Part shown: piece by piece, positions 1 through 64,000 of the stretch | Layout: every line of letters begins with the position of its first letter | Numbering within the stretch: position 1 is the stretch's first letter | Assembly: GCA_949317995.1 (NCBI GenBank) | Contig: OX439044.1 | Span: 12,433,141 to 12,497,140 of the forward strand | Length of the DNA: 64,000 nt | Origin: Acholoe squamosa | Lineage: Eukaryota > Annelida > Polychaeta > Phyllodocida > Polynoidae | Direction of reading: 5' to 3' | Notes under the pieces: generated by a model | What the model was told of the DNA's origin: nothing | Databases searched by the model: none | Seen by the model: the letters and a program-made list of their open reading frames with translations, nothing else | Position numbers and translations under genes: made by a program

Positions 1-2810
1 TAGGCCTAATGCTCCTGTATTTAGGCCAATGTCAGATATCAACACTAAACTTCACACTCCAGACAATGCCTGTACAGTAGACCACTCTCCATTTACTACT
101 CATGTAATAGAGCAAATGGATCAGTTCGTTAAGTACTGCTAGTCCAGCTTGCACTACTATACATACTACTTCATCTGACTCTAGTGATAGCCAGGCATAC
201 ACCGCGAGCTCACTTACTGATTCAGATGAAACTTATTACCCTTCTGAGGCGGACTTGTTTTACAGCTCACCTCCCGCAGGTCTGTCCCCAGAGCCATTCG
301 CTCCTACCAAAGCCTCATTTTGGCCGGTAAGGGTTACTGACCTTTTGGATAGTTTCCCTCAATATACGAAGCTAATATGACACTATAAGAGAGACCTGCT
401 TGCCCAACAGGTTAGGCCCCAGACTCACATTACCATCGGGTCTCAATCTGGACATCAGGGAAAGCAAAATACAAGGTTACCATGACTACAAACTATATGA
501 ATACTTACGCTATGGTTGGCCAGTGGGCTACACTGCAGATACACCACCCGTCTCCACTGAAACAAACCACAGGTCAGCTTTTAGATACCCTACTCACATA
601 GACGAATTCATAAAAAATTAACTAGAACTAGGTGGACTTCTGGGGCCTTTCACATCGGCTCCATTTACACCCTGGTGCAATGTAGCACCTCTACTCACCC
701 AACCAAAGCAAGAGACCCCAATGGTAAAGGCATGAACAGTGGTGTCACTTAAAACTGTATCGATGGACAGCATCGACCTTACACCCTGCCCTCCATCACC
801 GACCTTGTCACTAAAGTCTGTTCCCTTGGACAAGGCTCCTATATGTATAAGGCAGACATGGCTTGTGCTTATAGACAGTTGAAAATCGAGGTCAATGATT
901 TACCACTACTCACCATGAAACACAGAGCTCTCTATTATATAGACACTTGCCCCTTTTGGTCCATGCTTTCTCAGCTTAGCCTGCCAACGCACTACCTTGG
1001 CTATTGCCTACCTCTTTGCTAAACAAGGGAATTGGTCCTTCGACTACCTCGACGACGTCTGCGGGGCAGCTCAGACTCTGGATGAGGCTAATCAGGCTTA
1101 TTCAGACTTCCTAAGTCTGACACCTGAACTAGGCATCAAGTTGTCCCCTAAAAAGTGTGAACCTCTGACCCAGATCATGAACTGGCTGGGATTCAGGTTC
1201 AATATGGTAGACTCTTACTATATACCTGACTCTAAAGTTCATGTGTAGGGTACTAAGGAAAGCTCCAGATGCCGGCATGGTCTACCTCAACAACCCATGC
1301 AAATCTGACATTTCATAGTTTGTTAAGTATGCCACCCTAGCTACCGGCATACACCTCCTACTACCACCCACTGAAACCTACTGGTTAGAATGTGACTCTA
1401 CACTGGTGGGTAGGGGTGGCAACTCAGACCAACACTACTACACACTACAATATGCCGAAGCACACATAGAAGCCTACAAGCCCATACATAGACTCGAAGC
1501 TGTAAATCTGCTTATGGCTTATCATACACTAGTACCCAAAGATAAGCATGGCTTTAGGATCATAATATATATATGGACAACCTAGGATCCCAACATGCCC
1601 TAGTATCAGGCAGAACCTAAGACAAAATGTTATCTACCTATGCAAGACACCTGTGGCTTGAGGCTACTACAAATGAACACACACTAGATATTAGACACAA
1701 GAAAGGTGAACTCATACCTCTGGCAGATGCACTGTCCCCCCAACATGACCCAGCTAAAAAAACTATGCTCTAGCTGAAATCGCGACAAGGAATCTCACTA
1801 AACTCAAACCCGCCCTACCTCACCCTATGTTTGATATAATTTGATTCTATACATTTCAGGCCTTACTCTAGGAGACCAAGCTATAGCCTCATTCCAGGCC
1901 TTGGTGTCAGAGGCCGCGGCAGTAAACAGACTAAGACAAGCTACCTATTACTTAACCTTTACCATGTCCTACAACACAGACATATTACATCCATCACCTC
2001 AGGCTGCTGCCCTATATCAACCATATCTGACCTACTCACTGTCAGCCCTCATCCCATAGTAACTATATATCTGGGGCCAAACTTTGGATACTAACACATG
2101 GAGGCAACCCCTCTTCATTATTATCATATGAATCAATGGGGGTAGCTAAAGGAGCAGTTAGACTCTCACCACATGAGATGGTACCAGCTCCACCATTACT
2201 ACCCTAGCACTTGGTTGCAATCTGCACACTTTTGGATACTATACCAAACTCATTACACTACAAAGCAGCCCTTACAATGGGCTTCTTTGCCTTCCTTAGA
2301 GTTTCTAATCTCCTCATCCCCACTGCCTCACTGTGGTCTGGCCCTTACTCAGGAGGGACGTAATACTGACTGAAACCGGTATTATATAGTGATACGCTCA
2401 TCAAAAACTATTGGACCAAGAGATGCCCCGGTAGTCATATCCCTACCTTCCATCCCGACATCTCCAGCCTGCCCTACTAAAGCCTGGGTAGAATATGCAA
2501 ACTATGTACCATCATCTCAGTTTGCCCCGGCTTACACTCATCCCACAGGACTACCTCTTCTCCAACTCACCAACATTACAAGGGCCGCATGCTTAGACAT
2601 TGGGTGCCCCTATGCCATTGACTTCTCGGGCCACTCTCTTAGAAGAGGTGGTCTTCAATCAGCTCTAGTTAGTGGATGTGACAAACAGGCTGCCTCACAC
2701 CACGGCACCTGGTCATCCACTTCTGGTATGAGACCTTACAAAACCAAGCCAACACACCCTATCAGTCTCAAAGTGCCTCAGAGACTTATTTGCACCTTGA
2801 TATGTTGACT
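1..2810 (+). pseudogene. Decayed DIRS/Ngaro-type tyrosine-recombinase retrotransposon
   Basis: Several short open stretches in different frames spell parts of one pol polyprotein. Around 840-1245 there is a reverse transcriptase, with a motif-A-like 'DMACAYRQLKIE' and the catalytic box 'FDYLDDV' near 1040, followed by 'KLSPKKCE'. Around 1380-1540 is an RNase H-like stretch with 'WLECDSTLVG'. Around 2390-2800 is a tyrosine recombinase tail with the box-II motif 'GHSLRRGG'. The order RT, RNase H, YR is that of DIRS/Ngaro elements. Many frameshifts and stops separate the pieces, so this copy is dead. The 5' part is cut by the window edge. It is clearly more decayed than the related element at 50.6-55.5 kb and is not its recent copy. 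The exact clade is not resolved. Confidence 0.75.
2390..2806 (+). pseudogene. Tyrosine recombinase fragment of the decayed YR retroelement
   Basis: This open stretch of about 138 residues is the C-terminal catalytic part of a tyrosine recombinase. The H-x-x-R box reads 'HSLRRGG' near residues 83-89. A downstream His/Trp-rich stretch, 'HHGTWSSTSGMRPY', ends in a Tyr that could be the nucleophile. The upstream box-I arginine region lies in another frame around 2280-2370 ('GFFAFLRVSNLL'-like when read in the third frame), so the gene is frameshifted. It probably once cut and rejoined the circular cDNA of the element at integration. Confidence 0.6.
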
Positions 2811-3953
2811 TACCATATAATATTATACTCAAACTTTATACTATAGACATTTATCTATTGTTGGTAACATACAGTAAAAGTGCCTTATTTACATATTCCA
2901 CTCTTAGATACAAACCGGGATCTCATTAGTTTAGTTATATGTTTATCATACACCGTATTTACTTGTGTTAATGTAATAAAACTCCACTTTATGAATTTTC
3001 TGTTCAGTGTTCTCATTATGCCTTGGTAGATATACCTAGGACCTACATAGATATACCTCAATGCTAGAGGTAAAATAGCCTCGACATTTGGAAGTAAAAG
3101 GAATATCAATTTAATGTTTTTATTTAATATTTTCTATAATATATCATCATTTTCACAGTCCTGGTGCCCATTCAGGCCTGAATTTCACTAACTTGTCAGC
3201 CGTTTGTTTCATCTTTTAGTTTGGCTGAGCAGAGCCCATGTATTTTTAGTGTGTCAGACTACCTAGGACAGCTTGGCTATGTATTGTTCTTGTCACCACA
3301 GAATGGGTGTAAAGACGTACCTTAACGCTATGGGAGTTGTGATCAGTGTGAAGGCTAGAGGCAGGTGATTATAATCAGGCTGCTGCTAGCGGCATGTGAT
3401 TTCTGTGAGCCTTGTTTTGAGGCCCAACTAGGTCATGAGGTCATGATGTCACATGCAGCAATGGCGGGCGGCCATTGGGTGGCCGTGGGCAGTTATAGTA
3501 GAATTAAAAACATTTCCGATGAAGAGTGAACCAAATAATCATACTCCAAGCTCTAATAGAACTAGAAACAATTAAAGGGCTATGGATACTGTCACTACAC
3601 TGTCTGTCAGTGACGGAAGACCATCAGTTGGCTGTGAATAGGCGGTTTTGTTGTGTATGCAAAGATAAGACCATATATGCTTTTAGCTCGCAGCACTGGT
3701 TACAGCCTGACCTTAATGCTATGGGAGTTGTGATCAGTGCTGTTAGCTAGAGGCACATGATGTCTGTTCAGAGGGGACTTTAATTATCAAAAGATATTTT
3801 TCTCACATTTTCCCAATTTATTCTAAACTTCAATACTACTGAAACTGTCAAGGTATGCTGTCATATAGATTATTTTCTGTTTGATATAATGTAGCAGCTT
3901 ACAACTAAATGCAACCATAACCTACACTGACATCTTGCGATATGATATAGATG
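2811..3953. other. Intergenic stretch with a pair of short direct repeats
   Basis: No coding signal. A motif of about 45 bp ('CTATGGGAGTTGTGATCAG' plus 'CTAGAGGCA') occurs at about 3329-3362 and again at about 3719-3756, each preceded by 'CCTTAA(C/T)G'. This suggests a local duplication or a small repeat. The remainder is AT-rich and unremarkable. Confidence 0.4.
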
Positions 3954-5889
3954 CCCAGCAAATTGGAGTCAGTGTGTGTCATAATGAGCCGCCATGTGTG
4001 AGCACCTTTCAAGTTATAACACCAGTGCGTCAGCTCGTGTCACAAGGTGTCAATACTCACACTGTTTGACTCGTTATGACACTTAGTGATTCATCTCTAC
4101 AAGACATGAGATGGCACAAGTGTGAGCATGAGCCAGTCTGTATGAGTAGTTACACGGACTGACCAATAGTGACTCATCTTTCAAAAGATAGGTGTTGACA
4201 CTTGAGTGAACATGGGTCACTATGTGTCAGTACTCACCTGGAGTGACTCGAAATGGCAGCAGTGTCAGTATAACGAGACTGGGGAAATTGTATAGTTCCA
4301 CTATATACTTGCACTTTGGGTTTGGGCCAAATTAGGAAATTGCTGTTTCTATTGATGTTGCCTTATAAATCAAAGTGTTTATAGATGATATCTATCAATA
4401 TGTATATAGGGAATATAATGGTGACTGAAAACATATGTTTATATTCTCTTTTGGTGTATTTTAAGACAATTTTCTTTGTCTATGGGAGATAACACTGAGT
4501 TTCAATTATCGACCTTCTATGTGGTAATCAGGTTTAGATTAGCCATGGTGTAGTAATTCCTTAAAGTATGGTGCATGCTGCCCAAGGTGATGCCATATTA
4601 CCATGGGAAACAGGTAAGAATTCATAATATGAGGTGAATTAAAATGTTGTTTTAGGTGATAATAGGGGCAAAGTGCCTCACTTCAACAAACACAACAGGT
4701 TCTGACATATGCGTCAGTATGCGTCACTATATGTCAATACTCACACATATTCACACACCTTGACTCACAGTGACCCACCCTGAAATTTTCTCTCCAGGAA
4801 ATACCTGACACACTTGTGACCATGCGTCAGTACTGCCTCAGTATTGTGTCTAATTGGTTGATTTCAAACTCCTGGTCCCTCATTGGTCCATTTCAAAGTT
4901 CCCGCTCTTTTCTTGGTTCCTTTGTTCTCAGTATTTCACAACACACAGACACAGAACAGCAAGGAGAGAAGACAAGGTGGGTAATCCTACAGTCCTTCAG
5001 AACTCTAAGTAACCTACAGTAATATATCATGGTATCTTCTTTTGTGCCCACCTTAATCTTTAGAGTCTCTTACAAACAGTATTGATACAGTTGATACAGC
5101 ATATGCCAGTAACTTGCAAGTCTGGTGGCCTGGGAGAGTGGTGGACTAGGTTGTGGTCAGTTTGAGGGACAAGAATATTATTTTTGTCTTGGGGGGGAAG
5201 GTGATTTTGTCTCCAAATAATCTTATCTTCCCCTGCCCCCATTAAAGGTCAACTCATTCAGGGAGAGGGTATGTACTTGGCTCAGGGGGAAATTCTAGCC
5301 CCCCCCCCTCCAAAAAGTAAAATATATCTCAGGACATATTTTTGGGGGAGGGGAGGAGGTGAGGATGGTAAATAATCTTACTATGCTGATTCTATTAAAG
5401 GTATTTGTGCAATGCATTATTGAACTTAAATGTTTAATTTTTATATTACAGGCACAAAGAAGGAATTGTGAGAAATGGAAAAAGTGAACAAAGGAATCTA
5501 CAGGAAACCCTTCCATGGACATGGATATGCAGCTCAATTGATGACATTGATTCAGAATAAAAATGAATGCAGAATAAAGTCATACCCCCACCCCCTTCCA
5601 AACCCCCTCCCCCCATCCCTATCCCAGGGGAAAAAAACCTGACGCATGTGTCAGTATGTGTTATAGCCCAGGTGTCAGTATGAGTGTTGATTTGCCATGA
5701 TGCATGTGTCAGGCCTGAGTCAGTATGTGTTATAGCCCAGGTGTCAGTATGGGTTTGCATGTGCCATGACACATGTGTCAGCATGCGTCAGTATGGGTCA
5801 TCAGTCACACCTGGTGGCACATTTTTTTCTATACAGCACCAGTGTGAGTACTCACACACAGTGACTCAGAATGACGCCAATTTGTTGGG
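3954..5889. mobile_element. Non-autonomous DNA transposon, CCCAGCAAATTGG ends (copy E3)
   Basis: The left end is CCCAGCAAATTGG and the right end is CCAATTTGTTGGG, an imperfect 13 bp terminal inverted repeat. Both flanks carry TG next to the ends, which could be a 2 bp target duplication. The interior near both ends is packed with short repeats of the type 'TGTCAGTATG(C/T)GTCA', seen at about 3970-4270, 4700-4850 and 5640-5880. No transposase is visible. A short conserved exon-like segment lies at about 5396-5575 and is shared with 59.6-59.8 kb. The end sequence matches the elements at 11.76 and 32.98 kb, but the interior repeats differ. The superfamily is not certain. Confidence 0.7.
5451..5579 (+). 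pseudogene. Exon-like coding relic inside transposon E3
   Basis: After a pyrimidine-rich tract ending in 'TTATATTACAG' at about 5452, an open frame includes 'KVNKGIYRKPFHGHGYAAQ' followed by 'LMTLIQN'. The same peptide, with substitutions that keep the frame ('KVKKGNYRKPIHGHGFPAK'), follows an equivalent acceptor-like site at 59681 in a second, diverged element. Conservation of the reading frame between two diverged copies suggests a former coding exon, perhaps of the transposon's own gene. I do not recognise the protein. Confidence 0.4.
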
Positions 5890-6380
5890 TGCATAAAATA
5901 AGTATATAAAACGTGATGTAACATTTTTCCAACCTATAGGAACATGTGCTTTCTATGTTCCCTATTATCGTCATATGAACTTCAATTTTGGATATATACT
6001 AAGTATCTGTCTTTCATCACTAAATTTCAGGATAACATGTGATGCTCTATCACTTATACTTTCAATATGCCTTATGAGCAAGACAAACCCTTTTCTAGAT
6101 ATTCCTCAAAATTCATGTTTTTGCAATTTAGTGTTAATCCCCATAGACAAAGGTTAATGCCAATCATCATTTAGATTTGAATCTAAATGAAATTCTTCAA
6201 CTGCCAATATATGCCTAATGACCAATTATTACAACTACAAAAATACTCTGTATCCTTTTTTGATACATTAAGTATTATTTTACTAAGTATCTTTTCAGAC
6301 TTGCTAATACTATGGTATGTACAGGGATTTACTTGGCTTAGGTCTGCTAGCTAGCTGAGATTACTCAGCCCAAACATTAT
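5890..6380. other. AT-rich intergenic DNA
   Basis: I see no coding signal, repeat or RNA gene in this stretch. Confidence 0.4.
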
Positions 6381-7020
6381 TGTCAACGAACCATTACAAG
6401 TTGATGTTGTAATGAACACTGAATCCAGAAAAGTTCTTTGATCCTTATTTATTGCATGATGACAGAGTGTAAATATAGGTGGTAACTATGATACACTCGC
6501 CAGTGTGCAGGCTCTGCCCCTAAGCTTGTAGCTCAACCTGTCGTAGGTTCTAGATACTAGGGAGGTTGTGTGTAGAATAAAGAGAGATGTAAAGAGATGC
6601 ATGGGAGCTGCTCATAGGGTCTTATATACCTAGGTGAGCAGCTCACAGGGTGATGAAATATACCGGTAGGAGCAGGTCAGGTCTGGTTGGATCTGGTCAG
6701 ATCTGATGCCTCATCATACCTGGTAATGATTCTATTTATATGTGGACCAATCAGGGTGAAGGGAGATTGTGGAATTTCCCTGCATCCTAGAAACACGTCT
6801 ACAGGTATGTCCGTATGTTGTGATACTCCCAGTGAGTCAGTGCCCAGAAATGGAATGGGTCCGGCTGTCACAACATCCTGGTATGGATGATGTAAGAGTA
6901 GCTCACTGTACACACTGGGGGGGGTGAGTTGTAAGCTTGTGAGCAGGGCCTGAGCGTGTGTGGTGAAGAATTTAATAAATGTGTAAAACAATGAATAATA
7001 CCCACAATAGTCCATTGACA
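6381..7020. repeat. Candidate solo LTR
   Basis: A 640 bp block starts TGTCAACGAACC and ends TCCATTGACA, so it has the TG...CA form and the short inverted ends TGTCAA/TTGACA of an LTR. AATAAA-like signals occur at about 6568 and 6972. No clear 4-6 bp target duplication flanks it (ACATTAT against CTATGCC) and no second copy is in the window, so this is tentative. Confidence 0.3.
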
Positions 7021-8439
7021 CTATGCCAGGGGAGCATTTAAAATGATTTGGAGTGGTCTTTGTTCCATTTTATTTTCCAGTGCCACCTTGCTAAGGTTGA
7101 TGTGGTTGACGTCTTGATTACCTTTGTGTCAGTAGAATTCTTATTATAGATATTCTAAGTGATCTTTATTGGTTTTGCCAAAAAGTTTTGCTGTAATGGC
7201 ACATCCTCTGCAGAACACATTGATACGTTTTGGCATGTTTAGATCAGTGTGGAATTGAGCTTGCTAAAACCTTTCAAAACGTTTTGCTTTGAAGCTAGTA
7301 CCACTCTTTACACCTGAATACGTTTTGGCATTTAGAGACCACACAGGTATGCCTTCTGCCAAAACGTTTCAAAAGGGTTTACTTTAGATAATAATTTAGT
7401 TCAAGTAGAGTTGCCAAAACATTTAGATGTGATTTGTCCCTATCACTGAAACTACTAACTCAGGTTAATGTGTGTTAGTCTGGGAAGATTACATTGAAAA
7501 ATCAATGTAATCCCACCTTGAATATGCATTATTACTGTATGGTTCTTAAAAAATTGAAAAATCCATTACACATAATACGTTTTGGTTGTGCACTGACAGA
7601 AAGTACTGGTAATTTGGACCCCCACTTTTACTACCCACATTAGTACGTTTTGGTTGTGTACTGGCAGAAAGTACTGGTATTTTGGAACCCCACTTTTACC
7701 CTCCACATTAATACGTTTTGGTTGTCCACTGACAGAAAGCACTGGGAGTCCTATAGGTTATGAGTATATTGATGTTTCCAGTTTTCTTCCTTACTCCTTC
7801 AGTCACATATAAACCTATCAGGTGTATTCTGTTTCATCCTATGCCAGGTTGAATTGTAGAGGCTTTATCATGTCAATAGTCATTGAAAGCACAATTATTT
7901 TCACATTCATAGGCTTTTCAATCGTATACCTTCACCAGAAAAGTCCTCATGCAAACCACACTGGCACCTGGTGTGAAGAAATCTGCTACCCCTTAGACAA
8001 AACTACTATCTCTTAGACAAAGTGACCAATTTTCTCTGTTGGCTAAGTCAAATCAGCTTGCCTGAATGGGTTAGTGAATGCTACTAACATGTTAGTAAGA
8101 TATTACTAACATATTGGGTATTTTGCCTAATTGGTGGTTTTGTCTATGTTAAAGTAGATTAAATTTACTAACTTTGATTTTTTTTCTGTGTAATATTGGT
8201 AGATGTGCCAGATGATATAAATTGGGTTGGAATCTAAGCTATTACAAAATGAGTCCTCAGGGACCCTCACAGAAAATAGTAAAATCCAGTACATTTCCCA
8301 ACAGAAAATTTTTAACATGTTTGGTATGTAAAAATCGGGAATAAAGATAAGCTATTCAGTAAAGTCAGCAGTGTGTTTCACAATCAGCCACAGAATCGGG
8401 GGCTTATTCCTAGATTTCAGCACCCAATCAGCTAAAAAT
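7021..8439. other. Non-coding, with a short minisatellite
   Basis: Three units of about 65-68 bp begin at about 7574, 7640 and 7709. Each carries 'TACGTTTTGGTTGTG' or a variant, 'GACAGAAAGTACTGG' and 'CCCCACTTTTAC'. The motif 'TACGTTTTGGCA' is also scattered over 7220-7440. No coding potential was seen. The rest of the stretch holds nothing I can name. Confidence 0.45.
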
Positions 8440-8875
8440 AGGAGAGCTAAAGTGGTCGAATTGGCCCAAGATAGGCCAATTGAACCAAGATTGTCACAAA
8501 TTTAGTCAAAACCGGCCAATATGGGTCAGAATGGGTAAAATTAGCACAAGTCATAACGGTAAAATGGCCCAGGTGGACTCAACATGGGGCAAAACAGCTA
8601 TAATTAGCCAATCTTATGCAAATTTTTATCTTTTTTGACCAACATTAACCTAATTGGACCAAATTTCCCCATCTTGGATCCATTTTACCTAATTTGCGCC
8701 AACCTTTGGAAAATTGACCCATCTCCAACCGATTTGACCCAATTTGACCAACTTGTGTCAATCTGACTGTTTATGGCCCAATATATCTCATCTTGAGCCA
8801 TCTTGCCCATCTTGACACAATTCTCCCCTATAGACCCATCTACCAATTTTGCGTAAATCTGAGTCAATTTCACGT
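8440..8875. repeat. Degenerate simple repeat, TTGACC/GGCCAA type
   Basis: A dense run of variants of 'ATTTGACC(C/A)A' and its reverse 'TTGG(C/G)CAA' switches strand sense at about 8570. It looks like an eroded short tandem array. It is not coding. Confidence 0.5.
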
Positions 8876-9185
8876 CGTGCCTATATCATCCCCTGAAAGG
8901 CATTCGTTCAAGTCTATTCATTGTTTATTACATTCCTATAAAACATCATTTTTTTTGTTTATTTCTAGGTTGTTACAAAAATTAATTTTAATTTTACAAA
9001 GTGTAACTGACAAAGGTTTTCATCAATATTGAAAAAAAAAATCAAAATCAAACCTTACAATAACCTTAAAAAAAGAAAATCAGAAAAAAATAAAAACCTT
9101 TCCGACATTTAAAAAGCTTGTTTTATTTTTGCCGAGTGGGCTAGCACTGCATAATCCCTCAATTCAATGCATGTTTACAACACAC

Positions 9186-9188
<3 letters not shown>

Positions 9189-9272
<84 letters not shown>
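9189..9272. repeat. (TA)n microsatellite
   Basis: About 80 bp of uninterrupted TA dinucleotides. Tyr-Ile poly-dipeptide reading frames across it are artefacts. Confidence 0.95.
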
Positions 9273-9273
<1 letters not shown>

Positions 9274-11759
9274 GCACCACCACCTTCCCCCGCCCCGCCT
9301 CCAGCTACCGCAAGCCAACGTTTGTGTATACCAGTTTTCCCTGTAAAGTATATGCCACTTAAAAACCCCTAATATCACAGTTTTGTATCTTGTAAACTGT
9401 ACGTTGGGCCCCTTTTATTGCAAGGCTACACGAGGCTGAGGCACCAGTACTAATAAGTACACCATATGGATAGTAGTGGGAGTTGGAGGATCGAGGTTTA
9501 CTAAACCGAACTATCATACATCATTTTATTGAGGAGAGATTCATACTAATGAAAAAGGACTTTGCATAGTGAACTACAGGTATTGTTACTTCTCTTCTCT
9601 TCACCGTCTACTTGGATTGTTAGTGCAGAATCTTTATTCCCCTACCATATTCGACCAAATAAGCGCCCAGGGTGTTAAAAATATTATGTATATGGTATAG
9701 TTTAGTACTTTTTACCTGCCTCCAAAATCGTGAAAATTGGGTCCTTTTCTAGGCTGTAAAAGGCTCCAGAAAGGGGAGTGGGCGCCTATTAGGTGAAATA
9801 CGGCATTCACAATGCCTGTTTAGAATGATGTTGAAGGTAAATCCTAGGGGCTGTCTTGAATTGACCTTATGTTCCATAAAACTTCGCATTATACCAGTTG
9901 GATATATGAGCAAGTGGTAAATAGAGGAAACAGTGTATGTTACTGACCTCACTTTTATGGGGAAGCCAAATTTGAAAATGACGTAGTCACCATTGTGGAC
10001 TATCATAAAGTCTTATCATTTTGATTTGGGACCTAGATGACCAAGATCCTCTGTTGCTATTTTTCAACATCTTCAGATTAAGATAGATGAGTGTATATGT
10101 CATGCGCCTAGTAGGAAATGGCACAATTCCGGAAATGCCCCTCACTGATTTTGTGCGATTCCGGAATTGCTCCCTCTCAGGTTACGCAGTTTAGGAATAT
10201 TTAATCTCACCGCTTTATTCACACCTTCAGTTAGGTATATGATGCATTGGACTTACCTTTAAGATCCATTACACCTTGAGGGGGGGGGGGTAAACAGGGG
10301 GTAAACAATAAAATGTAACATGGTTTTTAGATATCTGGCTTTTAAATTAACTTGTTCCATGACCATAATTATTCCCCCTATAGTATTCCTAAACTGCGCA
10401 AATTCCCACATTACGCTTAACATACATATACCCATGGAAAATCTAAAGATACCTATTATGTTACCTCGTGTTTGTATATGACACATTTATAATTTGTTAT
10501 GGGCCTCCAAATGGCGGTTTAGATTCACTATAAGTAGGCAACTGACGGTTTGATGTATAATAATGTTTTCCACTTGAAAAATCTTTGTATTTACATAAGT
10601 TGATTATGATTGTAATTGGAATAGTCAATGGGTTATTGATTCAAGAGAGTGCATAGGGGCAGATTTTCTAGGTGTGTATGAACGAGAACTGAGTGACCGA
10701 TGCTGCATGCACACAACACGTATGTGGCACTGGCCTACAGTATGTTTGCACTGTCGGGGCCTACAATTGGGGGGCGGGGCAATCAAGGTGTCAACAAGCT
10801 GAGGATGCGTTCTCTATTTATAGCAGTAGAGTCAGGTTGTTGTTTGGCGAATACCTCCTCTCCCCTCATGGGAATATACAAAATGAAAATACCCTCCTCC
10901 CCCAACAATTACCCTAAAATGAAGTGTCCTCCTTGACAAAACATTAAAATTGAGCATCCCCTCCACCTTATTCATACTAATGGATATGGACAAAAATCTC
11001 TTGATCATAGACCCTTCAATTACCCAGTTTTAGATCATGTAAAGACACAATATGTAGGCCCAAAACAGTCGGTCATTTTCTTGAGTGTTTTCCGAACTCT
11101 TCCCATCACCACTTCCAATAACCCCATCCCTACCCCCTGGACAATATCCGCAATGGAATTGCCCCCCCCCCTTTATGTGAATATCCTCAAATTACGGCTA
11201 AAATGCCCCCCCCCCCGCCCCATTCTTATAGATAATGAACATTCCCGTATAAGCACATGAACATAAGCATGCCTGGCGACGTGAGTTGCTAACTGTTATT
11301 ATTTAGGTCTCTGCAGGCAAACAAACCAATGTCCTGGATTTACCTCTGGGTGCATTTGTCGTAAGGTCACAATGTTTCACTAACTTGCATTTTAAAACTT
11401 GATGATTACATCTTTATGTTTTATTCTATATGTAAATCAAGAAACAAGGTACGATACTTTTAGGTGCACTGGTGTCTTGCATATACTTATTTAACACTGT
11501 ACTATATTATGACACTTTACATTTTGAGGGTTTTCTTCTCAAGGTGCATGCACCTGACCACGTGTAGGCAATGTTTGCCCTCCGCTAACCACCCTGTGAC
11601 GTAGTAGAGGCCTAACTGGAACTCATGCTATAGGCCCAATGCAGGGAGGGGGGGTACCAGCACAAGGGCATCTAGTGGGGAATAGTTATGTCCACGCATA
11701 TCCATTGATTCATTGTTGTAGCTACAATGAATAGTGTTCCAGCCATCTACCTGATACAT
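9273..11759. other. Non-coding stretch with C-runs and small inverted motifs
   Basis: No gene found. Short G/C homopolymer runs occur at about 10280, 11161 and 11200. An inverted pair, 'GCAGTTTAGGAATA' at 10187 and 'TATTCCTAAACTGCG' at 10384, with 'ATTCCGG' motifs at 10126 and 10150, suggests an old inverted-repeat element over about 10080-10490. A pair of transposon-end-like motifs, 'AATAAGCGCC' at 9658 and 'GGGCGCCTATTAGGTG' at 9780, encloses about 130 bp and may be a decayed MITE. Confidence 0.35.
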
Positions 11760-13490
11760 CCCAGCAAATTGTTGTGACTCCTCGTCAACCTGTGTGAAGT
11801 GGCTCACACATGTCGCTAGATGGAACACAACGTCGCTATAGCACAAGATCACCAGGAATAGCAATGGTGGTGATCACATGGCCTCACCTCAGATGGCGAG
11901 GATGGTGATCACTCAGACTCACCAGGGATGGCGACGCGGGTGATCACTCACCTCGCTAGATGAAACACGCACCTCGTTATAGCACATGTTCACCAGGGAT
12001 GGCGAGGATCGTGATCACTCATCCTCACCAGGGATGGCGACATGAGTGATCACTCATCCTCACCAGGGATGGCGACATTAGTGATCACTCACTTCGCTAG
12101 ATGAGACGCACACCTCGTCATAATGCACATTCACCACGGATGGCAAGGATTGTGATCAGTCACCTCGCTAGATAAAACGCGTACCTTGTGATAGCACAGG
12201 TTCACCACAGATGGTGAGGATCTTGATCACCCACACTCACCAGGGATGGCGACACGAGTGATCACTCACCTTGCTAGATGAAACGCACACCATGCCATGG
12301 CGCATGTTCACCACGGCTGGCGAGGATCGTGATGACTCACACTCACCAGGGATGGCAAGGCGGTTGATCACTCACCTCGCTAGATGAAACGCGCACCACG
12401 TCATAGAGCAGGTTCACCATGGATGGCGAGAGTGGTGATCACTCAGACTCACCAGTGATGGTGACGCTGGTGATCACTCACCTTGTTAGATGAAAAGCTC
12501 ATGATCATCGACATTGGTAATCATGCAGCCTCACATCTGCCAGATCAAAGTATGTTTTGCCAGAGAAGGTATTGCCATATGTATCTTCCCTCTAACCACA
12601 GACAAGGTGTTCATGTTGATATTTCCCTATGTATTTTTCCTGTAACCAGAGAAAAGGTGTTTATGGATAGTTGCTTTCATTTTAGAGATACCTCTATCTA
12701 AATTCAATTGATATTCTCTCTATATAATCTTGTTTGATTCAACTCTGAAGTATTACATGGAAATCAGTGTGAAACAAAGCACATTTGATACGTATGGGAC
12801 TTATACTTCATGCCCATACTTCCTAGATAGGCTACATGTGGAACAGTGGTGCTGTCTCAACACCTTTGGCAATGGTGGTGATAAGTTGCCACTGTGAGTG
12901 AGAGTGAGTGACAGATGATGCAATCCTCAGAGAGCATTGACTTGGAGTGACACAAATTCACGCATTGGGTGAGACAAAGGCTGGCAATGGTGGTGATAAG
13001 TTGCCATTCTTAGTGAGAGTGAGTGACAGATGATGCAATCCTTAGAGAGCATTGACATGGAGTGACACAAGTTCACGCATTGAGTGAGACCAATGTTGGC
13101 AATGGTAGTGATAAGTCGCCATTATGTGTGAGAGTTGATGCCAGTGGCACGGGAGTGGTACATAATCACACAGTGAGTCAGATCCATGTTGGCGATGCTT
13201 GTGATAAGCCGCCATTCTGAGTGAGAGTTGACAGGCAGTGGCACATACTCACGCAGTGAGTTAGATCCATGTTGGCGATGGTGGTGATAAGTCACCATGC
13301 TTTGTGAGGGATGACAAGGGGTGACACATACTCACGCAGTGAGTGAGATCATGTTGGTGACTGTTGTGATAAATTGCCATGCCATGTGAGACTGACACAC
13401 AGTGGCGAAAGATGATGCAGTGAGTTATCACTCAGAAAGGAGTCACCATTGATGACCAATCATGGCGACAGATAACGACAATTTGCTGGG
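11760..13490 (-). mobile_element. Non-autonomous DNA transposon, CCCAGCAAATTGT ends (copy E1)
   Basis: The ends are CCCAGCAAATTGTTG and GACAATTTGCTGGG, with AT immediately outside each end (possible 2 bp target duplication). From 11850 to 12480, units of about 75-115 bp repeat 'CACCAGGGATGGCGA', 'GTGATCACTCACCTCGCTAG' and 'TGAAACGC'. From 12870 to 13430, another repeat family carries 'GTTGGCGATGGTGGTGATAA' and 'GTGAGAGTGA'. A unique core lies at 12480-12870. The whole is the inverted counterpart of 32983-34787. No transposase ORF is present; the 72-codon frame in the core is shared by both copies but has no recognisable domain. Long subterminal repeat arrays resemble the transposase-binding regions of CACTA-like elements, which is an inference only. 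Confidence 0.8.
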
Positions 13491-13813
13491 ATCTTTGAGA
13501 CAAGTGGACACAGGAAAAGGCAGCAAATGTACCAAATCAATTGTCATCTTGTTTTCTGATTTGCCAAATGAGTCCACTTTGAGAAGATCCTAAATCTTAC
13601 TACTGCAGGTTTCATAAGTGTTTGCATAAAAATGAATAGTCTTATATCTCCTGTGAAGAAAAAAATATCAGAGACCCGATGGAAACCTTATGCTTATGCT
13701 TGAAAATCATGGTTACAATCAACTAGATTTGTGGTGTAAATGTATAGGCTATCCCCATAAGGCCTAATACAAATAAGTTCCTCTGTAACATTTTTTTAAT
13801 CTAGATACAGCCA
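13491..13813. other. Upstream region of the opsin, possible 5' UTR acceptor
   Basis: Unique AT-rich sequence before the first recognised opsin ATG. A pyrimidine-rich tract ending in TCTAG (13799-13804) or ATACAG (13805-13810) could be a splice acceptor, so an upstream non-coding exon may exist. No TATA box could be assigned. Confidence 0.35.
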
Positions 13814-13977
13814 ATGGATGCCCAGAACTGGACGGAGCGTGCCCCAGGTTGGTACCCGCTCCAGGATCAGTTTGACTCTGTCCCCTACTACTCACACATC
13901 ATCATCGGGTCCTTCATGGTGGCCATCTTGTTCCTTGCCGTAGGAGGCAATGCCGTTGTCATTGCTTTATTCACGGG
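13814..13977 (+). CDS. Opsin exon 1 (N-terminus and TM1)
   Basis: Starts at ATG 13814 and encodes 54 residues plus two bases. The extracellular tail carries 'NWT' and ends in TM1, 'AVGGNAVVIALF'. The donor is GTAAGT at 13978, exon phase 2. No other ATG-led frame fits the downstream exon. Confidence 0.85.
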
Positions 13978-16900
13978 GTAAGTTATATTGATGTTTTACT
14001 GTTTTGGCATCAGAATTTATAAACGCTGGGCATGTATTCTAGCATGTATACATAAGTCTGGCTATAGGGTAGATTAACCTAAAGACAGCCACATACGACC
14101 ACCCAAATTATTTGCCATGAAAAATAGACTTACTCCTGCATCAACAATATGAAATCGTTGACGAGCATTGAACCTACCAATTTGTGATGTTAATTCAGTT
14201 GGGTGGACGTCTCAAGGTATGTGGCTTTCGTTAAGTTAATCTACCGTACGGGCCTCTTGAAATACTTCCAAAACTTTAATCTATTAAGAACTACACATAG
14301 ATTATGAATAAGTATACTTGTCTTGTTTAGGAACTGGGAATGATCAGGAGCGTGTTGCTCCTATAGTAAAAGGAAGAGCTGGCTAAAAATGCCCTCATTT
14401 CCAGTCCTTTCTTTTCATGTTGATATAACTTGTCCCTTTTGTTGCTCACAAGTGGTCATTCAAGCACAGTGCTAAAAAAGGGGGATTTGAGTAGGTACCT
14501 AGTTGGGAGAAGTCAGTCAGTATAATATACTATATAGCGTGTGACATGAGTAGGTACCTGGTAGTGCAGCTCAGACTAATGTGGTGAGTGCAAGTTGAAT
14601 GGTAAAACAGTGCACGACTTGTATAGAAAAGAGGGCACATACTCACAGCTCTTTTTACAATAGGAGCAACACCCTCCTGCCCTCCAAATTTCAGAAAGTG
14701 TGCAAGATACAGGTTCGTTACTGATATTTATGCTTGTATGTATGTTTTATTGGCATTCAGTAATCACAACTTGAGGCCATTTCATAATTTACCATGTTAT
14801 TAATACAGAAAATATCAGTTATAAATGCATACATGTTCTAAAATCTCTATGAATAGTTTTTCTTCTTAATTTGGGAGTTATGTCTCAACAACCTGAAGGG
14901 TGTTGCTCCTATTGTAAAAAGAGCTGTGAGTATGTGTCCTCTTTTCTAAACAAGTCGTGCACTGCTTCGCCATTCAACTGGCACTCACCACATTAGTCTG
15001 AAAAGTCACCTGCCTTGTTTAAAATAGAGAGAGCTGCACTAGCAGGTACCTACTCATGTCACACGCTCTATAGTTTATTATACTGACTGACTTCTCCCAA
15101 CTAGGTACCTACTCAAACCCCCCTTATTTAGCACCATACTTGAATGACCACATGTGAGCAACAAAAGGGACAAGTTATAGTTACATGAAAAGAAAGGACT
15201 GGAAAAAGGGCATTTTTAGCCAGCTCTTCCTTTTACTATAGGAGCAACACCCTCCTGGTGGAACTCGTTAAACGTTGGTAGGTTCTGTACTGATTATACT
15301 AGAGCACCTAATAATGGCAACCCTCTGTGGCAGGGGCTCTTGTAGGATGGATCTCCTACCTTTTGAACTTCTCATTGGCCCTTGAGTCTCTTGCATGAGT
15401 GACAACCATGTCAGGGTCATATGCTCTTTTGTACATCAGTCTTAAAACCCAAGTGGTCTGTTTAAGTGTCGCATCTTTGAATAAGTGCTGTTTTCGAATA
15501 AGCAATGGGCTTAATGGTTTTAAAATTGAAATTTACACAATAGATTACCACGCTGTTAACATACCAGGAAGGTTATTCAAAAAGTTGAGGAGAGTGAAAA
15601 TTCTTGAAGAGTGTGAAAATTGTAAATCTCACCAACATTTATCACTGACTATGAGGTAAGACGTGCATGTCTTAGAATACTCTTTTGAAATTCTCACTTT
15701 CAGTTATTGTGGTGTAATTCATAAAACACAATTCAGGACACCTCCTGGAGGTATCCTAAAATGTCAAATCAGCTATTTCTCTATATGTTATAGAAGATTT
15801 GCCAAACGGAATGTTTGCCAGAATTCAATTCTGGCAAGTATTTTTTATCATTGCACAATATTCTTAGAATCAGGAAACTTGCCTGAAAATTCACTCACTA
15901 TACCCAAAAATATAAATGGGGCATTCCAAGAAGCAATGTTTTTGGGTCTTTTTGGCACTTCTATAACACCATAAACTATTTTTTGCTTTAGTGCGAGGTC
16001 CTATCTAACATTTCCATGTCATTTGAAGTTAATATGACTCATATTTTTCTCAAGGTACCTCTTCCTATAAAAAAAAGACAGGTTTTCTTCTCATCAAGCC
16101 TATCATATATATAAACTGGCTAGCCTGTTAAAATATCAGCTATAACCTTCTTGATATCCACCATTAATGGGGTTCCTATAAGTGTCTATTTGACTTGAAG
16201 CACAGGGGCAGGCACGGCTAGTCAATAAGTGAGACCCCCACAAACAAACTTTCTATCAAAGGCAAAGGGACTATAGGGGGGAGGTCAGGGGAGAAGCCCT
16301 GTGTTCTCAATTCTCTATCTGCCAAAGGGACAAGTAAGTTGGGGGAAGGGGGCTTTGTATATGGGGTTTACCTGGGATAAAGATGCCTGATGAAGGAGGT
16401 GGTCTATATCTCGTAGAAACACCATTAAAGTTTCTATCCAACTTAGAACATGATACTTCTATGGTCCAGTTGTGTATGGCATATAGACGACCCCAAATGA
16501 AGCCCTGTCATTGGTCAGTTTAAAGCTCCAGGGGTGAGTGACACCTTCCCCCTTCCTTTGTCTCCTGCCACTCATACTAGCTCCTGGGTCACTCACACCT
16601 TCCCCAAGCCCCTCCTATATCTTCTGCCACTCATACTGGCTCCAAGGGCGGGTCACTCCTTCCTTAGCTTAAGCCCCAACCCCTCCACCCTTTTGTCTTC
16701 TGTCGGTCATACTAGCTCCAGGGGTGGGTCACACTTTCCCCAACACCTCCCACGTCTCCTGCCACTCATACTAGCTTCAGAGGTGGGTGACACCTTCCCT
16801 AACCCCCCCCCCCGTCCACCCCTTTGTCTTCTGCCACTCTCACTATCCCTTACCCCTATCCCTAAAAGTTGTGACCTTTCACTAGTAAACAACTATAGAC

Positions 16901-19900
16901 CCATCTCGATTCTACCACTTATATCAAAACTCTGTGAAAAAATCATACACACTCAATTAATGGAATATTTATCCAGAGAAAATATTTTGAACAGCAAACA
17001 ACATGGTTTTAGACCAAATCATTCTACTTTAACAGGTTTACAATACCTAATGGACCACATATATCATGGTCTTGAAAATAGGTCTACTACTCTCATAACC
17101 TACTTGGATTTCGCCAAAGCTTTCAATACAATAAACCATAGTATTCTGTGTAAAAAACTGCAGAAGATAGGACTTGATGAAGCCTCTGTTCTGTGGTTTG
17201 AGTCATATTTGACTGATAGATACCAAACAACTAGGGTAAATGGGTAAACCTCTAATGAGCTCATTATTATATGTGGGGTTCCACAAGGTTCAATACTAGG
17301 TCCGTTACTATTTTTGATTTATATAAATGACCTCCAACATTCACTCAAATATATGGATTGTCAGTTATATGCTGATGATACCGCTCTATTCTGTACCTAT
17401 AGTGAACCCACCATGGAAATTGTTACACACATTAACCAAGATCTTGCCAATGTTGCAAACTGGTGTAAAAAGAACAAACTGTCTCTAAATATAGGCAAGG
17501 CTAAGTACGCAGTCTATGGTACAAAGCAGAAAATTAAAAGACATCGACCTATATCTCTCTATATTGGTACACAAAAACTATTGCAAACACAATGCTACAG
17601 ATACCTTGGCATAGAATTAGATGTCAATCTATATTTTAAGAACCATTGTAATATTGTATACAATAATATGTCCTATAGAACTTATCTGCTGACAAAAATT
17701 AGAAAAAAACTCATGTGGGACTCTATGAAGCACATTATATTAAGCATGGTCCTACCCGCCTTTGAATATGCCAATCAAATCTATGGCTGTACAAATAAGA
17801 CAGGACTTGATAAGATTGATTATACATTATTAAGATTGCTAAAGATATGCTATCCCCAATTTAGATACAGAAATGTAGAATTTATCAGAGAATTTAGTGG
17901 CATACAAACCATATCAAAAAGGCATCATATTGTTGCATGTTGCGATGCCTATAAGTATGCACAAGATGATACACATCTGGATACCAGGGACATCCATACT
18001 CGACGACAAGATGCTAAATTAGTCAAGCTATACTGGCCTAAGCTAACTAAGGCCAAACAAAGTTACACCCATAAAATAACCCATCTATGGAATAACTTCC
18101 CTGTACTTCTGCGATCTGCTGGTTCCCTATTGGTGTTCAAAAAACGATTACGTGACTACTTATAATTGTGTAATGCTCAGTCCTCTTTGTTTGGTTCCTT
18201 CCCTCCTCCCCATATATCTTTCCCCTGGTTCCTCCCTCTGTGGATCTTCCCTGGCATAACTAAACTATATTATTAACCATGTAGTTATTATTATTCTTAC
18301 TTATAAATCATATTTTTATTAACAAAAGCAGTGAATTAATTTATTTGCTGTTTATATAGTTTATTATAGCATTGTTCATATTATATTAATGTACATGTCA
18401 CACTGTAACAGGACAACTCGGACCAGTACGCGTCCCCCTGTTGCAGTATAAATAAACAATTTTGAATTGAATTGTCATCTTGTGATATTGCATGATTCTA
18501 CATTGTCAATAAAATTTTAACCCACACATGTTTTATTCCATGTAATGTTCTCAAAATAGGTCCAGGTCTCAGCGTGAGTGAATTGCGAGCTAATTAGAAA
18601 TTGGCATTAATTCACTCTGGAGACCTTTACCTACATACCTTACCTCTCAAAAGCGGCCCCTACTGCCGCCCTCACTCATCTGAAGCAATGGACTGTTGCA
18701 GATATATCTGAGTGAGTTCCATAGATATATACACATTGTATACCCACCCACCCACACCTATATTATATGGAAAAGGTGAACTAGTAACTCGGCATCCCAT
18801 ACAGACATGATAGACAATATACAATGCTTATCAGGGTGGTACGGTAGTAATGATAGTATTATGGTATAATCATCCAATCGTCTCCTACGTCATCTTGTGA
18901 TATTGCATGATTCTAACATTTTAACCATGTTTTATTCATTGTCAATAAATGTTCTCCAAATAGATCCAGGTCTCAGTGTGAGTGAATCAGCTGTGTGTAA
19001 GCTTACATTGTCGATTAGTGATTTCTGCACTCATACCTAGCACCATATTATGGCATGACTAGCCACCAGAATGACCCTAAACTTGTCACTCCTCAAGCAT
19101 ATGTTTCAAACTAGAAAAATGTAACCTATGCTTGAAGAGTGAGTAGTATTTCCGATTCCTGCCTACATAAAAGTAAGTCATGGGAGTTAAATATAGTGTA
19201 CTCCCACTATGCTCTGCTGCTTCCTGTAAGGTGGTACGCAGGGCACCAGAGTAAGTAATTTGGAACAAACGGTGAAACCAGAATGAGCCGGCAGGCCCGA
19301 GTGCTGTCCCCTGTGTTTCAATAGAGGCACCAATCCTTTCATTCTGGACCTATCGGTATGTTCGACCCCTGGCCAAACTGACTTGTGTTAGTTACTTGAG
19401 TAACCTGCTGGGTTATCGGATTGGCTACCAGTCTGTGACATCATAAATGGGTCAGGGCAGGTTGTTGTATAAGATACAGAGCCTCAGACCTCCTCTGTTT
19501 GTATCCCACAGTGCCCCATTCCAATGCTACAAACAGATGTCACATGACTTCCTGTGTTACATGTGTCCGGGTCTGGCCTTACTCAAGTAAACCCAGTTGG
19601 CAATTGGAGCAAAACTCCGTAAGTTACAAAGCCAGGGGTCGAACGTACCATATATTTGGTGTAAAACTAATGCCATGACTTACATCCCAAGATCTAAATC
19701 GACTCAAATGTAAACCAAATTATGTATGCCATTGGATTTGTATTTGAAGGAAGACTGCACAAATTGGCCCTGTCTTGCTAGGTTACATGGATATTGACAC
19801 TCAAATCTCCTCTTTGAGTGAAATTGAATCTTTCTTTTTTTCTTTCAAAAATATAGGTCGCGCAAGCTGCGTACACCTAGTAACACATTGGTGTTAAACT

Positions 19901-20078
19901 TGGCGGTGGCAGACCTTCTCATGGCCCTTCTAGGGTTTCCGTTTCTAATTGTGTCCAGTTTCTATGGGCACTGGGTCCATGAAAAATGGGGTAAGTATTA
20001 TATCTGTAACATTCAAGCATCAGTTGGAGAAATCTTACTTCTTTTCTTTTCCTGTTTCTCTCTGTCTCTCTGTCTCTG

Positions 20079-20116
<38 letters not shown>

Positions 20117-22476
20117 TCTCTCACTCTCTCTCTCTATTCTATTCTTGAGTAGGCACCAATATGGCATTTAGTTTATTAAGAAGAACAGAGTGGTCTATGG
20201 TGTTGAATGCCTTCCTCGGGTCAATAAAAGCCGCCACAGTAGAATTCCCAATGTTAAGGTCTCTTTTGATGTCATCTGTAAATTTAGCTATTAAAATATG
20301 TATCCCCTGTGCTAACTAGATCTGAAACCCCCTTGGTGAGGCGTGAGTACATTTTGGAATGTGGAAAGCTGGGTAGGGTCGGCATGATGCATGAATGCAG
20401 CTCCAGTGAGGTTCATCCTGACCAACATTCATTCATACATCATTCTGACTAATAGACATGATCTTAGTAGCAAATACTGGCTTCTTAAAGAAAACCCCTA
20501 CCCTCTTTTCATGATAGCTTATTTTGATGGTTTTCATGTCAAATAAAAGGATTCTACCATGGTTTTTGAATTAGGTGTCAATATAGAGGAGACAGCCAGC
20601 ATCATCTGATGCATCTGATGAAGTCATGGTTGCCAAATTGCATCAGTTTTGTTTATATTTGGTGGGCATTGCAAGACGTTTACAATAATGAAAGGTGCAG
20701 GGTTAGGATACGGTATACTCACAGGTACCTTCTGTTGATATGCAATCATGGAAATAGGGTAGGGGGTTTCTTTAAAGATCAGCCAGCATTTTCTCTTAGT
20801 AACCTTTAGGATTGTTAGATTGATGCTTATTGTATTAGTAATTACAGGGGTCTCACTGCAATCACATTCACCAGGGATGGTATGTATAGGGTGAATAGGC
20901 TATGTCTCACACAGTTCTGTGCATTAGAAGACTCAACTTCTTTTTACATGCCTTTCCCACAGAATTGAAGTAGGTTAAGGTACTATATATAATTATACAT
21001 GATTTTGCAAACATTTGATTGCATTTTCAGCGTGTGATTTCTATGGCACGGTCGTTACAGCATTTGGCCTGATGTCCATCAACACGCTAGTCTTCATTTC
21101 GTTGGATCGTTACATTGTCATCGTTGGTCTTCAGCACATCCCAAGTGTGACGAGTAAAAATGTGTGGTACTGCATCCTCGTTATCTGGGTATATAGTTTT
21201 GTGTGGGGCATCTTACCTTTACTTGGCTGGAACAGGTGAGTTGAACAGGCCTGGAAACTGCTGGCAATAAATTAATTGAAAATAAATTGAAAATAAGACA
21301 GCACAGACCGGTGGCATTTGATAAGCTGGTGATTGCCTGGGATGATCAGCCTGTACTGAGGAATAGCCTGGTGTTATCACAACAGTAATGCTTTGTTATT
21401 TGTGCACTGATGTAAATTTGTGCACATTACCACTATTCAAACTTTCAAGATCATTGTCTCATCTAGGTTTCAGCGATGTATCAAACAGTTTTATGTTTCT
21501 CAGCCCACACTGGCTAGTTTCCTATGGCAGGCTGATTCAGTAGTGCAAGCTGATCACCTCAGGCAACCACTAGCTTAAATGCCAGTGGTTGCATCCTCAC
21601 CCCTGCTGTCTTATTGCCAGCATTTTCCGAGCCTTTTGAAGTATATAGACAAAGTTGCATGTCTTAAGGGATAATTTTTCGGGAGTTATGATCAATTCTT
21701 GAGTACCTCTATACTCATTAAACAAATTGTTTGATTCTCTGCTGAATTATTTTGATATGCTTTCTTTTTTGGTTTACTTCAGGTATGTCGTTGTTGGTTA
21801 CGGCACATCATGTTCCATTGACTACTTCACTCGTCACGAGCCGCATAATTATTTCTTACTATCTATGATGATTTTTGCCTTTATTATTCCCTGCTGCATC
21901 ATTATGACACTCTATGTCCTAATATTCCGCAAAATTAAAAAGCACGGTAACAGGTTCACCATAATGTCATCAAACAAAGAATGCCTGAAACATGGCTCAC
22001 GAAAGCGGAGCTCGGTTCTGATATATGCATCATCATTAGATCAGCAGATGAGAGACAAACCAAGATTGAAATGGACCCAGAGGGAGTGTAAGATCGCTCG
22101 GACTATGCTCATAGTGGTACTTCTGTTCATCATGGCTTGGACCCCATATGCTGTTGTTACTATAATCGGGCAGTATGGGGATGTAACATTGGTAACTCCT
22201 ACTATTTCTATGTTATCAGGAGTTTTTGCAAAGGGCTCCACCATTTACAATCCATTTATTTATGCCCTCATCCATCATCGCTTCAAGCGTCAACTACGCA
22301 CGATTTTAGAAAAGATCTTCCCAAAATGTTTTCAATCAAAGAGAAAGAGCTGTCACTTCTCACAGTTGAATAGTCTAAAATTACGAACTAGATCCCTCTC
22401 AGGGTCATCCACTACCAATAGCAGGACACCAGAAGCCATAGGGACAGAAATCAGTAACAACAGAAGACATAGCTGA
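13814..22476 (+). CDS. Rhabdomeric-type (melanopsin-like) opsin, four coding exons
   Basis: Four exons (13814-13977, 19857-19990, 21031-21235, 21783-22476) join in phase to 399 codons, including the stop. The product is a seven-helix GPCR that should bind retinal. Visible landmarks are an N-terminal 'NWT' glycosylation sequon, 'NLAVADLLM' in TM2, the disulfide pair Cys101/Cys178, DRY at 125-127, 'TSCSIDY' in loop 2, 'WTPY' at 287-290, the Schiff-base Lys318 in 'FAKGSTIYNPFIY', and NPFIY at 324-328. Loop 2, 'SRKLRTPSN' and the TM6-TM7 region look like Gq/melanopsin opsins. The bovine-113 position is Tyr104, as in r-opsins. The bovine-181 position is Val, not Glu, which is unusual. The first ATG follows a possible splice acceptor, so a 5' non-coding exon is likely. 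The subtype within r-opsins is uncertain. Confidence 0.9.
13978..14344. other. Opsin intron 1, first segment
   Basis: Intronic sequence with no element that I can name before the MITE pair begins. Confidence 0.4.
14345..14679 (+). mobile_element. MITE, family CAGGAG(G/C)GTGTTGCTCC, copy 1
   Basis: Begins CAGGAGCGTGTTGCTCCTAT and ends ATAGGAGCAACACCCTCCTG, a terminal inverted repeat of about 20 bp that is itself partly palindromic (GGAGNNNNNNNGCTCC). The interior 'GGTACCTAGTTGGGAG' recurs in the copies at 14893, 38748 and 60945. It is non-coding. It lies in opsin intron 1 as half of an inverted pair. Confidence 0.8.
14893..15257 (-). mobile_element. MITE, family CAGGAG(G/C)GTGTTGCTCC, copy 2 (inverted)
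   Basis: The same element as 14345-14679 in opposite orientation, 213 bp away. It runs from 'GAAGGGTGTTGCTCC' to 'GGAGCAACACCCTCCTG'. It contains a 'GACTTTTCAGACTAA'-complement segment absent from copy 1, so the copies came from separate insertions or have diverged by indels. Transcripts of the opsin intron could fold into a long hairpin here. Confidence 0.8.
15258..16529. other. Opsin intron 1, middle segment
   Basis: No coding exon recognised. Two open frames at 15399-15974 have no motif and no codon bias that I can defend. The motif 'TTTGAATAAGTGCTGTTTTCGAATAAG' (two related halves around 15475-15500) looks like part of a transposon end. Confidence 0.35.
16530..16850. repeat. Minisatellite of about 75-90 bp units
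   Basis: About four units each hold a 'CTCCAGGGGTG(A/G)GT' or 'CTCCTGGGTCACTC' box, 'CACCTTCCCC' and 'TCTTCTGCCACTCATACT'. The units directly precede the truncated LINE and create a spurious N-terminal extension of its reading frame. Confidence 0.65.
16845..18165 (+). pseudogene. Reverse transcriptase of the truncated LINE, one in-frame stop
   Basis: The frame encodes RT fingers and palm: 'NNYRPISILPLISKLCEK', 'QHGFRPNHST', motif A 'YLDFAKAFNTINH', then 'GVPQGSILGPLLFLIYIND' and the catalytic box 'YADDTALF' at about 17370-17390. The C-terminal part ends 'KKRLRDYL' at 18165. A TAA at 17245-17247 lies between motifs A and B, and the frame is otherwise open on both sides. The endonuclease domain is missing through 5' truncation. 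It cannot produce a full protein. Confidence 0.85.
16845..18475 (+). mobile_element. 5'-truncated Jockey/CR1-group non-LTR retrotransposon
   Basis: The element keeps the reverse transcriptase and downstream part, then a 3' UTR ending 'AATAAACAATTTTGAATTG' with a short terminal ATTG-type repeat rather than poly(A), typical of several Jockey/CR1-group LINEs. It is inserted in opsin intron 1, in the same sense. A segment just downstream ('CTTGTGATATTGCATGATTC' at 18479) recurs at 18893, so the target lay in a local duplication. Confidence 0.75.
18476..19354. other. Opsin intron 1, direct-repeat segment
   Basis: A block of about 105 bp at 18475-18580 ('CTTGTGATATTGCATGATTC', 'TGTTTTATTC', 'CCAGGTCTCAG(C/T)GTGAGTGAA') recurs with indels at 18888-18995. 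The rest has no recognisable content. Confidence 0.5.
19355..19649. mobile_element. MITE with GGTA(T/C)GTTCGACCCCTGGC ends
   Basis: The left end GGTATGTTCGACCCCTGGCC and the right end GCCAGGGGTCGAACGTACC form an imperfect inverted repeat of about 19 bp around 295 bp of non-coding DNA in opsin intron 1. No coding frame inside. The target duplication is not clear. Confidence 0.65.
19857..19990 (+). CDS. Opsin exon 2 (loop 1 and TM2)
   Basis: The acceptor is 'AAAATATAG' at 19848-19856 and the donor GTAAGT at 19991. It encodes 'SRKLRTPSNTLVLNLAVADL' and TM2, and ends in 'HWVHEKW'. It enters in phase 2 and leaves in phase 1, which matches exons 1 and 3. The Asp of 'AVADLLM' is the conserved TM2 aspartate. 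Confidence 0.9.
20056..20134. repeat. (TC)n-rich microsatellite
   Basis: A run of TCTC with TCTG variants in opsin intron 2, which generates meaningless Ser-Leu frames. Confidence 0.9.
20155..20282 (-). pseudogene. Short reverse transcriptase fragment of another LINE
   Basis: On the minus strand, a frame of about 42 codons reads 'TDDIKRDLNIGNSTVAAFID' followed by 'PRKAFNTIDHSVLLNKL'. This is RT motif A with the preceding helix of a Jockey/CR1-group LINE. It is distinct from the copy in intron 1 and truncated on both sides. It lies in opsin intron 2. Confidence 0.7.
20283..21030. other. Opsin intron 2, remaining part
   Basis: Non-coding. An imperfect hairpin motif occurs at 20383-20455 ('GCATGATGCATGAATGCAG' facing 'CATTCATACATCATTC'), of a type also seen near 35710-35775, 40177-40240 and 60736-60775. 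Nothing else recognised. Confidence 0.4.
21031..21235 (+). CDS. Opsin exon 3 (TM3 and TM4)
   Basis: The acceptor is 'TTGCATTTTCAG' and the donor GTGAGT at 21236. It starts with the conserved Cys101, carries 'ISLDRYIVIV' (DRY 125-127) and TM4, and ends 'LPLLGWN'. Incoming phase 1 and outgoing phase 2 match its neighbours. Confidence 0.92.
21236..21782. other. Opsin intron 3
   Basis: 547 bp, GT-AG, with no recognisable element. An inverted pair ('GGCTGATTCAGTAGTGCAAG' region near 21530 against 'GATCAGCCTGTACTGAGG' near 21345) suggests an old short inverted-repeat element. Confidence 0.4.
21783..22476 (+). CDS. Opsin exon 4 (loop 2 to C-terminus)
   Basis: The acceptor is 'GGTTTACTTCAG' at 21771-21782 and the stop TGA at 22474-22476. 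It encodes loop 2 'YVVVGYGTSCSIDYF', TM5, a long basic third loop, TM6 with 'WTPY', TM7 with Lys318 (AAG at 22231-22233) and NPFIY, and a Ser/Thr-rich tail with many candidate phosphorylation sites. After NPFIY comes 'ALIHHRFKR', where many Gq opsins have HPK(Y/F)R. Confidence 0.93.
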
Positions 22477-23137
22477 AGTGACCGAGCTACATGCATACAC
22501 TGTAAAAAAAAAAAAAAAACACCATTGAAATAACGGTACAATCCTCGTCCCAGAGTTGCCAGAGATCCAGTATTATTTTCATAGAGATTTCTGTACATTT
22601 GACTACTACGGTAATTCAAGCGGGGGCTTCCTGTTAAAACTACACTGGTTCAATGCTTTTCAAATACAGTGGTCCAATGTTCAGATTTGCAAGGATTGCT
22701 GGGAGATTCAACAAATATGCACTGCACTTAAAATGGAAACTAATCGACGCCTCATCGCTAATGCTTATAGTTTATGATTAGTTTTGCCTCATCTTGCACA
22801 TGATGAGCAAAACTAATCAGTAATGAGCATCCAGACTCATCAACCTGATGAGCAAAACTTATCACAATTAATTAGAGTGGAACTGGTAACAGGTGGGGTT
22901 TAGTAAGTTTTGTATCACATCTTTTGAATAACCAAAACAGAACACTCTACAGTCACTCAACACAGAGATAATATGGATATTTGGATGTGATTTGAAGTGG
23001 ACAGGAGGCATATAGGTGAGTTTCTATGTGTGTGTGTGTATTGTATCCTTATGGTCAGTCTGTGTACATGAGTCAAGAAGCTTATACTATAGGAGAGGTC
23101 ACTGAGAGCATAGTCTATGGGTAGAGTGTGATAGGCC
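22477..23137. other. Opsin 3' flank with a MITE
   Basis: A MITE-like repeat starts at 22496 (TACACTGTAAAAAA), only 20 bp after the opsin stop, and runs to about 22735. It matches copies at 39136 and 50242. Next, 22740-22870 has several 'GATGAGCAAAACT(A/T)ATCA' motifs in both orientations, also seen at 36180-36500. The opsin 3' UTR therefore probably runs through repeats. Confidence 0.55.
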
Positions 23138-25203
23138 ACCCCCCTCTACCCCCCCCCCATGAAACTAGGTGCCCCTGTGTCTTCATTGTTGATTTCTGTA
23201 GAGGATTAGGTGGTTTATGAAGCTGTGGTATTCCTTTATCAGGGTGATACTAAAGGGGAAGAAGGAACCACCTAGACTAGAAAATCCTGAGGAATCCAAC
23301 TTTTTTTATCATGATTCTCAGAAATTCACTTAAAGTACCCGAAAATGAGGTTTGATGAAGAAAATATTTTAAAGATGTACAAAAATAATATTCAAAATAA
23401 TGAGAAGTCTTTATAGACACACATAAACCAGAGTTAGTACCTCATTGCACATTTCCAAATGTCTGCCTGTCTCCCAATTTGACAAGTATTCTAACTGTGC
23501 ATTGCTCTGCCTATCTCACATACTGCCTATCCTTTAGTCTACCTATCACTCTTCCTGCCTATCTCTTAAATTCAAAGCATCTTGAAGTAAGGCTATCTCC
23601 CAAAAGACCTAGATACTAAAGCTTACTCCTTACTTTAGCTAATCTTCTCTGGTCTTAGTTTCCCATAGTATACCTATCCTCAATCTTCCTATAATTCATT
23701 TTACCTATCCCTCATGGTGACTATCCCTCAGACCACCATGTTTAAACTGTATTGTTCATCTGTTTATTTAGGCCCTAATGGTTAACAGTTACATTGCTTA
23801 TCATGTCTATCATTTTGATTCTACCTATCCTTAACAATGCCTGTTTTCTTGTTTTACATTTGCTCATCTTACAAGGTACTCTCTGTGCCTATCCGTCAAA
23901 CTAGATATTGCACATGCTACCTATCCCCCTTGCTACCAATCCTTTTGAATACATATCCCTCATGCTCTCCATATGGTTTTCTTACCATGTCAGCTCAGTC
24001 AATCTAACCTGCTCTCTCTATACATATCTCAGCTTGTGTTCAATTTCTTCCACCTGTCTCCAGGTCTATGCCTTGTGAAATATACCTATCCCCCATTATG
24101 CCTATCCTCCATTCATATCATTATATAGGTACACTGAAAGATATGCAGCATGGATGATAGCTAGATGTATGAATAAGGTGGACTGTAACCAGTATGTTAG
24201 GTGATAGGGTGACTAAGAAATGGTCATCATAATGAAGGTTGGTTGTGACATAGGTAGGTAAAGAGAGGTGAGATGGATAAGAGAGCTGTATAGAGTGCAT
24301 GGGGGATAGGTAAGAATGGGTAGCAAGAGGGATAGGCAGTATGAGCAATTAGCAATTTAAGGAATAGGCACAGAGTACCTTGTAAGATGAGCAAACATAA
24401 AAAAAAAACATGCATCCTAGGGAAAGATATGCAAGTCAAATATGAGGGATGTGCACAGTTGGGGGATAGGCACAATGAGGGATAGGTAGGCTACATAATA
24501 GGCATTATCAGGGATAGGTAAAATTGAAATAGTAGACATGGTAAGGAATGTACCGTTAAACAATAAAGGCTTATATAGCAGACAAACAGCGCAGATTAAA
24601 CATGATGGTCTGAGGGATAGTCACCATGAGGGATAGGTAAAATGAATGATTGAGGATAGGTAGACTAAAGGAAAGAAGGAACAAACGAGATAAAGTAAGG
24701 TGAGGGGTAAGCATTATAAGTTAGGCCTTTGAAGAGATAACCAGATTGAACTGTAGATGTTTCAGATTGAAGAGATAGGCAGGAAGAGTGATAGGTACAC
24801 AATTGATATACTGTATGTGGGATAGGCAGAATAATGCACAGGCCCAGAACTTGCCTGACTGAGAGATAGGCAGACATTTGGGTATGTGGATTAAGGTATT
24901 AACTCTGACTTATGTGTTCTATATTCAAAGATTTGCAATCATTTTCAATATCATTTTTGTACATTTTCAAAATATTTTCCTCATCAAACATCATTTTCGG
25001 GTACTTTTGGTCAAATTCTGATAATAAAGACCAACATTTCTGGATTCAGCAGGATTTTTTGGCTTAGATGGTCTTTTCATTTCATTTGGTATCCCTTTCA
25101 TGAAGATACATGATAGCTCCAAAAAAAAACCCTTCTCCTATATAGGGCCCAATACTGAACACACAAGGTCACCTAGTTTCATGGGGGGGTAGAGGGGGGT
25201 TGA
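23138..25203. mobile_element. Foldback-type inverted-repeat element, about 2.07 kb
   Basis: The outer left end 'CCCCCATGAAACTAGGTG' mirrors 'CACCTAGTTTCATGGGGG' at the right. Inner blocks also mirror: 23312-23400 with 24930-25025 ('TACCCGAAAATGA', 'AAAATATTTT', 'TACAAAAAT'), and 23690-23745 with 24605-24665 ('GGTGACTATCCCTCAGACCA'). The arms, about 1 kb each, are full of 'CCTATCCCTCA' motifs on the left and 'TGAGGGATAGG' on the right. The centre is near 24130. No transposase is seen. The structure suggests a foldback element or a very long hairpin. Confidence 0.75.
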
Positions 25204-25737
25204 CCTTCACTATAGGACTGTATGGACTGACCTATCCTATACTGTACAATCCTTGCATGAGTTGCAGGCAGGTAGTGGGCCACTACTGAAGCCTGAAGGG
25301 TGGTAGAGGGGGTACACCGTGACACTGTGTTCTAATGCAAGTGCTTTGTAGGGTTAGCTGCAGTGTGAAATTAACTAGTATGTGTGCATTGCACTGTACA
25401 AGAAAAAAGTGCATTTAAGGTGACATTCATAATGTGGGATGTTGTCTGATGTATAGATCTATCACCTGTAGATCTAGTAATGCTATATGTCATGAGGTAG
25501 ATGATACAGGTTAGTGTCACTTATGCCATACTTGAGGGTGGAAAGGAGGTGGGAAAGGGGGCACACTGTGCCCTTGTGTGAGTGCTGTGTAGGGCTAGAC
25601 GCAGTATGAAATTTGTATTAGTACATTGTACTATACAAGTAAAGAGTGTATTTGCGATGATATTTATCATGTGGAATTTTGTCTGTTGTATAAATCTATC
25701 ACCTAAGTAGATAGATCCAGTTATGTTATAAATATGT
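25204..25737. repeat. Two diverged direct repeats of about 240 bp
   Basis: 25285-25510 and 25528-25740 share the order 'GGGTGG...ACAC(C/T)GTG', 'AGTGCT(T/G)TGTAGGG', 'CAGT(G/A)TGAAATT', 'GTACAAG/ATACAAG' and 'ATCTATCACCT'. This is a tandem duplication that has diverged. The second unit is followed directly by the LINE target site. Confidence 0.6.
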
Positions 25738-25753
25738 CATAACCCAGCAAATT
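25738..25753. repeat. LINE target-site duplication, left copy
   Basis: CATAACCCAGCAAATT, identical to 32978-32993. It is followed by the T-run that is the LINE poly(A) tail on the minus strand. Confidence 0.9.
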
Positions 25754-26057
25754 TTTTTTTTTTTTTTTTTATAGAGCAGTGCTCATTTTTTATTTAAAAA
25801 TAAAATAATGTCTATAGCTATACAGGTCTTCGCTACATTTTTTGATATTTTGTTATATAAACACCACAGGACACCACAGGACAATACATAGCGCATTATT
25901 ATAGTGAGTATGACAATAGATGTGTTCTATATGACTAGTGATAGAGACTAGATACTGATATACCTCTACATCGATACAGTTTTCGCAGCTCCGTTCCCCT
26001 ATCTAGGAAGTATGCTATGAGTGAGATACTAGGGTTCTTTCAGTGTATGCATAGCGG

Positions 26058-27437
26058 TTACATTGAGTTCAAAATAGCCTCCCATTTCCTAAACCTCTTT
26101 TGCTTGTTTTCTAGACTGCATATAAATTTTTCTGAGAGAAGAGAGTGTTTAAACTCTCCTATCCATTGCAATAGATCAAGATGGCACTTGTGATACAAAC
26201 GCTGCCTATAAATGTAAAACCTGGTTCTAAGCATTACATTATTGATGATATCACCATTTGGAATTTTTCTACATAATCCAAGTATCAATTCATGCTCATC
26301 TAAATTCCCTGTATCAATCTTAGCAACAGTGTTTATCCATCGTACGACTGACTTCCAGAAGTAGGTTACTGGGGGGCATTTCACAAGGAAGTGATCAAGA
26401 GTGTCAGTCTTACCATCACAATATATACATTCTGGGCTTTCCCTTGCACGTATATCAAACAGGTATTTGTTACAAGCTAGTATTTTATGGAGTACCTTAT
26501 ATTGAAATGATTGTAACTTTGTTTCCCTACTCACTTGGTATGGACACATATATATGTCATACCATGGAACCTTTGTAAATTGGACCTCAGGAAAGACTTT
26601 TGCCCATTTCATTTCATTCCTTGGCATTTGTTGTGAGTGACGGTATAGAACAATCCAATACAATTCCTTGCTTGATGTTGAAAAGAGATTAACTACATCT
26701 GGGTTATTATCAATGACCCAGATACAGTCATTTGGCCTTTGAATTTCGTCACTGGATATGCTAGCTCTCCAGCTACCTGGTATACTTTGTCGGATTTGTA
26801 GAGCCTGAAGAAAGTTACACTGAACACCATACCTTTGAGAAATTTGAGTGTCTGACATAAAACTTCCATTATCCAGTAAATCTTCAACCCTGACAATACC
26901 AGCCTCCCTCCAAGACTTCCAAAATATTGGTGTATTATTGATAGTGATAAACTTATTCTTCCACAATACTTCATTACGGACCTCCGTTTCTCTTACTAGT
27001 GAGACATTTTGGAATTCATGCCAGTCCTTGAGAACCTGATAATAGAATGGGCTTGCTTCTCGTGGTATGTTAATATCTGATTTTGTATGAATGAACAGTT
27101 TCAAGTCAGACACTTCATGGAGAAATAACTTAATAAAATCACATGGAACCATGGTGGTATCCCAATAGAACCTTTTGATCCAGTTTATGTTAGATACAAT
27201 GATTTTCGTTTTAAAGTTGCCTACTGCAAGTCCACCATGCTTAGTCTGTGCCTGAACACGTGCCCTGGCCACCTTGTTCCTGTTGGAGCCCCATAGGAAT
27301 CTGTCAACAACTCTATTGACTTCATCTATTGCTCTAGATGGTGTAGTGGTGACTGAGGCCGGGAACATCACACATGGTAGCATTAGGCTGTTTATGATGA
27401 TAGTTTTACCTTTGAGTGAGGTGTCTCCAATCCTCAC
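26058..27437 (-). pseudogene. LINE ORF2, C-terminal part (after a frameshift)
   Basis: This frame of about 459 codons continues ORF2 after a one-base shift in the overlap 27406-27437. It begins with the thumb-region pattern 'SLKGKTIIINSLMLPCVMF', common to L1/Tx1 ORF2 proteins. Near its C-terminal third it carries a zinc-finger-like 'CIYCDGKTDTLDHFLVKCP' (C-x2-C-x7-H-x4-C), as in the zf-RVT region. It has no ATG of its own (the frame opens at a GTG) and would not be made separately unless the ribosome shifts frame. Confidence 0.85.
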
Positions 27438-29826
27438 TTATGCTGGTGATTTTTTGTATCTGGGGTTCAAAGTTCCACGAGTAATTTTGGGCTTCTGTCC
27501 TATTTGGTGCTACAGAGATGCCCAGGACAATCAATCTTTCGCTCCATGCAAGACCCTCCAATTCGGTCTGACTAGTGTCAATACCACCGAGTGCAAGATA
27601 TTGTGTCTTATATCTATTCACCTTCAGACCAGAGTACCTCCTAAACCTTCTCAAACAGTCCAGCAGATGATGTAGAGCTGCTGCTGACTCGATAAAACAA
27701 GTGGTATCATCAGCATATTGACATATCTTTACTTCTCTAGTACCAAGTCTTATACCTTTAATATCTACATTCATGCGTACATTATGAGCTAACAGTTCTA
27801 CAGCAATAACAAACAAAAAAGGCGATAGACAGCATCCCTGTCTGGTTCCGCATGCAAGTTCAAACCAGTCACTTGTGTACCCATTATTTATGACACAGGC
27901 AACAATGTCTTTATATAATATCCTGACCCATGAGATGTATTTTTCCCCAAATCCAAACCTTTCAAGTGCCTTAAAGATAAACTCCCACCTTATCTTATCA
28001 AATGCTTTTTCAAAATCAACCGCCATCAGAATACCAGGGCGACCTATCTTTGTGGTGTATGCTAATATATCTTCAACTGTGCGAATACTTGTTCCTATAT
28101 ACCTTGACCTAACAAATCCAGATTGATCTGAGCTTATAATACTAGGGAGGTGGGGTTTTATCCTTTCTGCCAGGGCCTTGGTGTAGATCTTATAGTCTGT
28201 ATTCAACAGGCTGATCGGCCTCCAGTTTCCTAGCTGGAGTCTATCTTTTTCCTTTTTAGGGATAAGGGTTATAATGCCACGTTTCTGTTCTTGGCTCAAG
28301 CTGCCCGTTTCCGTGGCATAGAGTAGACTTTGACTAACATCATCCCCAATATCAGTCCAGAAGAACTTATAAAACTCTGCACTTAGCCCATCAGTGCCTG
28401 GGCACTTCCCATTCTTTAAGGATTTAAGACTGTTGAGAAAATCTGACTTTGATAAGGGTCTCTCTATCATCTCTCTCTGGTTGTCAGACAAGACAGCTAA
28501 GTTGTTTGTATCTATGAAGGGACAACTGTCATCAATATCATCTAACTCTCTATAGCTATCTGAGTACAGATTTCTGTAGAATTGCTTCTGTACGCTAAGG
28601 ATATCTTTGCATTCAGTGACTATATGCCCATTTTGATCTTTCAGTTGAGTAATAAGTTTGTCCATAAAATTCTTCTTTTCTAAATTCAAAAAGTATTTGG
28701 TTGGTCGTTCACCCACCTGGGACCAATTCGCTTTTGACCTAAACATGATGGCTCTGGCTGTCTTTAATTCAATATCTTTCAGGTCTCTCTTAACACTTTC
28801 CATTTCATCAATTACATCATGGCCCTCATCAAAGGCTGCAGTCAATTTGCCCAGACTGTTTGCTAACTCCCTCTCCACCTTTTTAGACTCTGCCTTCTTC
28901 TTTTTGCTGTAATTAATTGAAAATTTCCTTATCTCATACTTCAGAATCTCCCACTTCGCATTGGGTGCCAGATCCTGGTATTCTATCTTACATTTTCCAA
29001 GCATAGTCTTAAGTTGATTCACATAGTCTTTATCTGAGAGAAGGGTATTATTAAACTTCCACACATTTGGGCCTCTGTCCTGGTCAGCACTGGAGATTCC
29101 CAGTGTTACCTTACTGTGGTCAGACAGCGTTCCAGGACGGATATCTGTTTTATGAACAAAGCCTGTCAAATGCTCAGACACTAGCCAGAAATCTATCCTG
29201 GATGCTTGCTCCTGCCTATGAAAAGAATATCTACGTAAATTAGGGTGTCTAACTCTCCATATATCTACTAAGCTGAGAGTATCTTGTAGACTGTATATTT
29301 GCTTCCTATACTGCTTATTAGCTGCCCTTATACTATTAGTTGCCCTTCTGTCTATATATGGGTCCGGGGTTTCATTAAAGTCACCTCCAAGGAGAAAGTT
29401 TTCGACTTCATAGCCTTTTAATCTATCTGATATTTCATCTAATACAGCCATCTGGTCTGCTTCATAGTTTTGTGTTGGAGCATAAATATTGCATAAGACA
29501 TACTCCGCTCCCTGAACCTCGATGTGCAATATAATATACCTCCCATTGGCATCCAGTGTCTTTTCTAGGCACTTGTAAGGGTAATTTCTATTGAAGAGTA
29601 TGGCTACACCTTTGGATGATGAGCTGCCATTTGCACATACCATATCACCACCCCACTCAGCCTTCCAAATCTTTTCCACTTCTGCTGTGCAGTGGGTTTC
29701 CTGAAGGAAGACAATATTATAACTTTCATCCTTTAGCTTCTTGAAAATAGCTCTTCGCTTATCTCTCACCCTTATGCCATTAACATTAAAGGAGCATAGG
29801 TTAATCACTCTTGTGTTATTGGTCAT
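27406..29826 (-). CDS. LINE ORF2: APE endonuclease and reverse transcriptase
   Basis: The 806-codon frame starts at ATG 29826. Residues about 8-240 form an APE-type endonuclease: 'SFNVNGIR', 'FLQETHC', 'GGDFNETPD' and 'SDHSKVTLGI'. This domain nicks target DNA. Residues about 450-760 form the reverse transcriptase: 'NWRPISLLNTDYKI', motif A 'AVDFEKAFDKIRW', 'GTRQGCCLSPFLF' and the catalytic 'YADD' at about 704-707. A frameshift near 27437 cuts off the last third of the normal product, which is still readable in the next frame. The ORF otherwise lacks stops, so the copy is young. Confidence 0.9.
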   Translation of the reverse strand: MTNNTRVINLCSFNVNGIRVRDKRRAIFKKLKDESYNIVFLQETHCTAEVEKIWKAEWGGDMVCANGSSSSKGVAILFNRNYPYKCLEKTLDANGRYIILHIEVQGAEYVLCNIYAPTQNYEADQMAVLDEISDRLKGYEVENFLLGGDFNETPDPYIDRRATNSIRAANKQYRKQIYSLQDTLSLVDIWRVRHPNLRRYSFHRQEQASRIDFWLVSEHLTGFVHKTDIRPGTLSDHSKVTLGISSADQDRGPNVWKFNNTLLSDKDYVNQLKTMLGKCKIEYQDLAPNAKWEILKYEIRKFSINYSKKKKAESKKVERELANSLGKLTAAFDEGHDVIDEMESVKRDLKDIELKTARAIMFRSKANWSQVGERPTKYFLNLEKKNFMDKLITQLKDQNGHIVTECKDILSVQKQFYRNLYSDSYRELDDIDDSCPFIDTNNLAVLSDNQREMIERPLSKSDFLNSLKSLKNGKCPGTDGLSAEFYKFFWTDIGDDVSQSLLYATETGSLSQEQKRGIITLIPKKEKDRLQLGNWRPISLLNTDYKIYTKALAERIKPHLPSIISSDQSGFVRSRYIGTSIRTVEDILAYTTKIGRPGILMAVDFEKAFDKIRWEFIFKALERFGFGEKYISWVRILYKDIVACVINNGYTSDWFELACGTRQGCCLSPFLFVIAVELLAHNVRMNVDIKGIRLGTREVKICQYADDTTCFIESAAALHHLLDCLRRFRRYSGLKVNRYKTQYLALGGIDTSQTELEGLAWSERLIVLGISVAPNRTEAQNYSWNFEPQIQKITSISEDWRHLTQR

Positions 29827-30322
29827 AACATTTTGGATTCAGAATAAGGGTCATATTATATTTGGTTTTACACAGAATTTGTGGGGTACCAATAACTCTA
29901 CTTTTTAGGTTCAGTTGTCTTACAATCATCCACAGCCACGCTGTGAGGGTACAATACACATATATCATCATGTAAGCCTTGCTAACATTCTGTTGGCACC
30001 TCATAGAGGCAAAATACAATAACACAACTACCAAAATGATGTACATAATCTTGCGCACACAAATAACAGATAAACATAAACACACAAGAAGAGAAAAGTA
30101 GAGCATTCACATTTAGTTGCTCCATATACCATGCGTCTCATGCACCTGAGAGAGCTGTTTGATTATATGTTCATTTTTGTTGGGTATTTTAATTAAGACT
30201 ATTGCGATCCATCCCTAAGTTGAATGAATCTTGAGCACCACATGATTATACCCAGCTGTTGCAGTCATTACCATCAACACACACACATACATATACATGT
30301 ACACATTTTGGGGCGGAGTAAG
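29827..30322. other. LINE spacer between ORF1 and ORF2
   Basis: About 500 bp between the two ORFs on the minus strand, unusually long for an L1-like element. A 96-codon frame at 29816-30106 reads as strongly hydrophobic but has no start context or motif and is not claimed as a gene. Confidence 0.4.
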
Positions 30323-31912
30323 TTAAGCAGTATCCTCAAATTCCTGGCGCACTTCTTGGAGAATTTTACCAAGCAGGTTTTTTCCAGACCATAGCTCCTG
30401 GTTTAAGGCGTTCTTATCAGTCAGTCTCATCCCTATGCCCCATACAGCATCTTTTGAGGCTTCACCAATAACCTTATTTCCTGTGCTAAGGAGACGCTGG
30501 CGAATGAGTGGATTTTGTTGGACCTTAGCCCTAATCCCTTCCATTGCGATGGACTTGGATTTAGCGATCCATTCGTCCTTGTGCTCTTCCCTGCACTTGT
30601 GTAGTATGCCCTTTAGCTTGGCAGGCACGTCCAGCCGCCATGCCTGTCTCTCTAAGTCTTCACGCCTTGCGATAATGCACCTTTGTATGGCGAGGTATTT
30701 CTCCATCGATGTGTAGGTCTTGTCTCCAATCTTAAATGTAGCAGGGTAGTGGTTGCTAAAAGGGGAGGCCTTGGTGAAGAAAACTACAGTGTTCTCATTC
30801 TCTAGTGTAGCCAGAGCCTCTGGTCCCAAATATTCAGGAAGAGTGTCCCAGTTTTCTTTGTTGTAGAGCTTGCCATCGAGGTACAGGGATGTGCCCGACA
30901 TTCTCACCTCTCTGTAAGTGCCATGGTTCTTGGCCACCCAATACGTCTTTTTAACTTTAGCTAGTTCCCCTTTCAGTTTGGTGGGGATATCCTCACTGAG
31001 CCAGAGTTGGGCACCGTTTACTTTGTAGTCCCTAAACTGTGCTCTTCGCCCCCACAATTTATTTCTTGCATCCAGGAATTTCAGCCTTATTAGTACAGGC
31101 CTTGTAGCTTGTCCAGGGTTCCTCGTAATGCGGTGAGCCACGTCAATGCAGCTACTCTCCATTTTTGCATGGCGCCAAAAGATTCTTCCCAACTCTACCC
31201 TCAAACTTTCAGATGTTTCGTTTTCACCCTCTGGGAGGCCATCCAGCAGTAAGTTCAATTTTCTTGAGTACGCTTCCTGTTTGATGGTGTTGTCCTCATT
31301 TCTCTCGAGGTGAGCCTTATTTTCTTTAACCTGTATCTCAGTTTCCTCCAGCTTGGTTTTCGTCTCTGATAGTTGGTTCTTTGTTTCCGTTAGATCCGTC
31401 TGGAGCTTAGCGACTTGCTCCTTCAGGACCTGGATGTCGCCTTTGTTGATTTCTACATCCTCCGCCACACTTGAAAGGTTATCGTTGAATTCCTTGATGT
31501 CGCTTGCAGTAGTTTGACCAGTGTTGTCGACTCTGATAAGCCGTTCCTCGATCCTGGCTAAAGTTCTAGCTAGCGTGAGTAAACTCAGCTCCTCAGGGTT
31601 GATGTTCTGGGTTAGTGTAGGTTTGCTAGCAGTACCAGCTACCCCGCTGTTAGACTGGTGTTGGTGGGCTTCTTCGGTGACCCTCAGTTTTCTATCAGTA
31701 TCGTCATCAGACAGTCCTGCTTCTTCAGGCATTCTTTTTTTCGCTGCTTTGTCAGTGTTTTTACAGTCCATAGGGGCCTCCCCTTCCCCAGATGAGTTGC
31801 TCTCCATTGTGACCAGAGGTGCACCGGTTGGAATAGATACAGCACCCCCACATTGATCACTGACACTTGATGTTGACATATTAAAACCTGGGCGAAGTCT
31901 AAAGATGCACAA
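30323..31912 (-). CDS. LINE ORF1 protein fused to a C-terminal NADAR domain
   Basis: 529 codons. If an inner Met (residue 12, 'MSTSSVSDQ') is the start, 518. Residues about 1-100 are acidic and disordered. About 105-225 is a heptad-rich coiled coil ('EDVEINKGDIQVLKEQVAKL' and on). About 215-345 resembles the L1 ORF1p RNA-binding part ('RKLNLLLDGLPEGENE'). About 376-525 reads as a NADAR (YbiA/DUF1768) domain: 'SPFSNHYP', 'YTSMEKYLAIQ' (Glu404), 'DEWIAKSKSIAMEGI', 'VIGEASKDAVWGIG' (Glu484, WGIG 491-494) and 'GKNLLGKILQEVR'. NADAR enzymes hydrolyse ADP-ribose-type N-glycosidic bonds, including from nucleic-acid guanine. The coiled coil and RNA-binding part would package LINE RNA. A role for NADAR in the element is inference. 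Confidence 0.88.
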   Translation of the reverse strand: MCIFRLRPGFNMSTSSVSDQCGGAVSIPTGAPLVTMESNSSGEGEAPMDCKNTDKAAKKRMPEEAGLSDDDTDRKLRVTEEAHQHQSNSGVAGTASKPTLTQNINPEELSLLTLARTLARIEERLIRVDNTGQTTASDIKEFNDNLSSVAEDVEINKGDIQVLKEQVAKLQTDLTETKNQLSETKTKLEETEIQVKENKAHLERNEDNTIKQEAYSRKLNLLLDGLPEGENETSESLRVELGRIFWRHAKMESSCIDVAHRITRNPGQATRPVLIRLKFLDARNKLWGRRAQFRDYKVNGAQLWLSEDIPTKLKGELAKVKKTYWVAKNHGTYREVRMSGTSLYLDGKLYNKENWDTLPEYLGPEALATLENENTVVFFTKASPFSNHYPATFKIGDKTYTSMEKYLAIQRCIIARREDLERQAWRLDVPAKLKGILHKCREEHKDEWIAKSKSIAMEGIRAKVQQNPLIRQRLLSTGNKVIGEASKDAVWGIGMRLTDKNALNQELWSGKNLLGKILQEVRQEFEDTA

Positions 31913-32977
31913 GGTCTAACCCCTACCAGCTGACAAAACCTTGACCAGTGTTGGGTATTTAGTCACAATAGGGCTGGGGAGGGACAGCTAATAGGAAATC
32001 GACCTGTGCAGTGGTTCACTGGGTTATATACTCATATTTCACATGTGGTTAAGTTGATGATACAGCACCGACAACTGAGAACACATGGACATGGAGCTAT
32101 GTATGGCTACTACATGTTACATAGAGCCTGCCTCCATACCTTTGGGTGCATTCAGTTAGACATTCAATATGGACCGGTTAGAACCATCCAATTTGAAAAA
32201 TTCTTTTGGATCTAGAATCCTTGGAGCGTCTACTTTCTGGCAAACTTTGAATCGTCACGATCCGACTGTCTGCCTGACAGTTTTGTTGCCGAGCACGTAG
32301 AGCGGTTCCAATCCCTGTGCGTCAGACCCACTAATTATCAAGTGCATTGAATCAGGCTTGATCTCACGATTCTAACAATATATAGTTTATGGGGGTTTCT
32401 CACAGTGTAGTTGCTTAAAGAATAGTTGTTTACTTTAAAGTTGTAGAGTTACTGTCACTAACTGTAGTAGTAGTGTCTCGAACACACCCAGCACACTCAA
32501 GTCAGATACCACAGCAAGGCTCTATGATATCTCAACTACCAACTGCCTGTTTAGCAGCATTTATATCTGCCTAGGTATGTCACTCCTTAAATATATTGTA
32601 CAGCTTAAAATTGTCATAGAGAGGCCCAACAAACGCCAAAATGATCATGAAAGTCTACCGAGTGAGGCTACGCTTATGCCGTGTTGTTATTGTTTATATG
32701 GGCCGAACGGGAGTACGGTTTTCGTCATGCACTTCCTGTTGCTACTTGCTTCAATTATCGCTCAGTTCTGTCCATGTGCGACCTAAATGTGGTTTGCTTC
32801 TGTGTAATTTACTGACGAATTTGAGAGGGACTTCACATATACAGGTTCCTTGGTACTTGTTTGTTTGTTCAGCGAAGTTTGTGCTCCCTAATAGGGCTAT
32901 AGAATGCCAAAAAAACAGTTGTCTGCTGGGAGTGATATTGCTGGGCACTTCTCTGGCTGGGTGCGTTCGACCCTCCC
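31913..32977 (-). promoter_or_regulatory. LINE 5' UTR, expected internal promoter
   Basis: About 1.07 kb from the 5' end of the element (32977) to ORF1. A full-length 5' end followed by the target duplication implies that this region contains the internal promoter that L1-type elements need. I see no TATA box or tandem monomers that would mark it precisely. Confidence 0.45.
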
Positions 32978-32993
32978 CATAACCCAGCAAATT
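32978..32993. repeat. LINE target-site duplication, right copy
   Basis: CATAACCCAGCAAATT. The last 11 bases are the terminal repeat of the DNA transposon that begins at 32983. Confidence 0.9.
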
Positions 32994-34787
32994 GTTGTTA
33001 TCTGTCGCCATGATTGGTCATCAATGGTGACTCCTCTTTGAGTGATAACTCACTGCGTCATCTTTCGCCACTGTGTGTTAGTCCCACATGGCATGGCGAT
33101 TTATCACAACAGTCACCAACATGATCTCACTCACTGCGTGAGTATGTGCCACTGCCTGTCAACTCTCACTCAGAATGGCGGCTTATCACAAGCATCGCCA
33201 ACATGGATCTGACTCACTGTGTGATTATGTACCACTCCCGGTCAACTCTCACTCAGAATGGCAGCTTATCACCACCATCGCCAACATGGATCTCACTCAC
33301 TCCGTCAATATGTGCCACTGTCTGTCAACTTTCACTCAGAATGGCGACTTTTCACCTGCATTGCCACATGGCTCTCACTCACTGCATGAGTTTGTGTCAC
33401 TCCTAGTTAATCTTCTCACAAAATGGTGACTTATCACCACCGTCACTGACATAGGTGTCACTCCCTGTGTGAGTGTGTACCACTGTCATCAACTCTCACA
33501 CAAAATGGCAACTTATCACCACCATTGCCAGCATTGGTCTCACTCAATGCGTGAATTTGTGTCACTCCAAGTCAATGCTCTCTGAGGATTGCATCATCTG
33601 TCACTCACTCTCACTCAGAATGGCAACTTATCACCACCATTGCCAAAGTTGTTGAGACAGCACCACTGTTCAACATGTAGCCAATCTAGGAAGTGTGGGC
33701 ATGAAGTATAAGTCCCATACATATCAAATGTGCTTTGTTTCACAGTGATTTCCATGTAATACTTCAGAGTTGAATCAAACAAGATCATATAGAGAAAATA
33801 TCAATTGAATTTAGATAGAGGTATCTCTAAAATGAAAGCAACTATCCATAAACACCTTTTCTCTGGTTACAGGAAAAATACATAGGGAAATAACTACATG
33901 AACACCTTGTGTGTGGTTAGAGGGAAGATACATATGGCAATACCTTCTCCGGCAAAACATACATTGATCTGGCAGATGTGAGGCTGCATGATTACAAATG
34001 TCGATGATCATGAGCTTTTCATCTAACAAGATGAGTGATCACCAGCATCGCCATCACTGGTGAGTCTGAGTGATCACCACTCTCGCCATCCCTGGTGAAC
34101 CTGCGCTATGACGTGGTGCACATTTCATCTAGCGAGGTGAGTGATCAACCATCTTGCCATCCCTGGTGAGTGTGAGTCATCACTATCCTCGCCAACCGTG
34201 GTGAACGTGCGCTATGGCATGGTGTGCGTTTCATCTAGCGAGGTGAGTGATCACTTGTGTCGCCATCCCTGGTGAGTGTGGGTGATCAAGATCCTCACCA
34301 TCTGTGGTGAACCTGTGCTATCACGAGGTACGCATTTCATCTAGCGAGGTGAGTGATCACCTGAGTGACCATCCCCCGTGAGTGTGAGTGATCACGATCC
34401 TTGCCATCCGTGGTGAACGTGCATTATGACATGGTGTGCATCTCATCTAGTGAAGTGAGTGATCACTCATGTCGCCATCCCTGGTGAGGATGAGTGATCA
34501 CTCATGTCGCCATCCCTGGTGAGGATGAGTGATCACGATCCTCGCTATCCCTGGTGAACATGCACTATGACGAGGTGCGTGTTTCATCTAGCGAGGTGAG
34601 TGATCACCTGCGTCGCCATCCCTGGTGAGTCTGAGTGATCACGATCCTCGCCATCTGAGGTGAGGCCATATGATCACCACCATTGCTATTCCTGGTGATC
34701 TTGTGCTATAGCGACGTCGTGTTCCATCTAGCGACATGTGTGAGCCACTTCACACAGGTTGACGAAGAATCATGACAATTTGCTGGG
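32983..34787 (+). mobile_element. Non-autonomous DNA transposon, CCCAGCAAATTGT ends (copy E2)
   Basis: It starts CCCAGCAAATTGTTG and ends GACAATTTGCTGGG. AA lies outside both ends once the LINE is removed (possible 2 bp target duplication). Left third: units with 'CTCACTCAGAATGGC' and 'TTATCACCACCATCGCCAAC'. Right half: units with 'CGCCATCCCTGGTGAG', 'GAGTGATCAC' and 'TTCATCTAGCGAGGTGAG'. A unique core at 33650-34030 matches 12480-12870 inverted, almost without change. No transposase. The repeat arrays on both sides of a unique core are shared by copy E1, so they belong to the element. Confidence 0.82.
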
Positions 34788-35772
34788 AAGCTATGTGATA
34801 TGGGCTTGTGCAATTTATGCCATATTCAATGTGATTTCTGTATGATGTGTAAAATTGTGTTAAGTTACCTTACATTATGTCATGCTGTTCTGTGTCCCAT
34901 GCTGGATAATGTTGCAACTTATCATGTTATGTTGTGTGAAGTGTTCTTTGTTTCGATATATATCATATTGGTATGTGGGATGTTGCATGTCATATCATGT
35001 TGCATTATGTCATATCATATTGTGTGATGTGCTTGATATGTTGTTTCTTGTGTAATATTATGGGGTGTGTCATATTATTTATGTATTATTGGTCTTGTTG
35101 TATTTTATCATACCATGTTTGGCATTATGCCATGTTATCTATTTCATTGTTGTGTTATGTATTTTGTTTGTATATGGATTTTAGGTGATCCTTGTAATGT
35201 GTCATGATGTGTTGTGTTTTGTGTCTTCTGATGTGATATGAAATTCATAATGTGCCATTTGTGACATGTCATAAAACTATACATGTAGCGGGTATCTTCA
35301 TATCAGATGAGTTACCATACTGTGTGGCTGACTATACTAAAAGCATTGATTATTTGCCATGAATATGCCTAGAGCTGTCACGTCATGTGGGAGTCTTCTT
35401 GCATCATAATTTGTTGCTTTTTGACATAGTATTGTGTGATATGCAAATTATAAGATGTTTTACATTGATGTGCAGGAGATTTTTATGAAATCGGCTTAAA
35501 ACAGATATCTTGATAATTCTGCCACAGTTTCCTATATAAAGTTATTGATACCTGTTATGTGTATTGAAGCTATGGGCCCAGGTAGATGTTAACATCTAAT
35601 TAAGGCTCCTCTTAAGGTGTTCACCTCTGAAACAGGGTTGTGGGTTCGAATCTCTGCCCTACCACCCTGCATCATACCGATCCCCTGGGAGTTTATCAAG
35701 CCTGTTTGGTCAACATAATGCATGAATGTAGCCCCCATGGATTGCTCACCAAGGCTACATTCATGCATTATG

Positions 35773-35774
<2 letters not shown>
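34788..35774. other. Degenerate TG/AT-rich stretch and tRNA-like repeat piece
   Basis: 34800-35280 is a degenerate array of 'TATCATGTTATGTTGTGT'-like words, not coding. At about 35600-35663 the order 'GGCTCCTCTTAAGGTGTTCA' ... 'GTGGGTTCGAATCTC' resembles a decayed tRNA-derived SINE head with a B-box. It is followed by a strong hairpin, 'ATGCATGAATGTAG' facing 'CTACATTCATGCAT' at 35719-35770, whose relatives occur elsewhere in the window. Confidence 0.45.

Positions 35775-35824
<50 letters not shown>
35775..35824. repeat. (TA)n microsatellite
   Basis: About 50 bp of TA dinucleotides following the hairpin repeat. Confidence 0.95.
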
Positions 35825-35825
<1 letters not shown>

Positions 35826-36447
35826 CTATCATAGCTTTAAAGGACAGCCAAAGTGACGACTTGAGGTCATCAGTGACAACCTAAAGCCGTTAACATGAGC
35901 AGCCAGCATGGTCAAAACCCATGGCAACCTACCTCCTCAACTAGGTCAATTTGGTCCTCAGTCTGACGACTTTGGATTGTCACCTGTGACTACCCCCTGA
36001 TGACCTAAAGTAGTTGTCCTAGGTTTTGTCAACCTAAGGACTTAAAGTTGTCACTACTGACAAGTTTCAGACCCCGAAGTTTTTGAATGTAGGTACTATG
36101 CATTTATGCATTAGCAGCCCTTTAATGGTAAAAAAGAGGGATCATTTGACAAGAACAAGAAGCAACATTATTCATGCCGTATGAAGCAAAGTTGAGCATG
36201 ATAGGCTCATCATTTTGATTACTCTGTGATAACATCCTCATTATTCTGATGAGGCAGAACTACTCATCCAGTGTAATAGAAGTGATGATCCTAGGCTCAT
36301 CACTTTAAGTAGTCTGTGATGATGTCCTCATCATAAAACTAATCACCCGATGTGATTAAAGTGATGATCTTAGGCTCATCACTTTGATTAGTCTGTGATG
36401 AGTCCTCATCATTTTGATTAGGCCAAACTACTGCAGTGGTGCACCAT
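35825..36447. repeat. Dispersed repeat with GATGAG/CTCATC motifs
   Basis: 35840-36060 carries 'GACAACCTAAAG' and 'GACGACTT' words in both senses. 36180-36440 has at least five units of 'CTCATCA(T/C)TTTGATTA(G/C)' with 'GTGATGA'. The same motifs occur at 22740-22870. It looks like an old, internally repetitive transposon. No coding. Confidence 0.5.
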
Positions 36448-37447
36448 CAAAACGATGAGGCAAAACTCATCACTACTGATTAGTTTTTGATAAGTTCCCA
36501 TTTTCAGTGTGACCTCTCTCAGCTTTGTTGCAGTTTACACAAGCAGCTGATAATGTGTTGTAAATATTGGGTAAAGTTGCGTTGAGTGACTATGTACATT
36601 GTAATTTTCTGCAATAAAGATTTTGTACCCCCAAAAATAATATGTACAACAAAACACAAAAATACGATGAACATTCTTATATCAGAATTCAACAGAAAAT
36701 AACCTTTAGACAAGACACTATTTTGACATTCATTTAAAGTAAACTCTTTCTAATGTAAAGAGCTTTTAAAGTTTGATGGGGAGAGTACATGCAAACAATT
36801 GAGTACCAATGAATCAGTTGTGAATGGTTTATTGTGTTTAACAGGTAGAGCCACCATTGCCAGCATTGGTCTCACTCAATGCGTGAATTTGTGTCACTCC
36901 AAGTCAATGCTCTCTGAGGATTGCATCATCTGTCACTCACTCTCACTCAGAATGGCAACTTATCACCACCATTGCCAAAGTTGTTGAGACAGCACCACTG
37001 TTCAACATGTAGCCAATCTAGGAAGTGTGGGCATGAAGTATAAGTATAAACGATGAGGCAAAACTCATCACTACTGATTAGTTTTTGATAAGTTCCCATT
37101 TTCAGTGTGACCTCTCTCAGCTTTGTTGCAGTTTACACAAGCAGCTGATAATGTGTTGTAAATATTGGGTAAAGTTGCGTTGAGTGACTATGTACATTGT
37201 AATTTTCTGCAATAAAGATTTTGTACCCCCAAAAATAATATGTACAACAAAACACAAAAATACGATGAACATTCTTATATCAGAATTCAACAGAAAATAA
37301 CCTTTAGACAAGACACTATTTTGACATTCATTTAAAGTAAACTCTTTCTAATGTAAAGAGCTTTTAAAGTTTGATGGGGAGAGTACATGCAAACAATTGA
37401 GTACCAATGAATCAGTTGTGAATGGTTTATTGTGTTTAACAGGTAGA
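36448..37447. repeat. Direct duplication of about 400 bp enclosing a transposon fragment
   Basis: 36450-36848 ('AACGATGAGGCAAAACTC' to 'TTTAACAGGTAGAG') recurs, as far as I can read without a difference, at 37048-37446, an offset of 598 bp. Between the copies, 36849-37043 matches the core of transposon E2 (33515-33706) including the words 'ATTGCCAGCATTGGTCTCAC'. It is either a recent duplication, with the E2 fragment at the junction, or a misassembly. Confidence 0.8.
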
Positions 37448-37595
37448 GCTGTTTGCAGGGCATTTCTCAAGATGGTGCGACTATCTAGCTTCAAACTGAC
37501 TGAAGACTTCCAATTACACTGTGCATAGTCCTATAATTTGGAGAAATGTCTTCCAGATTATGTCCTTGGAATAAGATTATTGAAATCTGAATGCA

Positions 37596-38060
37596 TTAAA
37601 GGTAGTAGACACGATCTACTCGAATGGGACCTGGTGGGAAAATGAAACTTTCAAATTTGACAATATTTGCTCATATTCCTATGATATAGCCCTTTTTTTT
37701 TTTATTAACATTTTAGGGGTGATACTTTGGCCTTCTACCCATTCTTATCACTGGATTTCACATTTCCCATACTCATAGACTCCTATACTAAAATAGTTAG
37801 TAATATTTTTAGTTTGGTTGACAAATTGTTGGGAGATTTTTTTCTATGAATTAAATGTAGGAAAATACAAATTCTCACGGGCGGCCATAGTTAAGACTAT
37901 CAAACTTCGATGCCCTCCAGTGAAAAAACATCCACCGTGACCTATGTTTTTTATGCTTTCACTCTCTTACCTAAGCATCAAACTAACATCCCTGAAGGTT
38001 ACAAACAGAAATCATTGGTCAATTTTGAACCAGCTGGATTGTGTCTAGTACTAGTGGAAA
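37596..38060. mobile_element. TTAA-flanked MITE, copy A (right end lost)
   Basis: It begins TTAAAGGTAGTAGACACGAT and contains 'ACCTGGTGG', 'TTTGACAATATTTGCTCATA' and 'GGTCAATTTTGAAC(C/G)AGCTGG' as in copy B. The right end is degraded at about 38060. Confidence 0.6.
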
Positions 38061-38251
38061 ATAAAATGTTATCATCCCTGGGTAATCATAGAAAAGTTTC
38101 CATGGTACTGTATCCACTTGGCATAAAACATTGGTTTTCTTTTCAAAGCTTTTTAACATCCTTCAAGAGTTAATAGAATTTAAAAAAAATGATACCGTGC
38201 CTATATCCGTTGAAGTATACATGGCCTAAGACTTGAAAACAGTTATTATTC

Positions 38252-38562
38252 TTAAAGGGAGTAGACACGATCTAATCAAACAGCACCTGGTGGCAGAAAA
38301 ATGAAAGTGCCAAGTTTAACAATAGTTGCTCATATTCCTGATTTATATGACACAACCCTTCAGGTGGGATACATTGGCATTCTACTCATTCTTATCCCTG
38401 GATTTCACATTTCCTGTACCCATAGACTCCAATACTAAAGGAATTAGAAATATTTTTCGTTTATTTTATGTTACCTAAGCATCAAACTGACATCCCTCAA
38501 AGTTACTAAGAGAAATTGTTGGTCAATTTTGAACGAGCTGGATTGTATCTACTCCCTTTAAT
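38252..38562. mobile_element. TTAA-flanked MITE, copy B
   Basis: It starts TTAAAGGGAGTAGACACGAT and ends ATCTACTCCCTTTAA, so the ends are inverted and each includes TTAA, the target of piggyBac- and Kolobok-type transposases. Length about 311 bp, non-coding. A third relative lies inverted at about 57620-57983. Confidence 0.75.
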
Positions 38563-38747
38563 TTCATAAGTGGCTATATATCACTATAGAAACGACTGGT
38601 GAGCTTGTTGTTCGTAGACCAGGTAGATATCATTAATCCCCTTGCATTGATATATTTTTATCAATTTTCAGCCTTTTCCTGTGTATAAAGGCACATACTA
38701 CACACAATGCCTCTTCACATTCATAATCGTCTACACACCTGATACTC

Positions 38748-39124
38748 CAGGAGGGCGTTGCTCCTATAGTAAAAGGAAGAGCTGGCTAAAAATGCCCTCG
38801 TTTCCAGTCCTTTCTTTTCATGTAGCTATAACTTGTCCCTTTTGTTGCTCACAAGTTGTCATTCAAGTATGGTGCTAAAATAAGCCGCCTTTGAGTAGGT
38901 ACCTAGTTGGGAGAAGTCAGTCAGTATAATATACCATATATGTGAGTTGAGTATGTGACATGAGTAGGTACCTGATAGTGCAGCTCTCTCTATTCTAAAC
39001 AAGGCAGGTGACTTCTGAGACTGATGTGGTGAGTGCAAGTACTTTGGTGAAGCAGTGCACGACTTATTTAGAAAAGAGGGCACATACTCACAGCTCTTAT
39101 TACAATAGGAGCAACACCCTCCTG
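38748..39124 (+). mobile_element. MITE, family CAGGAG(G/C)GTGTTGCTCC, copy 3
   Basis: The ends are CAGGAGGGCGTTGCTCCTAT and ATAGGAGCAACACCCTCCTG. The interior is collinear with 14345-14679, including 'GGTACCTAGTTGGGAG' and 'AGAAAAGAGGGCACATACTC'. Intergenic. Confidence 0.8.
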
Positions 39125-39135
39125 TGGTACATTGA

Positions 39136-39340
39136 TACACTGTAAAAAAAATGTCAAAATAGCGGTGAAATCCTTGTCCCAAAGTTGCCAGAGATCCATT
39201 GTTATTTTCACAGAGATACCCTGTACATAATTTGTGTCCCACTGTACTGCCACCTGGGGCTTCTTATAAAAACTACACTGGTTCACTGCAGTACAGTCGT
39301 GGTGGTTAATTGTTCAGTTTTACAGGGATACCTGGAGGGT
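39136..39340. mobile_element. MITE, family TACACTGTAAAAA, truncated copy
   Basis: Starts TACACTGTAAAAAAA and shares 'GTTGCCAGAGATCCA' and 'TTATTTTCA(C/T)AGAGAT' with the copies at 22496 and 50242. The right end is not found. Confidence 0.55.
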
Positions 39341-40906
39341 CTTGCCAAAAAGGAAACGAGAACCAAGAACGAAGACGTGCACGTTTTTGTCTTGCTAAAT
39401 AGTTGTTTGGATAATCGTTTAGAGAAAACGTGCACGTTTCTTTTTACTTCTCAAAAAGAGTTTTCCATACATTTTGCTGTAACTCTGTTGTCAATACTAT
39501 GAAAACGAATTAGGCCATTCACATTTTCCCCCTAGCACTCTCTGAAATCTTTTACAGAGGTTCATCCTCGTCATCTTTTGGAAAGACCCTCCTGGGAGAG
39601 TTAACAATTATTATTTTGAACAGTGTAGTTCACACAGTGAAGACTTTAAGTCCCGTTCAATTCAAAATATTTTTCAACGACCTAGAGAGACTGGAAGGAA
39701 GTGGATCATATGACGTCATTTAAATAGCCATGACTTTTTGAAGGATCGCATGAAAGCTATACATACCATCTGATTCGCCAGAATCTTCCCAAAATGACAG
39801 TTCATCAGTTCATTACTCATTGGGTCCTGGATGTCACCTCTTGAAATGTGTCCAAGGCCGAACAGAATACCTTGAATGGATTCTCATGTACCTTTGTCTA
39901 TATTCATATCCATACATCCCATCATCATAAATACCATCATTTCATGTTTCGTACTTCTAGTATTGCTTTGGCTTAGTACAGCTCCTTGTGCACCTGAGTG
40001 CTGTTGTAAGGTTGTAAGATGAACGTTAACCCTTTGGGGCCGTTGATGCAAGAATGCATCATGCCAAGTGGTTGTCATGATGCACCAATGAAGTACTGGC
40101 GAGTCTGCTTGCTAGCACTTCAGTGGAGCATCATGGCCACCCTCTGGGAGTTTGTGTATCAACCTCGCAGGGTGGGCATGATGCATTAATGCAGCCCTGG
40201 CGAGATTCTCACCAGGGCTGCATTCATGTATCATGAAGACCAATATGCATGATACATTAACGCACACCATTTTTATGCCATCCTTCAGCATTTATACATT
40301 TTGTATATTAATAGAGCAATCATTGCTCAAATAGATGCATAAACGAATTTATAGATAAATGAATTTTGTAAATGAAGAAATACATAAAAAACATGTCATT
40401 CAAGTCATATGATGCACATTGTGAGAAGGGCTGCTGATACCAGACAATACAAAAACTCTCAGGGCACCAGCTTTTGCCAGCAAAATCATTGCCGGCCCGT
40501 GAAAATCAGACTGCATGACTGAATTTCTTACTTTAATCCTGGGACATTGGGCTACATTTTGATTCTTATGGCTTGCAGTTCAGACCATTATCAATTATTT
40601 ACAGCCTAAAATAAAAGGCATTACTGTTTGTCAAAATTCAAAGAGTTGAATGTGTAAAACAATGAGTTAATTCTTGTTGTCCTTCCTGACAATAATGAGC
40701 TTGACATGTTTAGTCCTTCCAAGATCAATTCGGGGCTGCAGAATCATAAAACGTGTGGGACTGAATGACCTCCGAGGGCAAAAGTTTTCGTATAGACCGT
40801 GGTACAGAAATGATACTATGTTTATGATAATGTCAATTAACTTTGTAGCAGACTTATACATAATCATGCATTATTACTTCAGCGCAGTCGCACATGTAGC
40901 AAATCT
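39341..40906. other. Intergenic stretch, 3' side of the cysteine-rich gene
   Basis: Two copies of the perfect palindrome ACGTGCACGT occur at about 39374 and 39428. A strong hairpin at 40177-40240 ('ATGCATTAATGCAGCCCTGG' facing 'CCAGGGCTGCATTCATG') is a member of a dispersed hairpin repeat. A minus-strand ATTAAA at about 40535 could be the polyadenylation signal of the gene ending at 40907. No other coding signal. Confidence 0.4.
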
Positions 40907-41195
40907 TCAGCATACAAACATATCATTATTCATTAACTTGTGCTCAGATGTTTGCCTGAATAACACTAGAAATAACCCGATACATAATACAACAAAATAA
41001 GACGAACAATGTTCACATCGCGTCCCTGTGCTCATCACTGAGTCTGGGCACGAGTCAGTGGAAGTCTTCTCACAAGGAGGTAAAAAGTCAAAGGAATACT
41101 GCATCCTTATAAGTGGTTCTATGGTGAGGCTGGCATTCAGGCCACAGTCCCGTCGCATGAATGACGAGAAACACTCTATCAACTTGTTTCTTTTT
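40907..41195 (-). CDS. Cysteine-rich gene, last exon
   Basis: The acceptor is 'TTTTCTCCTTGCAG' (minus strand). The first base completes a Gln codon begun in the exon at 47249. It encodes 'KRNKLIECFSSFMRRDCG', an 'NAS' sequon, 'PPCEKTSTDSC', 'RCEHC' and the membrane segment, then stops with TGA at 40909-40907. 95 residues. Confidence 0.8.
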
Positions 41196-43118
41196 CTGCA
41201 AGGAGAAAACAAGATGGCAGATAAGACTTGACAAAATTGCAAAAAAAAACAAAACATGGTCAATCCCACTGAACAAGATCTCAAGAATTACTCAGGAATT
41301 CCTTGAGTCCTGAATTGTGAATACAACAAGAATAGAGAACATGATCTTCCCTGCAAATTTGGACATGCCATAACATCTTATACTCGAGAAAGTTCTCTAG
41401 TCTAAATATCGAGAATGGCTCGGAAATTTCTGAAGTCCCAACTCATGAATACAACAAGAATTGAGAACGTGATTATCCCAGGAAATTTTTCAAAGGCATG
41501 ATTTTTTGTCCTTATTTCGTTAAGAAATCATTTTTTAAAAAAAAATCATTTTTGGCAAAATATCATGCATGATTTTTTTATCGGCTATATTGGAAGACCC
41601 ACTTTAGGAAGATCAGTCAATTGAATATCCTGGATCATTTTTTACATTTTTTAGAAGTTTAATTTTTGACCCCCTCCACCAATATACCCTCCCCATCTGA
41701 CTAAAATGACCTTTTCTGTAAGTGTGTACCACAGGTTGTTTGCCTGCACCCCTCCACCTAGGCAGTCTTAATTTAGCTGACTCTGCCAGCCCTGACCAAC
41801 ATAGAATATCATCTTGTGGCATGGCCGGGTGTTGAACTATGGATCTTTTGCATGCCAAGTGGATGCGCTAGTGCTGCAACACAGCTGCCGGTGGTTGGGG
41901 AGTGAGAGCTAGGCATATAAGTGCCTCGTGAAAGATCCCATGTATCTCATGGGCTATAAGTCCCAGGTACGATCCTCAGGTGACGTCCCGTATATGGGAT
42001 GGCTCGGGTGGAGTCCCGTATATCCTATTGTAAAGGTCGGCGGAAAATGTCCTGGAGAAACCGGGAGTCAAACCCAGGACCCTCCAACCTGCAGGCGGAA
42101 GCTCTACTGCTGAGCTACTTCCCCGTCTGACATTCTCTGTCTTCCAACTTCATCTGGATCGGTATGAAACACAAGGGGGGCAGCTTATACTGGCTGACCA
42201 GCCCCTGAAGGCTGGTACAACCAGAACAGGGCAGATGGCCTACTGCCATGGACTTACAGCCAGAGCTAGCCCCTACACTTCTCCCAACCAGCTTCAACCA
42301 TGGCCAACCAGCACCAAGTATTCCTCCCAACCAGATCGGTTGGGCTTTATCAAGCAGTGTGAGGCACTCCTGACCTCCGAGTTGACCTACCAGTACACAG
42401 TACTGCCAGGGTCGAAGCGTATCTGTATTATACCGTTCCAGGCACCTACACCTGGATTGGTATGACACACATGTAGGGGGGAGCTACCACCGGATGCCAG
42501 CCCCTGGGGGCTGGGATCTCCAGAAACGGGGCTGCTGGCCTTACGGCAGAGCCGGCCCTACACTCCCCCCTACAATATTCAATCTAGGGTTCAGTACCCT
42601 ATAGTTACCAGATACCCGGGACTAGTACTGAGTCGCATCCAGTCTACAAGTCTCCTGTTCCCAGGACTTACTGGAGGCGCCACCTGTTTCCAAGTCCCCC
42701 AGTACTAGCAAATTGAATCATCATTCGTGTCACACCAGCCCAGGTACCGAGTTCTCGTAGCCCCCCCTTGCAGGCCAGGACCAACTCGGTTTCTCCACCA
42801 GTGTAGAGGTCGGCGGAAAATGTCCTGGAGAAACCGGGAGTCGAACCCAGGACCCTCCAACCTGCAGGCGGAAGCTCTACCGCTGAGCTACTTCCCCGTC
42901 TGACATTCTCTGTCTTCCAACTACATCTGGATCGGTATGATACATAAGGGGGGCAGCTTATACCGGCTGACCAGCCCCTGAGGGCTGGTACAACCGGAAC
43001 GGGGCAGATGGCCTACCGCCATGGACTTACAGCCAGAGCTAGCCCCTACACTATTGTCCTGTACATGCTACTCGGGTGTATAAGAGTCACTATATGCCCA
43101 AGGAACTTGTTTCCATCT

Positions 43119-43179
<61 letters not shown>

Positions 43180-46100
43180 TTTTCCCTCCCTTTCTCATCT
43201 GGGAACCAGGAACTGGACTTGTCTTTATTCTCGAGTATAAGATATTCTAGCGGGTCCAAATTTGTGGAGATAATCACGTTCTCTTGCCCAAGTTGTGAAC
43301 GTTCCAAATTTGAGTCCTGTTCAGTAGGATATATTATCACAGTGCAGAATAGGGCAAAATGGAGATGGGGAAATGTTCGTGTATGTTGTTCTAAACTTGG
43401 GATGATGAATGATATGCTGAAGTTGTTATCAAGGAAATGCATTGAGGACATAGAAAATGCCCCCCCCCCTTGTGATTCCAAGTGAATGGCTATGATTTTA
43501 ACAGTGAAATTGCACTTTTGCAAATGGTTGTATTATCGTAAATTATGGTGCTGATTCCTGTTCATGCTCTAATACATGTAGCAAGTCCTAGAAGGCATTT
43601 CTCATCGTGTTATGTGTGGACATAGTCACTATGATTTGGAATCCACAAAGTTCAAGTGGGTGATCGCGTGTGATGCACTTTGACTGTTTTGTACTATCAA
43701 TACTTAAAGTTGGCATATCCGCTAAAAAGACAGATTTGAAAATTTGTGGAAACACATCTAAATAGTTTGTAAATGATCATCTCTTTTGCTATGTATATAT
43801 TGTTCCAAATACGTTCCAAAGTGTCTAATCACAATACAAAACACTCACTGGATGGTCCTTGACATTCCTGCTCAGCAGAGTGCCACCTGTTGGCTAGTCT
43901 GACAGGCTTTGTGTAGTGTTTAGTACACCTTGAGGATTAGGACTGGCTATTCATCCACAGCACATAGGCTCCCTCTATAGGAAATTACCCACACCTGATT
44001 TATTACTAGGATAGGAATAAATACAGGACATAGGTTTTCTTTGTTTTGGAGCAGAAATATTTTACATAATCATTAGTTATTTTAACACATTGTTTAGAAT
44101 GCTGTGTAGATGGTAATGGATGAGAAACCCCAAATTTTATAGTGTGATAGCGGACATGCCCACTTTGATGCAGCAGTAATTACATAGGGTTTGGTAGGGC
44201 AGTTGTACCTGTGCAATTATTAGTCACCAGTAGATGGAGGGCTATAATGACATTAGACTCCGATCCTACTACGATTTGAAGGGGTCTAGTGATACCATCT
44301 TGAGAAATGCCTTCCAGGGGTGCACATCTTTATAGTTTATGGACTGAGAACCTAGACCCTACTGACTGTCTTGATGGGGGAACACTTGACACTATTACTG
44401 TATACTAACTGCATGTTGACCCTACTGACTGTCTTGGTGGGGCAATACTCGACCCTATTACTGTATACTAACTGCATGTTGAACCTACTGACTGTCTTGG
44501 TGGGGCAATACTCGACCCTATTACTGTATACTAACTGCATGTTGAACCTACTGACTGTCTTGGTGGGGCAATACTCGACCCTATTACTGTATACTCACTG
44601 CATGTTAACCCTACTGACTGTCTTGGTGGGGCAATACTCGACCCTATTACTGTATACTCACTGCATGTTAACCCTACTGACTGTCTTGGTGGGGCAATAC
44701 TCGACCCTATTACTGTATCCTAACTGCATGTTGAACCTACTGACTGTCTTGGTGGGGCAATACTCGACCCTATTACTGTATACTCACTGCATGTTAACCC
44801 TACTGACTGTCTTGGTGGGGCAATACTCGACCCTATTACTGTATACTAACTGCATATTAACCCTACTGACTGTCTTGGTGGGGCAATACTCGACCCTATT
44901 ACTGTATACTCACTGCATGTTAACCCTACTGGCTGTCTAGATGGGGCAATACTTGACACTATTTCTGTATACTCACTGCATGTTAACCCTACTGGCTGTC
45001 TAGATGGGGCAATACTTGGCACTATTTCTGTATACTCACTGCATGTTAACCCTACTGGCTGTCTTGGTGGGGCAACACTCGACCCTATTACTGTATACTC
45101 ACTGCATGTTAACCCTACTGACTGTCTTGGTGGGGCAATACTCGACCCTATTACTGTATACTCACTACATATTGACCCTACTGGCTGTCTTACTGTCTAA
45201 AGACACTATCAATCTATACTCAATGCATGTTGACCCTACTGGCTGTCTTACTGTCTAAAGACACTATCAATCTATACTCACTACATATTGACCCTACTGG
45301 CTGTCTAACTGTCTAAAGACACGATCGATCTATACTCACTGCATGTTGACCCTACTGACTGTCTAACTGTCTAAAGACACTATTACTCTATACTCACGGC
45401 ATGTTGATCCTACTGGCTGTCTTACTGTCTAAAGACACTATCAATTTATACTCACTGCATGTTAACCCTACTGGCTATCTTACTGTCTAAAGACACTATT
45501 ACTCTATACTCACTGCATGTTGATCCTACTGGCTATCTTACTGTCTAAAGACACTATTACTCTATACTCACTGCATGTTGATCCTACTGGCTATCTTACT
45601 GTTTAAAGACACGATCGATCTATACTCACTGCATATTGACCCTACTGGCTATCTTACTGTCTAAAGACACTATTACTCTATACTCACTGCATGTTAACCC
45701 TACTGGCTATCTTACTGTCTAAAGACACTATTACTCTATACATACTGCATGTTGATCCTACTGGCTGTCTTACTGTCTAAAGACACGATCGATCTATACT
45801 CACTGCATGTTGACCCTACTGGCTGTCCTAATGGGGGGACACTTGACACCCTTCCTGTGTACTCACTACATGTTGACCCTACTGACTGTCTTAAGCCACG
45901 GCCACTCTAACCCTTTTTGAGCAGACTCAATCAGACCCGACCAGATAAGACCAGAACAGACACAACAGTCTTAAAGAGTTTGGCATGCAGAACTCTAAAG
46001 ACTAGTGAGATTTATTTTGACCCGACTGTCTTCTCTGGTCTTCCAAAAACAACCTATTGTGACCGGGGCTTTACTGTCTAAAGACACTCTTACTCTATAC

Positions 46101-49100
46101 TCACTGCATGTTGATCCTACTGGCTGTCTTACTGTCTAAAGACACTCTTACTCTATACTCACTGCATATTGACCCTACTGGCTGTCTTACTGTCTAAAGA
46201 CACTATTACTCTATACTCACTGCATGTTGACCCTACTAGCTGTCTTACTGTCTAAAGACACTATTACTCTATACTCACTGCATGTTGACCCTACTGGCTG
46301 TCTTACTGTCTAAAGACACTATTACTCTATACTCACTGCATGTTGACCCTACTGGCTGTCTTACTGTCTAAAGACACTATATGTGACATGTACTGGGAAA
46401 AAGGGTCTTAGGAACCCCTGCACTAAGCCCCATTTTCGCAGATCGTGTCACATATTATTGTCTACTCATTGAATGTTAACCCTACTGGCTGTCTTACTGT
46501 CTAAAGACACTATTACTCTATACTCACTACAATCATGTTGACCTTCCTGGCTGTCTAACTGTCTAAAGACACTATCAATCTATACTCAATGCATGTTGAT
46601 CCTACTGGCTGTCTTACTGTCTAAAGACACTATTACTCTATATGCACTGCATGTTGGCCCTACTGGCTGTCTTGTTGGGCAATACTTGACACTATTTCTG
46701 TATACTCACGGCATTGCTGGCTGTCTTGGTGGGTTAATTGATTGATTGATTTGTGTTTTACAGCACTTTAGCAGCACTAAGTGGCTATCCTGTGCTTCAC
46801 AGGTTGATAATTTAACAGAGGAATGTGTCAGTGCCCGCGCATATGTGCACCACACACATCCTGAGGGGATAGGAAAGAGGAGATATAGACCCTTTTAAGT
46901 GGGCTAGGGAAGCCCGCTGTCTTGGTGGGGGAACACTTGACACTATTACACTGTCCACCCACCAGTAGAACGCTTTTTATTTTGCTATACAGTGGTAGCT
47001 GGTGTAGGGATATACCCCATACTAGAAGGGCATTCTGGTGTAACTACAGGTGGTTGTGCTGCCTACTTACAGGGGTATTTATAGCCCATTCACAATCACG
47101 GCTGAAAGTGTACTGTATACTCACTGCATGTTGACCCTACTGGCTGTCTTGGTGGGCAACACTTGACACTATTACTCTATACTCACTGCATGTTGACCCT
47201 ACTAGTTGTCTTGGTGGGCAACACTTGACACTATTACTCTATACTCACTGCATGTTGACCCTACTGGCTGTCTTGGTGGGGGAACACTTGACCTTGTAGG
47301 CCTCGTACTTGGTTGGGTAGCGGTCAAACACCTTCCTACATAGATTGAAGCTGGATGAATGGCGCATCATGCGGGTATAGCAGGGGAGGAACTGCTTGTA
47401 ATCTGAAAAGTTGGAAACATATCATAATAGTAATGGATCGATCGAAGTTAAGATAAGCAGAGAGTGGATCTGTTGCCATTTCTTGGGGAGTGTTCATTTT
47501 TTTCCAACAGGGGGTGGTGGTGGTTTTTGCGTTGATGTGCAGAAATTCTTTTGGTCCCCCCTAAATGGCAGTCAAATCTTTTTGTGCTCTACCATCTCAG
47601 GGCCTCGAGCGTGGAGAATCTTTTCGCATGCAAATGCTTTTAGCTCCCCCCTCAGGAGGAGTCGAAGGTTTTGCACCCCTGTCTCAAACCAACTACACCC
47701 ACTGTTGACACACGGTGACCACTCCCTAAGCGCTGAATGCGGTGGTGTTTATACATCACCGCATTGATTTTTTTTCTCTCAATAGAAATTGAATATGGGA
47801 TATAGTTTATTTGGTTTTTGGGTATATATATAGACACTTTGGTACTATTCCTGTGCCACTTTGGTAGCATTTCAATTGGAATGTATAAAGCCCAGTTGCT
47901 AAGCAAGCCCAAAAATGACATGACTAAAATTTAATACTCAAGGGGATAGATCTACGATATCTCTGGTCGTCCTTGCTCAACTTGATGAATACAACCTCTT
48001 GGCATAAAAACGTTAAAAAACCCGTTAAAAACTTTTTAATTGGTTTCCCTATTGGTTATTTGGTTGAGAATTGGTTAAATGTGGGTAACTACGGTAAAAC
48101 CCTGCGCAAAAACAGCACCCATGTCAAGGCAGCACCCTGAGTTGCAGGCTCCCATAAAAAAAAGAACGCATACTTTATTCTGTTTGTAAAACTGTGCATC
48201 AGCCTCATCTGGACTTCAGTGAAATTTCACAAGCCGCAGTCGGCTTCTGAAGGCATCTACAAGGCGTGGCTTATACGTGGGGTTTATGCTGTACATGTAA
48301 TAGGGGTTATCTGCAGGGCATACGTACACACAGCCTTGTACTTGTACTGGTGGTAATTGGGATGGTGGGTGGGGAATATGCTACATTACTCTTATCTTGT
48401 ATATTCTAGATGAAACCAGAGATGAACAGATACCCCAGTGTTGAGTGTGAGCCTTGTGGACCCTAGAGTGTTTATTGCATTATGAGTAATACTGGTGACA
48501 GTACGGATAGTGGGTTTTAGCCAGAGGCATCATTATACCCTGTGTTTAAGGTGCAAAGTGCACGATTAGTTTAGGAACAATATAGTAGATACAACCTGAG
48601 TCATATTTTAGTCACTTTAATATTGGCAGGCGACCTGCCTAAATATACAGAGACCAATATGTTGGTGACATCAAGGAGGTAGAATCTAGTGCATCCAGGA
48701 CCCCTATGGGGGTTCCAGGGCGTCCTAGCTATATAATAGCTTTTTAATATTGAAAGTAAAACAAAAGTTATGATGTATTTTTTTTTCAAAAATCACATCC
48801 TGAAACTCTAGGTGCACCTTATATGTGGAGTGCACCTTATTTATACACAGGACGCACCTTATACATAGGGTGCGCCTTAAATGCAGCATGTCCCTTATAT
48901 ATATGAGGTATTACGGTAGTCGCTGGAGTAAACTAAATATCACCCTTTCCACATTCTGGTGAATACCTCTCTCAGATTTAGGCAGAATGGTCCCCATTTT
49001 ATGGGGCAGATTACCACACAAGGTACCTTCCTACAAATAGGCACTACAAGTGGCCCCAATTAATGGGTTAACAATGACATGCCAACATCAGGCCATTTAC

Positions 49101-50578
49101 TGGCGATATTTCGATATCAGACCCTTTCAGAATTGACTTATGACATTTCAAAAGATAAATTTGCCGAAAAATGGCATTTCAGGACATATTTTCAGTCATA
49201 TTCAACCATGAAAATCGACATGTGACACATTAAAACCCGATTTTCCCGACATTCTGACATCAAGGGGGACCCCTCGGGGGGCCCACTACAGCAACCAGCA
49301 GGCAAACCCACTTTTACCCTGTAAGCCAGCAATGACTCACGTCAGTGGTTTGGGGCCAGCTTGGAGTACGGTAATGTCAATTTATTTGGGTGCTCATTTA
49401 TTTCATTCCCACTGTACCCCCGGCACTTATACGAGACAGGCACTTATGTGAATATTGTTTAGGATTTCAGTGACCCTGTACCCCCGGCGCTTATATGAAA
49501 CCGGCGCTTATTTGAGACCCCGGTGCTTAAAGATGCCATTACGGTACGTTCTTACCCTCCAGTGCATCCCCACACAAGTAGTCAGCCACCATGACCAGGC
49601 GGTGCCACTCGTTCTCTGTCTTGTAGACGGTGGCGACACCCTGTGGGCATGATGTGACTATCGGCTGTAGACACTCCTCATACTCATAGTAGGCACTGCA
49701 ACATAGAGAGAATCACAGGCTAAAAAAATACAGAGAATCACAGGATTAAACAACACAGAAGATCACATGCCTAAAAGACACAGAGAATCACAGGCTGAAA
49801 CAACAATTCTAGGCACTGCCATATAAAGAGAATCACAGGCTGAAACAACACACAATTCTAGGCACTGCAATATACAGAGAATCACAGGCTGAAACAACAC
49901 ACAATTCTAGGCACTGCAATATACAGAGAATCACAGGCTGAAACAACACACAATTCTAGGCACTGCAATATACAGAGAATCACAGGCTGAAACAACACAC
50001 AATTCTAGGCACTGCAATATACAGAGAATCACAGGCTGAAACAACACACAATGCTAGGCACTGCAGTATACAGAGAATCACAGGCTGAAACAACACACAA
50101 TGTTAGACACTGCAATATACAGAGAATCACAGGCTTAAACAACACACAATTCTAGGCTTCTAGTATATGGATAACCCTTTAACCTTGTTCTTCATTGGTG
50201 CATTATGCCTACTTGTAATTACACATGTCTATTTAGGTCCCTACACTGTAAAAAAAAATGCTGTCAAATAAACGGCGGAATCCGTATATCAAAGTTACCA
50301 GAAATCCATTGTTATTTTCAGAGAGATTCCTTGAATCACTTTTCTGTCACATTGGGCTCCTTTTAAAAACTACACTGATTGATTGCAATATAATCATGGT
50401 GGTTCACTGTTCAGTTTTGCGAGGATCATTAGTAGATTCAGCAGATGATGTTTTATAGTGCAGTACAAGTATATACATGGTCTGTTCACAGCTACATTAT
50501 AGCTGCAAGTGCTCATACAGGGTCTACCTAAATTCAACTGCATATAGCCCTATTTGTTGCTTGAGTATCTGCATACAA

Positions 50579-50630
<52 letters not shown>

Positions 50631-53600
50631 AACTATACACTCGTGTATATTTATATAATTAGCCGCGGACGGTTAGGGACTACTTGCAGCGCGCATTGGT
50701 ATCTATGACGTCATAGTATGACGTCATGGTCAACAACTCCACTGGTATAAAAGGGGGCGGGTTCAAGCTAACCGTTAATTGGCTCGTATTCACCTGTACA
50801 GGTAACACCACGCTGGGTGTGTCCTTGATTTTTAAATGATTTTCGTGGTTAATATTTGATTTTTCGAATCAAGATGGGGAGAAAATCAACTAGAAGTGCC
50901 AAGGCGGCTACTACTTCTAAAAAATCGGCCAAATCGGCAAAGAAAACGGTAGAATCGGCCAATTTAGGATTTGCGAGTGAGTTGGATTCGTCTTGTGTAG
51001 ATCAGAGGTCTGCATCGCCCCGCCATGCTAAGGGGTTAGAAGACGATCAATTCATTGACCAGAAGGAGAGGTTGGAGTCGTTGGAGGACGAATTGTGCAG
51101 TATCAAAGGCTTGCTGCAGGAACTGGTGGCTGGAAAGGACAGGAAAGACGAGACGAAATCTACGGAGGGGGCGTGGCAGCATGCACGTGCAAATGTTTGT
51201 CAACGACCAGTGACGTCATCTCACCGAGAGCGCAGCCGCGTATCCAGGCAGCGGTGTCCTAGCGTCCTTAGTGACGGTTCGAAATGGGACGAAGTCGGGC
51301 ATCGTGGTCGTCGCCGGAGATCGAAAGGAGGGTCATCAGTAGATTCCACTACATCCAAGCTACACGCCAATACCAAATGTGGTGAGTTTGACCATGAAAT
51401 GTATGTAAAAAAACGGGAAAAGATCGATACCGTTGAGAAATTGATGCTAGTCAACTTAAATTTTGTCTTGGATTATTACAAAGACAACAGTGATGTAGAA
51501 GGCATGTTAAAACATCTCCAAGTTCTAGTTGAAAAGGCTGGTACAAGAATGTATACAGTAGCAGCCCTATTGGCCTACGACAAGTCGGTTAGGACCAGGG
51601 CAAATAAGGATGGGATAGAAGCCTTTGGGGTTATAGACAACTCAGACATTCTTAGATACTTATCATATGATGGCACTGTTCAAGCACAGAAGGCGTACGC
51701 CACCAAGCCTAGGAATGGTATCAAACAAAAAATCTCGAATAATTCTTGCTATGCTTTTAATAGGGCAGAAGGTTGTGTAAGGGACCCCTGTAAGTATAGA
51801 CATGTTTGCAGTGGTTGCAGCTACTCTGGACATGGTAAAACTGAATGCCAAAAATCCAGGAATGAATAGGAAACTGCAGGTGGTCGATGTCCCATAGCTG
51901 GTAATGATGTTTGTTTGATGCCTGACCAAGTTATGGTAGGTGTGGTAGATGTCGACTTGCCTTCACAAACTCCAGTACAGGAGGTGATTGATACGGAGAT
52001 GGTTAGGGATTGTATCTTTTCAACCGAACTCGTAGCGGAACATGATATTGTCCAAGAATTTAATTCTTTAGGAAATGATATAGATGTTACTTGTAATAGT
52101 CTAATACAGGTTGGTAATGAACCTCTTTTTACGGTTAGTGTTGCAGATTTGCCCAGCATCAGGGTATATGACAACTGTATAAAAGGTGTATGTACTTGTG
52201 TTCATTACATTGCTGGTGAGAGAGCTCAAATTTTACCATGTAGGGTAGCTTCCTTTTTGACTCAGAAAGGTATCATTAGTATTAATGATGTAGAAGCAAA
52301 TTTTCTATGGCAAGGCTTTGTGGAGGGTTTTAAAATTGTTGACCCCTCTTGTAGTACGCCTTATGACTGTAAAAACTACAAATCTATTTCGGAAGGAAAA
52401 TTTTATAATGAAATGTGTGGTATTTTATTAGAAGAAATTTCTGCTGGTCTTGTCTCAAAGACAAAAATTAAGCCCCGTTGTATACATTCTTTAGGGGGTG
52501 TCGAAAAGTCAAATGGTAAACTGAGACCCATAACAGACTGCAGTATGCCTGAAAAAATTTCTATTAATAATTTCATGGATACCACTAGTTCTACATTTTC
52601 CTATAATAATATTAGCACTGTTACTACTCAGCTAGATAGGAACGATTTCATGAGCGTTTCGACTTAAAATCTGCATACAGGTCTATAAATGTTTACGGCC
52701 CCCACACCACCCTACAGGGGTTCCGTTGGGATTTTGGTCAAGGTGAGGGTTACTATGTTAGTAATAGATTAACTTTCGGTCTTAAATGTGCTCCATGTAT
52801 TTTCAATAGGATATCTGATTTTATTGCTGATGTGGCTAGAATGTATGGCGTCAAAAAATTGGTAAATTATTTAGACGACTTCATTATTATGGCAGATTCT
52901 TATGCTGAATGTCTTAGGCAAAGGAATTTATTGATGGAATGTATGACCTACATGGGTTTTGTAGTATCCAAAGAAAAAGTGACCGACCCATCTCGCGTTT
53001 GTAAATTCTTAGGCATTAATATAGATTCAGTTAAGTTGGAACTGTCTTTGCCTATTGAAAAGGTTGAAAAAATGAAAAATCTCTTATTAGATAACGTTAA
53101 TAAGAAATTTATTTCTAAAAAGAACCTAGAGAGGATCAGTGGTTTAATGTCTTTCTGCTCGCAGGTGGTTAAGGGATCTCTGCGCTCGGGCCAGACCCGG
53201 TGGTTATATTAGGGTATCGGCTTGCACTCGCCAAGACATGCAGTGGTGGCTGGATTTTTGTAGAGTTTTTAACTGTAAAAGGTTAATTCTAAATGATGTG
53301 ATTGATATGCCTATGTACTCTGATTCATCTGTCAAAGGCTTTGGAGCATGGATGGGGAAGGATTATTTATATGGTGACTGGACATCTCATGATATATTCA
53401 ACCTAGGTTCAGGCCATTTTTCCCTCCCTCCTATATTGGACAATTTACAAAACCATCATCGGAATATTAATGTATACGAATTATATCCTGTTATGATGGG
53501 GTTAAAGCGCTGGATATCTAATTATAAAGATAAAAGAATACATTGTATAACAGATAACATGCAAGTGCTAGCTATGATTAATACGGGCAGGTCTAGAAAC

Positions 53601-55508
53601 AAACTTTGTATGGAATGGCTTAGAGAGATTTTTTGGCTGTGTTTCATTAACAATGTAGAAATATTCGCAACATATATTAAGTCAGAGGACAATATCCTGG
53701 CTGACCAGTTGTCGAGACTTGCATATAAGGGTATGCCTGGTAAATGTATGAACTCTCTCCGTGAAAATGATATGTGTTGCGTTAATTCCAGAGTGGGAGA
53801 GATTACTAAACAGAAAAAGGTTACTTTTAGCCCAGAGTGTGTCGGAAAATACGAGGAGAGCAAGGAAACAACAACTTAAAAGGTATAAGAAATTTTGTAA
53901 AAGATTTTGTTTACAATCTTTTCCTTGTTCTCCCTCTCAAGGTTCCATATATGCAGTTTACTTATCTGATTTTATGAAGCCATCATCTGTAAGAAATTAT
54001 TTGTCTGCGGTTTGGTATTTTCAAAAAATTAAGGGCTATCCTGATTATAGTGGTAACTTCATGTTAAAGAAGACCATTGATGGTATTGACAGGCTTTCTA
54101 CCTGTTCAACCAGAGTTATTCACCATTATTCTCCGAAAGACATGTTGAGGTTAAGGTCATTTTTGGACCTAACCAACATGGCAGACTTTAGATTTTGGAT
54201 GGCAATTTTAACATGCTATAGGGGTGTGTTACGTGTGGGGCATGTGGTTGACTCTCCACATTCCTTAAAGGTTGGTGATATTAAATTTCATCAAGATTAT
54301 TTGTCTATGTGTATCAGAACATCCAAGACTGACCAGCTTGGTAAAAATGTGTTTAATATCTATTTGTCAAAAAATGTTAATTCTCCACTATGTCCTTATC
54401 TAGGTCTGAAAAGGTTGTGCTGTGGTAGGGGTAGCAGAGAGTATCTGTTTAATTCTAAAGGTAATCCTCTTCAGTACCAGTATGTCAACTCCAGGTTGAA
54501 GTCTTTATCCTTTCAAGCTGGTATCGAGGGACGTGTCTCTACCCATTCCTTAAGGCACGGTGGTGCTACGTTATTAAAAGATGCTGGACTCAGTATCGAG
54601 TCTATCAAAAAGAGGGTTAATTGGAAATCTAACTCTGTTTTTAAATACTTACATAATTACAAAGTTGAATTATTGGAGTTGGATAGATTGTGTCAATCTC
54701 ATTTGCAATGTTGATTGATATGTGTTTTCACATGTGTTTGGCGTGTTTTTGTGTGTGTTTTTGGCATGTATGGTGCTGATAGCCCCAAGGTCAGTAACCC
54801 ACCAAACTCATGTGTCTGTGATATGATCATTTGTGACACGATCTGCGAAAAGGGGGCTTAGTGCAGAGGGTTCTAAGACCCCTTCTCCCAAGCCATGTCA
54901 CATTTATTATACAACTGTATCATATATCATTATTACTGTATATATCAACATTATTATTATCGTTATTACCGGTATTATTTATTCCCTGGTAGCGAGATAA
55001 CTTATGGAACTATATACACTCGTGTATATTTATATAATTAGCCGCGGACGGTTAGGGACTACTTGCAGCGCACATTGGTATCTATGACGTCATAGTATGA
55101 CGTCATGGTCAACAACTCCACTGGTATAAAAGGGGGCGGGTTCAAGCTAACCGTCAATTGGCTCGTATTCACCTGTACAAGTAACACCACGCTGGGTGTG
55201 TCCTTGATTTTTAATTTTTACTAATGTTATTACTAATTTTATTACTATTGTTATTACTATTGTTATTACTATACTACTGTTATTATGTTATGCATTTTAC
55301 TGACTATGCTTTGTCAACTAATTATTATAGTTGTTTTAATAAAGGCATGTATGGTGCTGATAGCCCCAAGGTCAGTAACCCACCAAACTCATGTGTCTGT
55401 GATATGATCATTTATTATACAACTGTATCATATATCATTATTACTGTATATATCAACATTATTATTATCGTTATTACCGGTATTATTTATTCCCTGGTAG
55501 TGAGATAA

Positions 55509-55572
<64 letters not shown>

Positions 55573-58500
55573 TGAGTTGCTCGTTACTACATCAAAAATA
55601 CCAATATTGATTCAACTACAATAATATTATAAAAAGATAACTTTTGAATCTGCCAGGTATCCTCGTAGAACTGAACAGTGAACCATCATAATTGTATTCT
55701 GGAGGCCGTTTTTCCACATAGGTGTTATATATCTACATATGGAGGGTCAGATACGGACATCATATGGAGAAAATATTTCAAATTATAAAAATTGTTTTTA
55801 AAGAGCCTCCGTGTAGGGTCCGTATATAAAAGCTCAAAATACGGAAATTAATTGATATATAGGGAAGTGGAAGGCAGGCTTAATTAGGAAAACGGACAGA
55901 ATACTGTCTATATTCCAGGAAAACCCCTAGGGAATTCCCTAAATGACGTCACACATACAGAAATTATATACACTGAAAAAAGTCTTCCTGACAAAGTGAC
56001 ATGTATACCCATGTCACCTTGACTTGACAGAGAGAGCACACATCATTGGGACATGTGCACATATATCACCATGATAACTGTATCACACAGTAATCCTCAT
56101 ATGCCTTAAAATGCCACGTCATTTGTGAGTTGACTAGGGTCACGGCCATGTCAAAGGCACTTGACATGTAATGGTTTGACATACATAATTGTTCTAGGAT
56201 ATTCCACTAGATGGGGCAAACAACCATTTAGGTACCAGGATTAATCACTACCAAGAAGTACTACCAACACTTGAGACATTTGATGTATCTGTGTCATTTT
56301 ATTTTCATGAAGAATAGAACACTAAGGTATGTAAATACTATCAATGAATGGTAGTGAATTCTATTTCATTGTTAAATTTGCATTTGTTATTGAATATCAA
56401 AATAGACATCCACCATCCTGAATACTTCAACTGGAAAGGTTATGTGTGGGTCAGTGAAAATACCAAAGGACTGTATACTAATCCACAATCTATAATCTCA
56501 GTATCTACAGTACAGGGAGACATATGACATTGCCATGCACCTCCATTCCCTTGTCTTATGGACTGCATAGAGGTCCTCAGTCAAGTAGAAGTTCTGTAGA
56601 TAGGAAAAAGTGCCTTAGTGTTGCAGGCCTGTGGGACTATGATATCCCCTGCCTTCTATTATAGGCCTGCCTTGATTGAACCATTGTCCCTTGCATATAA
56701 GATGCACTCCAACTTGAGGCCAATCCTATAAACCACATGCGGTCCTAAAAATGGTATATATGGAGGAAAAAAGGCCATATATAGGATACCACCTGCCCTG
56801 GGGCAGGTGGTATCCAAAAACACCTTTTTGTCCATATCTGGATGTGGAAGGCCGTATCCACTGAGGCAGGATGCGGAAATCTGAGCAAAAACGGTTTTTA
56901 GACATATGGGGGCAATATGTGACATATGGACCCCCGTATGTATGTGGAAAAACGGCCTTCTGTGGGGTGTTTCAGAAGCAGGTAATGTTTACAACCGGTC
57001 ATAAGGAGATATGATAGCAGTTTTAATAGTGATTATAGGCTTATAACTGCATGTGTTTCTAAAGCATTACCATTATCTTACTGTGTCTATAACTATACGA
57101 CTGGCGAGGGATGATAATGGTTGCAGTTGTAAGTTTAGAATCTAACAGTTTTAGAAACAGATATTTAATGTTCATTATCATGTCCGGCTTCTGAAACACC
57201 CCACTGGTGAACCAATTTTTACAAGAGGCTCCAGATGGCTGTACGGTGTTACAAGGAATCTGTATGAAATTGTGGGAGAAGGATCACGCCATTATTTTGA
57301 AAATATTTGTTTTTTTACAATGTACCTATGATTGTATAGATGTCTGAGTTGCTCAAGTGTACGAGTAAATGAGTTGCTCTTACCTACACCAGTTATCTAG
57401 GTCACTTATGGAGCCCCGTATAATGGCTAACATGCTATGGTATAGCGCCACTTTGGTCTCCTGGAAGGTATCGTAACACTCTCTCATACGGACCGGGAAC
57501 TCCGGCGAGCACTGCATGGTGTAAGAAAACCCTGTTAAAACAAAGGGAGACAATGTTAGCTAATTGAAATTTAATATCGTTTGAAAATATTTCAGTTTCG
57601 TCTTTTTTTTTATCAATTTCTGAAAGAAAAGTCTGAACCTACTCATAAACCTTGAAGTCATACTTCATCGGTAAGGGTGGACTATTGCTGGCAATATTTA
57701 TTTTGTGGCACAGTGTTTGATATGCTTTCCTTTTTAAGCTGTAAGGCCGATGAAATTTTCTTGAAAAAAAAAGTTATTACTAATTCCTTTAGTGTAGGAG
57801 TCTATGGGTACAGGAAATATGAAATCCAGTGATAAGAATTAGTAGAATGCCAATGTATCACAAGAGTTGGTTAAGAAAGGTTATGTTATATAGATTAGGA
57901 ATATGAGTAAATATTGTCAAATTTGACAATTTCATATTTTGCCACCAGGTGCCGTTTGAGTAGATTGTGTCTACTCCCTTTAATGGTGCTTTCGCTAGGT
58001 AGGCGCACAACTGTCCACTTAGATATAACAAAGTAGTATTTCACATGATATTACATATAATTATATTCACACATAGATATGGCTAGGTGCATTACAGTGA
58101 GACCTTGATAATCCGGCCACCCTGTGGCAGACAAATATTGGCCAGATCTCAAAACTGCCAGATTATCAAAGCATATTACAATAGATTTGTATTGGAATGT
58201 CCCAGCTTCAGCCTGGCCGGGTCTTTTGTATGTCGGATTATCAAGTGCCGGATTATCAAGGTCTCACTGTATTATGGACTGTATTAGATGGTAGAAAGAG
58301 GGCATTTCAGAATAACAGAAAAATTGTTATAATTTTGAAATGTCCTTTACATATTTTAATCTGGCGTACATATGGGACATCAGTTAGTCAATTAGATAAC
58401 AGAGAATTATCTAATCACTTGAAGCTTGCCAAGAATGTGAGCTTCATTGTGCATACCATTTTACAGGCAATATAGATGCATGCCAGTATGTCTGCATTTT

Positions 58501-61500
58501 CAGTCCTATTTGGGGCGACTGAGGAAACATATCAGGAGGGATTTTCTCAATCACCATGGAGATGGCGATCGTAGGCAATAATCGGTCTAACAAAGGACTT
58601 TATTCTCTTAGGACCATCATTCACAATATCACCTCTTAAGGACATTACATAACTAAAATGGTGCATTTTAACCAGTTTTAAGAACATAATGGACTTCTCT
58701 TTTGGATTTTGAAGTCCTTAACATTTTGCCGTGATACTGCCCTGAAATGTCCTTTATTGCTGGAAAAGGTCGGTGCACATCCTTCTTGCCCACCCTCCGG
58801 TTCTGCTCGCACGGGAAAGTGGTGAGCTAGGGTGTAGTCAGCTGGGCAAGAATATTTGTATCCTGGCAGGGGGGGGGGATATTTTGTCTACAAAGAATTC
58901 TATCATCCCCTGCCCCCATTGAAAATCAACACTTTCAGGGACAGGGTATCCAACACTCAGTTTACCTGTGATAGAAATATTGTTGACCCAGGGGGTTTAT
59001 TAGTTTGTAGGTGGGTGGGGAACGATTTTATAAAATGTCTACAATAAGTTGAACCTTCCACTCCCTCTATCAGAAATTAGTACTACTTTTAAGAAAGGGC
59101 GGGTTAAAATGTAGTAGAGTTAGGTTGATTGGGGGAGTAAAAATCTATATTTCGTGTTAGGAACGAGCCTTACTATATATACTATTTGTATGGGAGGACT
59201 CATTACCGACACGGGCATGAAGAAACTAAATTTCATTTTCCATGGACCGTTCCCCACTATGATATCATCAAAATAGCTTCAAGCCCACTATCAAACAGCG
59301 ATTTTAGAGGGTTTTTCTTATACAAATTTAACATGAAATAAATACAGAGATTCACTCGATATGCCCCAAACTGAATATTTCTTCATTCATTAGCCTCCAT
59401 GCAGTATTCCACAAGGTTTGTGGAATCCTGCTTTGAGGCTAATGAGTGAAGAAACCCTCAGATTAGAGCCAATGTGGCGAACCTCTGTCTACCTTATAAG
59501 GCTAGGGGGCAGGTTCTAATAAGTCTAATAATTCCCCCCCCCCTCCGAAATAAGATATATATCCCAGGGCGCCTTTTTGGGGGAGGGGAGGGGGTAAAGA
59601 TCTGGTGCTGTGCTGGTTAAATTAAAGGTATTTGTGCAATGCATTATATAATTTAAATGTTTAAATTTTATTTGACAGGTGCGAAAAAGGCATCTTGAGG
59701 ATCCGAAAAGTAAAGAAAGGAAACTACAGGAAACCTATACATGGACATGGATTTCCAGCTAAATTGATGACATTGATTCAGAATCAAAAATTAACCCAGG
59801 TAACACCATACACTCTCAGCCCCAATTGTAAATGGGCAGTAAACACCACTGTACTAGGTACAGGGCAAGCTACTGTAGGGTCATTAGAACTGTTTTGTAC
59901 TAACAGCAGCTCCTACTGTTTTCAAGAAATAAATGCCATGTACTGCAAATAGCTTGGCGTAGTCAGACAGTGTGGGTGTCAGTATTAGTGTGGATGTGTC
60001 ATGACACACGTGTCAGACCTTGTTGATTAAGCCTGGGTCAGGTCGTCAGAAAGTGAACGATTTCGCCCTTGAAGGGCCTGAGAAATTGATTTACTTTATG
60101 AAACAAAATATGGCTTTGGGATACTCCAGATGTTCTTTATTTAATACAGGACACTTGTAAAAAATACAATCAGTCAAAAAAGAACAAATTTGGTGATTTT
60201 TTTCACTTCGGCAGGCTATAAGTCTGAGAGTTTTTGATGGATGACCACAAATTTACATCTTTCTGATAGCCCTAAGTGTCCTCCATCAAATGAGTTTATT
60301 TAAGACAATATTGGCTCACTTCTTTCACCAGAGCCATAAGAGTACTAGTCCAAAATGCCCAAAAAACACAAAATGTACTGCTTTCTGGCGACCTGACGAT
60401 GCTACATAACGCATGTTTCAAGGTGAGTGAAACTGTGTCATAACGCATGTGTCAGTATGGGTGAGTCTGTGTCATGACGCACATGTCAGTATGTTAAAAA
60501 AAATGACTTCCAGAATTCCGGTAAGTGTAGCTAGAACATTTTTTTTATTTACCTGAGGAGGTTCCATCTGTAAATGGGCACCATGAAATTAGTAGAAATA
60601 TGGCTAAGGATAAGTATGAATTTGACGTCCATTAATTGATTTCAAATGTACTTTTCTTGCCATAAACATGACCTTCTAAAGCTGTGGGATGGTGAGAGAG
60701 AACCATTACTAACTCACCCATCATGGATGTAAGTAACCCACCAGAACTGCATTCATGCATCATTCCAACGCTATGAGCCAGTGGCGGATCCAGGTTCTTG
60801 AAAAGTAGGGGGCACACCCCTTGTTTAAGACCAACATTTTGGCTAAATTTGGAGGTAAAAAGGCAAATACACTTTTAACTACTGGGAAAAAAGAGGGGGC
60901 GTGCATCCCCCCCGTCTAAATTGATTGTGGCATCGTTACACTTCCAGGAGCGTGTTGCTCCTATGGTAAAAAGAGCTGTCAGTAGGTACCCTCTTTTCAA
61001 CATTCAACATTCAACTTGCACTCACCACATAAGTCTAAAAAGTCACCTGCCTTGTTTAAAACAGAGAGAGCTGCACTGTCAGGAGGCAATTTCTTAACAC
61101 ACTACAACTGCTGTACTTCAAATCGTGACAGACCTTAAAATAAGGCCATTACAGTATCATGCATTAGTGGGTACTAATGCCTGCACCAGTATGACTGCTC
61201 TATTAAGCCTTATGTAATTATTGCATAGGTGGTGATCGTACAGAGCAGTCATAGTGCAGTGACTACGATAACCTGCACTATTCCTGGGGATCTCAAGTCG
61301 TAGTGGTATGTAGTCTTGTTACTTTAGGACATGGCCTCCAGGTACCTCCTCATGCCACACACTCTATAGTATATTATACTGACTGATTTCTCCCAACTAG
61401 GTACCTACTCAAATCCCCCTTTTTTAGCACCATACTTGAATGACCACTTGTGAGCAACAAAGGGGACAAGTTATAACTACATGAAAAGAAAGGACTGGAA

Positions 61501-61847
61501 ACGAGGGCATTTTTAGCCAGCTCTTCCTTTTACTATAGGAGCAACACCCTCCAGAGGTTGAGCAGTATATACCTTTGAAGTGCTGGCGAGCATACATCAT
61601 TGGAGCATCATGCTGACCAGTGGGCACGATGCACTCCTGTTTCAGCAGCCCTTAAAGAGATGATAGATAAGTTTAGATGTGTGACCTACCATTGTAGTTG
61701 ATGCGGGGTGTGTAGGTACAGCTTCCGTCCACCTGTAGTTCACTGAACTTGGACCTTACAGACAGGGCCAATGTAAAGTCTGCCATGTTACTGCCACAAG
61801 CTGACCTCACCAGTCTGTCCTCACACTCTATGTACTCTGTGGCTACC
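40907..61847 (-). CDS. Cysteine-rich single-pass membrane protein, five 3' exons (5' end missing)
   Basis: Five minus-strand exons (61847-61690, 57531-57384, 49695-49556, 47402-47249, 41195-40907) join with matching phases at all four junctions, each with AG acceptors and GT donors. Together they encode about 295 residues. Each exon carries short Cys-x(6-11)-Cys patterns ('ECEDRLVRSAC', 'ECYDTF', 'ECLQPIVTSC', 'CYTRMMRHSSSFNLC', 'ECFSSFMRRDC'), suggesting disulfide-linked helical repeats outside the cell. The last exon ends with a hydrophobic segment 'YFVVLCIGLFLVLF' and a 16-residue polar tail, so a type I membrane protein is likely. No signal peptide or start exon was found up to 64000. The pattern recalls nematode DUF19-like domains, but I cannot name the family. 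Intron 2 contains the Ngaro element in antisense. Confidence 0.82.
41196..42033. other. Intron 4 of the cysteine-rich gene, left segment
   Basis: No exon recognised. Two related blocks, 41277-41360 and 41395-41480, share 'TCAAGAATTACTCAGGAATT'-like and 'AATACAACAAGAAT(A/T)GAGAAC' words, forming a small direct repeat. 41640-42030 is non-coding. Confidence 0.4.
42034..42279 (-). repeat. tRNA-Cys-derived SINE-like repeat, copy 1
   Basis: 42054-42124 on the minus strand folds as a tRNA. Acceptor GGGGAAG pairs with TTTCTCC (with G-U pairs), the D-arm is GCTC-AGCAGTA-GAGC, the anticodon loop CTGCAGG holds GCA (Cys), and the T-arm is CTGGG-TTTGACT-CCCGG. The rest of the 246 bp block carries 'TGACCAGCCCCTGA(A/G)GGC' and ends GCCCCTACACT. 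An identical-length copy lies at 42807-43052. It is a repeat with polymerase III-type boxes and is not a functional tRNA gene. Confidence 0.72.
42280..42806. repeat. Spacer with a related third block
   Basis: 42450-42572 has 'TGCCAGCCCCTGGGGGCTGG', 'ACGGGGCTGCTGGCC' and 'GCCGGCCCTACACT', diverged relatives of the flanking 246 bp blocks. The rest is C-rich and non-coding. The whole 42034-43052 looks like a composite repeat. Confidence 0.5.
42807..43052 (-). repeat. tRNA-Cys-derived SINE-like repeat, copy 2
   Basis: Same organisation and length as copy 1, with the tRNA-like part at 42827-42897. The D-loop here is AGCGGTA and the T-loop TTCGACT, closer to consensus than copy 1. The outer ends AGTGTAGAGG and GCCCCTACACT form a short inverted repeat, an oddity for a SINE. 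Confidence 0.75.
43121..43174. repeat. (CT)n microsatellite
   Basis: About 54 bp of CT dinucleotides. The Arg-Glu frame on the other strand is an artefact. Confidence 0.95.
43175..44360. other. Intron 4 of the cysteine-rich gene, unique segment
   Basis: No exon recognised. A segment 'ACCATCTTGAGAAATGCC' at 44293 is the reverse of 'GGCATTTCTCAAGATGGT' at 37458, part of a dispersed repeat. Confidence 0.4.
44361..45185. repeat. 63 bp minisatellite, from the exon 4 donor junction
   Basis: About 13 units of 63 bp, each with 'CTGACTGTCTTGGTGGGGCA', 'ATACTCGACCCTATTACTG' and 'TATACT(C/A)ACTGCATGTT'. 63 is a multiple of three, so a 189-codon + strand frame stays open by chance. On the minus strand each unit carries 'AACATGCAGT(G/T)AGTATA', the donor junction of exon 4 at 47249. 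The array is in intron 4 of the cysteine-rich gene. Confidence 0.9.
45894..46072. mobile_element. Harbinger-like MITE inside the minisatellite
   Basis: The unit 'CTGTCTTACTGTC' is split as CTGTCTTA-[insert]-TTACTGTC, a 3 bp TTA duplication. The ends are inverted: AGCCACGGCCACTCTAA at the left and TTGTGACCGGGGCT at the right. About 179 bp, non-coding. A TWA duplication and GC-rich ends fit PIF/Harbinger MITEs. Confidence 0.7.
46380..46456. mobile_element. Tiny GTGACA-ended MITE, copy in the minisatellite
   Basis: About 72 bp from GTGACATGTACTGGG to CAGATCGTGTCAC, interrupting a 59 bp unit, with ATAT at both sides. It is the inverted relative of the insertion at 54833-54903, sharing 'GCACTAAGCCCC' and 'GGGTCTTAG(G/A)A' words. 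Confidence 0.72.
46691..47130. other. Break in the minisatellite with unrelated DNA
   Basis: 46735-47110 is unique sequence between repeat units ('GATTGATTGATTTGTGTTTT' at 46740 and onward), likely an insertion into the array. No coding signal. Confidence 0.45.
47131..47292. repeat. Minisatellite units adjoining and covering the end of exon 4
   Basis: Two and a half units of about 63 bp ('CTTGGTGGGCAACACTTGAC', 'ACTATTACTCTATACTCACT', 'GCATGTTGACCCTACT'). The right-most unit is read as the end of exon 4 and its donor on the minus strand, so the array and the exon overlap here. Confidence 0.85.
47249..47402 (-). CDS. Cysteine-rich gene, exon 4 (of those found)
   Basis: The acceptor is 'CAACTTTTCAG'. 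It encodes 'DYKQFLPCYTRMMRHSSS', 'FNLCRKVFDRYPTKYEAYK' and 'VKCSPTKTASRVNM', ending at ATGCA|GTGAGT (47249/47248). Outgoing phase 2 matches the last exon. The last 14 codons coincide with the minisatellite unit. An alternative, weaker donor (AAG|GTCAAG at 47294) would leave them out, but then the phase would not fit. Confidence 0.72.
47403..49555. other. Intron 3 of the cysteine-rich gene
   Basis: No exon recognised. 48795-48915 has tandem 'GGTGC(A/G)CCTTATA' motifs in both senses, and 49380-49545 has 'GGCGCTTATATGAAACCGGC'-type motifs. These words resemble the ends of mariner- or pogo-like MITEs. 47480-47760 contains a G/T-rich stretch without coding support. Confidence 0.4.
49556..49695 (-). 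CDS. Cysteine-rich gene, exon 3
   Basis: The acceptor is 'TCTCTCTATGTTGCAG' and the donor GGTAAG. The first base completes the Ser codon AGT. It encodes 'AYYEYEECLQPIVTSCPQG', 'VATVYKTENEWHRLVMV' and 'ADYLCGDALE'. It enters in phase 2 and leaves in phase 1, matching its neighbours. Its acceptor junction has been copied into the adjoining 49 bp array. Confidence 0.85.
49691..50156. repeat. 49 bp minisatellite, from the exon 3 acceptor junction
   Basis: About 8-9 units of 'ACAGAGAATCACAGGCTGAA', 'ACAACACACAATTCTAGGCA' and 'CTGCAATAT', of 49 bp each and very uniform in 49850-50100. On the minus strand each unit reads 'ATTCTCTGTATATTGCAG' followed by 'TGCCTA', the same as the acceptor junction of exon 3. 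Confidence 0.92.
50242..50465. mobile_element. MITE, family TACACTGTAAAAA, full copy
   Basis: Runs from TACACTGTAAAAAAAAA to TTTTATAGTGCAGTA, imperfect inverted ends around 224 bp. It shares 'CAAAGTTACCAGAAATCCAT' and 'GGTTCACTGTTCAGTTTTGC' with copies at 22496, 39136 and (inverted, partial) about 55620-55690. Confidence 0.65.
50582..50628. repeat. (TA)n microsatellite, left flank of the Ngaro element
   Basis: TA repeat directly before repeat A1. A matching TA tract follows B2, so the element entered a TA microsatellite. Confidence 0.9.
50629..50834 (+). repeat. Split direct repeat A1 with promoter
   Basis: 206 bp starting GGAACTATACACTCGTG and ending GTGTCCTTGATTTTTA. It is repeated at 55006-55214 with about four substitutions and one TA indel. 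Confidence 0.9.
50706..50753 (+). promoter_or_regulatory. Promoter of the Ngaro-like element: two CRE sites and a TATA box
   Basis: Two perfect TGACGTCA palindromes (50706-50713 and 50719-50726) are followed by TATAAAAG at 50746-50753. TGACGTCA is the consensus bound by CREB/ATF factors. Both sites and the TATA box are kept in A2. Transcription would start about 30 bp further on, upstream of gag. Confidence 0.7.
50874..51869 (+). CDS. Ngaro-like gag protein with zinc-binding C-terminus
   Basis: 331 residues from ATG 50874; an upstream in-frame TTG at 50856 is not needed. The N-terminal 40 residues are very rich in Lys, Ser and Ala ('KAATTSKKSAKSAKKT'). About 60-85 is an acidic helix ('RLESLEDELCSIKGLLQEL') that may be a coiled coil. 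The C-terminus has a CCCH-like set 'CYAFNRAEGCVRDPCKYRH' and a zinc knuckle 'CSGCSYSGHGKTEC' (C-x2-C-x4-H-x4-C), so it likely binds the element's RNA. It ends in UAG, after which the same frame stays open into pol. Confidence 0.85.
   Translation: MGRKSTRSAKAATTSKKSAKSAKKTVESANLGFASELDSSCVDQRSASPRHAKGLEDDQFIDQKERLESLEDELCSIKGLLQELVAGKDRKDETKSTEGAWQHARANVCQRPVTSSHRERSRVSRQRCPSVLSDGSKWDEVGHRGRRRRSKGGSSVDSTTSKLHANTKCGEFDHEMYVKKREKIDTVEKLMLVNLNFVLDYYKDNSDVEGMLKHLQVLVEKAGTRMYTVAALLAYDKSVRTRANKDGIEAFGVIDNSDILRYLSYDGTVQAQKAYATKPRNGIKQKISNNSCYAFNRAEGCVRDPCKYRHVCSGCSYSGHGKTECQKSRNE
51870..53212 (+). pseudogene. Ngaro-like reverse transcriptase, frameshifted
   Basis: The frame of gag continues without a stop from 51870 to 52667 ('CIHSLGGVEKSNGKLRPITD' is the RT entry region). 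At about 52655 the coding moves to another frame: motif A 'FDLKSAYRSI' starts at 52658, then 'GLKCAPCIFNRISDF', the catalytic box 'VNYLDDFIIM' and 'VVSKEKVTDPSR', to a stop at 53212. This is an Ngaro/DIRS-type RT that copies the element RNA. The shift is one base. It may be a mutation or a sequencing error, and no slippery heptamer is obvious. Confidence 0.82.
53184..53879 (+). CDS. Ngaro-like RNase H domain (part of pol, own frame)
   Basis: A second frame change near 53184 lets pol continue as 'ARARPGGYIRVSACTRQDMQ' and then RNase H. The four acidic residues of RNase H are visible: Asp in 'MYSDSSVKGFGAW', Glu in 'VYELYPVMMGL', Asp in 'CITDNMQVLAMI' and Asp in 'EDNILADQLSR'. It should remove RNA from the RNA-DNA hybrid. 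There is no ATG at the natural domain start. The tail overlaps the recombinase frame by about 110 bp. Confidence 0.8.
   Translation, partial: ARARPGGYIRVSACTRQDMQWWLDFCRVFNCKRLILNDVIDMPMYSDSSVKGFGAWMGKDYLYGDWTSHDIFNLGSGHFSLPPILDNLQNHHRNINVYELYPVMMGLKRWISNYKDKRIHCITDNMQVLAMINTGRSRNKLCMEWLREIFWLCFINNVEIFATYIKSEDNILADQLSRLAYKGMPGKCMNSLRENDMCCVNSRVGEITKQKKVTFSPECVGKYEESKETTT
53767..54714 (+). CDS. Ngaro-like tyrosine recombinase, intact
   Basis: 315 residues from ATG 53767 (frame open from before 53761). A basic N-terminal SAM-like DNA-binding part ('ENTRRARKQQLKRYKKFC') is followed by the catalytic domain: box-I Arg in 'YRGVLRVGHV', Lys in 'RTSKTDQ', H-x-x-R in 'HSLRHGG', a Trp in 'KRVNWKS' and the Tyr nucleophile in 'SVFKYLHNY'. 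No stop or shift interrupts it. It would insert the circular double-stranded DNA copy without a target duplication. It could still act on related elements in trans. Confidence 0.9.
   Translation: MICVALIPEWERLLNRKRLLLAQSVSENTRRARKQQLKRYKKFCKRFCLQSFPCSPSQGSIYAVYLSDFMKPSSVRNYLSAVWYFQKIKGYPDYSGNFMLKKTIDGIDRLSTCSTRVIHHYSPKDMLRLRSFLDLTNMADFRFWMAILTCYRGVLRVGHVVDSPHSLKVGDIKFHQDYLSMCIRTSKTDQLGKNVFNIYLSKNVNSPLCPYLGLKRLCCGRGSREYLFNSKGNPLQYQYVNSRLKSLSFQAGIEGRVSTHSLRHGGATLLKDAGLSIESIKKRVNWKSNSVFKYLHNYKVELLELDRLCQSHLQC
54763..55005 (+). repeat. Split direct repeat B1
   Basis: From GGCATGTATGGTGCTGATAG to GAGATAACTTAT. It equals B2 (55344-55513) except for an extra segment of about 73 bp at 54833-54903 and one base near the end. 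Confidence 0.88.
54833..54903. mobile_element. Tiny GTGACA-ended MITE inserted in repeat B1
   Basis: Relative to B2, B1 has an insert that starts GTGACACGATCTGCG and ends AAGCCATGTCAC, flanked by ATTT on both sides (4 bp duplication). B2 shows the empty site. It is related, in opposite orientation, to the copy at 46380-46456. Confidence 0.82.
55006..55214 (+). repeat. Split direct repeat A2
   Basis: A nearly identical copy of A1, with both TGACGTCA sites and TATAAAAG. Confidence 0.9.
55215..55343. repeat. (TTA)-rich low-complexity DNA between A2 and B2
   Basis: 'TTATTACTATTG' words repeat over about 60 bp. Ngaro elements normally have A2 and B2 adjoining, so this spacer is unusual or belongs to the internal ends of the repeats. 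Confidence 0.6.
55344..55513 (+). repeat. Split direct repeat B2
   Basis: The right-most repeat, ending GAGATAACTTAT directly before the TA microsatellite. It serves as the empty-site reference for the MITE in B1. Confidence 0.88.
55514..55573. repeat. (TA)n microsatellite, right flank of the Ngaro element
   Basis: TA tract with one TACA variant, matching the left flank. Confidence 0.92.
55700..56960. mobile_element. DNA transposon remnant with AGGCCGTTTTTCCACATA ends
   Basis: The left end 'AGGCCGTTTTTCCACATA' and the right end 'TATGTGGAAAAACGGCCT' are inverted. Subterminal 'CATATGGAG' and 'ATACGGAC' words recur inverted near the right end. About 1.26 kb, with no transposase seen. In intron 2 of the cysteine-rich gene. 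Confidence 0.65.
56962..57204. mobile_element. MITE with GTGGGGTGTTTCAGAAGC ends
   Basis: Left GTGGGGTGTTTCAGAAGC and right GCTTCTGAAACACCCCAC are an exact 18 bp inverted repeat around about 207 bp. It abuts the end of the element at 55700-56960. The interior is non-coding and itself partly palindromic ('TTATAGGCTTATAA'). Confidence 0.82.
57205..57383. other. Intron 2 of the cysteine-rich gene, next to the exon 2 donor
   Basis: Short unique stretch. Nothing recognised. Confidence 0.4.
57384..57531 (-). CDS. Cysteine-rich gene, exon 2 (of those found)
   Basis: The acceptor is 'GTTTTAACAG' and the donor AGGTAAGA. It encodes 'FSYTMQCSPEFPVRMREC', 'YDTFQETKVALYHSMLAI' and 'IRGSISDLDNWC'. It enters in phase 1 and leaves in phase 2, matching its neighbours. 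Three Cys residues. Confidence 0.85.
57620..57983. mobile_element. TTAA-type MITE, inverted diverged copy
   Basis: Ends TCTACTCCCTTTAA at 57983 and contains 'TTTGACAATTTCAT', 'CACCAGGTGC' and 'CCAGTGATAAGAATTAGTAG', the reverse of copies A and B at 37.6-38.6 kb. The left end is unclear. Confidence 0.6.
58095..58269. mobile_element. pogo-like MITE, 175 bp
   Basis: Left CAGTGAGACCTTGATAATCC and right GGATTATCAAGGTCTCACTG form a 20 bp perfect inverted repeat, flanked by TA on both sides. A TA target and a CAGT-type end fit Tc1/mariner-pogo MITEs. It lies in intron 1 of the cysteine-rich gene. Confidence 0.88.
58270..58799. other. Intron 1 of the cysteine-rich gene, unique segment
   Basis: No coding exon or repeat recognised. 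Confidence 0.4.
58800..60495. mobile_element. Truncated relative of transposon E3
   Basis: 58813-58930 matches 5125-5245 ('AAGAATATT', 'CCCCTGCCCCCATT'), 59560-59800 matches 5320-5570 ('GGTATTTGTGCAATGCATTA', 'CATGGACATGGAT'), and 59970-60490 has the same 'GTCATGACACACGTGTCAG' repeats. The CCCAGCAAATTGG ends are not found. An unrelated stretch at 60050-60400 may be an insertion. Intron 1 of the cysteine-rich gene. Confidence 0.65.
59682..59796 (+). pseudogene. Exon-like coding relic, second copy
   Basis: After 'TTTTATTTGACAG' an open frame reads 'IRKVKKGNYRKPIHGHGF' and 'PAKLMTLIQNQ'. See the equivalent at 5451-5579. The protein is unknown. Confidence 0.4.
60496..60944. other. Intron 1 of the cysteine-rich gene, non-coding
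   Basis: Contains 'CTGCATTCATGCATCATT' at about 60748 from the dispersed hairpin repeat and 'GGCGGATCCAGG' near 60784. Nothing else. Confidence 0.35.
60945..61553 (-). mobile_element. MITE, family CAGGAG(G/C)GTGTTGCTCC, copy 4 (interrupted)
   Basis: The ends are CAGGAGCGTGTTGCTCCTAT and ATAGGAGCAACACCCTCCAG, and the interior is collinear with copy 2 (14893-15257). A foreign 256 bp segment at about 61084-61339 splits the word 'CTGTCAGGTACC', with AGG on both sides and GGAGGC/GCCTCC at its ends, so a second element is nested within it. Confidence 0.75.
61690..61847 (-). CDS. Cysteine-rich gene, most 5' exon found
   Basis: The acceptor is 'GTTGTGTTTTAG' and the donor GGTAGGT. One base, then 52 codons: 'VATEYIECEDRLVRSACG', 'SNMADFTLALSVRSKF' and 'SELQVDGSCTYTPRINYN', then one base. 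Because it enters in phase 2 and lacks a start or signal peptide, at least one more exon lies upstream. Confidence 0.83.
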
Positions 61848-62930
61848 CTAAAACACAACAAGTTGTCATTATATGATAAAGAAAATATGAGTAAAGTATA
61901 GCCTACACTGTTAGTAGTTTATGTTATATAGGAGAAACGTCTACTGTAAGTTAACAGGGGAAAGGGGAGTACTCTCACATTTACAGCATATATAAGTTTC
62001 TGTAGATTTGAAGGGTCTTGCTGCATGATCACAGTAGTTGTTACTGTAGGATTACTGTGGATTGTGCTGTAAATGTACACTGACTCACCTCCTGTAGTTT
62101 GACAGCAAAGCGTACTGGAACCAAAATTGCCAGCAAAATCTACCGTACAATAACCCTGGCTACTACGAACAGTGTAGTTGCACAGATCATTACCTTTGGA
62201 AATGACATGCACCTATCGTGTCCCTTGGAAGATGCACTCTCAGCCGCAACTGTAAATGGGCTATAAATACCCCTATTTTAAAGTAGGCAGTACCACTGTA
62301 CGTATACACCAGAATGTACTTCTGGTATGTGGGTTCATACCTACAGCAGGTACAACTGTATTTCAAAATGACAGGGACTCTACGTGTATATGCACGTCAT
62401 GCGCGCCAACTTGAGTCATTCTCCATGCAGAGGTTGTGAAGAGAAGGGTAGAAAAGTGTGAGTCAGTGTAGTACACACTCTGCTTTGAGCCCATCGGGTT
62501 TAGTGCTGAATGCAAAGTACCGACTCTGCTTTGACTGTCAAGTAGTGGGCACTAATATGGTAGTGGCTTCATTCTCCTAACCGATTTCTAGATCCAGTTT
62601 TGGCCCTTGATCCATGTGGCGACCGGACAGTATCTTCGCCTCTTGTGAACAAGACCACAGGCCTGTGTCAGGTTGAGCACTATTCTTTCTTGTATCTGGG
62701 AGAGATCAATAGTGTACTGACAAGGTATAAGTGAGATGCATGTCATCTATTTGTCTTACTGAAGGAAGGGATTTTAGCCATAGAAGGGGAACACCTGGGG
62801 GGGCCACTACTCTTCCTTCCTAAACCAACCAATATTCATTTTTACTTTGGGCTAATCAGATAAAATAATGTTATCATTTCAAAGCTGTGCTTCAGTTAAA
62901 TAATATCGCTAACAGTCAGTATAGAACTCT

Positions 62931-62935
<5 letters not shown>
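61848..62935. other. Region upstream of the cysteine-rich exons
   Basis: 62030-62215 contains 'TAGTTGTTACTGTAGGATTA' and 'ACAGTGTAGTTGCACAG' words and looks repeat-derived. 62470-62560 has two 'ACTCTGCTTTGA' units. No exon of the gene was identified with confidence. Confidence 0.35.

Positions 62936-62997
<62 letters not shown>
62936..62997. repeat. (GA)n microsatellite
   Basis: About 62 bp of GA dinucleotides. Confidence 0.95.
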
Positions 62998-62998
<1 letters not shown>

Positions 62999-63530
62999 GG
63001 CAATTCAGAGTGAATTATTATAATGTTTAAAAAATGGTGTTTGTGACATTTCGTTATGGTAGGCGCTATGACATAGCACGATGTAAATGACTCTTCACCT
63101 GCAATAGAATAGTTGACTGCATCTCTGTCAACTCCTGCACAGTCTGAAAAGTCATTTTAGACGAAATGAATGTATGAAGGTCATAAGCTTAGCAAAAGGG
63201 CCTTCATGGCCCTCCATGTGCCCTTCAACATGAGGCAAAAGGGCAATGGGTCTGTTGAACTGGTGGGGCTCCGGCCCTTAAGGGACGCCAGAGAAACAAT
63301 AGGTTATTGCGGCAAGGCATTTCTACCACTTAGGACGATCAGGTAAACGTGATTGGAAAGCTTAACTCTAGTGGCCTGAGTAGGCTGGGGGTGAAAGCTT
63401 GGGATGGGGCAGGGTATACTGGGGTCAATATGGGTAGTTGGGGTAGGGACTGGAGGGAAATGGAAAAAGATTGCTCAGTTGAAGGAGAACCTCCCCTTTA
63501 AACGTTACTCTTGTGCCGCCCGAAAGAAGT
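62998..63530. other. Non-coding stretch
   Basis: A 45 bp minus-strand segment (63148-63104) is bounded by an AG and a GT but does not fit the phase of the next exon, so it is not called. Otherwise nothing recognised. Confidence 0.35.
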
Positions 63531-63672
63531 CAGGAGGGTGTTGCTCCTATGGTAAATAGAGCTGTCAGTATGTGCCCTCTTTTCAAAAGAAGTCACGCTC
63601 TGCTTCATCATTCTACTTGCACTCACCACATAACTCTGAAAAGCCACCTGCCTTGTTAAAATAGAGAGACTC
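63531..63672 (-). mobile_element. MITE, family CAGGAGGGTGTTGCTCC, copy 5 (truncated)
   Basis: Begins CAGGAGGGTGTTGCTCCTAT and follows copies 2 and 4 through 'CACTCACCACATAACTCTGA' and 'CACCTGCCTTGTTAAAATAG', then stops. Confidence 0.75.
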
Positions 63673-63730
63673 TATATTGTACTGAGCAATACACCTAAAC
63701 AATGTAGTCAATCTAAATACGGTAACAGGT

Positions 63731-63850
63731 TGTTTCAGACCAAAAGTCATTTCAGACCCTGTCATTTCAGAACCATGGTCATTTCAGACCCAAGTCATTT
63801 TGGACGCATGTACATTTCAGACCCAAGTCATTTCAGACCCATATGACATG
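63731..63850. repeat. Short tandem repeat CATTTCAGACC(C)AAGT
   Basis: Seven to eight units of 14-18 bp with 'TCATTTCAGACCC'. Followed by unremarkable sequence to the window end. Confidence 0.75.
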
Positions 63851-64000
63851 TCTTACATCACAACCCCTTCCCCCTGGACTACTCCAGTGGTGCCTGCAGT
63901 CCCTCTCCCACCTTCTAAGTTTACACCAGGGGTGGAGGGAGCACAAATACTATTATTAGACTTCTAGTTCTATGGCGTAGGGTCTGTATCCTTAGCCCTT

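Follow-up and report, generated by a model that had tools for sequence, protein, structure and literature searches.

Why does the ORF1 protein of a LINE retrotransposon end in a NADAR domain, and what might this domain do for the element? The question is raised by a locus of the polynoid annelid Acholoe squamosa, which lies in a 64,000-nucleotide stretch of contig OX439044.1 that was analysed as a whole and is called the window in the following. The NADARs assayed so far in the literature consulted hydrolyse guanine-ADP-ribose in DNA (PMC11543638, PMC11125620), and on guanine-ADP-ribose in RNA they were the sole active family among the hydrolase families that were tested in one study (PMC11833690). 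In the same study, the NADAR of E. coli C7 was more active on RNA than YbiA and the T4 NADAR, perhaps via nucleic-acid binding (PMC11833690). Moreover, guanine-N2 ADP-ribosylation of DNA has been described in six edible clams (PMC11209040), and the authors of another study assume that NADARs erase the mark of the clam enzyme CARP-1 (PMC11543638).

A fusion of this kind is already in print, and the annelid locus is not a first. One passage of a 2025 paper on brown-algal elements reports NADAR-like domains in several Tx1 LINEs of Crassostrea gigas from Repbase, where they are part of ORF1 (PMC12477816). This is the sole report of an ORF1-NADAR fusion among the papers listed in searches of the open-licence literature, and no analysis of layout, conservation or binding pocket was found in the accessible text on the oyster case (PMC12477816). 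The degree of conservation and the pocket changes described below go beyond that text.

ORF1 and its domains

The open frame of ORF1 lies on the minus strand at 30323-31912 and starts either at 31915, if read from stop to stop, or at a TTG at 31912; the plus strand of 30323-31912 contains many stops. The protein has 529 residues from the TTG and 518 residues from the likely first Met, which is residue 12 of the open frame at 31879 and gives an ORF1 of 30323..31879. In reading order, ORF1 comprises a coiled coil (residues 109-216; 31265..31588), which forms one long helix over these residues in the structure model, an L1-type RRM (residues 217-308; 30989..31264), an L1-type C-terminal domain (CTD; residues 309-365; 30818..30988) and the NADAR domain (residues 374-527; 30332..30793), all on the minus strand. 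The Pfam NADAR profile PF08719 matches residues 381-525 over profile positions 9-162 of 163, with an E-value of 9.2e-27 and 94.7 bits (curated cut-off, 35.1), and the NCBIfam model TIGR02464 scores 101.7 bits (cut-off, 73.7). The remaining Pfam matches in ORF1 are coiled-coil families, all of which stay under their cut-offs. In the predicted structure, the domain also adopts the YbiA fold of the NADAR superfamily. ORF1 is thus a Type II LINE ORF1, with a coiled coil, a single RRM and a CTD, to which a NADAR has been added C-terminally.

This architecture had been proposed in an earlier note made from the letters alone, which read the frame as a LINE ORF1 with a coiled coil, an L1-type RNA-binding region and a C-terminal NADAR. 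Profiles and the predicted structure support it: both NADAR profiles are above their cut-offs, as a profile search was to establish, and the structure model agrees with a NADAR. All four NADAR motifs quoted in the note are present in the order given, and the key glutamates and tryptophans that it held to be kept are E404, W448, E484 and W491.

The element and its insertion

ORF1 is part of a full-length non-LTR retrotransposon of 7224 bp on the minus strand (25754..32977), which is bounded by an exact 16-bp duplication and a poly(A) tail. The duplication, CATAACCCAGCAAATT, lies at 25738..25753 on the 3' side of the element and recurs as an exact 16-mer at 32978..32993 on its 5' side. The poly(A) tail (25754..25770, minus strand) is visible as 17 T on the plus strand immediately past the duplication. 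In reading order, the LINE consists of about 1.1 kb, ORF1, about 0.5 kb, ORF2 and about 0.3 kb. The first piece of ORF2 (27406..29826, minus strand) encodes an APE-type endonuclease and a reverse transcriptase with a YADD motif (Pfam Exo_endo_phos, 3.2e-15; RVT_1, 3e-41). The second piece (26058..27437, minus strand) carries a zinc-binding region associated with reverse transcriptases (Pfam zf-RVT, E 2.4e-5), although its 25.3 bits are slightly below the curated cut-off of 27.5. Both pieces are separated by a single frameshift near 27406-27437 and, because ORF2 is frameshifted, this copy is probably no longer autonomous. Within the 64-kb window, blastn detected no second copy of the LINE.

With an endonuclease and a reverse transcriptase in ORF2, a target-site duplication and a poly(A) tail, the element is an APE-type non-LTR retrotransposon. 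Among the PDB entries compared, the first piece of ORF2 matched human L1 ORF2p (8sxt) across residues 1-803 with an E-value of 1.6e-96, whereas R2 proteins followed far behind with 3.2e-18 or weaker. Judged by this predicted protein, which is most L1-like when set against PDB entries alone, the element belongs to the L1/Tx1 group.

The LINE adjoins the end of a 1.8-kb repeat and was therefore inserted after that repeat. The two inverted copies of the repeat, at 11759-13490 (minus strand) and 32983-34780 (plus strand), are 88% identical over 1.8 kb, contain minisatellite arrays and share CCCAGCAAATTGT at their ends; it is the end of the right copy that the LINE adjoins. The 16-bp duplication could partly stem from the terminus of the adjoining repeat, given that CCCAGCAAATT is likewise found at the end of the related copy at 13490-11759. 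The 16 bp are nevertheless taken as a duplication because the five preceding bases (CATAA) match as well between 25738 and 32978, and because the poly(A) tail adjoins directly; the bases at the two other repeat termini differ from CATAA (AAGAT at 13495 and TACAT at 11755). The exactness of the duplication suggests that the insertion is fairly recent.

Several other features were observed in the window. A segment of 195 bp at 36851-37045 is exactly identical to 33519-33713 inside the right repeat copy; either it was duplicated very recently or it reflects the assembly. A broken reverse transcriptase at 16534-18165 (plus strand) is spread over two frames (RVT_1, 1.8e-16 and 4.4e-6) and shares 29% identity with the LINE ORF2 over 193 residues. 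A second retroelement at 50853-54714 (plus strand) has a gag-like ORF with Cys/His motifs, a reverse transcriptase with YLDD, an RNase H-like part and a tyrosine recombinase (Phage_integrase, 1.3e-13); presumably, it is of the DIRS/Ngaro type. Downstream of it, a short repeat occurs at 54914-54969 and 55422-55477, about 500 bp apart. The window also contains a partial rhodopsin-type GPCR at 21727-22476 (plus strand; 7tm_1, 4.7e-19), in keeping with an animal host, and a long tandem array at 44356-46673 with units of about 58-63 bp.

Related proteins and conservation of the NADAR domain

A search with the whole ORF1 returned at least five proteins with identities from 50% to 24%, and all of them, among the matches listed, carry a NADAR. 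Because the query itself held a NADAR, this does not prove its presence in all related LINEs. A profile search added the shorter relative P0007, and a query with the NADAR alone matched 56 proteins including P0008 and P0039, both of which start within an apparent ORF1 part preceding the NADAR. The resulting LINE NADAR set has nine rows, namely six full-length ORF1s and the short P0007, P0008 and P0039, which are regarded as pieces of ORF1 because of what precedes their NADAR, with the least confidence for P0008 and P0039. Thus, the search for further ORF1-NADAR fusions, which the earlier note had recommended, yielded five additional full-length ORF1s with the same layout. Viral contigs were searched as well. 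Neither P0003 nor the window ORF1, used as single-protein queries, detected LINE copies in them, and an alignment search gave 39 loci, of which 31 had their ORFs inspected and none of these had ORF1-like sequence ahead of the NADAR.

Across the six full-length proteins, no other part of ORF1 is as well conserved as the NADAR. The mean identity over all pairs is 33.1% for the NADAR, 25.6% for the RRM, 25.4% for the CTD, 18.4% for the coiled coil and 15.7% for the N-terminus. Between the window ORF1 and its nearest relative P0002, the identities are 61% for the NADAR, 60% for the CTD, 46% for the RRM and 41% for the coiled coil. Such conservation is indirect evidence for selection on the domain. 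It also bears on the view that the fusion is accidental, the NADAR being either a gene beside the LINE or a decayed passenger without a role. The frameshifted ORF2 of this copy would agree with decay; however, the NADAR lies in one uninterrupted frame within an element bounded by a duplication, the layout is repeated in relatives, and a part without a role is hard to square with the highest conservation in the protein. An accident in this broad sense is very improbable, and an accidental join between the LINE and a neighbouring gene was rejected on account of the single frame inside the duplication and the shared layout.

The binding pocket

The residues that touch ADP-ribose are described for the Phytophthora nicotianae NADAR 8bau (PMC11543638), and the twelve 8bau positions checked all match the published residues after allowing two extra leading residues. 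According to the alignment, the active-site glutamate E43 of 8bau corresponds to E404 (30701..30703), and E125, the last-strand glutamate of the YbiA subfamily (not Asp or His), is present as E484 (30461..30463). K50 corresponds to R411 (30680..30682) and G78-R79 to L437-H438 (30599..30604), all on the minus strand. The other equivalents are K434 for K75, W448 for W89, S452 for R93, D488 for D130 and W491 for W133. Hence, R411 replaces the usual Lys, L437-H438 the usual Gly-Arg and S452 the usual Arg or Lys. The assignment of G78 and R79 is independent of any gap because the spacing between K434 and W448 (14) equals that between K75 and W89. In the literature consulted, the Gly-Arg pair is a common rather than a family-defining feature of NADARs.

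For a broader view, the nine LINE NADARs were compared with 110 others (29 from phages, 26 encoded in genomes of bacteria and archaea, 53 stand-alone proteins that are bacterial or unnamed, and two PDB entries), gaps being left out of the counts. The positions of E43 (Glu in 9/9 LINE NADARs vs 93/93 others), E125 (Glu in 9/9 vs 104/110) and K75 (Lys in 9/9 vs 98/102) are kept throughout the LINE set. D130 is Asp in 8/9 vs 110/110, with Asn in P0002, and W133 is Trp in 7/9 vs 109/110, with Tyr in P0006 and P0007. In contrast, Lys at K50 is found in three of the nine LINE NADARs (R in four, Q in two) and in 100/100 others, Gly at G78 in 2/9 vs 99/102, Arg at R79 in 1/9 vs 95/102, and R or K at position 93 in 3/9 vs 87/104. 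The six full-length LINE ORF1s alone give 1/6 for K50, 1/6 for G78 and 0/6 for R79. Fisher tests of these counts presuppose independence, which the rows lack; once the 110 non-LINE NADARs are clustered at 60% identity, the 48 rows that remain have K50 in 45/45, G78 in 43/46 and R79 in 40/46. The stand-alone proteins had partly been picked by their similarity to the window NADAR, which, if anything, hides the pocket difference. A loss of the catalytic residues across the family, which the earlier note named as a finding that would speak against its reading, is not seen, as both glutamates are kept in all nine LINE NADARs. By alignment, then, the acids predicted to bear the chemistry are fixed in the LINE NADARs, and the putative ligand clamp is loosened.

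E43 and K50 are largely conserved throughout the NADAR superfamily, and K50, G78 and R79 of 8bau hold the adenine and the pyrophosphate of the ligand (PMC11543638). The exchange K95R in the E. coli C7 NADAR, which affects the K50 position, left hydrolysis in vitro intact and abolished cellular rescue (PMC11543638); the window copy has Arg at this position, which is the same change. With most of these ligand-holding residues replaced, the domain could be catalytically weak or inactive. It would then keep the NADAR fold to bind nucleotides, the ends of RNA or some host protein in the RNP, and would serve for structure or targeting. A parallel is offered by SNA-3, a nematode trans-splicing factor with three NADARs, of which one lacks the key residues. 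Mutations at the key positions of NADAR2 or NADAR3 nevertheless impaired the function of SNA-3, for which the authors allow folding effects (PMC9303266). Binding alone would not require both glutamates, yet they are kept in 9/9 LINE NADARs even though the identity drops to the twenties, and we consider mere binding rather unlikely.

An altered clamp would also fit a changed substrate. The NADAR might act on small molecules, be it soluble ADP-ribose derivatives, NAD-type RNA caps or intermediates of the riboflavin pathway, and thereby blunt a host nucleotide signal or spare a metabolite. TIGR02464 (riboflavin biosynthesis intermediates N-glycosidase) scores above its cut-off in each of the eight LINE NADARs scanned, but this model also covers NADARs active on guanine-ADP-ribose and therefore gives no choice between the substrates. 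Phage NADARs are argued to prefer soluble ADP-ribose derivatives, whereas those of RNA viruses are argued to target macromolecular ADP-ribosylation (PMC9503650). Furthermore, the fusion with a protein that binds RNA and multimerises suggests a substrate that is part of, or close to, the nucleic acid of the element; we consider an action on small molecules about as unlikely as mere binding.

Origin of the LINE NADARs

A NADAR tree was calculated from 101 of the 119 rows, with 8bau as the one named eukaryotic host NADAR in the set. One supported group (100/95) unites six of the nine LINE rows and lies beside mostly bacterial-type stand-alone NADARs (91/91), in a tree in which several LINE rows are long branches and the bootstrap is unsettled. 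P0005 with P0006, as well as P0039, fall outside this main group and may represent separate gains of a NADAR. A single clade of LINE NADARs was not rejected (AU p 0.273), and one, two or three gains are possible. Both LINE groups of the tree show the clamp change, which may therefore have arisen repeatedly, or on a single occasion if all LINE NADARs belong to one clade.

A possible role of the ORF1 NADAR

We favour the reading that the NADAR held by ORF1p removes guanine ADP-ribose from the RNA, the cDNA or the target DNA of the element, and we give this role a probability of about 0.42. By coating the element RNA, multimers of ORF1p would supply it with many NADAR domains. The E404/E484 pair could then hydrolyse the N-glycosidic bond of guanine ADP-ribose in the element RNA, the first-strand cDNA or the target DNA, and host or environmental guanine-ADP-ribosylating enzymes would thereby be kept from blocking reverse transcription or insertion. 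Because the RRM and the CTD would hold the substrate, the hold that the pocket itself has on adenine and pyrophosphate through K50, G78 and R79 could be relaxed. We know of no general role for animal NADAR enzymes; we infer the delivery of a hydrolase by ORF1p from NADAR biochemistry, the guanine ADP-ribosylation in clams and the oyster LINE NADARs. By analogy, a reversal of nucleic-acid ADP-ribosylation would fit the activity published for NADARs towards guanine, both in DNA and in RNA (PMC11543638, PMC11833690). Against the proposed role speak the replacement of K50, G78 and R79, as aligned with the ligand-holding residues of 8bau, the fact that K95R of the E. coli C7 enzyme protected no cells despite its activity in vitro (PMC11543638), and the Tyr at W133 in P0006 and P0007 and the Asn at D130 in P0002. 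It is conceivable, though doubtful, that the LINE NADARs are a class of their own, in which the catalytic glutamates are fixed and the clamp has been dismantled, as the modified nucleic acid would be offered to the pocket by the RNA-binding half of ORF1p.

For the oyster LINE and brown-algal Gypsy NADARs, a role in the processing of RNA intermediates has been proposed by analogy with RNA viruses (PMC12477816). If transferred to the annelid element, the domain would help to process its RNA during transposition, with no link to host defence. However, no such NADAR reaction is named in the parts of the literature consulted, and ADP-ribose at phosphate ends of RNA was not removed by NADARs (PMC11833690), which makes RNA processing clearly less probable than binding or small-molecule hydrolysis.

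If the LINE NADARs do form a class of their own with a dismantled clamp, LINEs would bring along their own repair enzyme for bases modified by ADP-ribose, and base ADP-ribosylation would act against retrotransposons in invertebrates. A LINE that has long kept a NADAR on its RNA-binding protein would mark nucleic-acid ADP-ribosylation as a problem for retrotransposons. The differences at K50, G78 and R79 are clear and can be addressed at the bench, for which the ORF1 NADAR is a compact test protein.

Comparison with known systems

The closest known case is that of the Crassostrea gigas Tx1 LINEs, which, compared by description, likewise have a NADAR of the YbiA family in the ORF1 of an L1/Tx1-group LINE (PMC12477816). 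The Ectocarpus Gypsy case also concerns a retrotransposon NADAR, but it is found in one lineage of an LTR element, in another protein and at another position, namely the N-terminus of Pol, and its nearest relatives are bacterial NADARs (PMC12477816). The NADARs of P. nicotianae (8bau) and E. coli (YbiA, 2b3w) differ from the window copy, which has R, L, H and S at K50, G78, R79 and R93 and, unlike them, is fused to ORF1p. Human LINE-1 ORF1p, which is of Type II, shares the order of coiled coil, RRM and CTD with the window ORF1 but stops after the CTD, without a NADAR.

RNA viruses provide a comparison by description. In nidoviruses, hepe-like viruses and picornaviruses of annelids and bivalves, which are RNA-based replicators of invertebrates as well, the NADAR is located within a larger protein; there, it resides in viral polyproteins and not in a LINE ORF1 (PMC9503650). 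The accessible text of that article, which deals with viral NAD/ADP-ribose systems, does not mention retrotransposons. Finally, the Type IV ORF1 of CR1/L2 elements with its SGNH esterase is another example of a hydrolase that was gained by a LINE ORF1 and whose active site is conserved (PMC3905857, PMC4120745). Fold, chemistry and LINE clades differ from those of the window ORF1, and Type IV ORF1ps are described as being without structural RNA-binding domains (PMC3905857), unlike the window ORF1. Thus, the NADAR joins the esterase as a hydrolase taken up by LINE ORF1.
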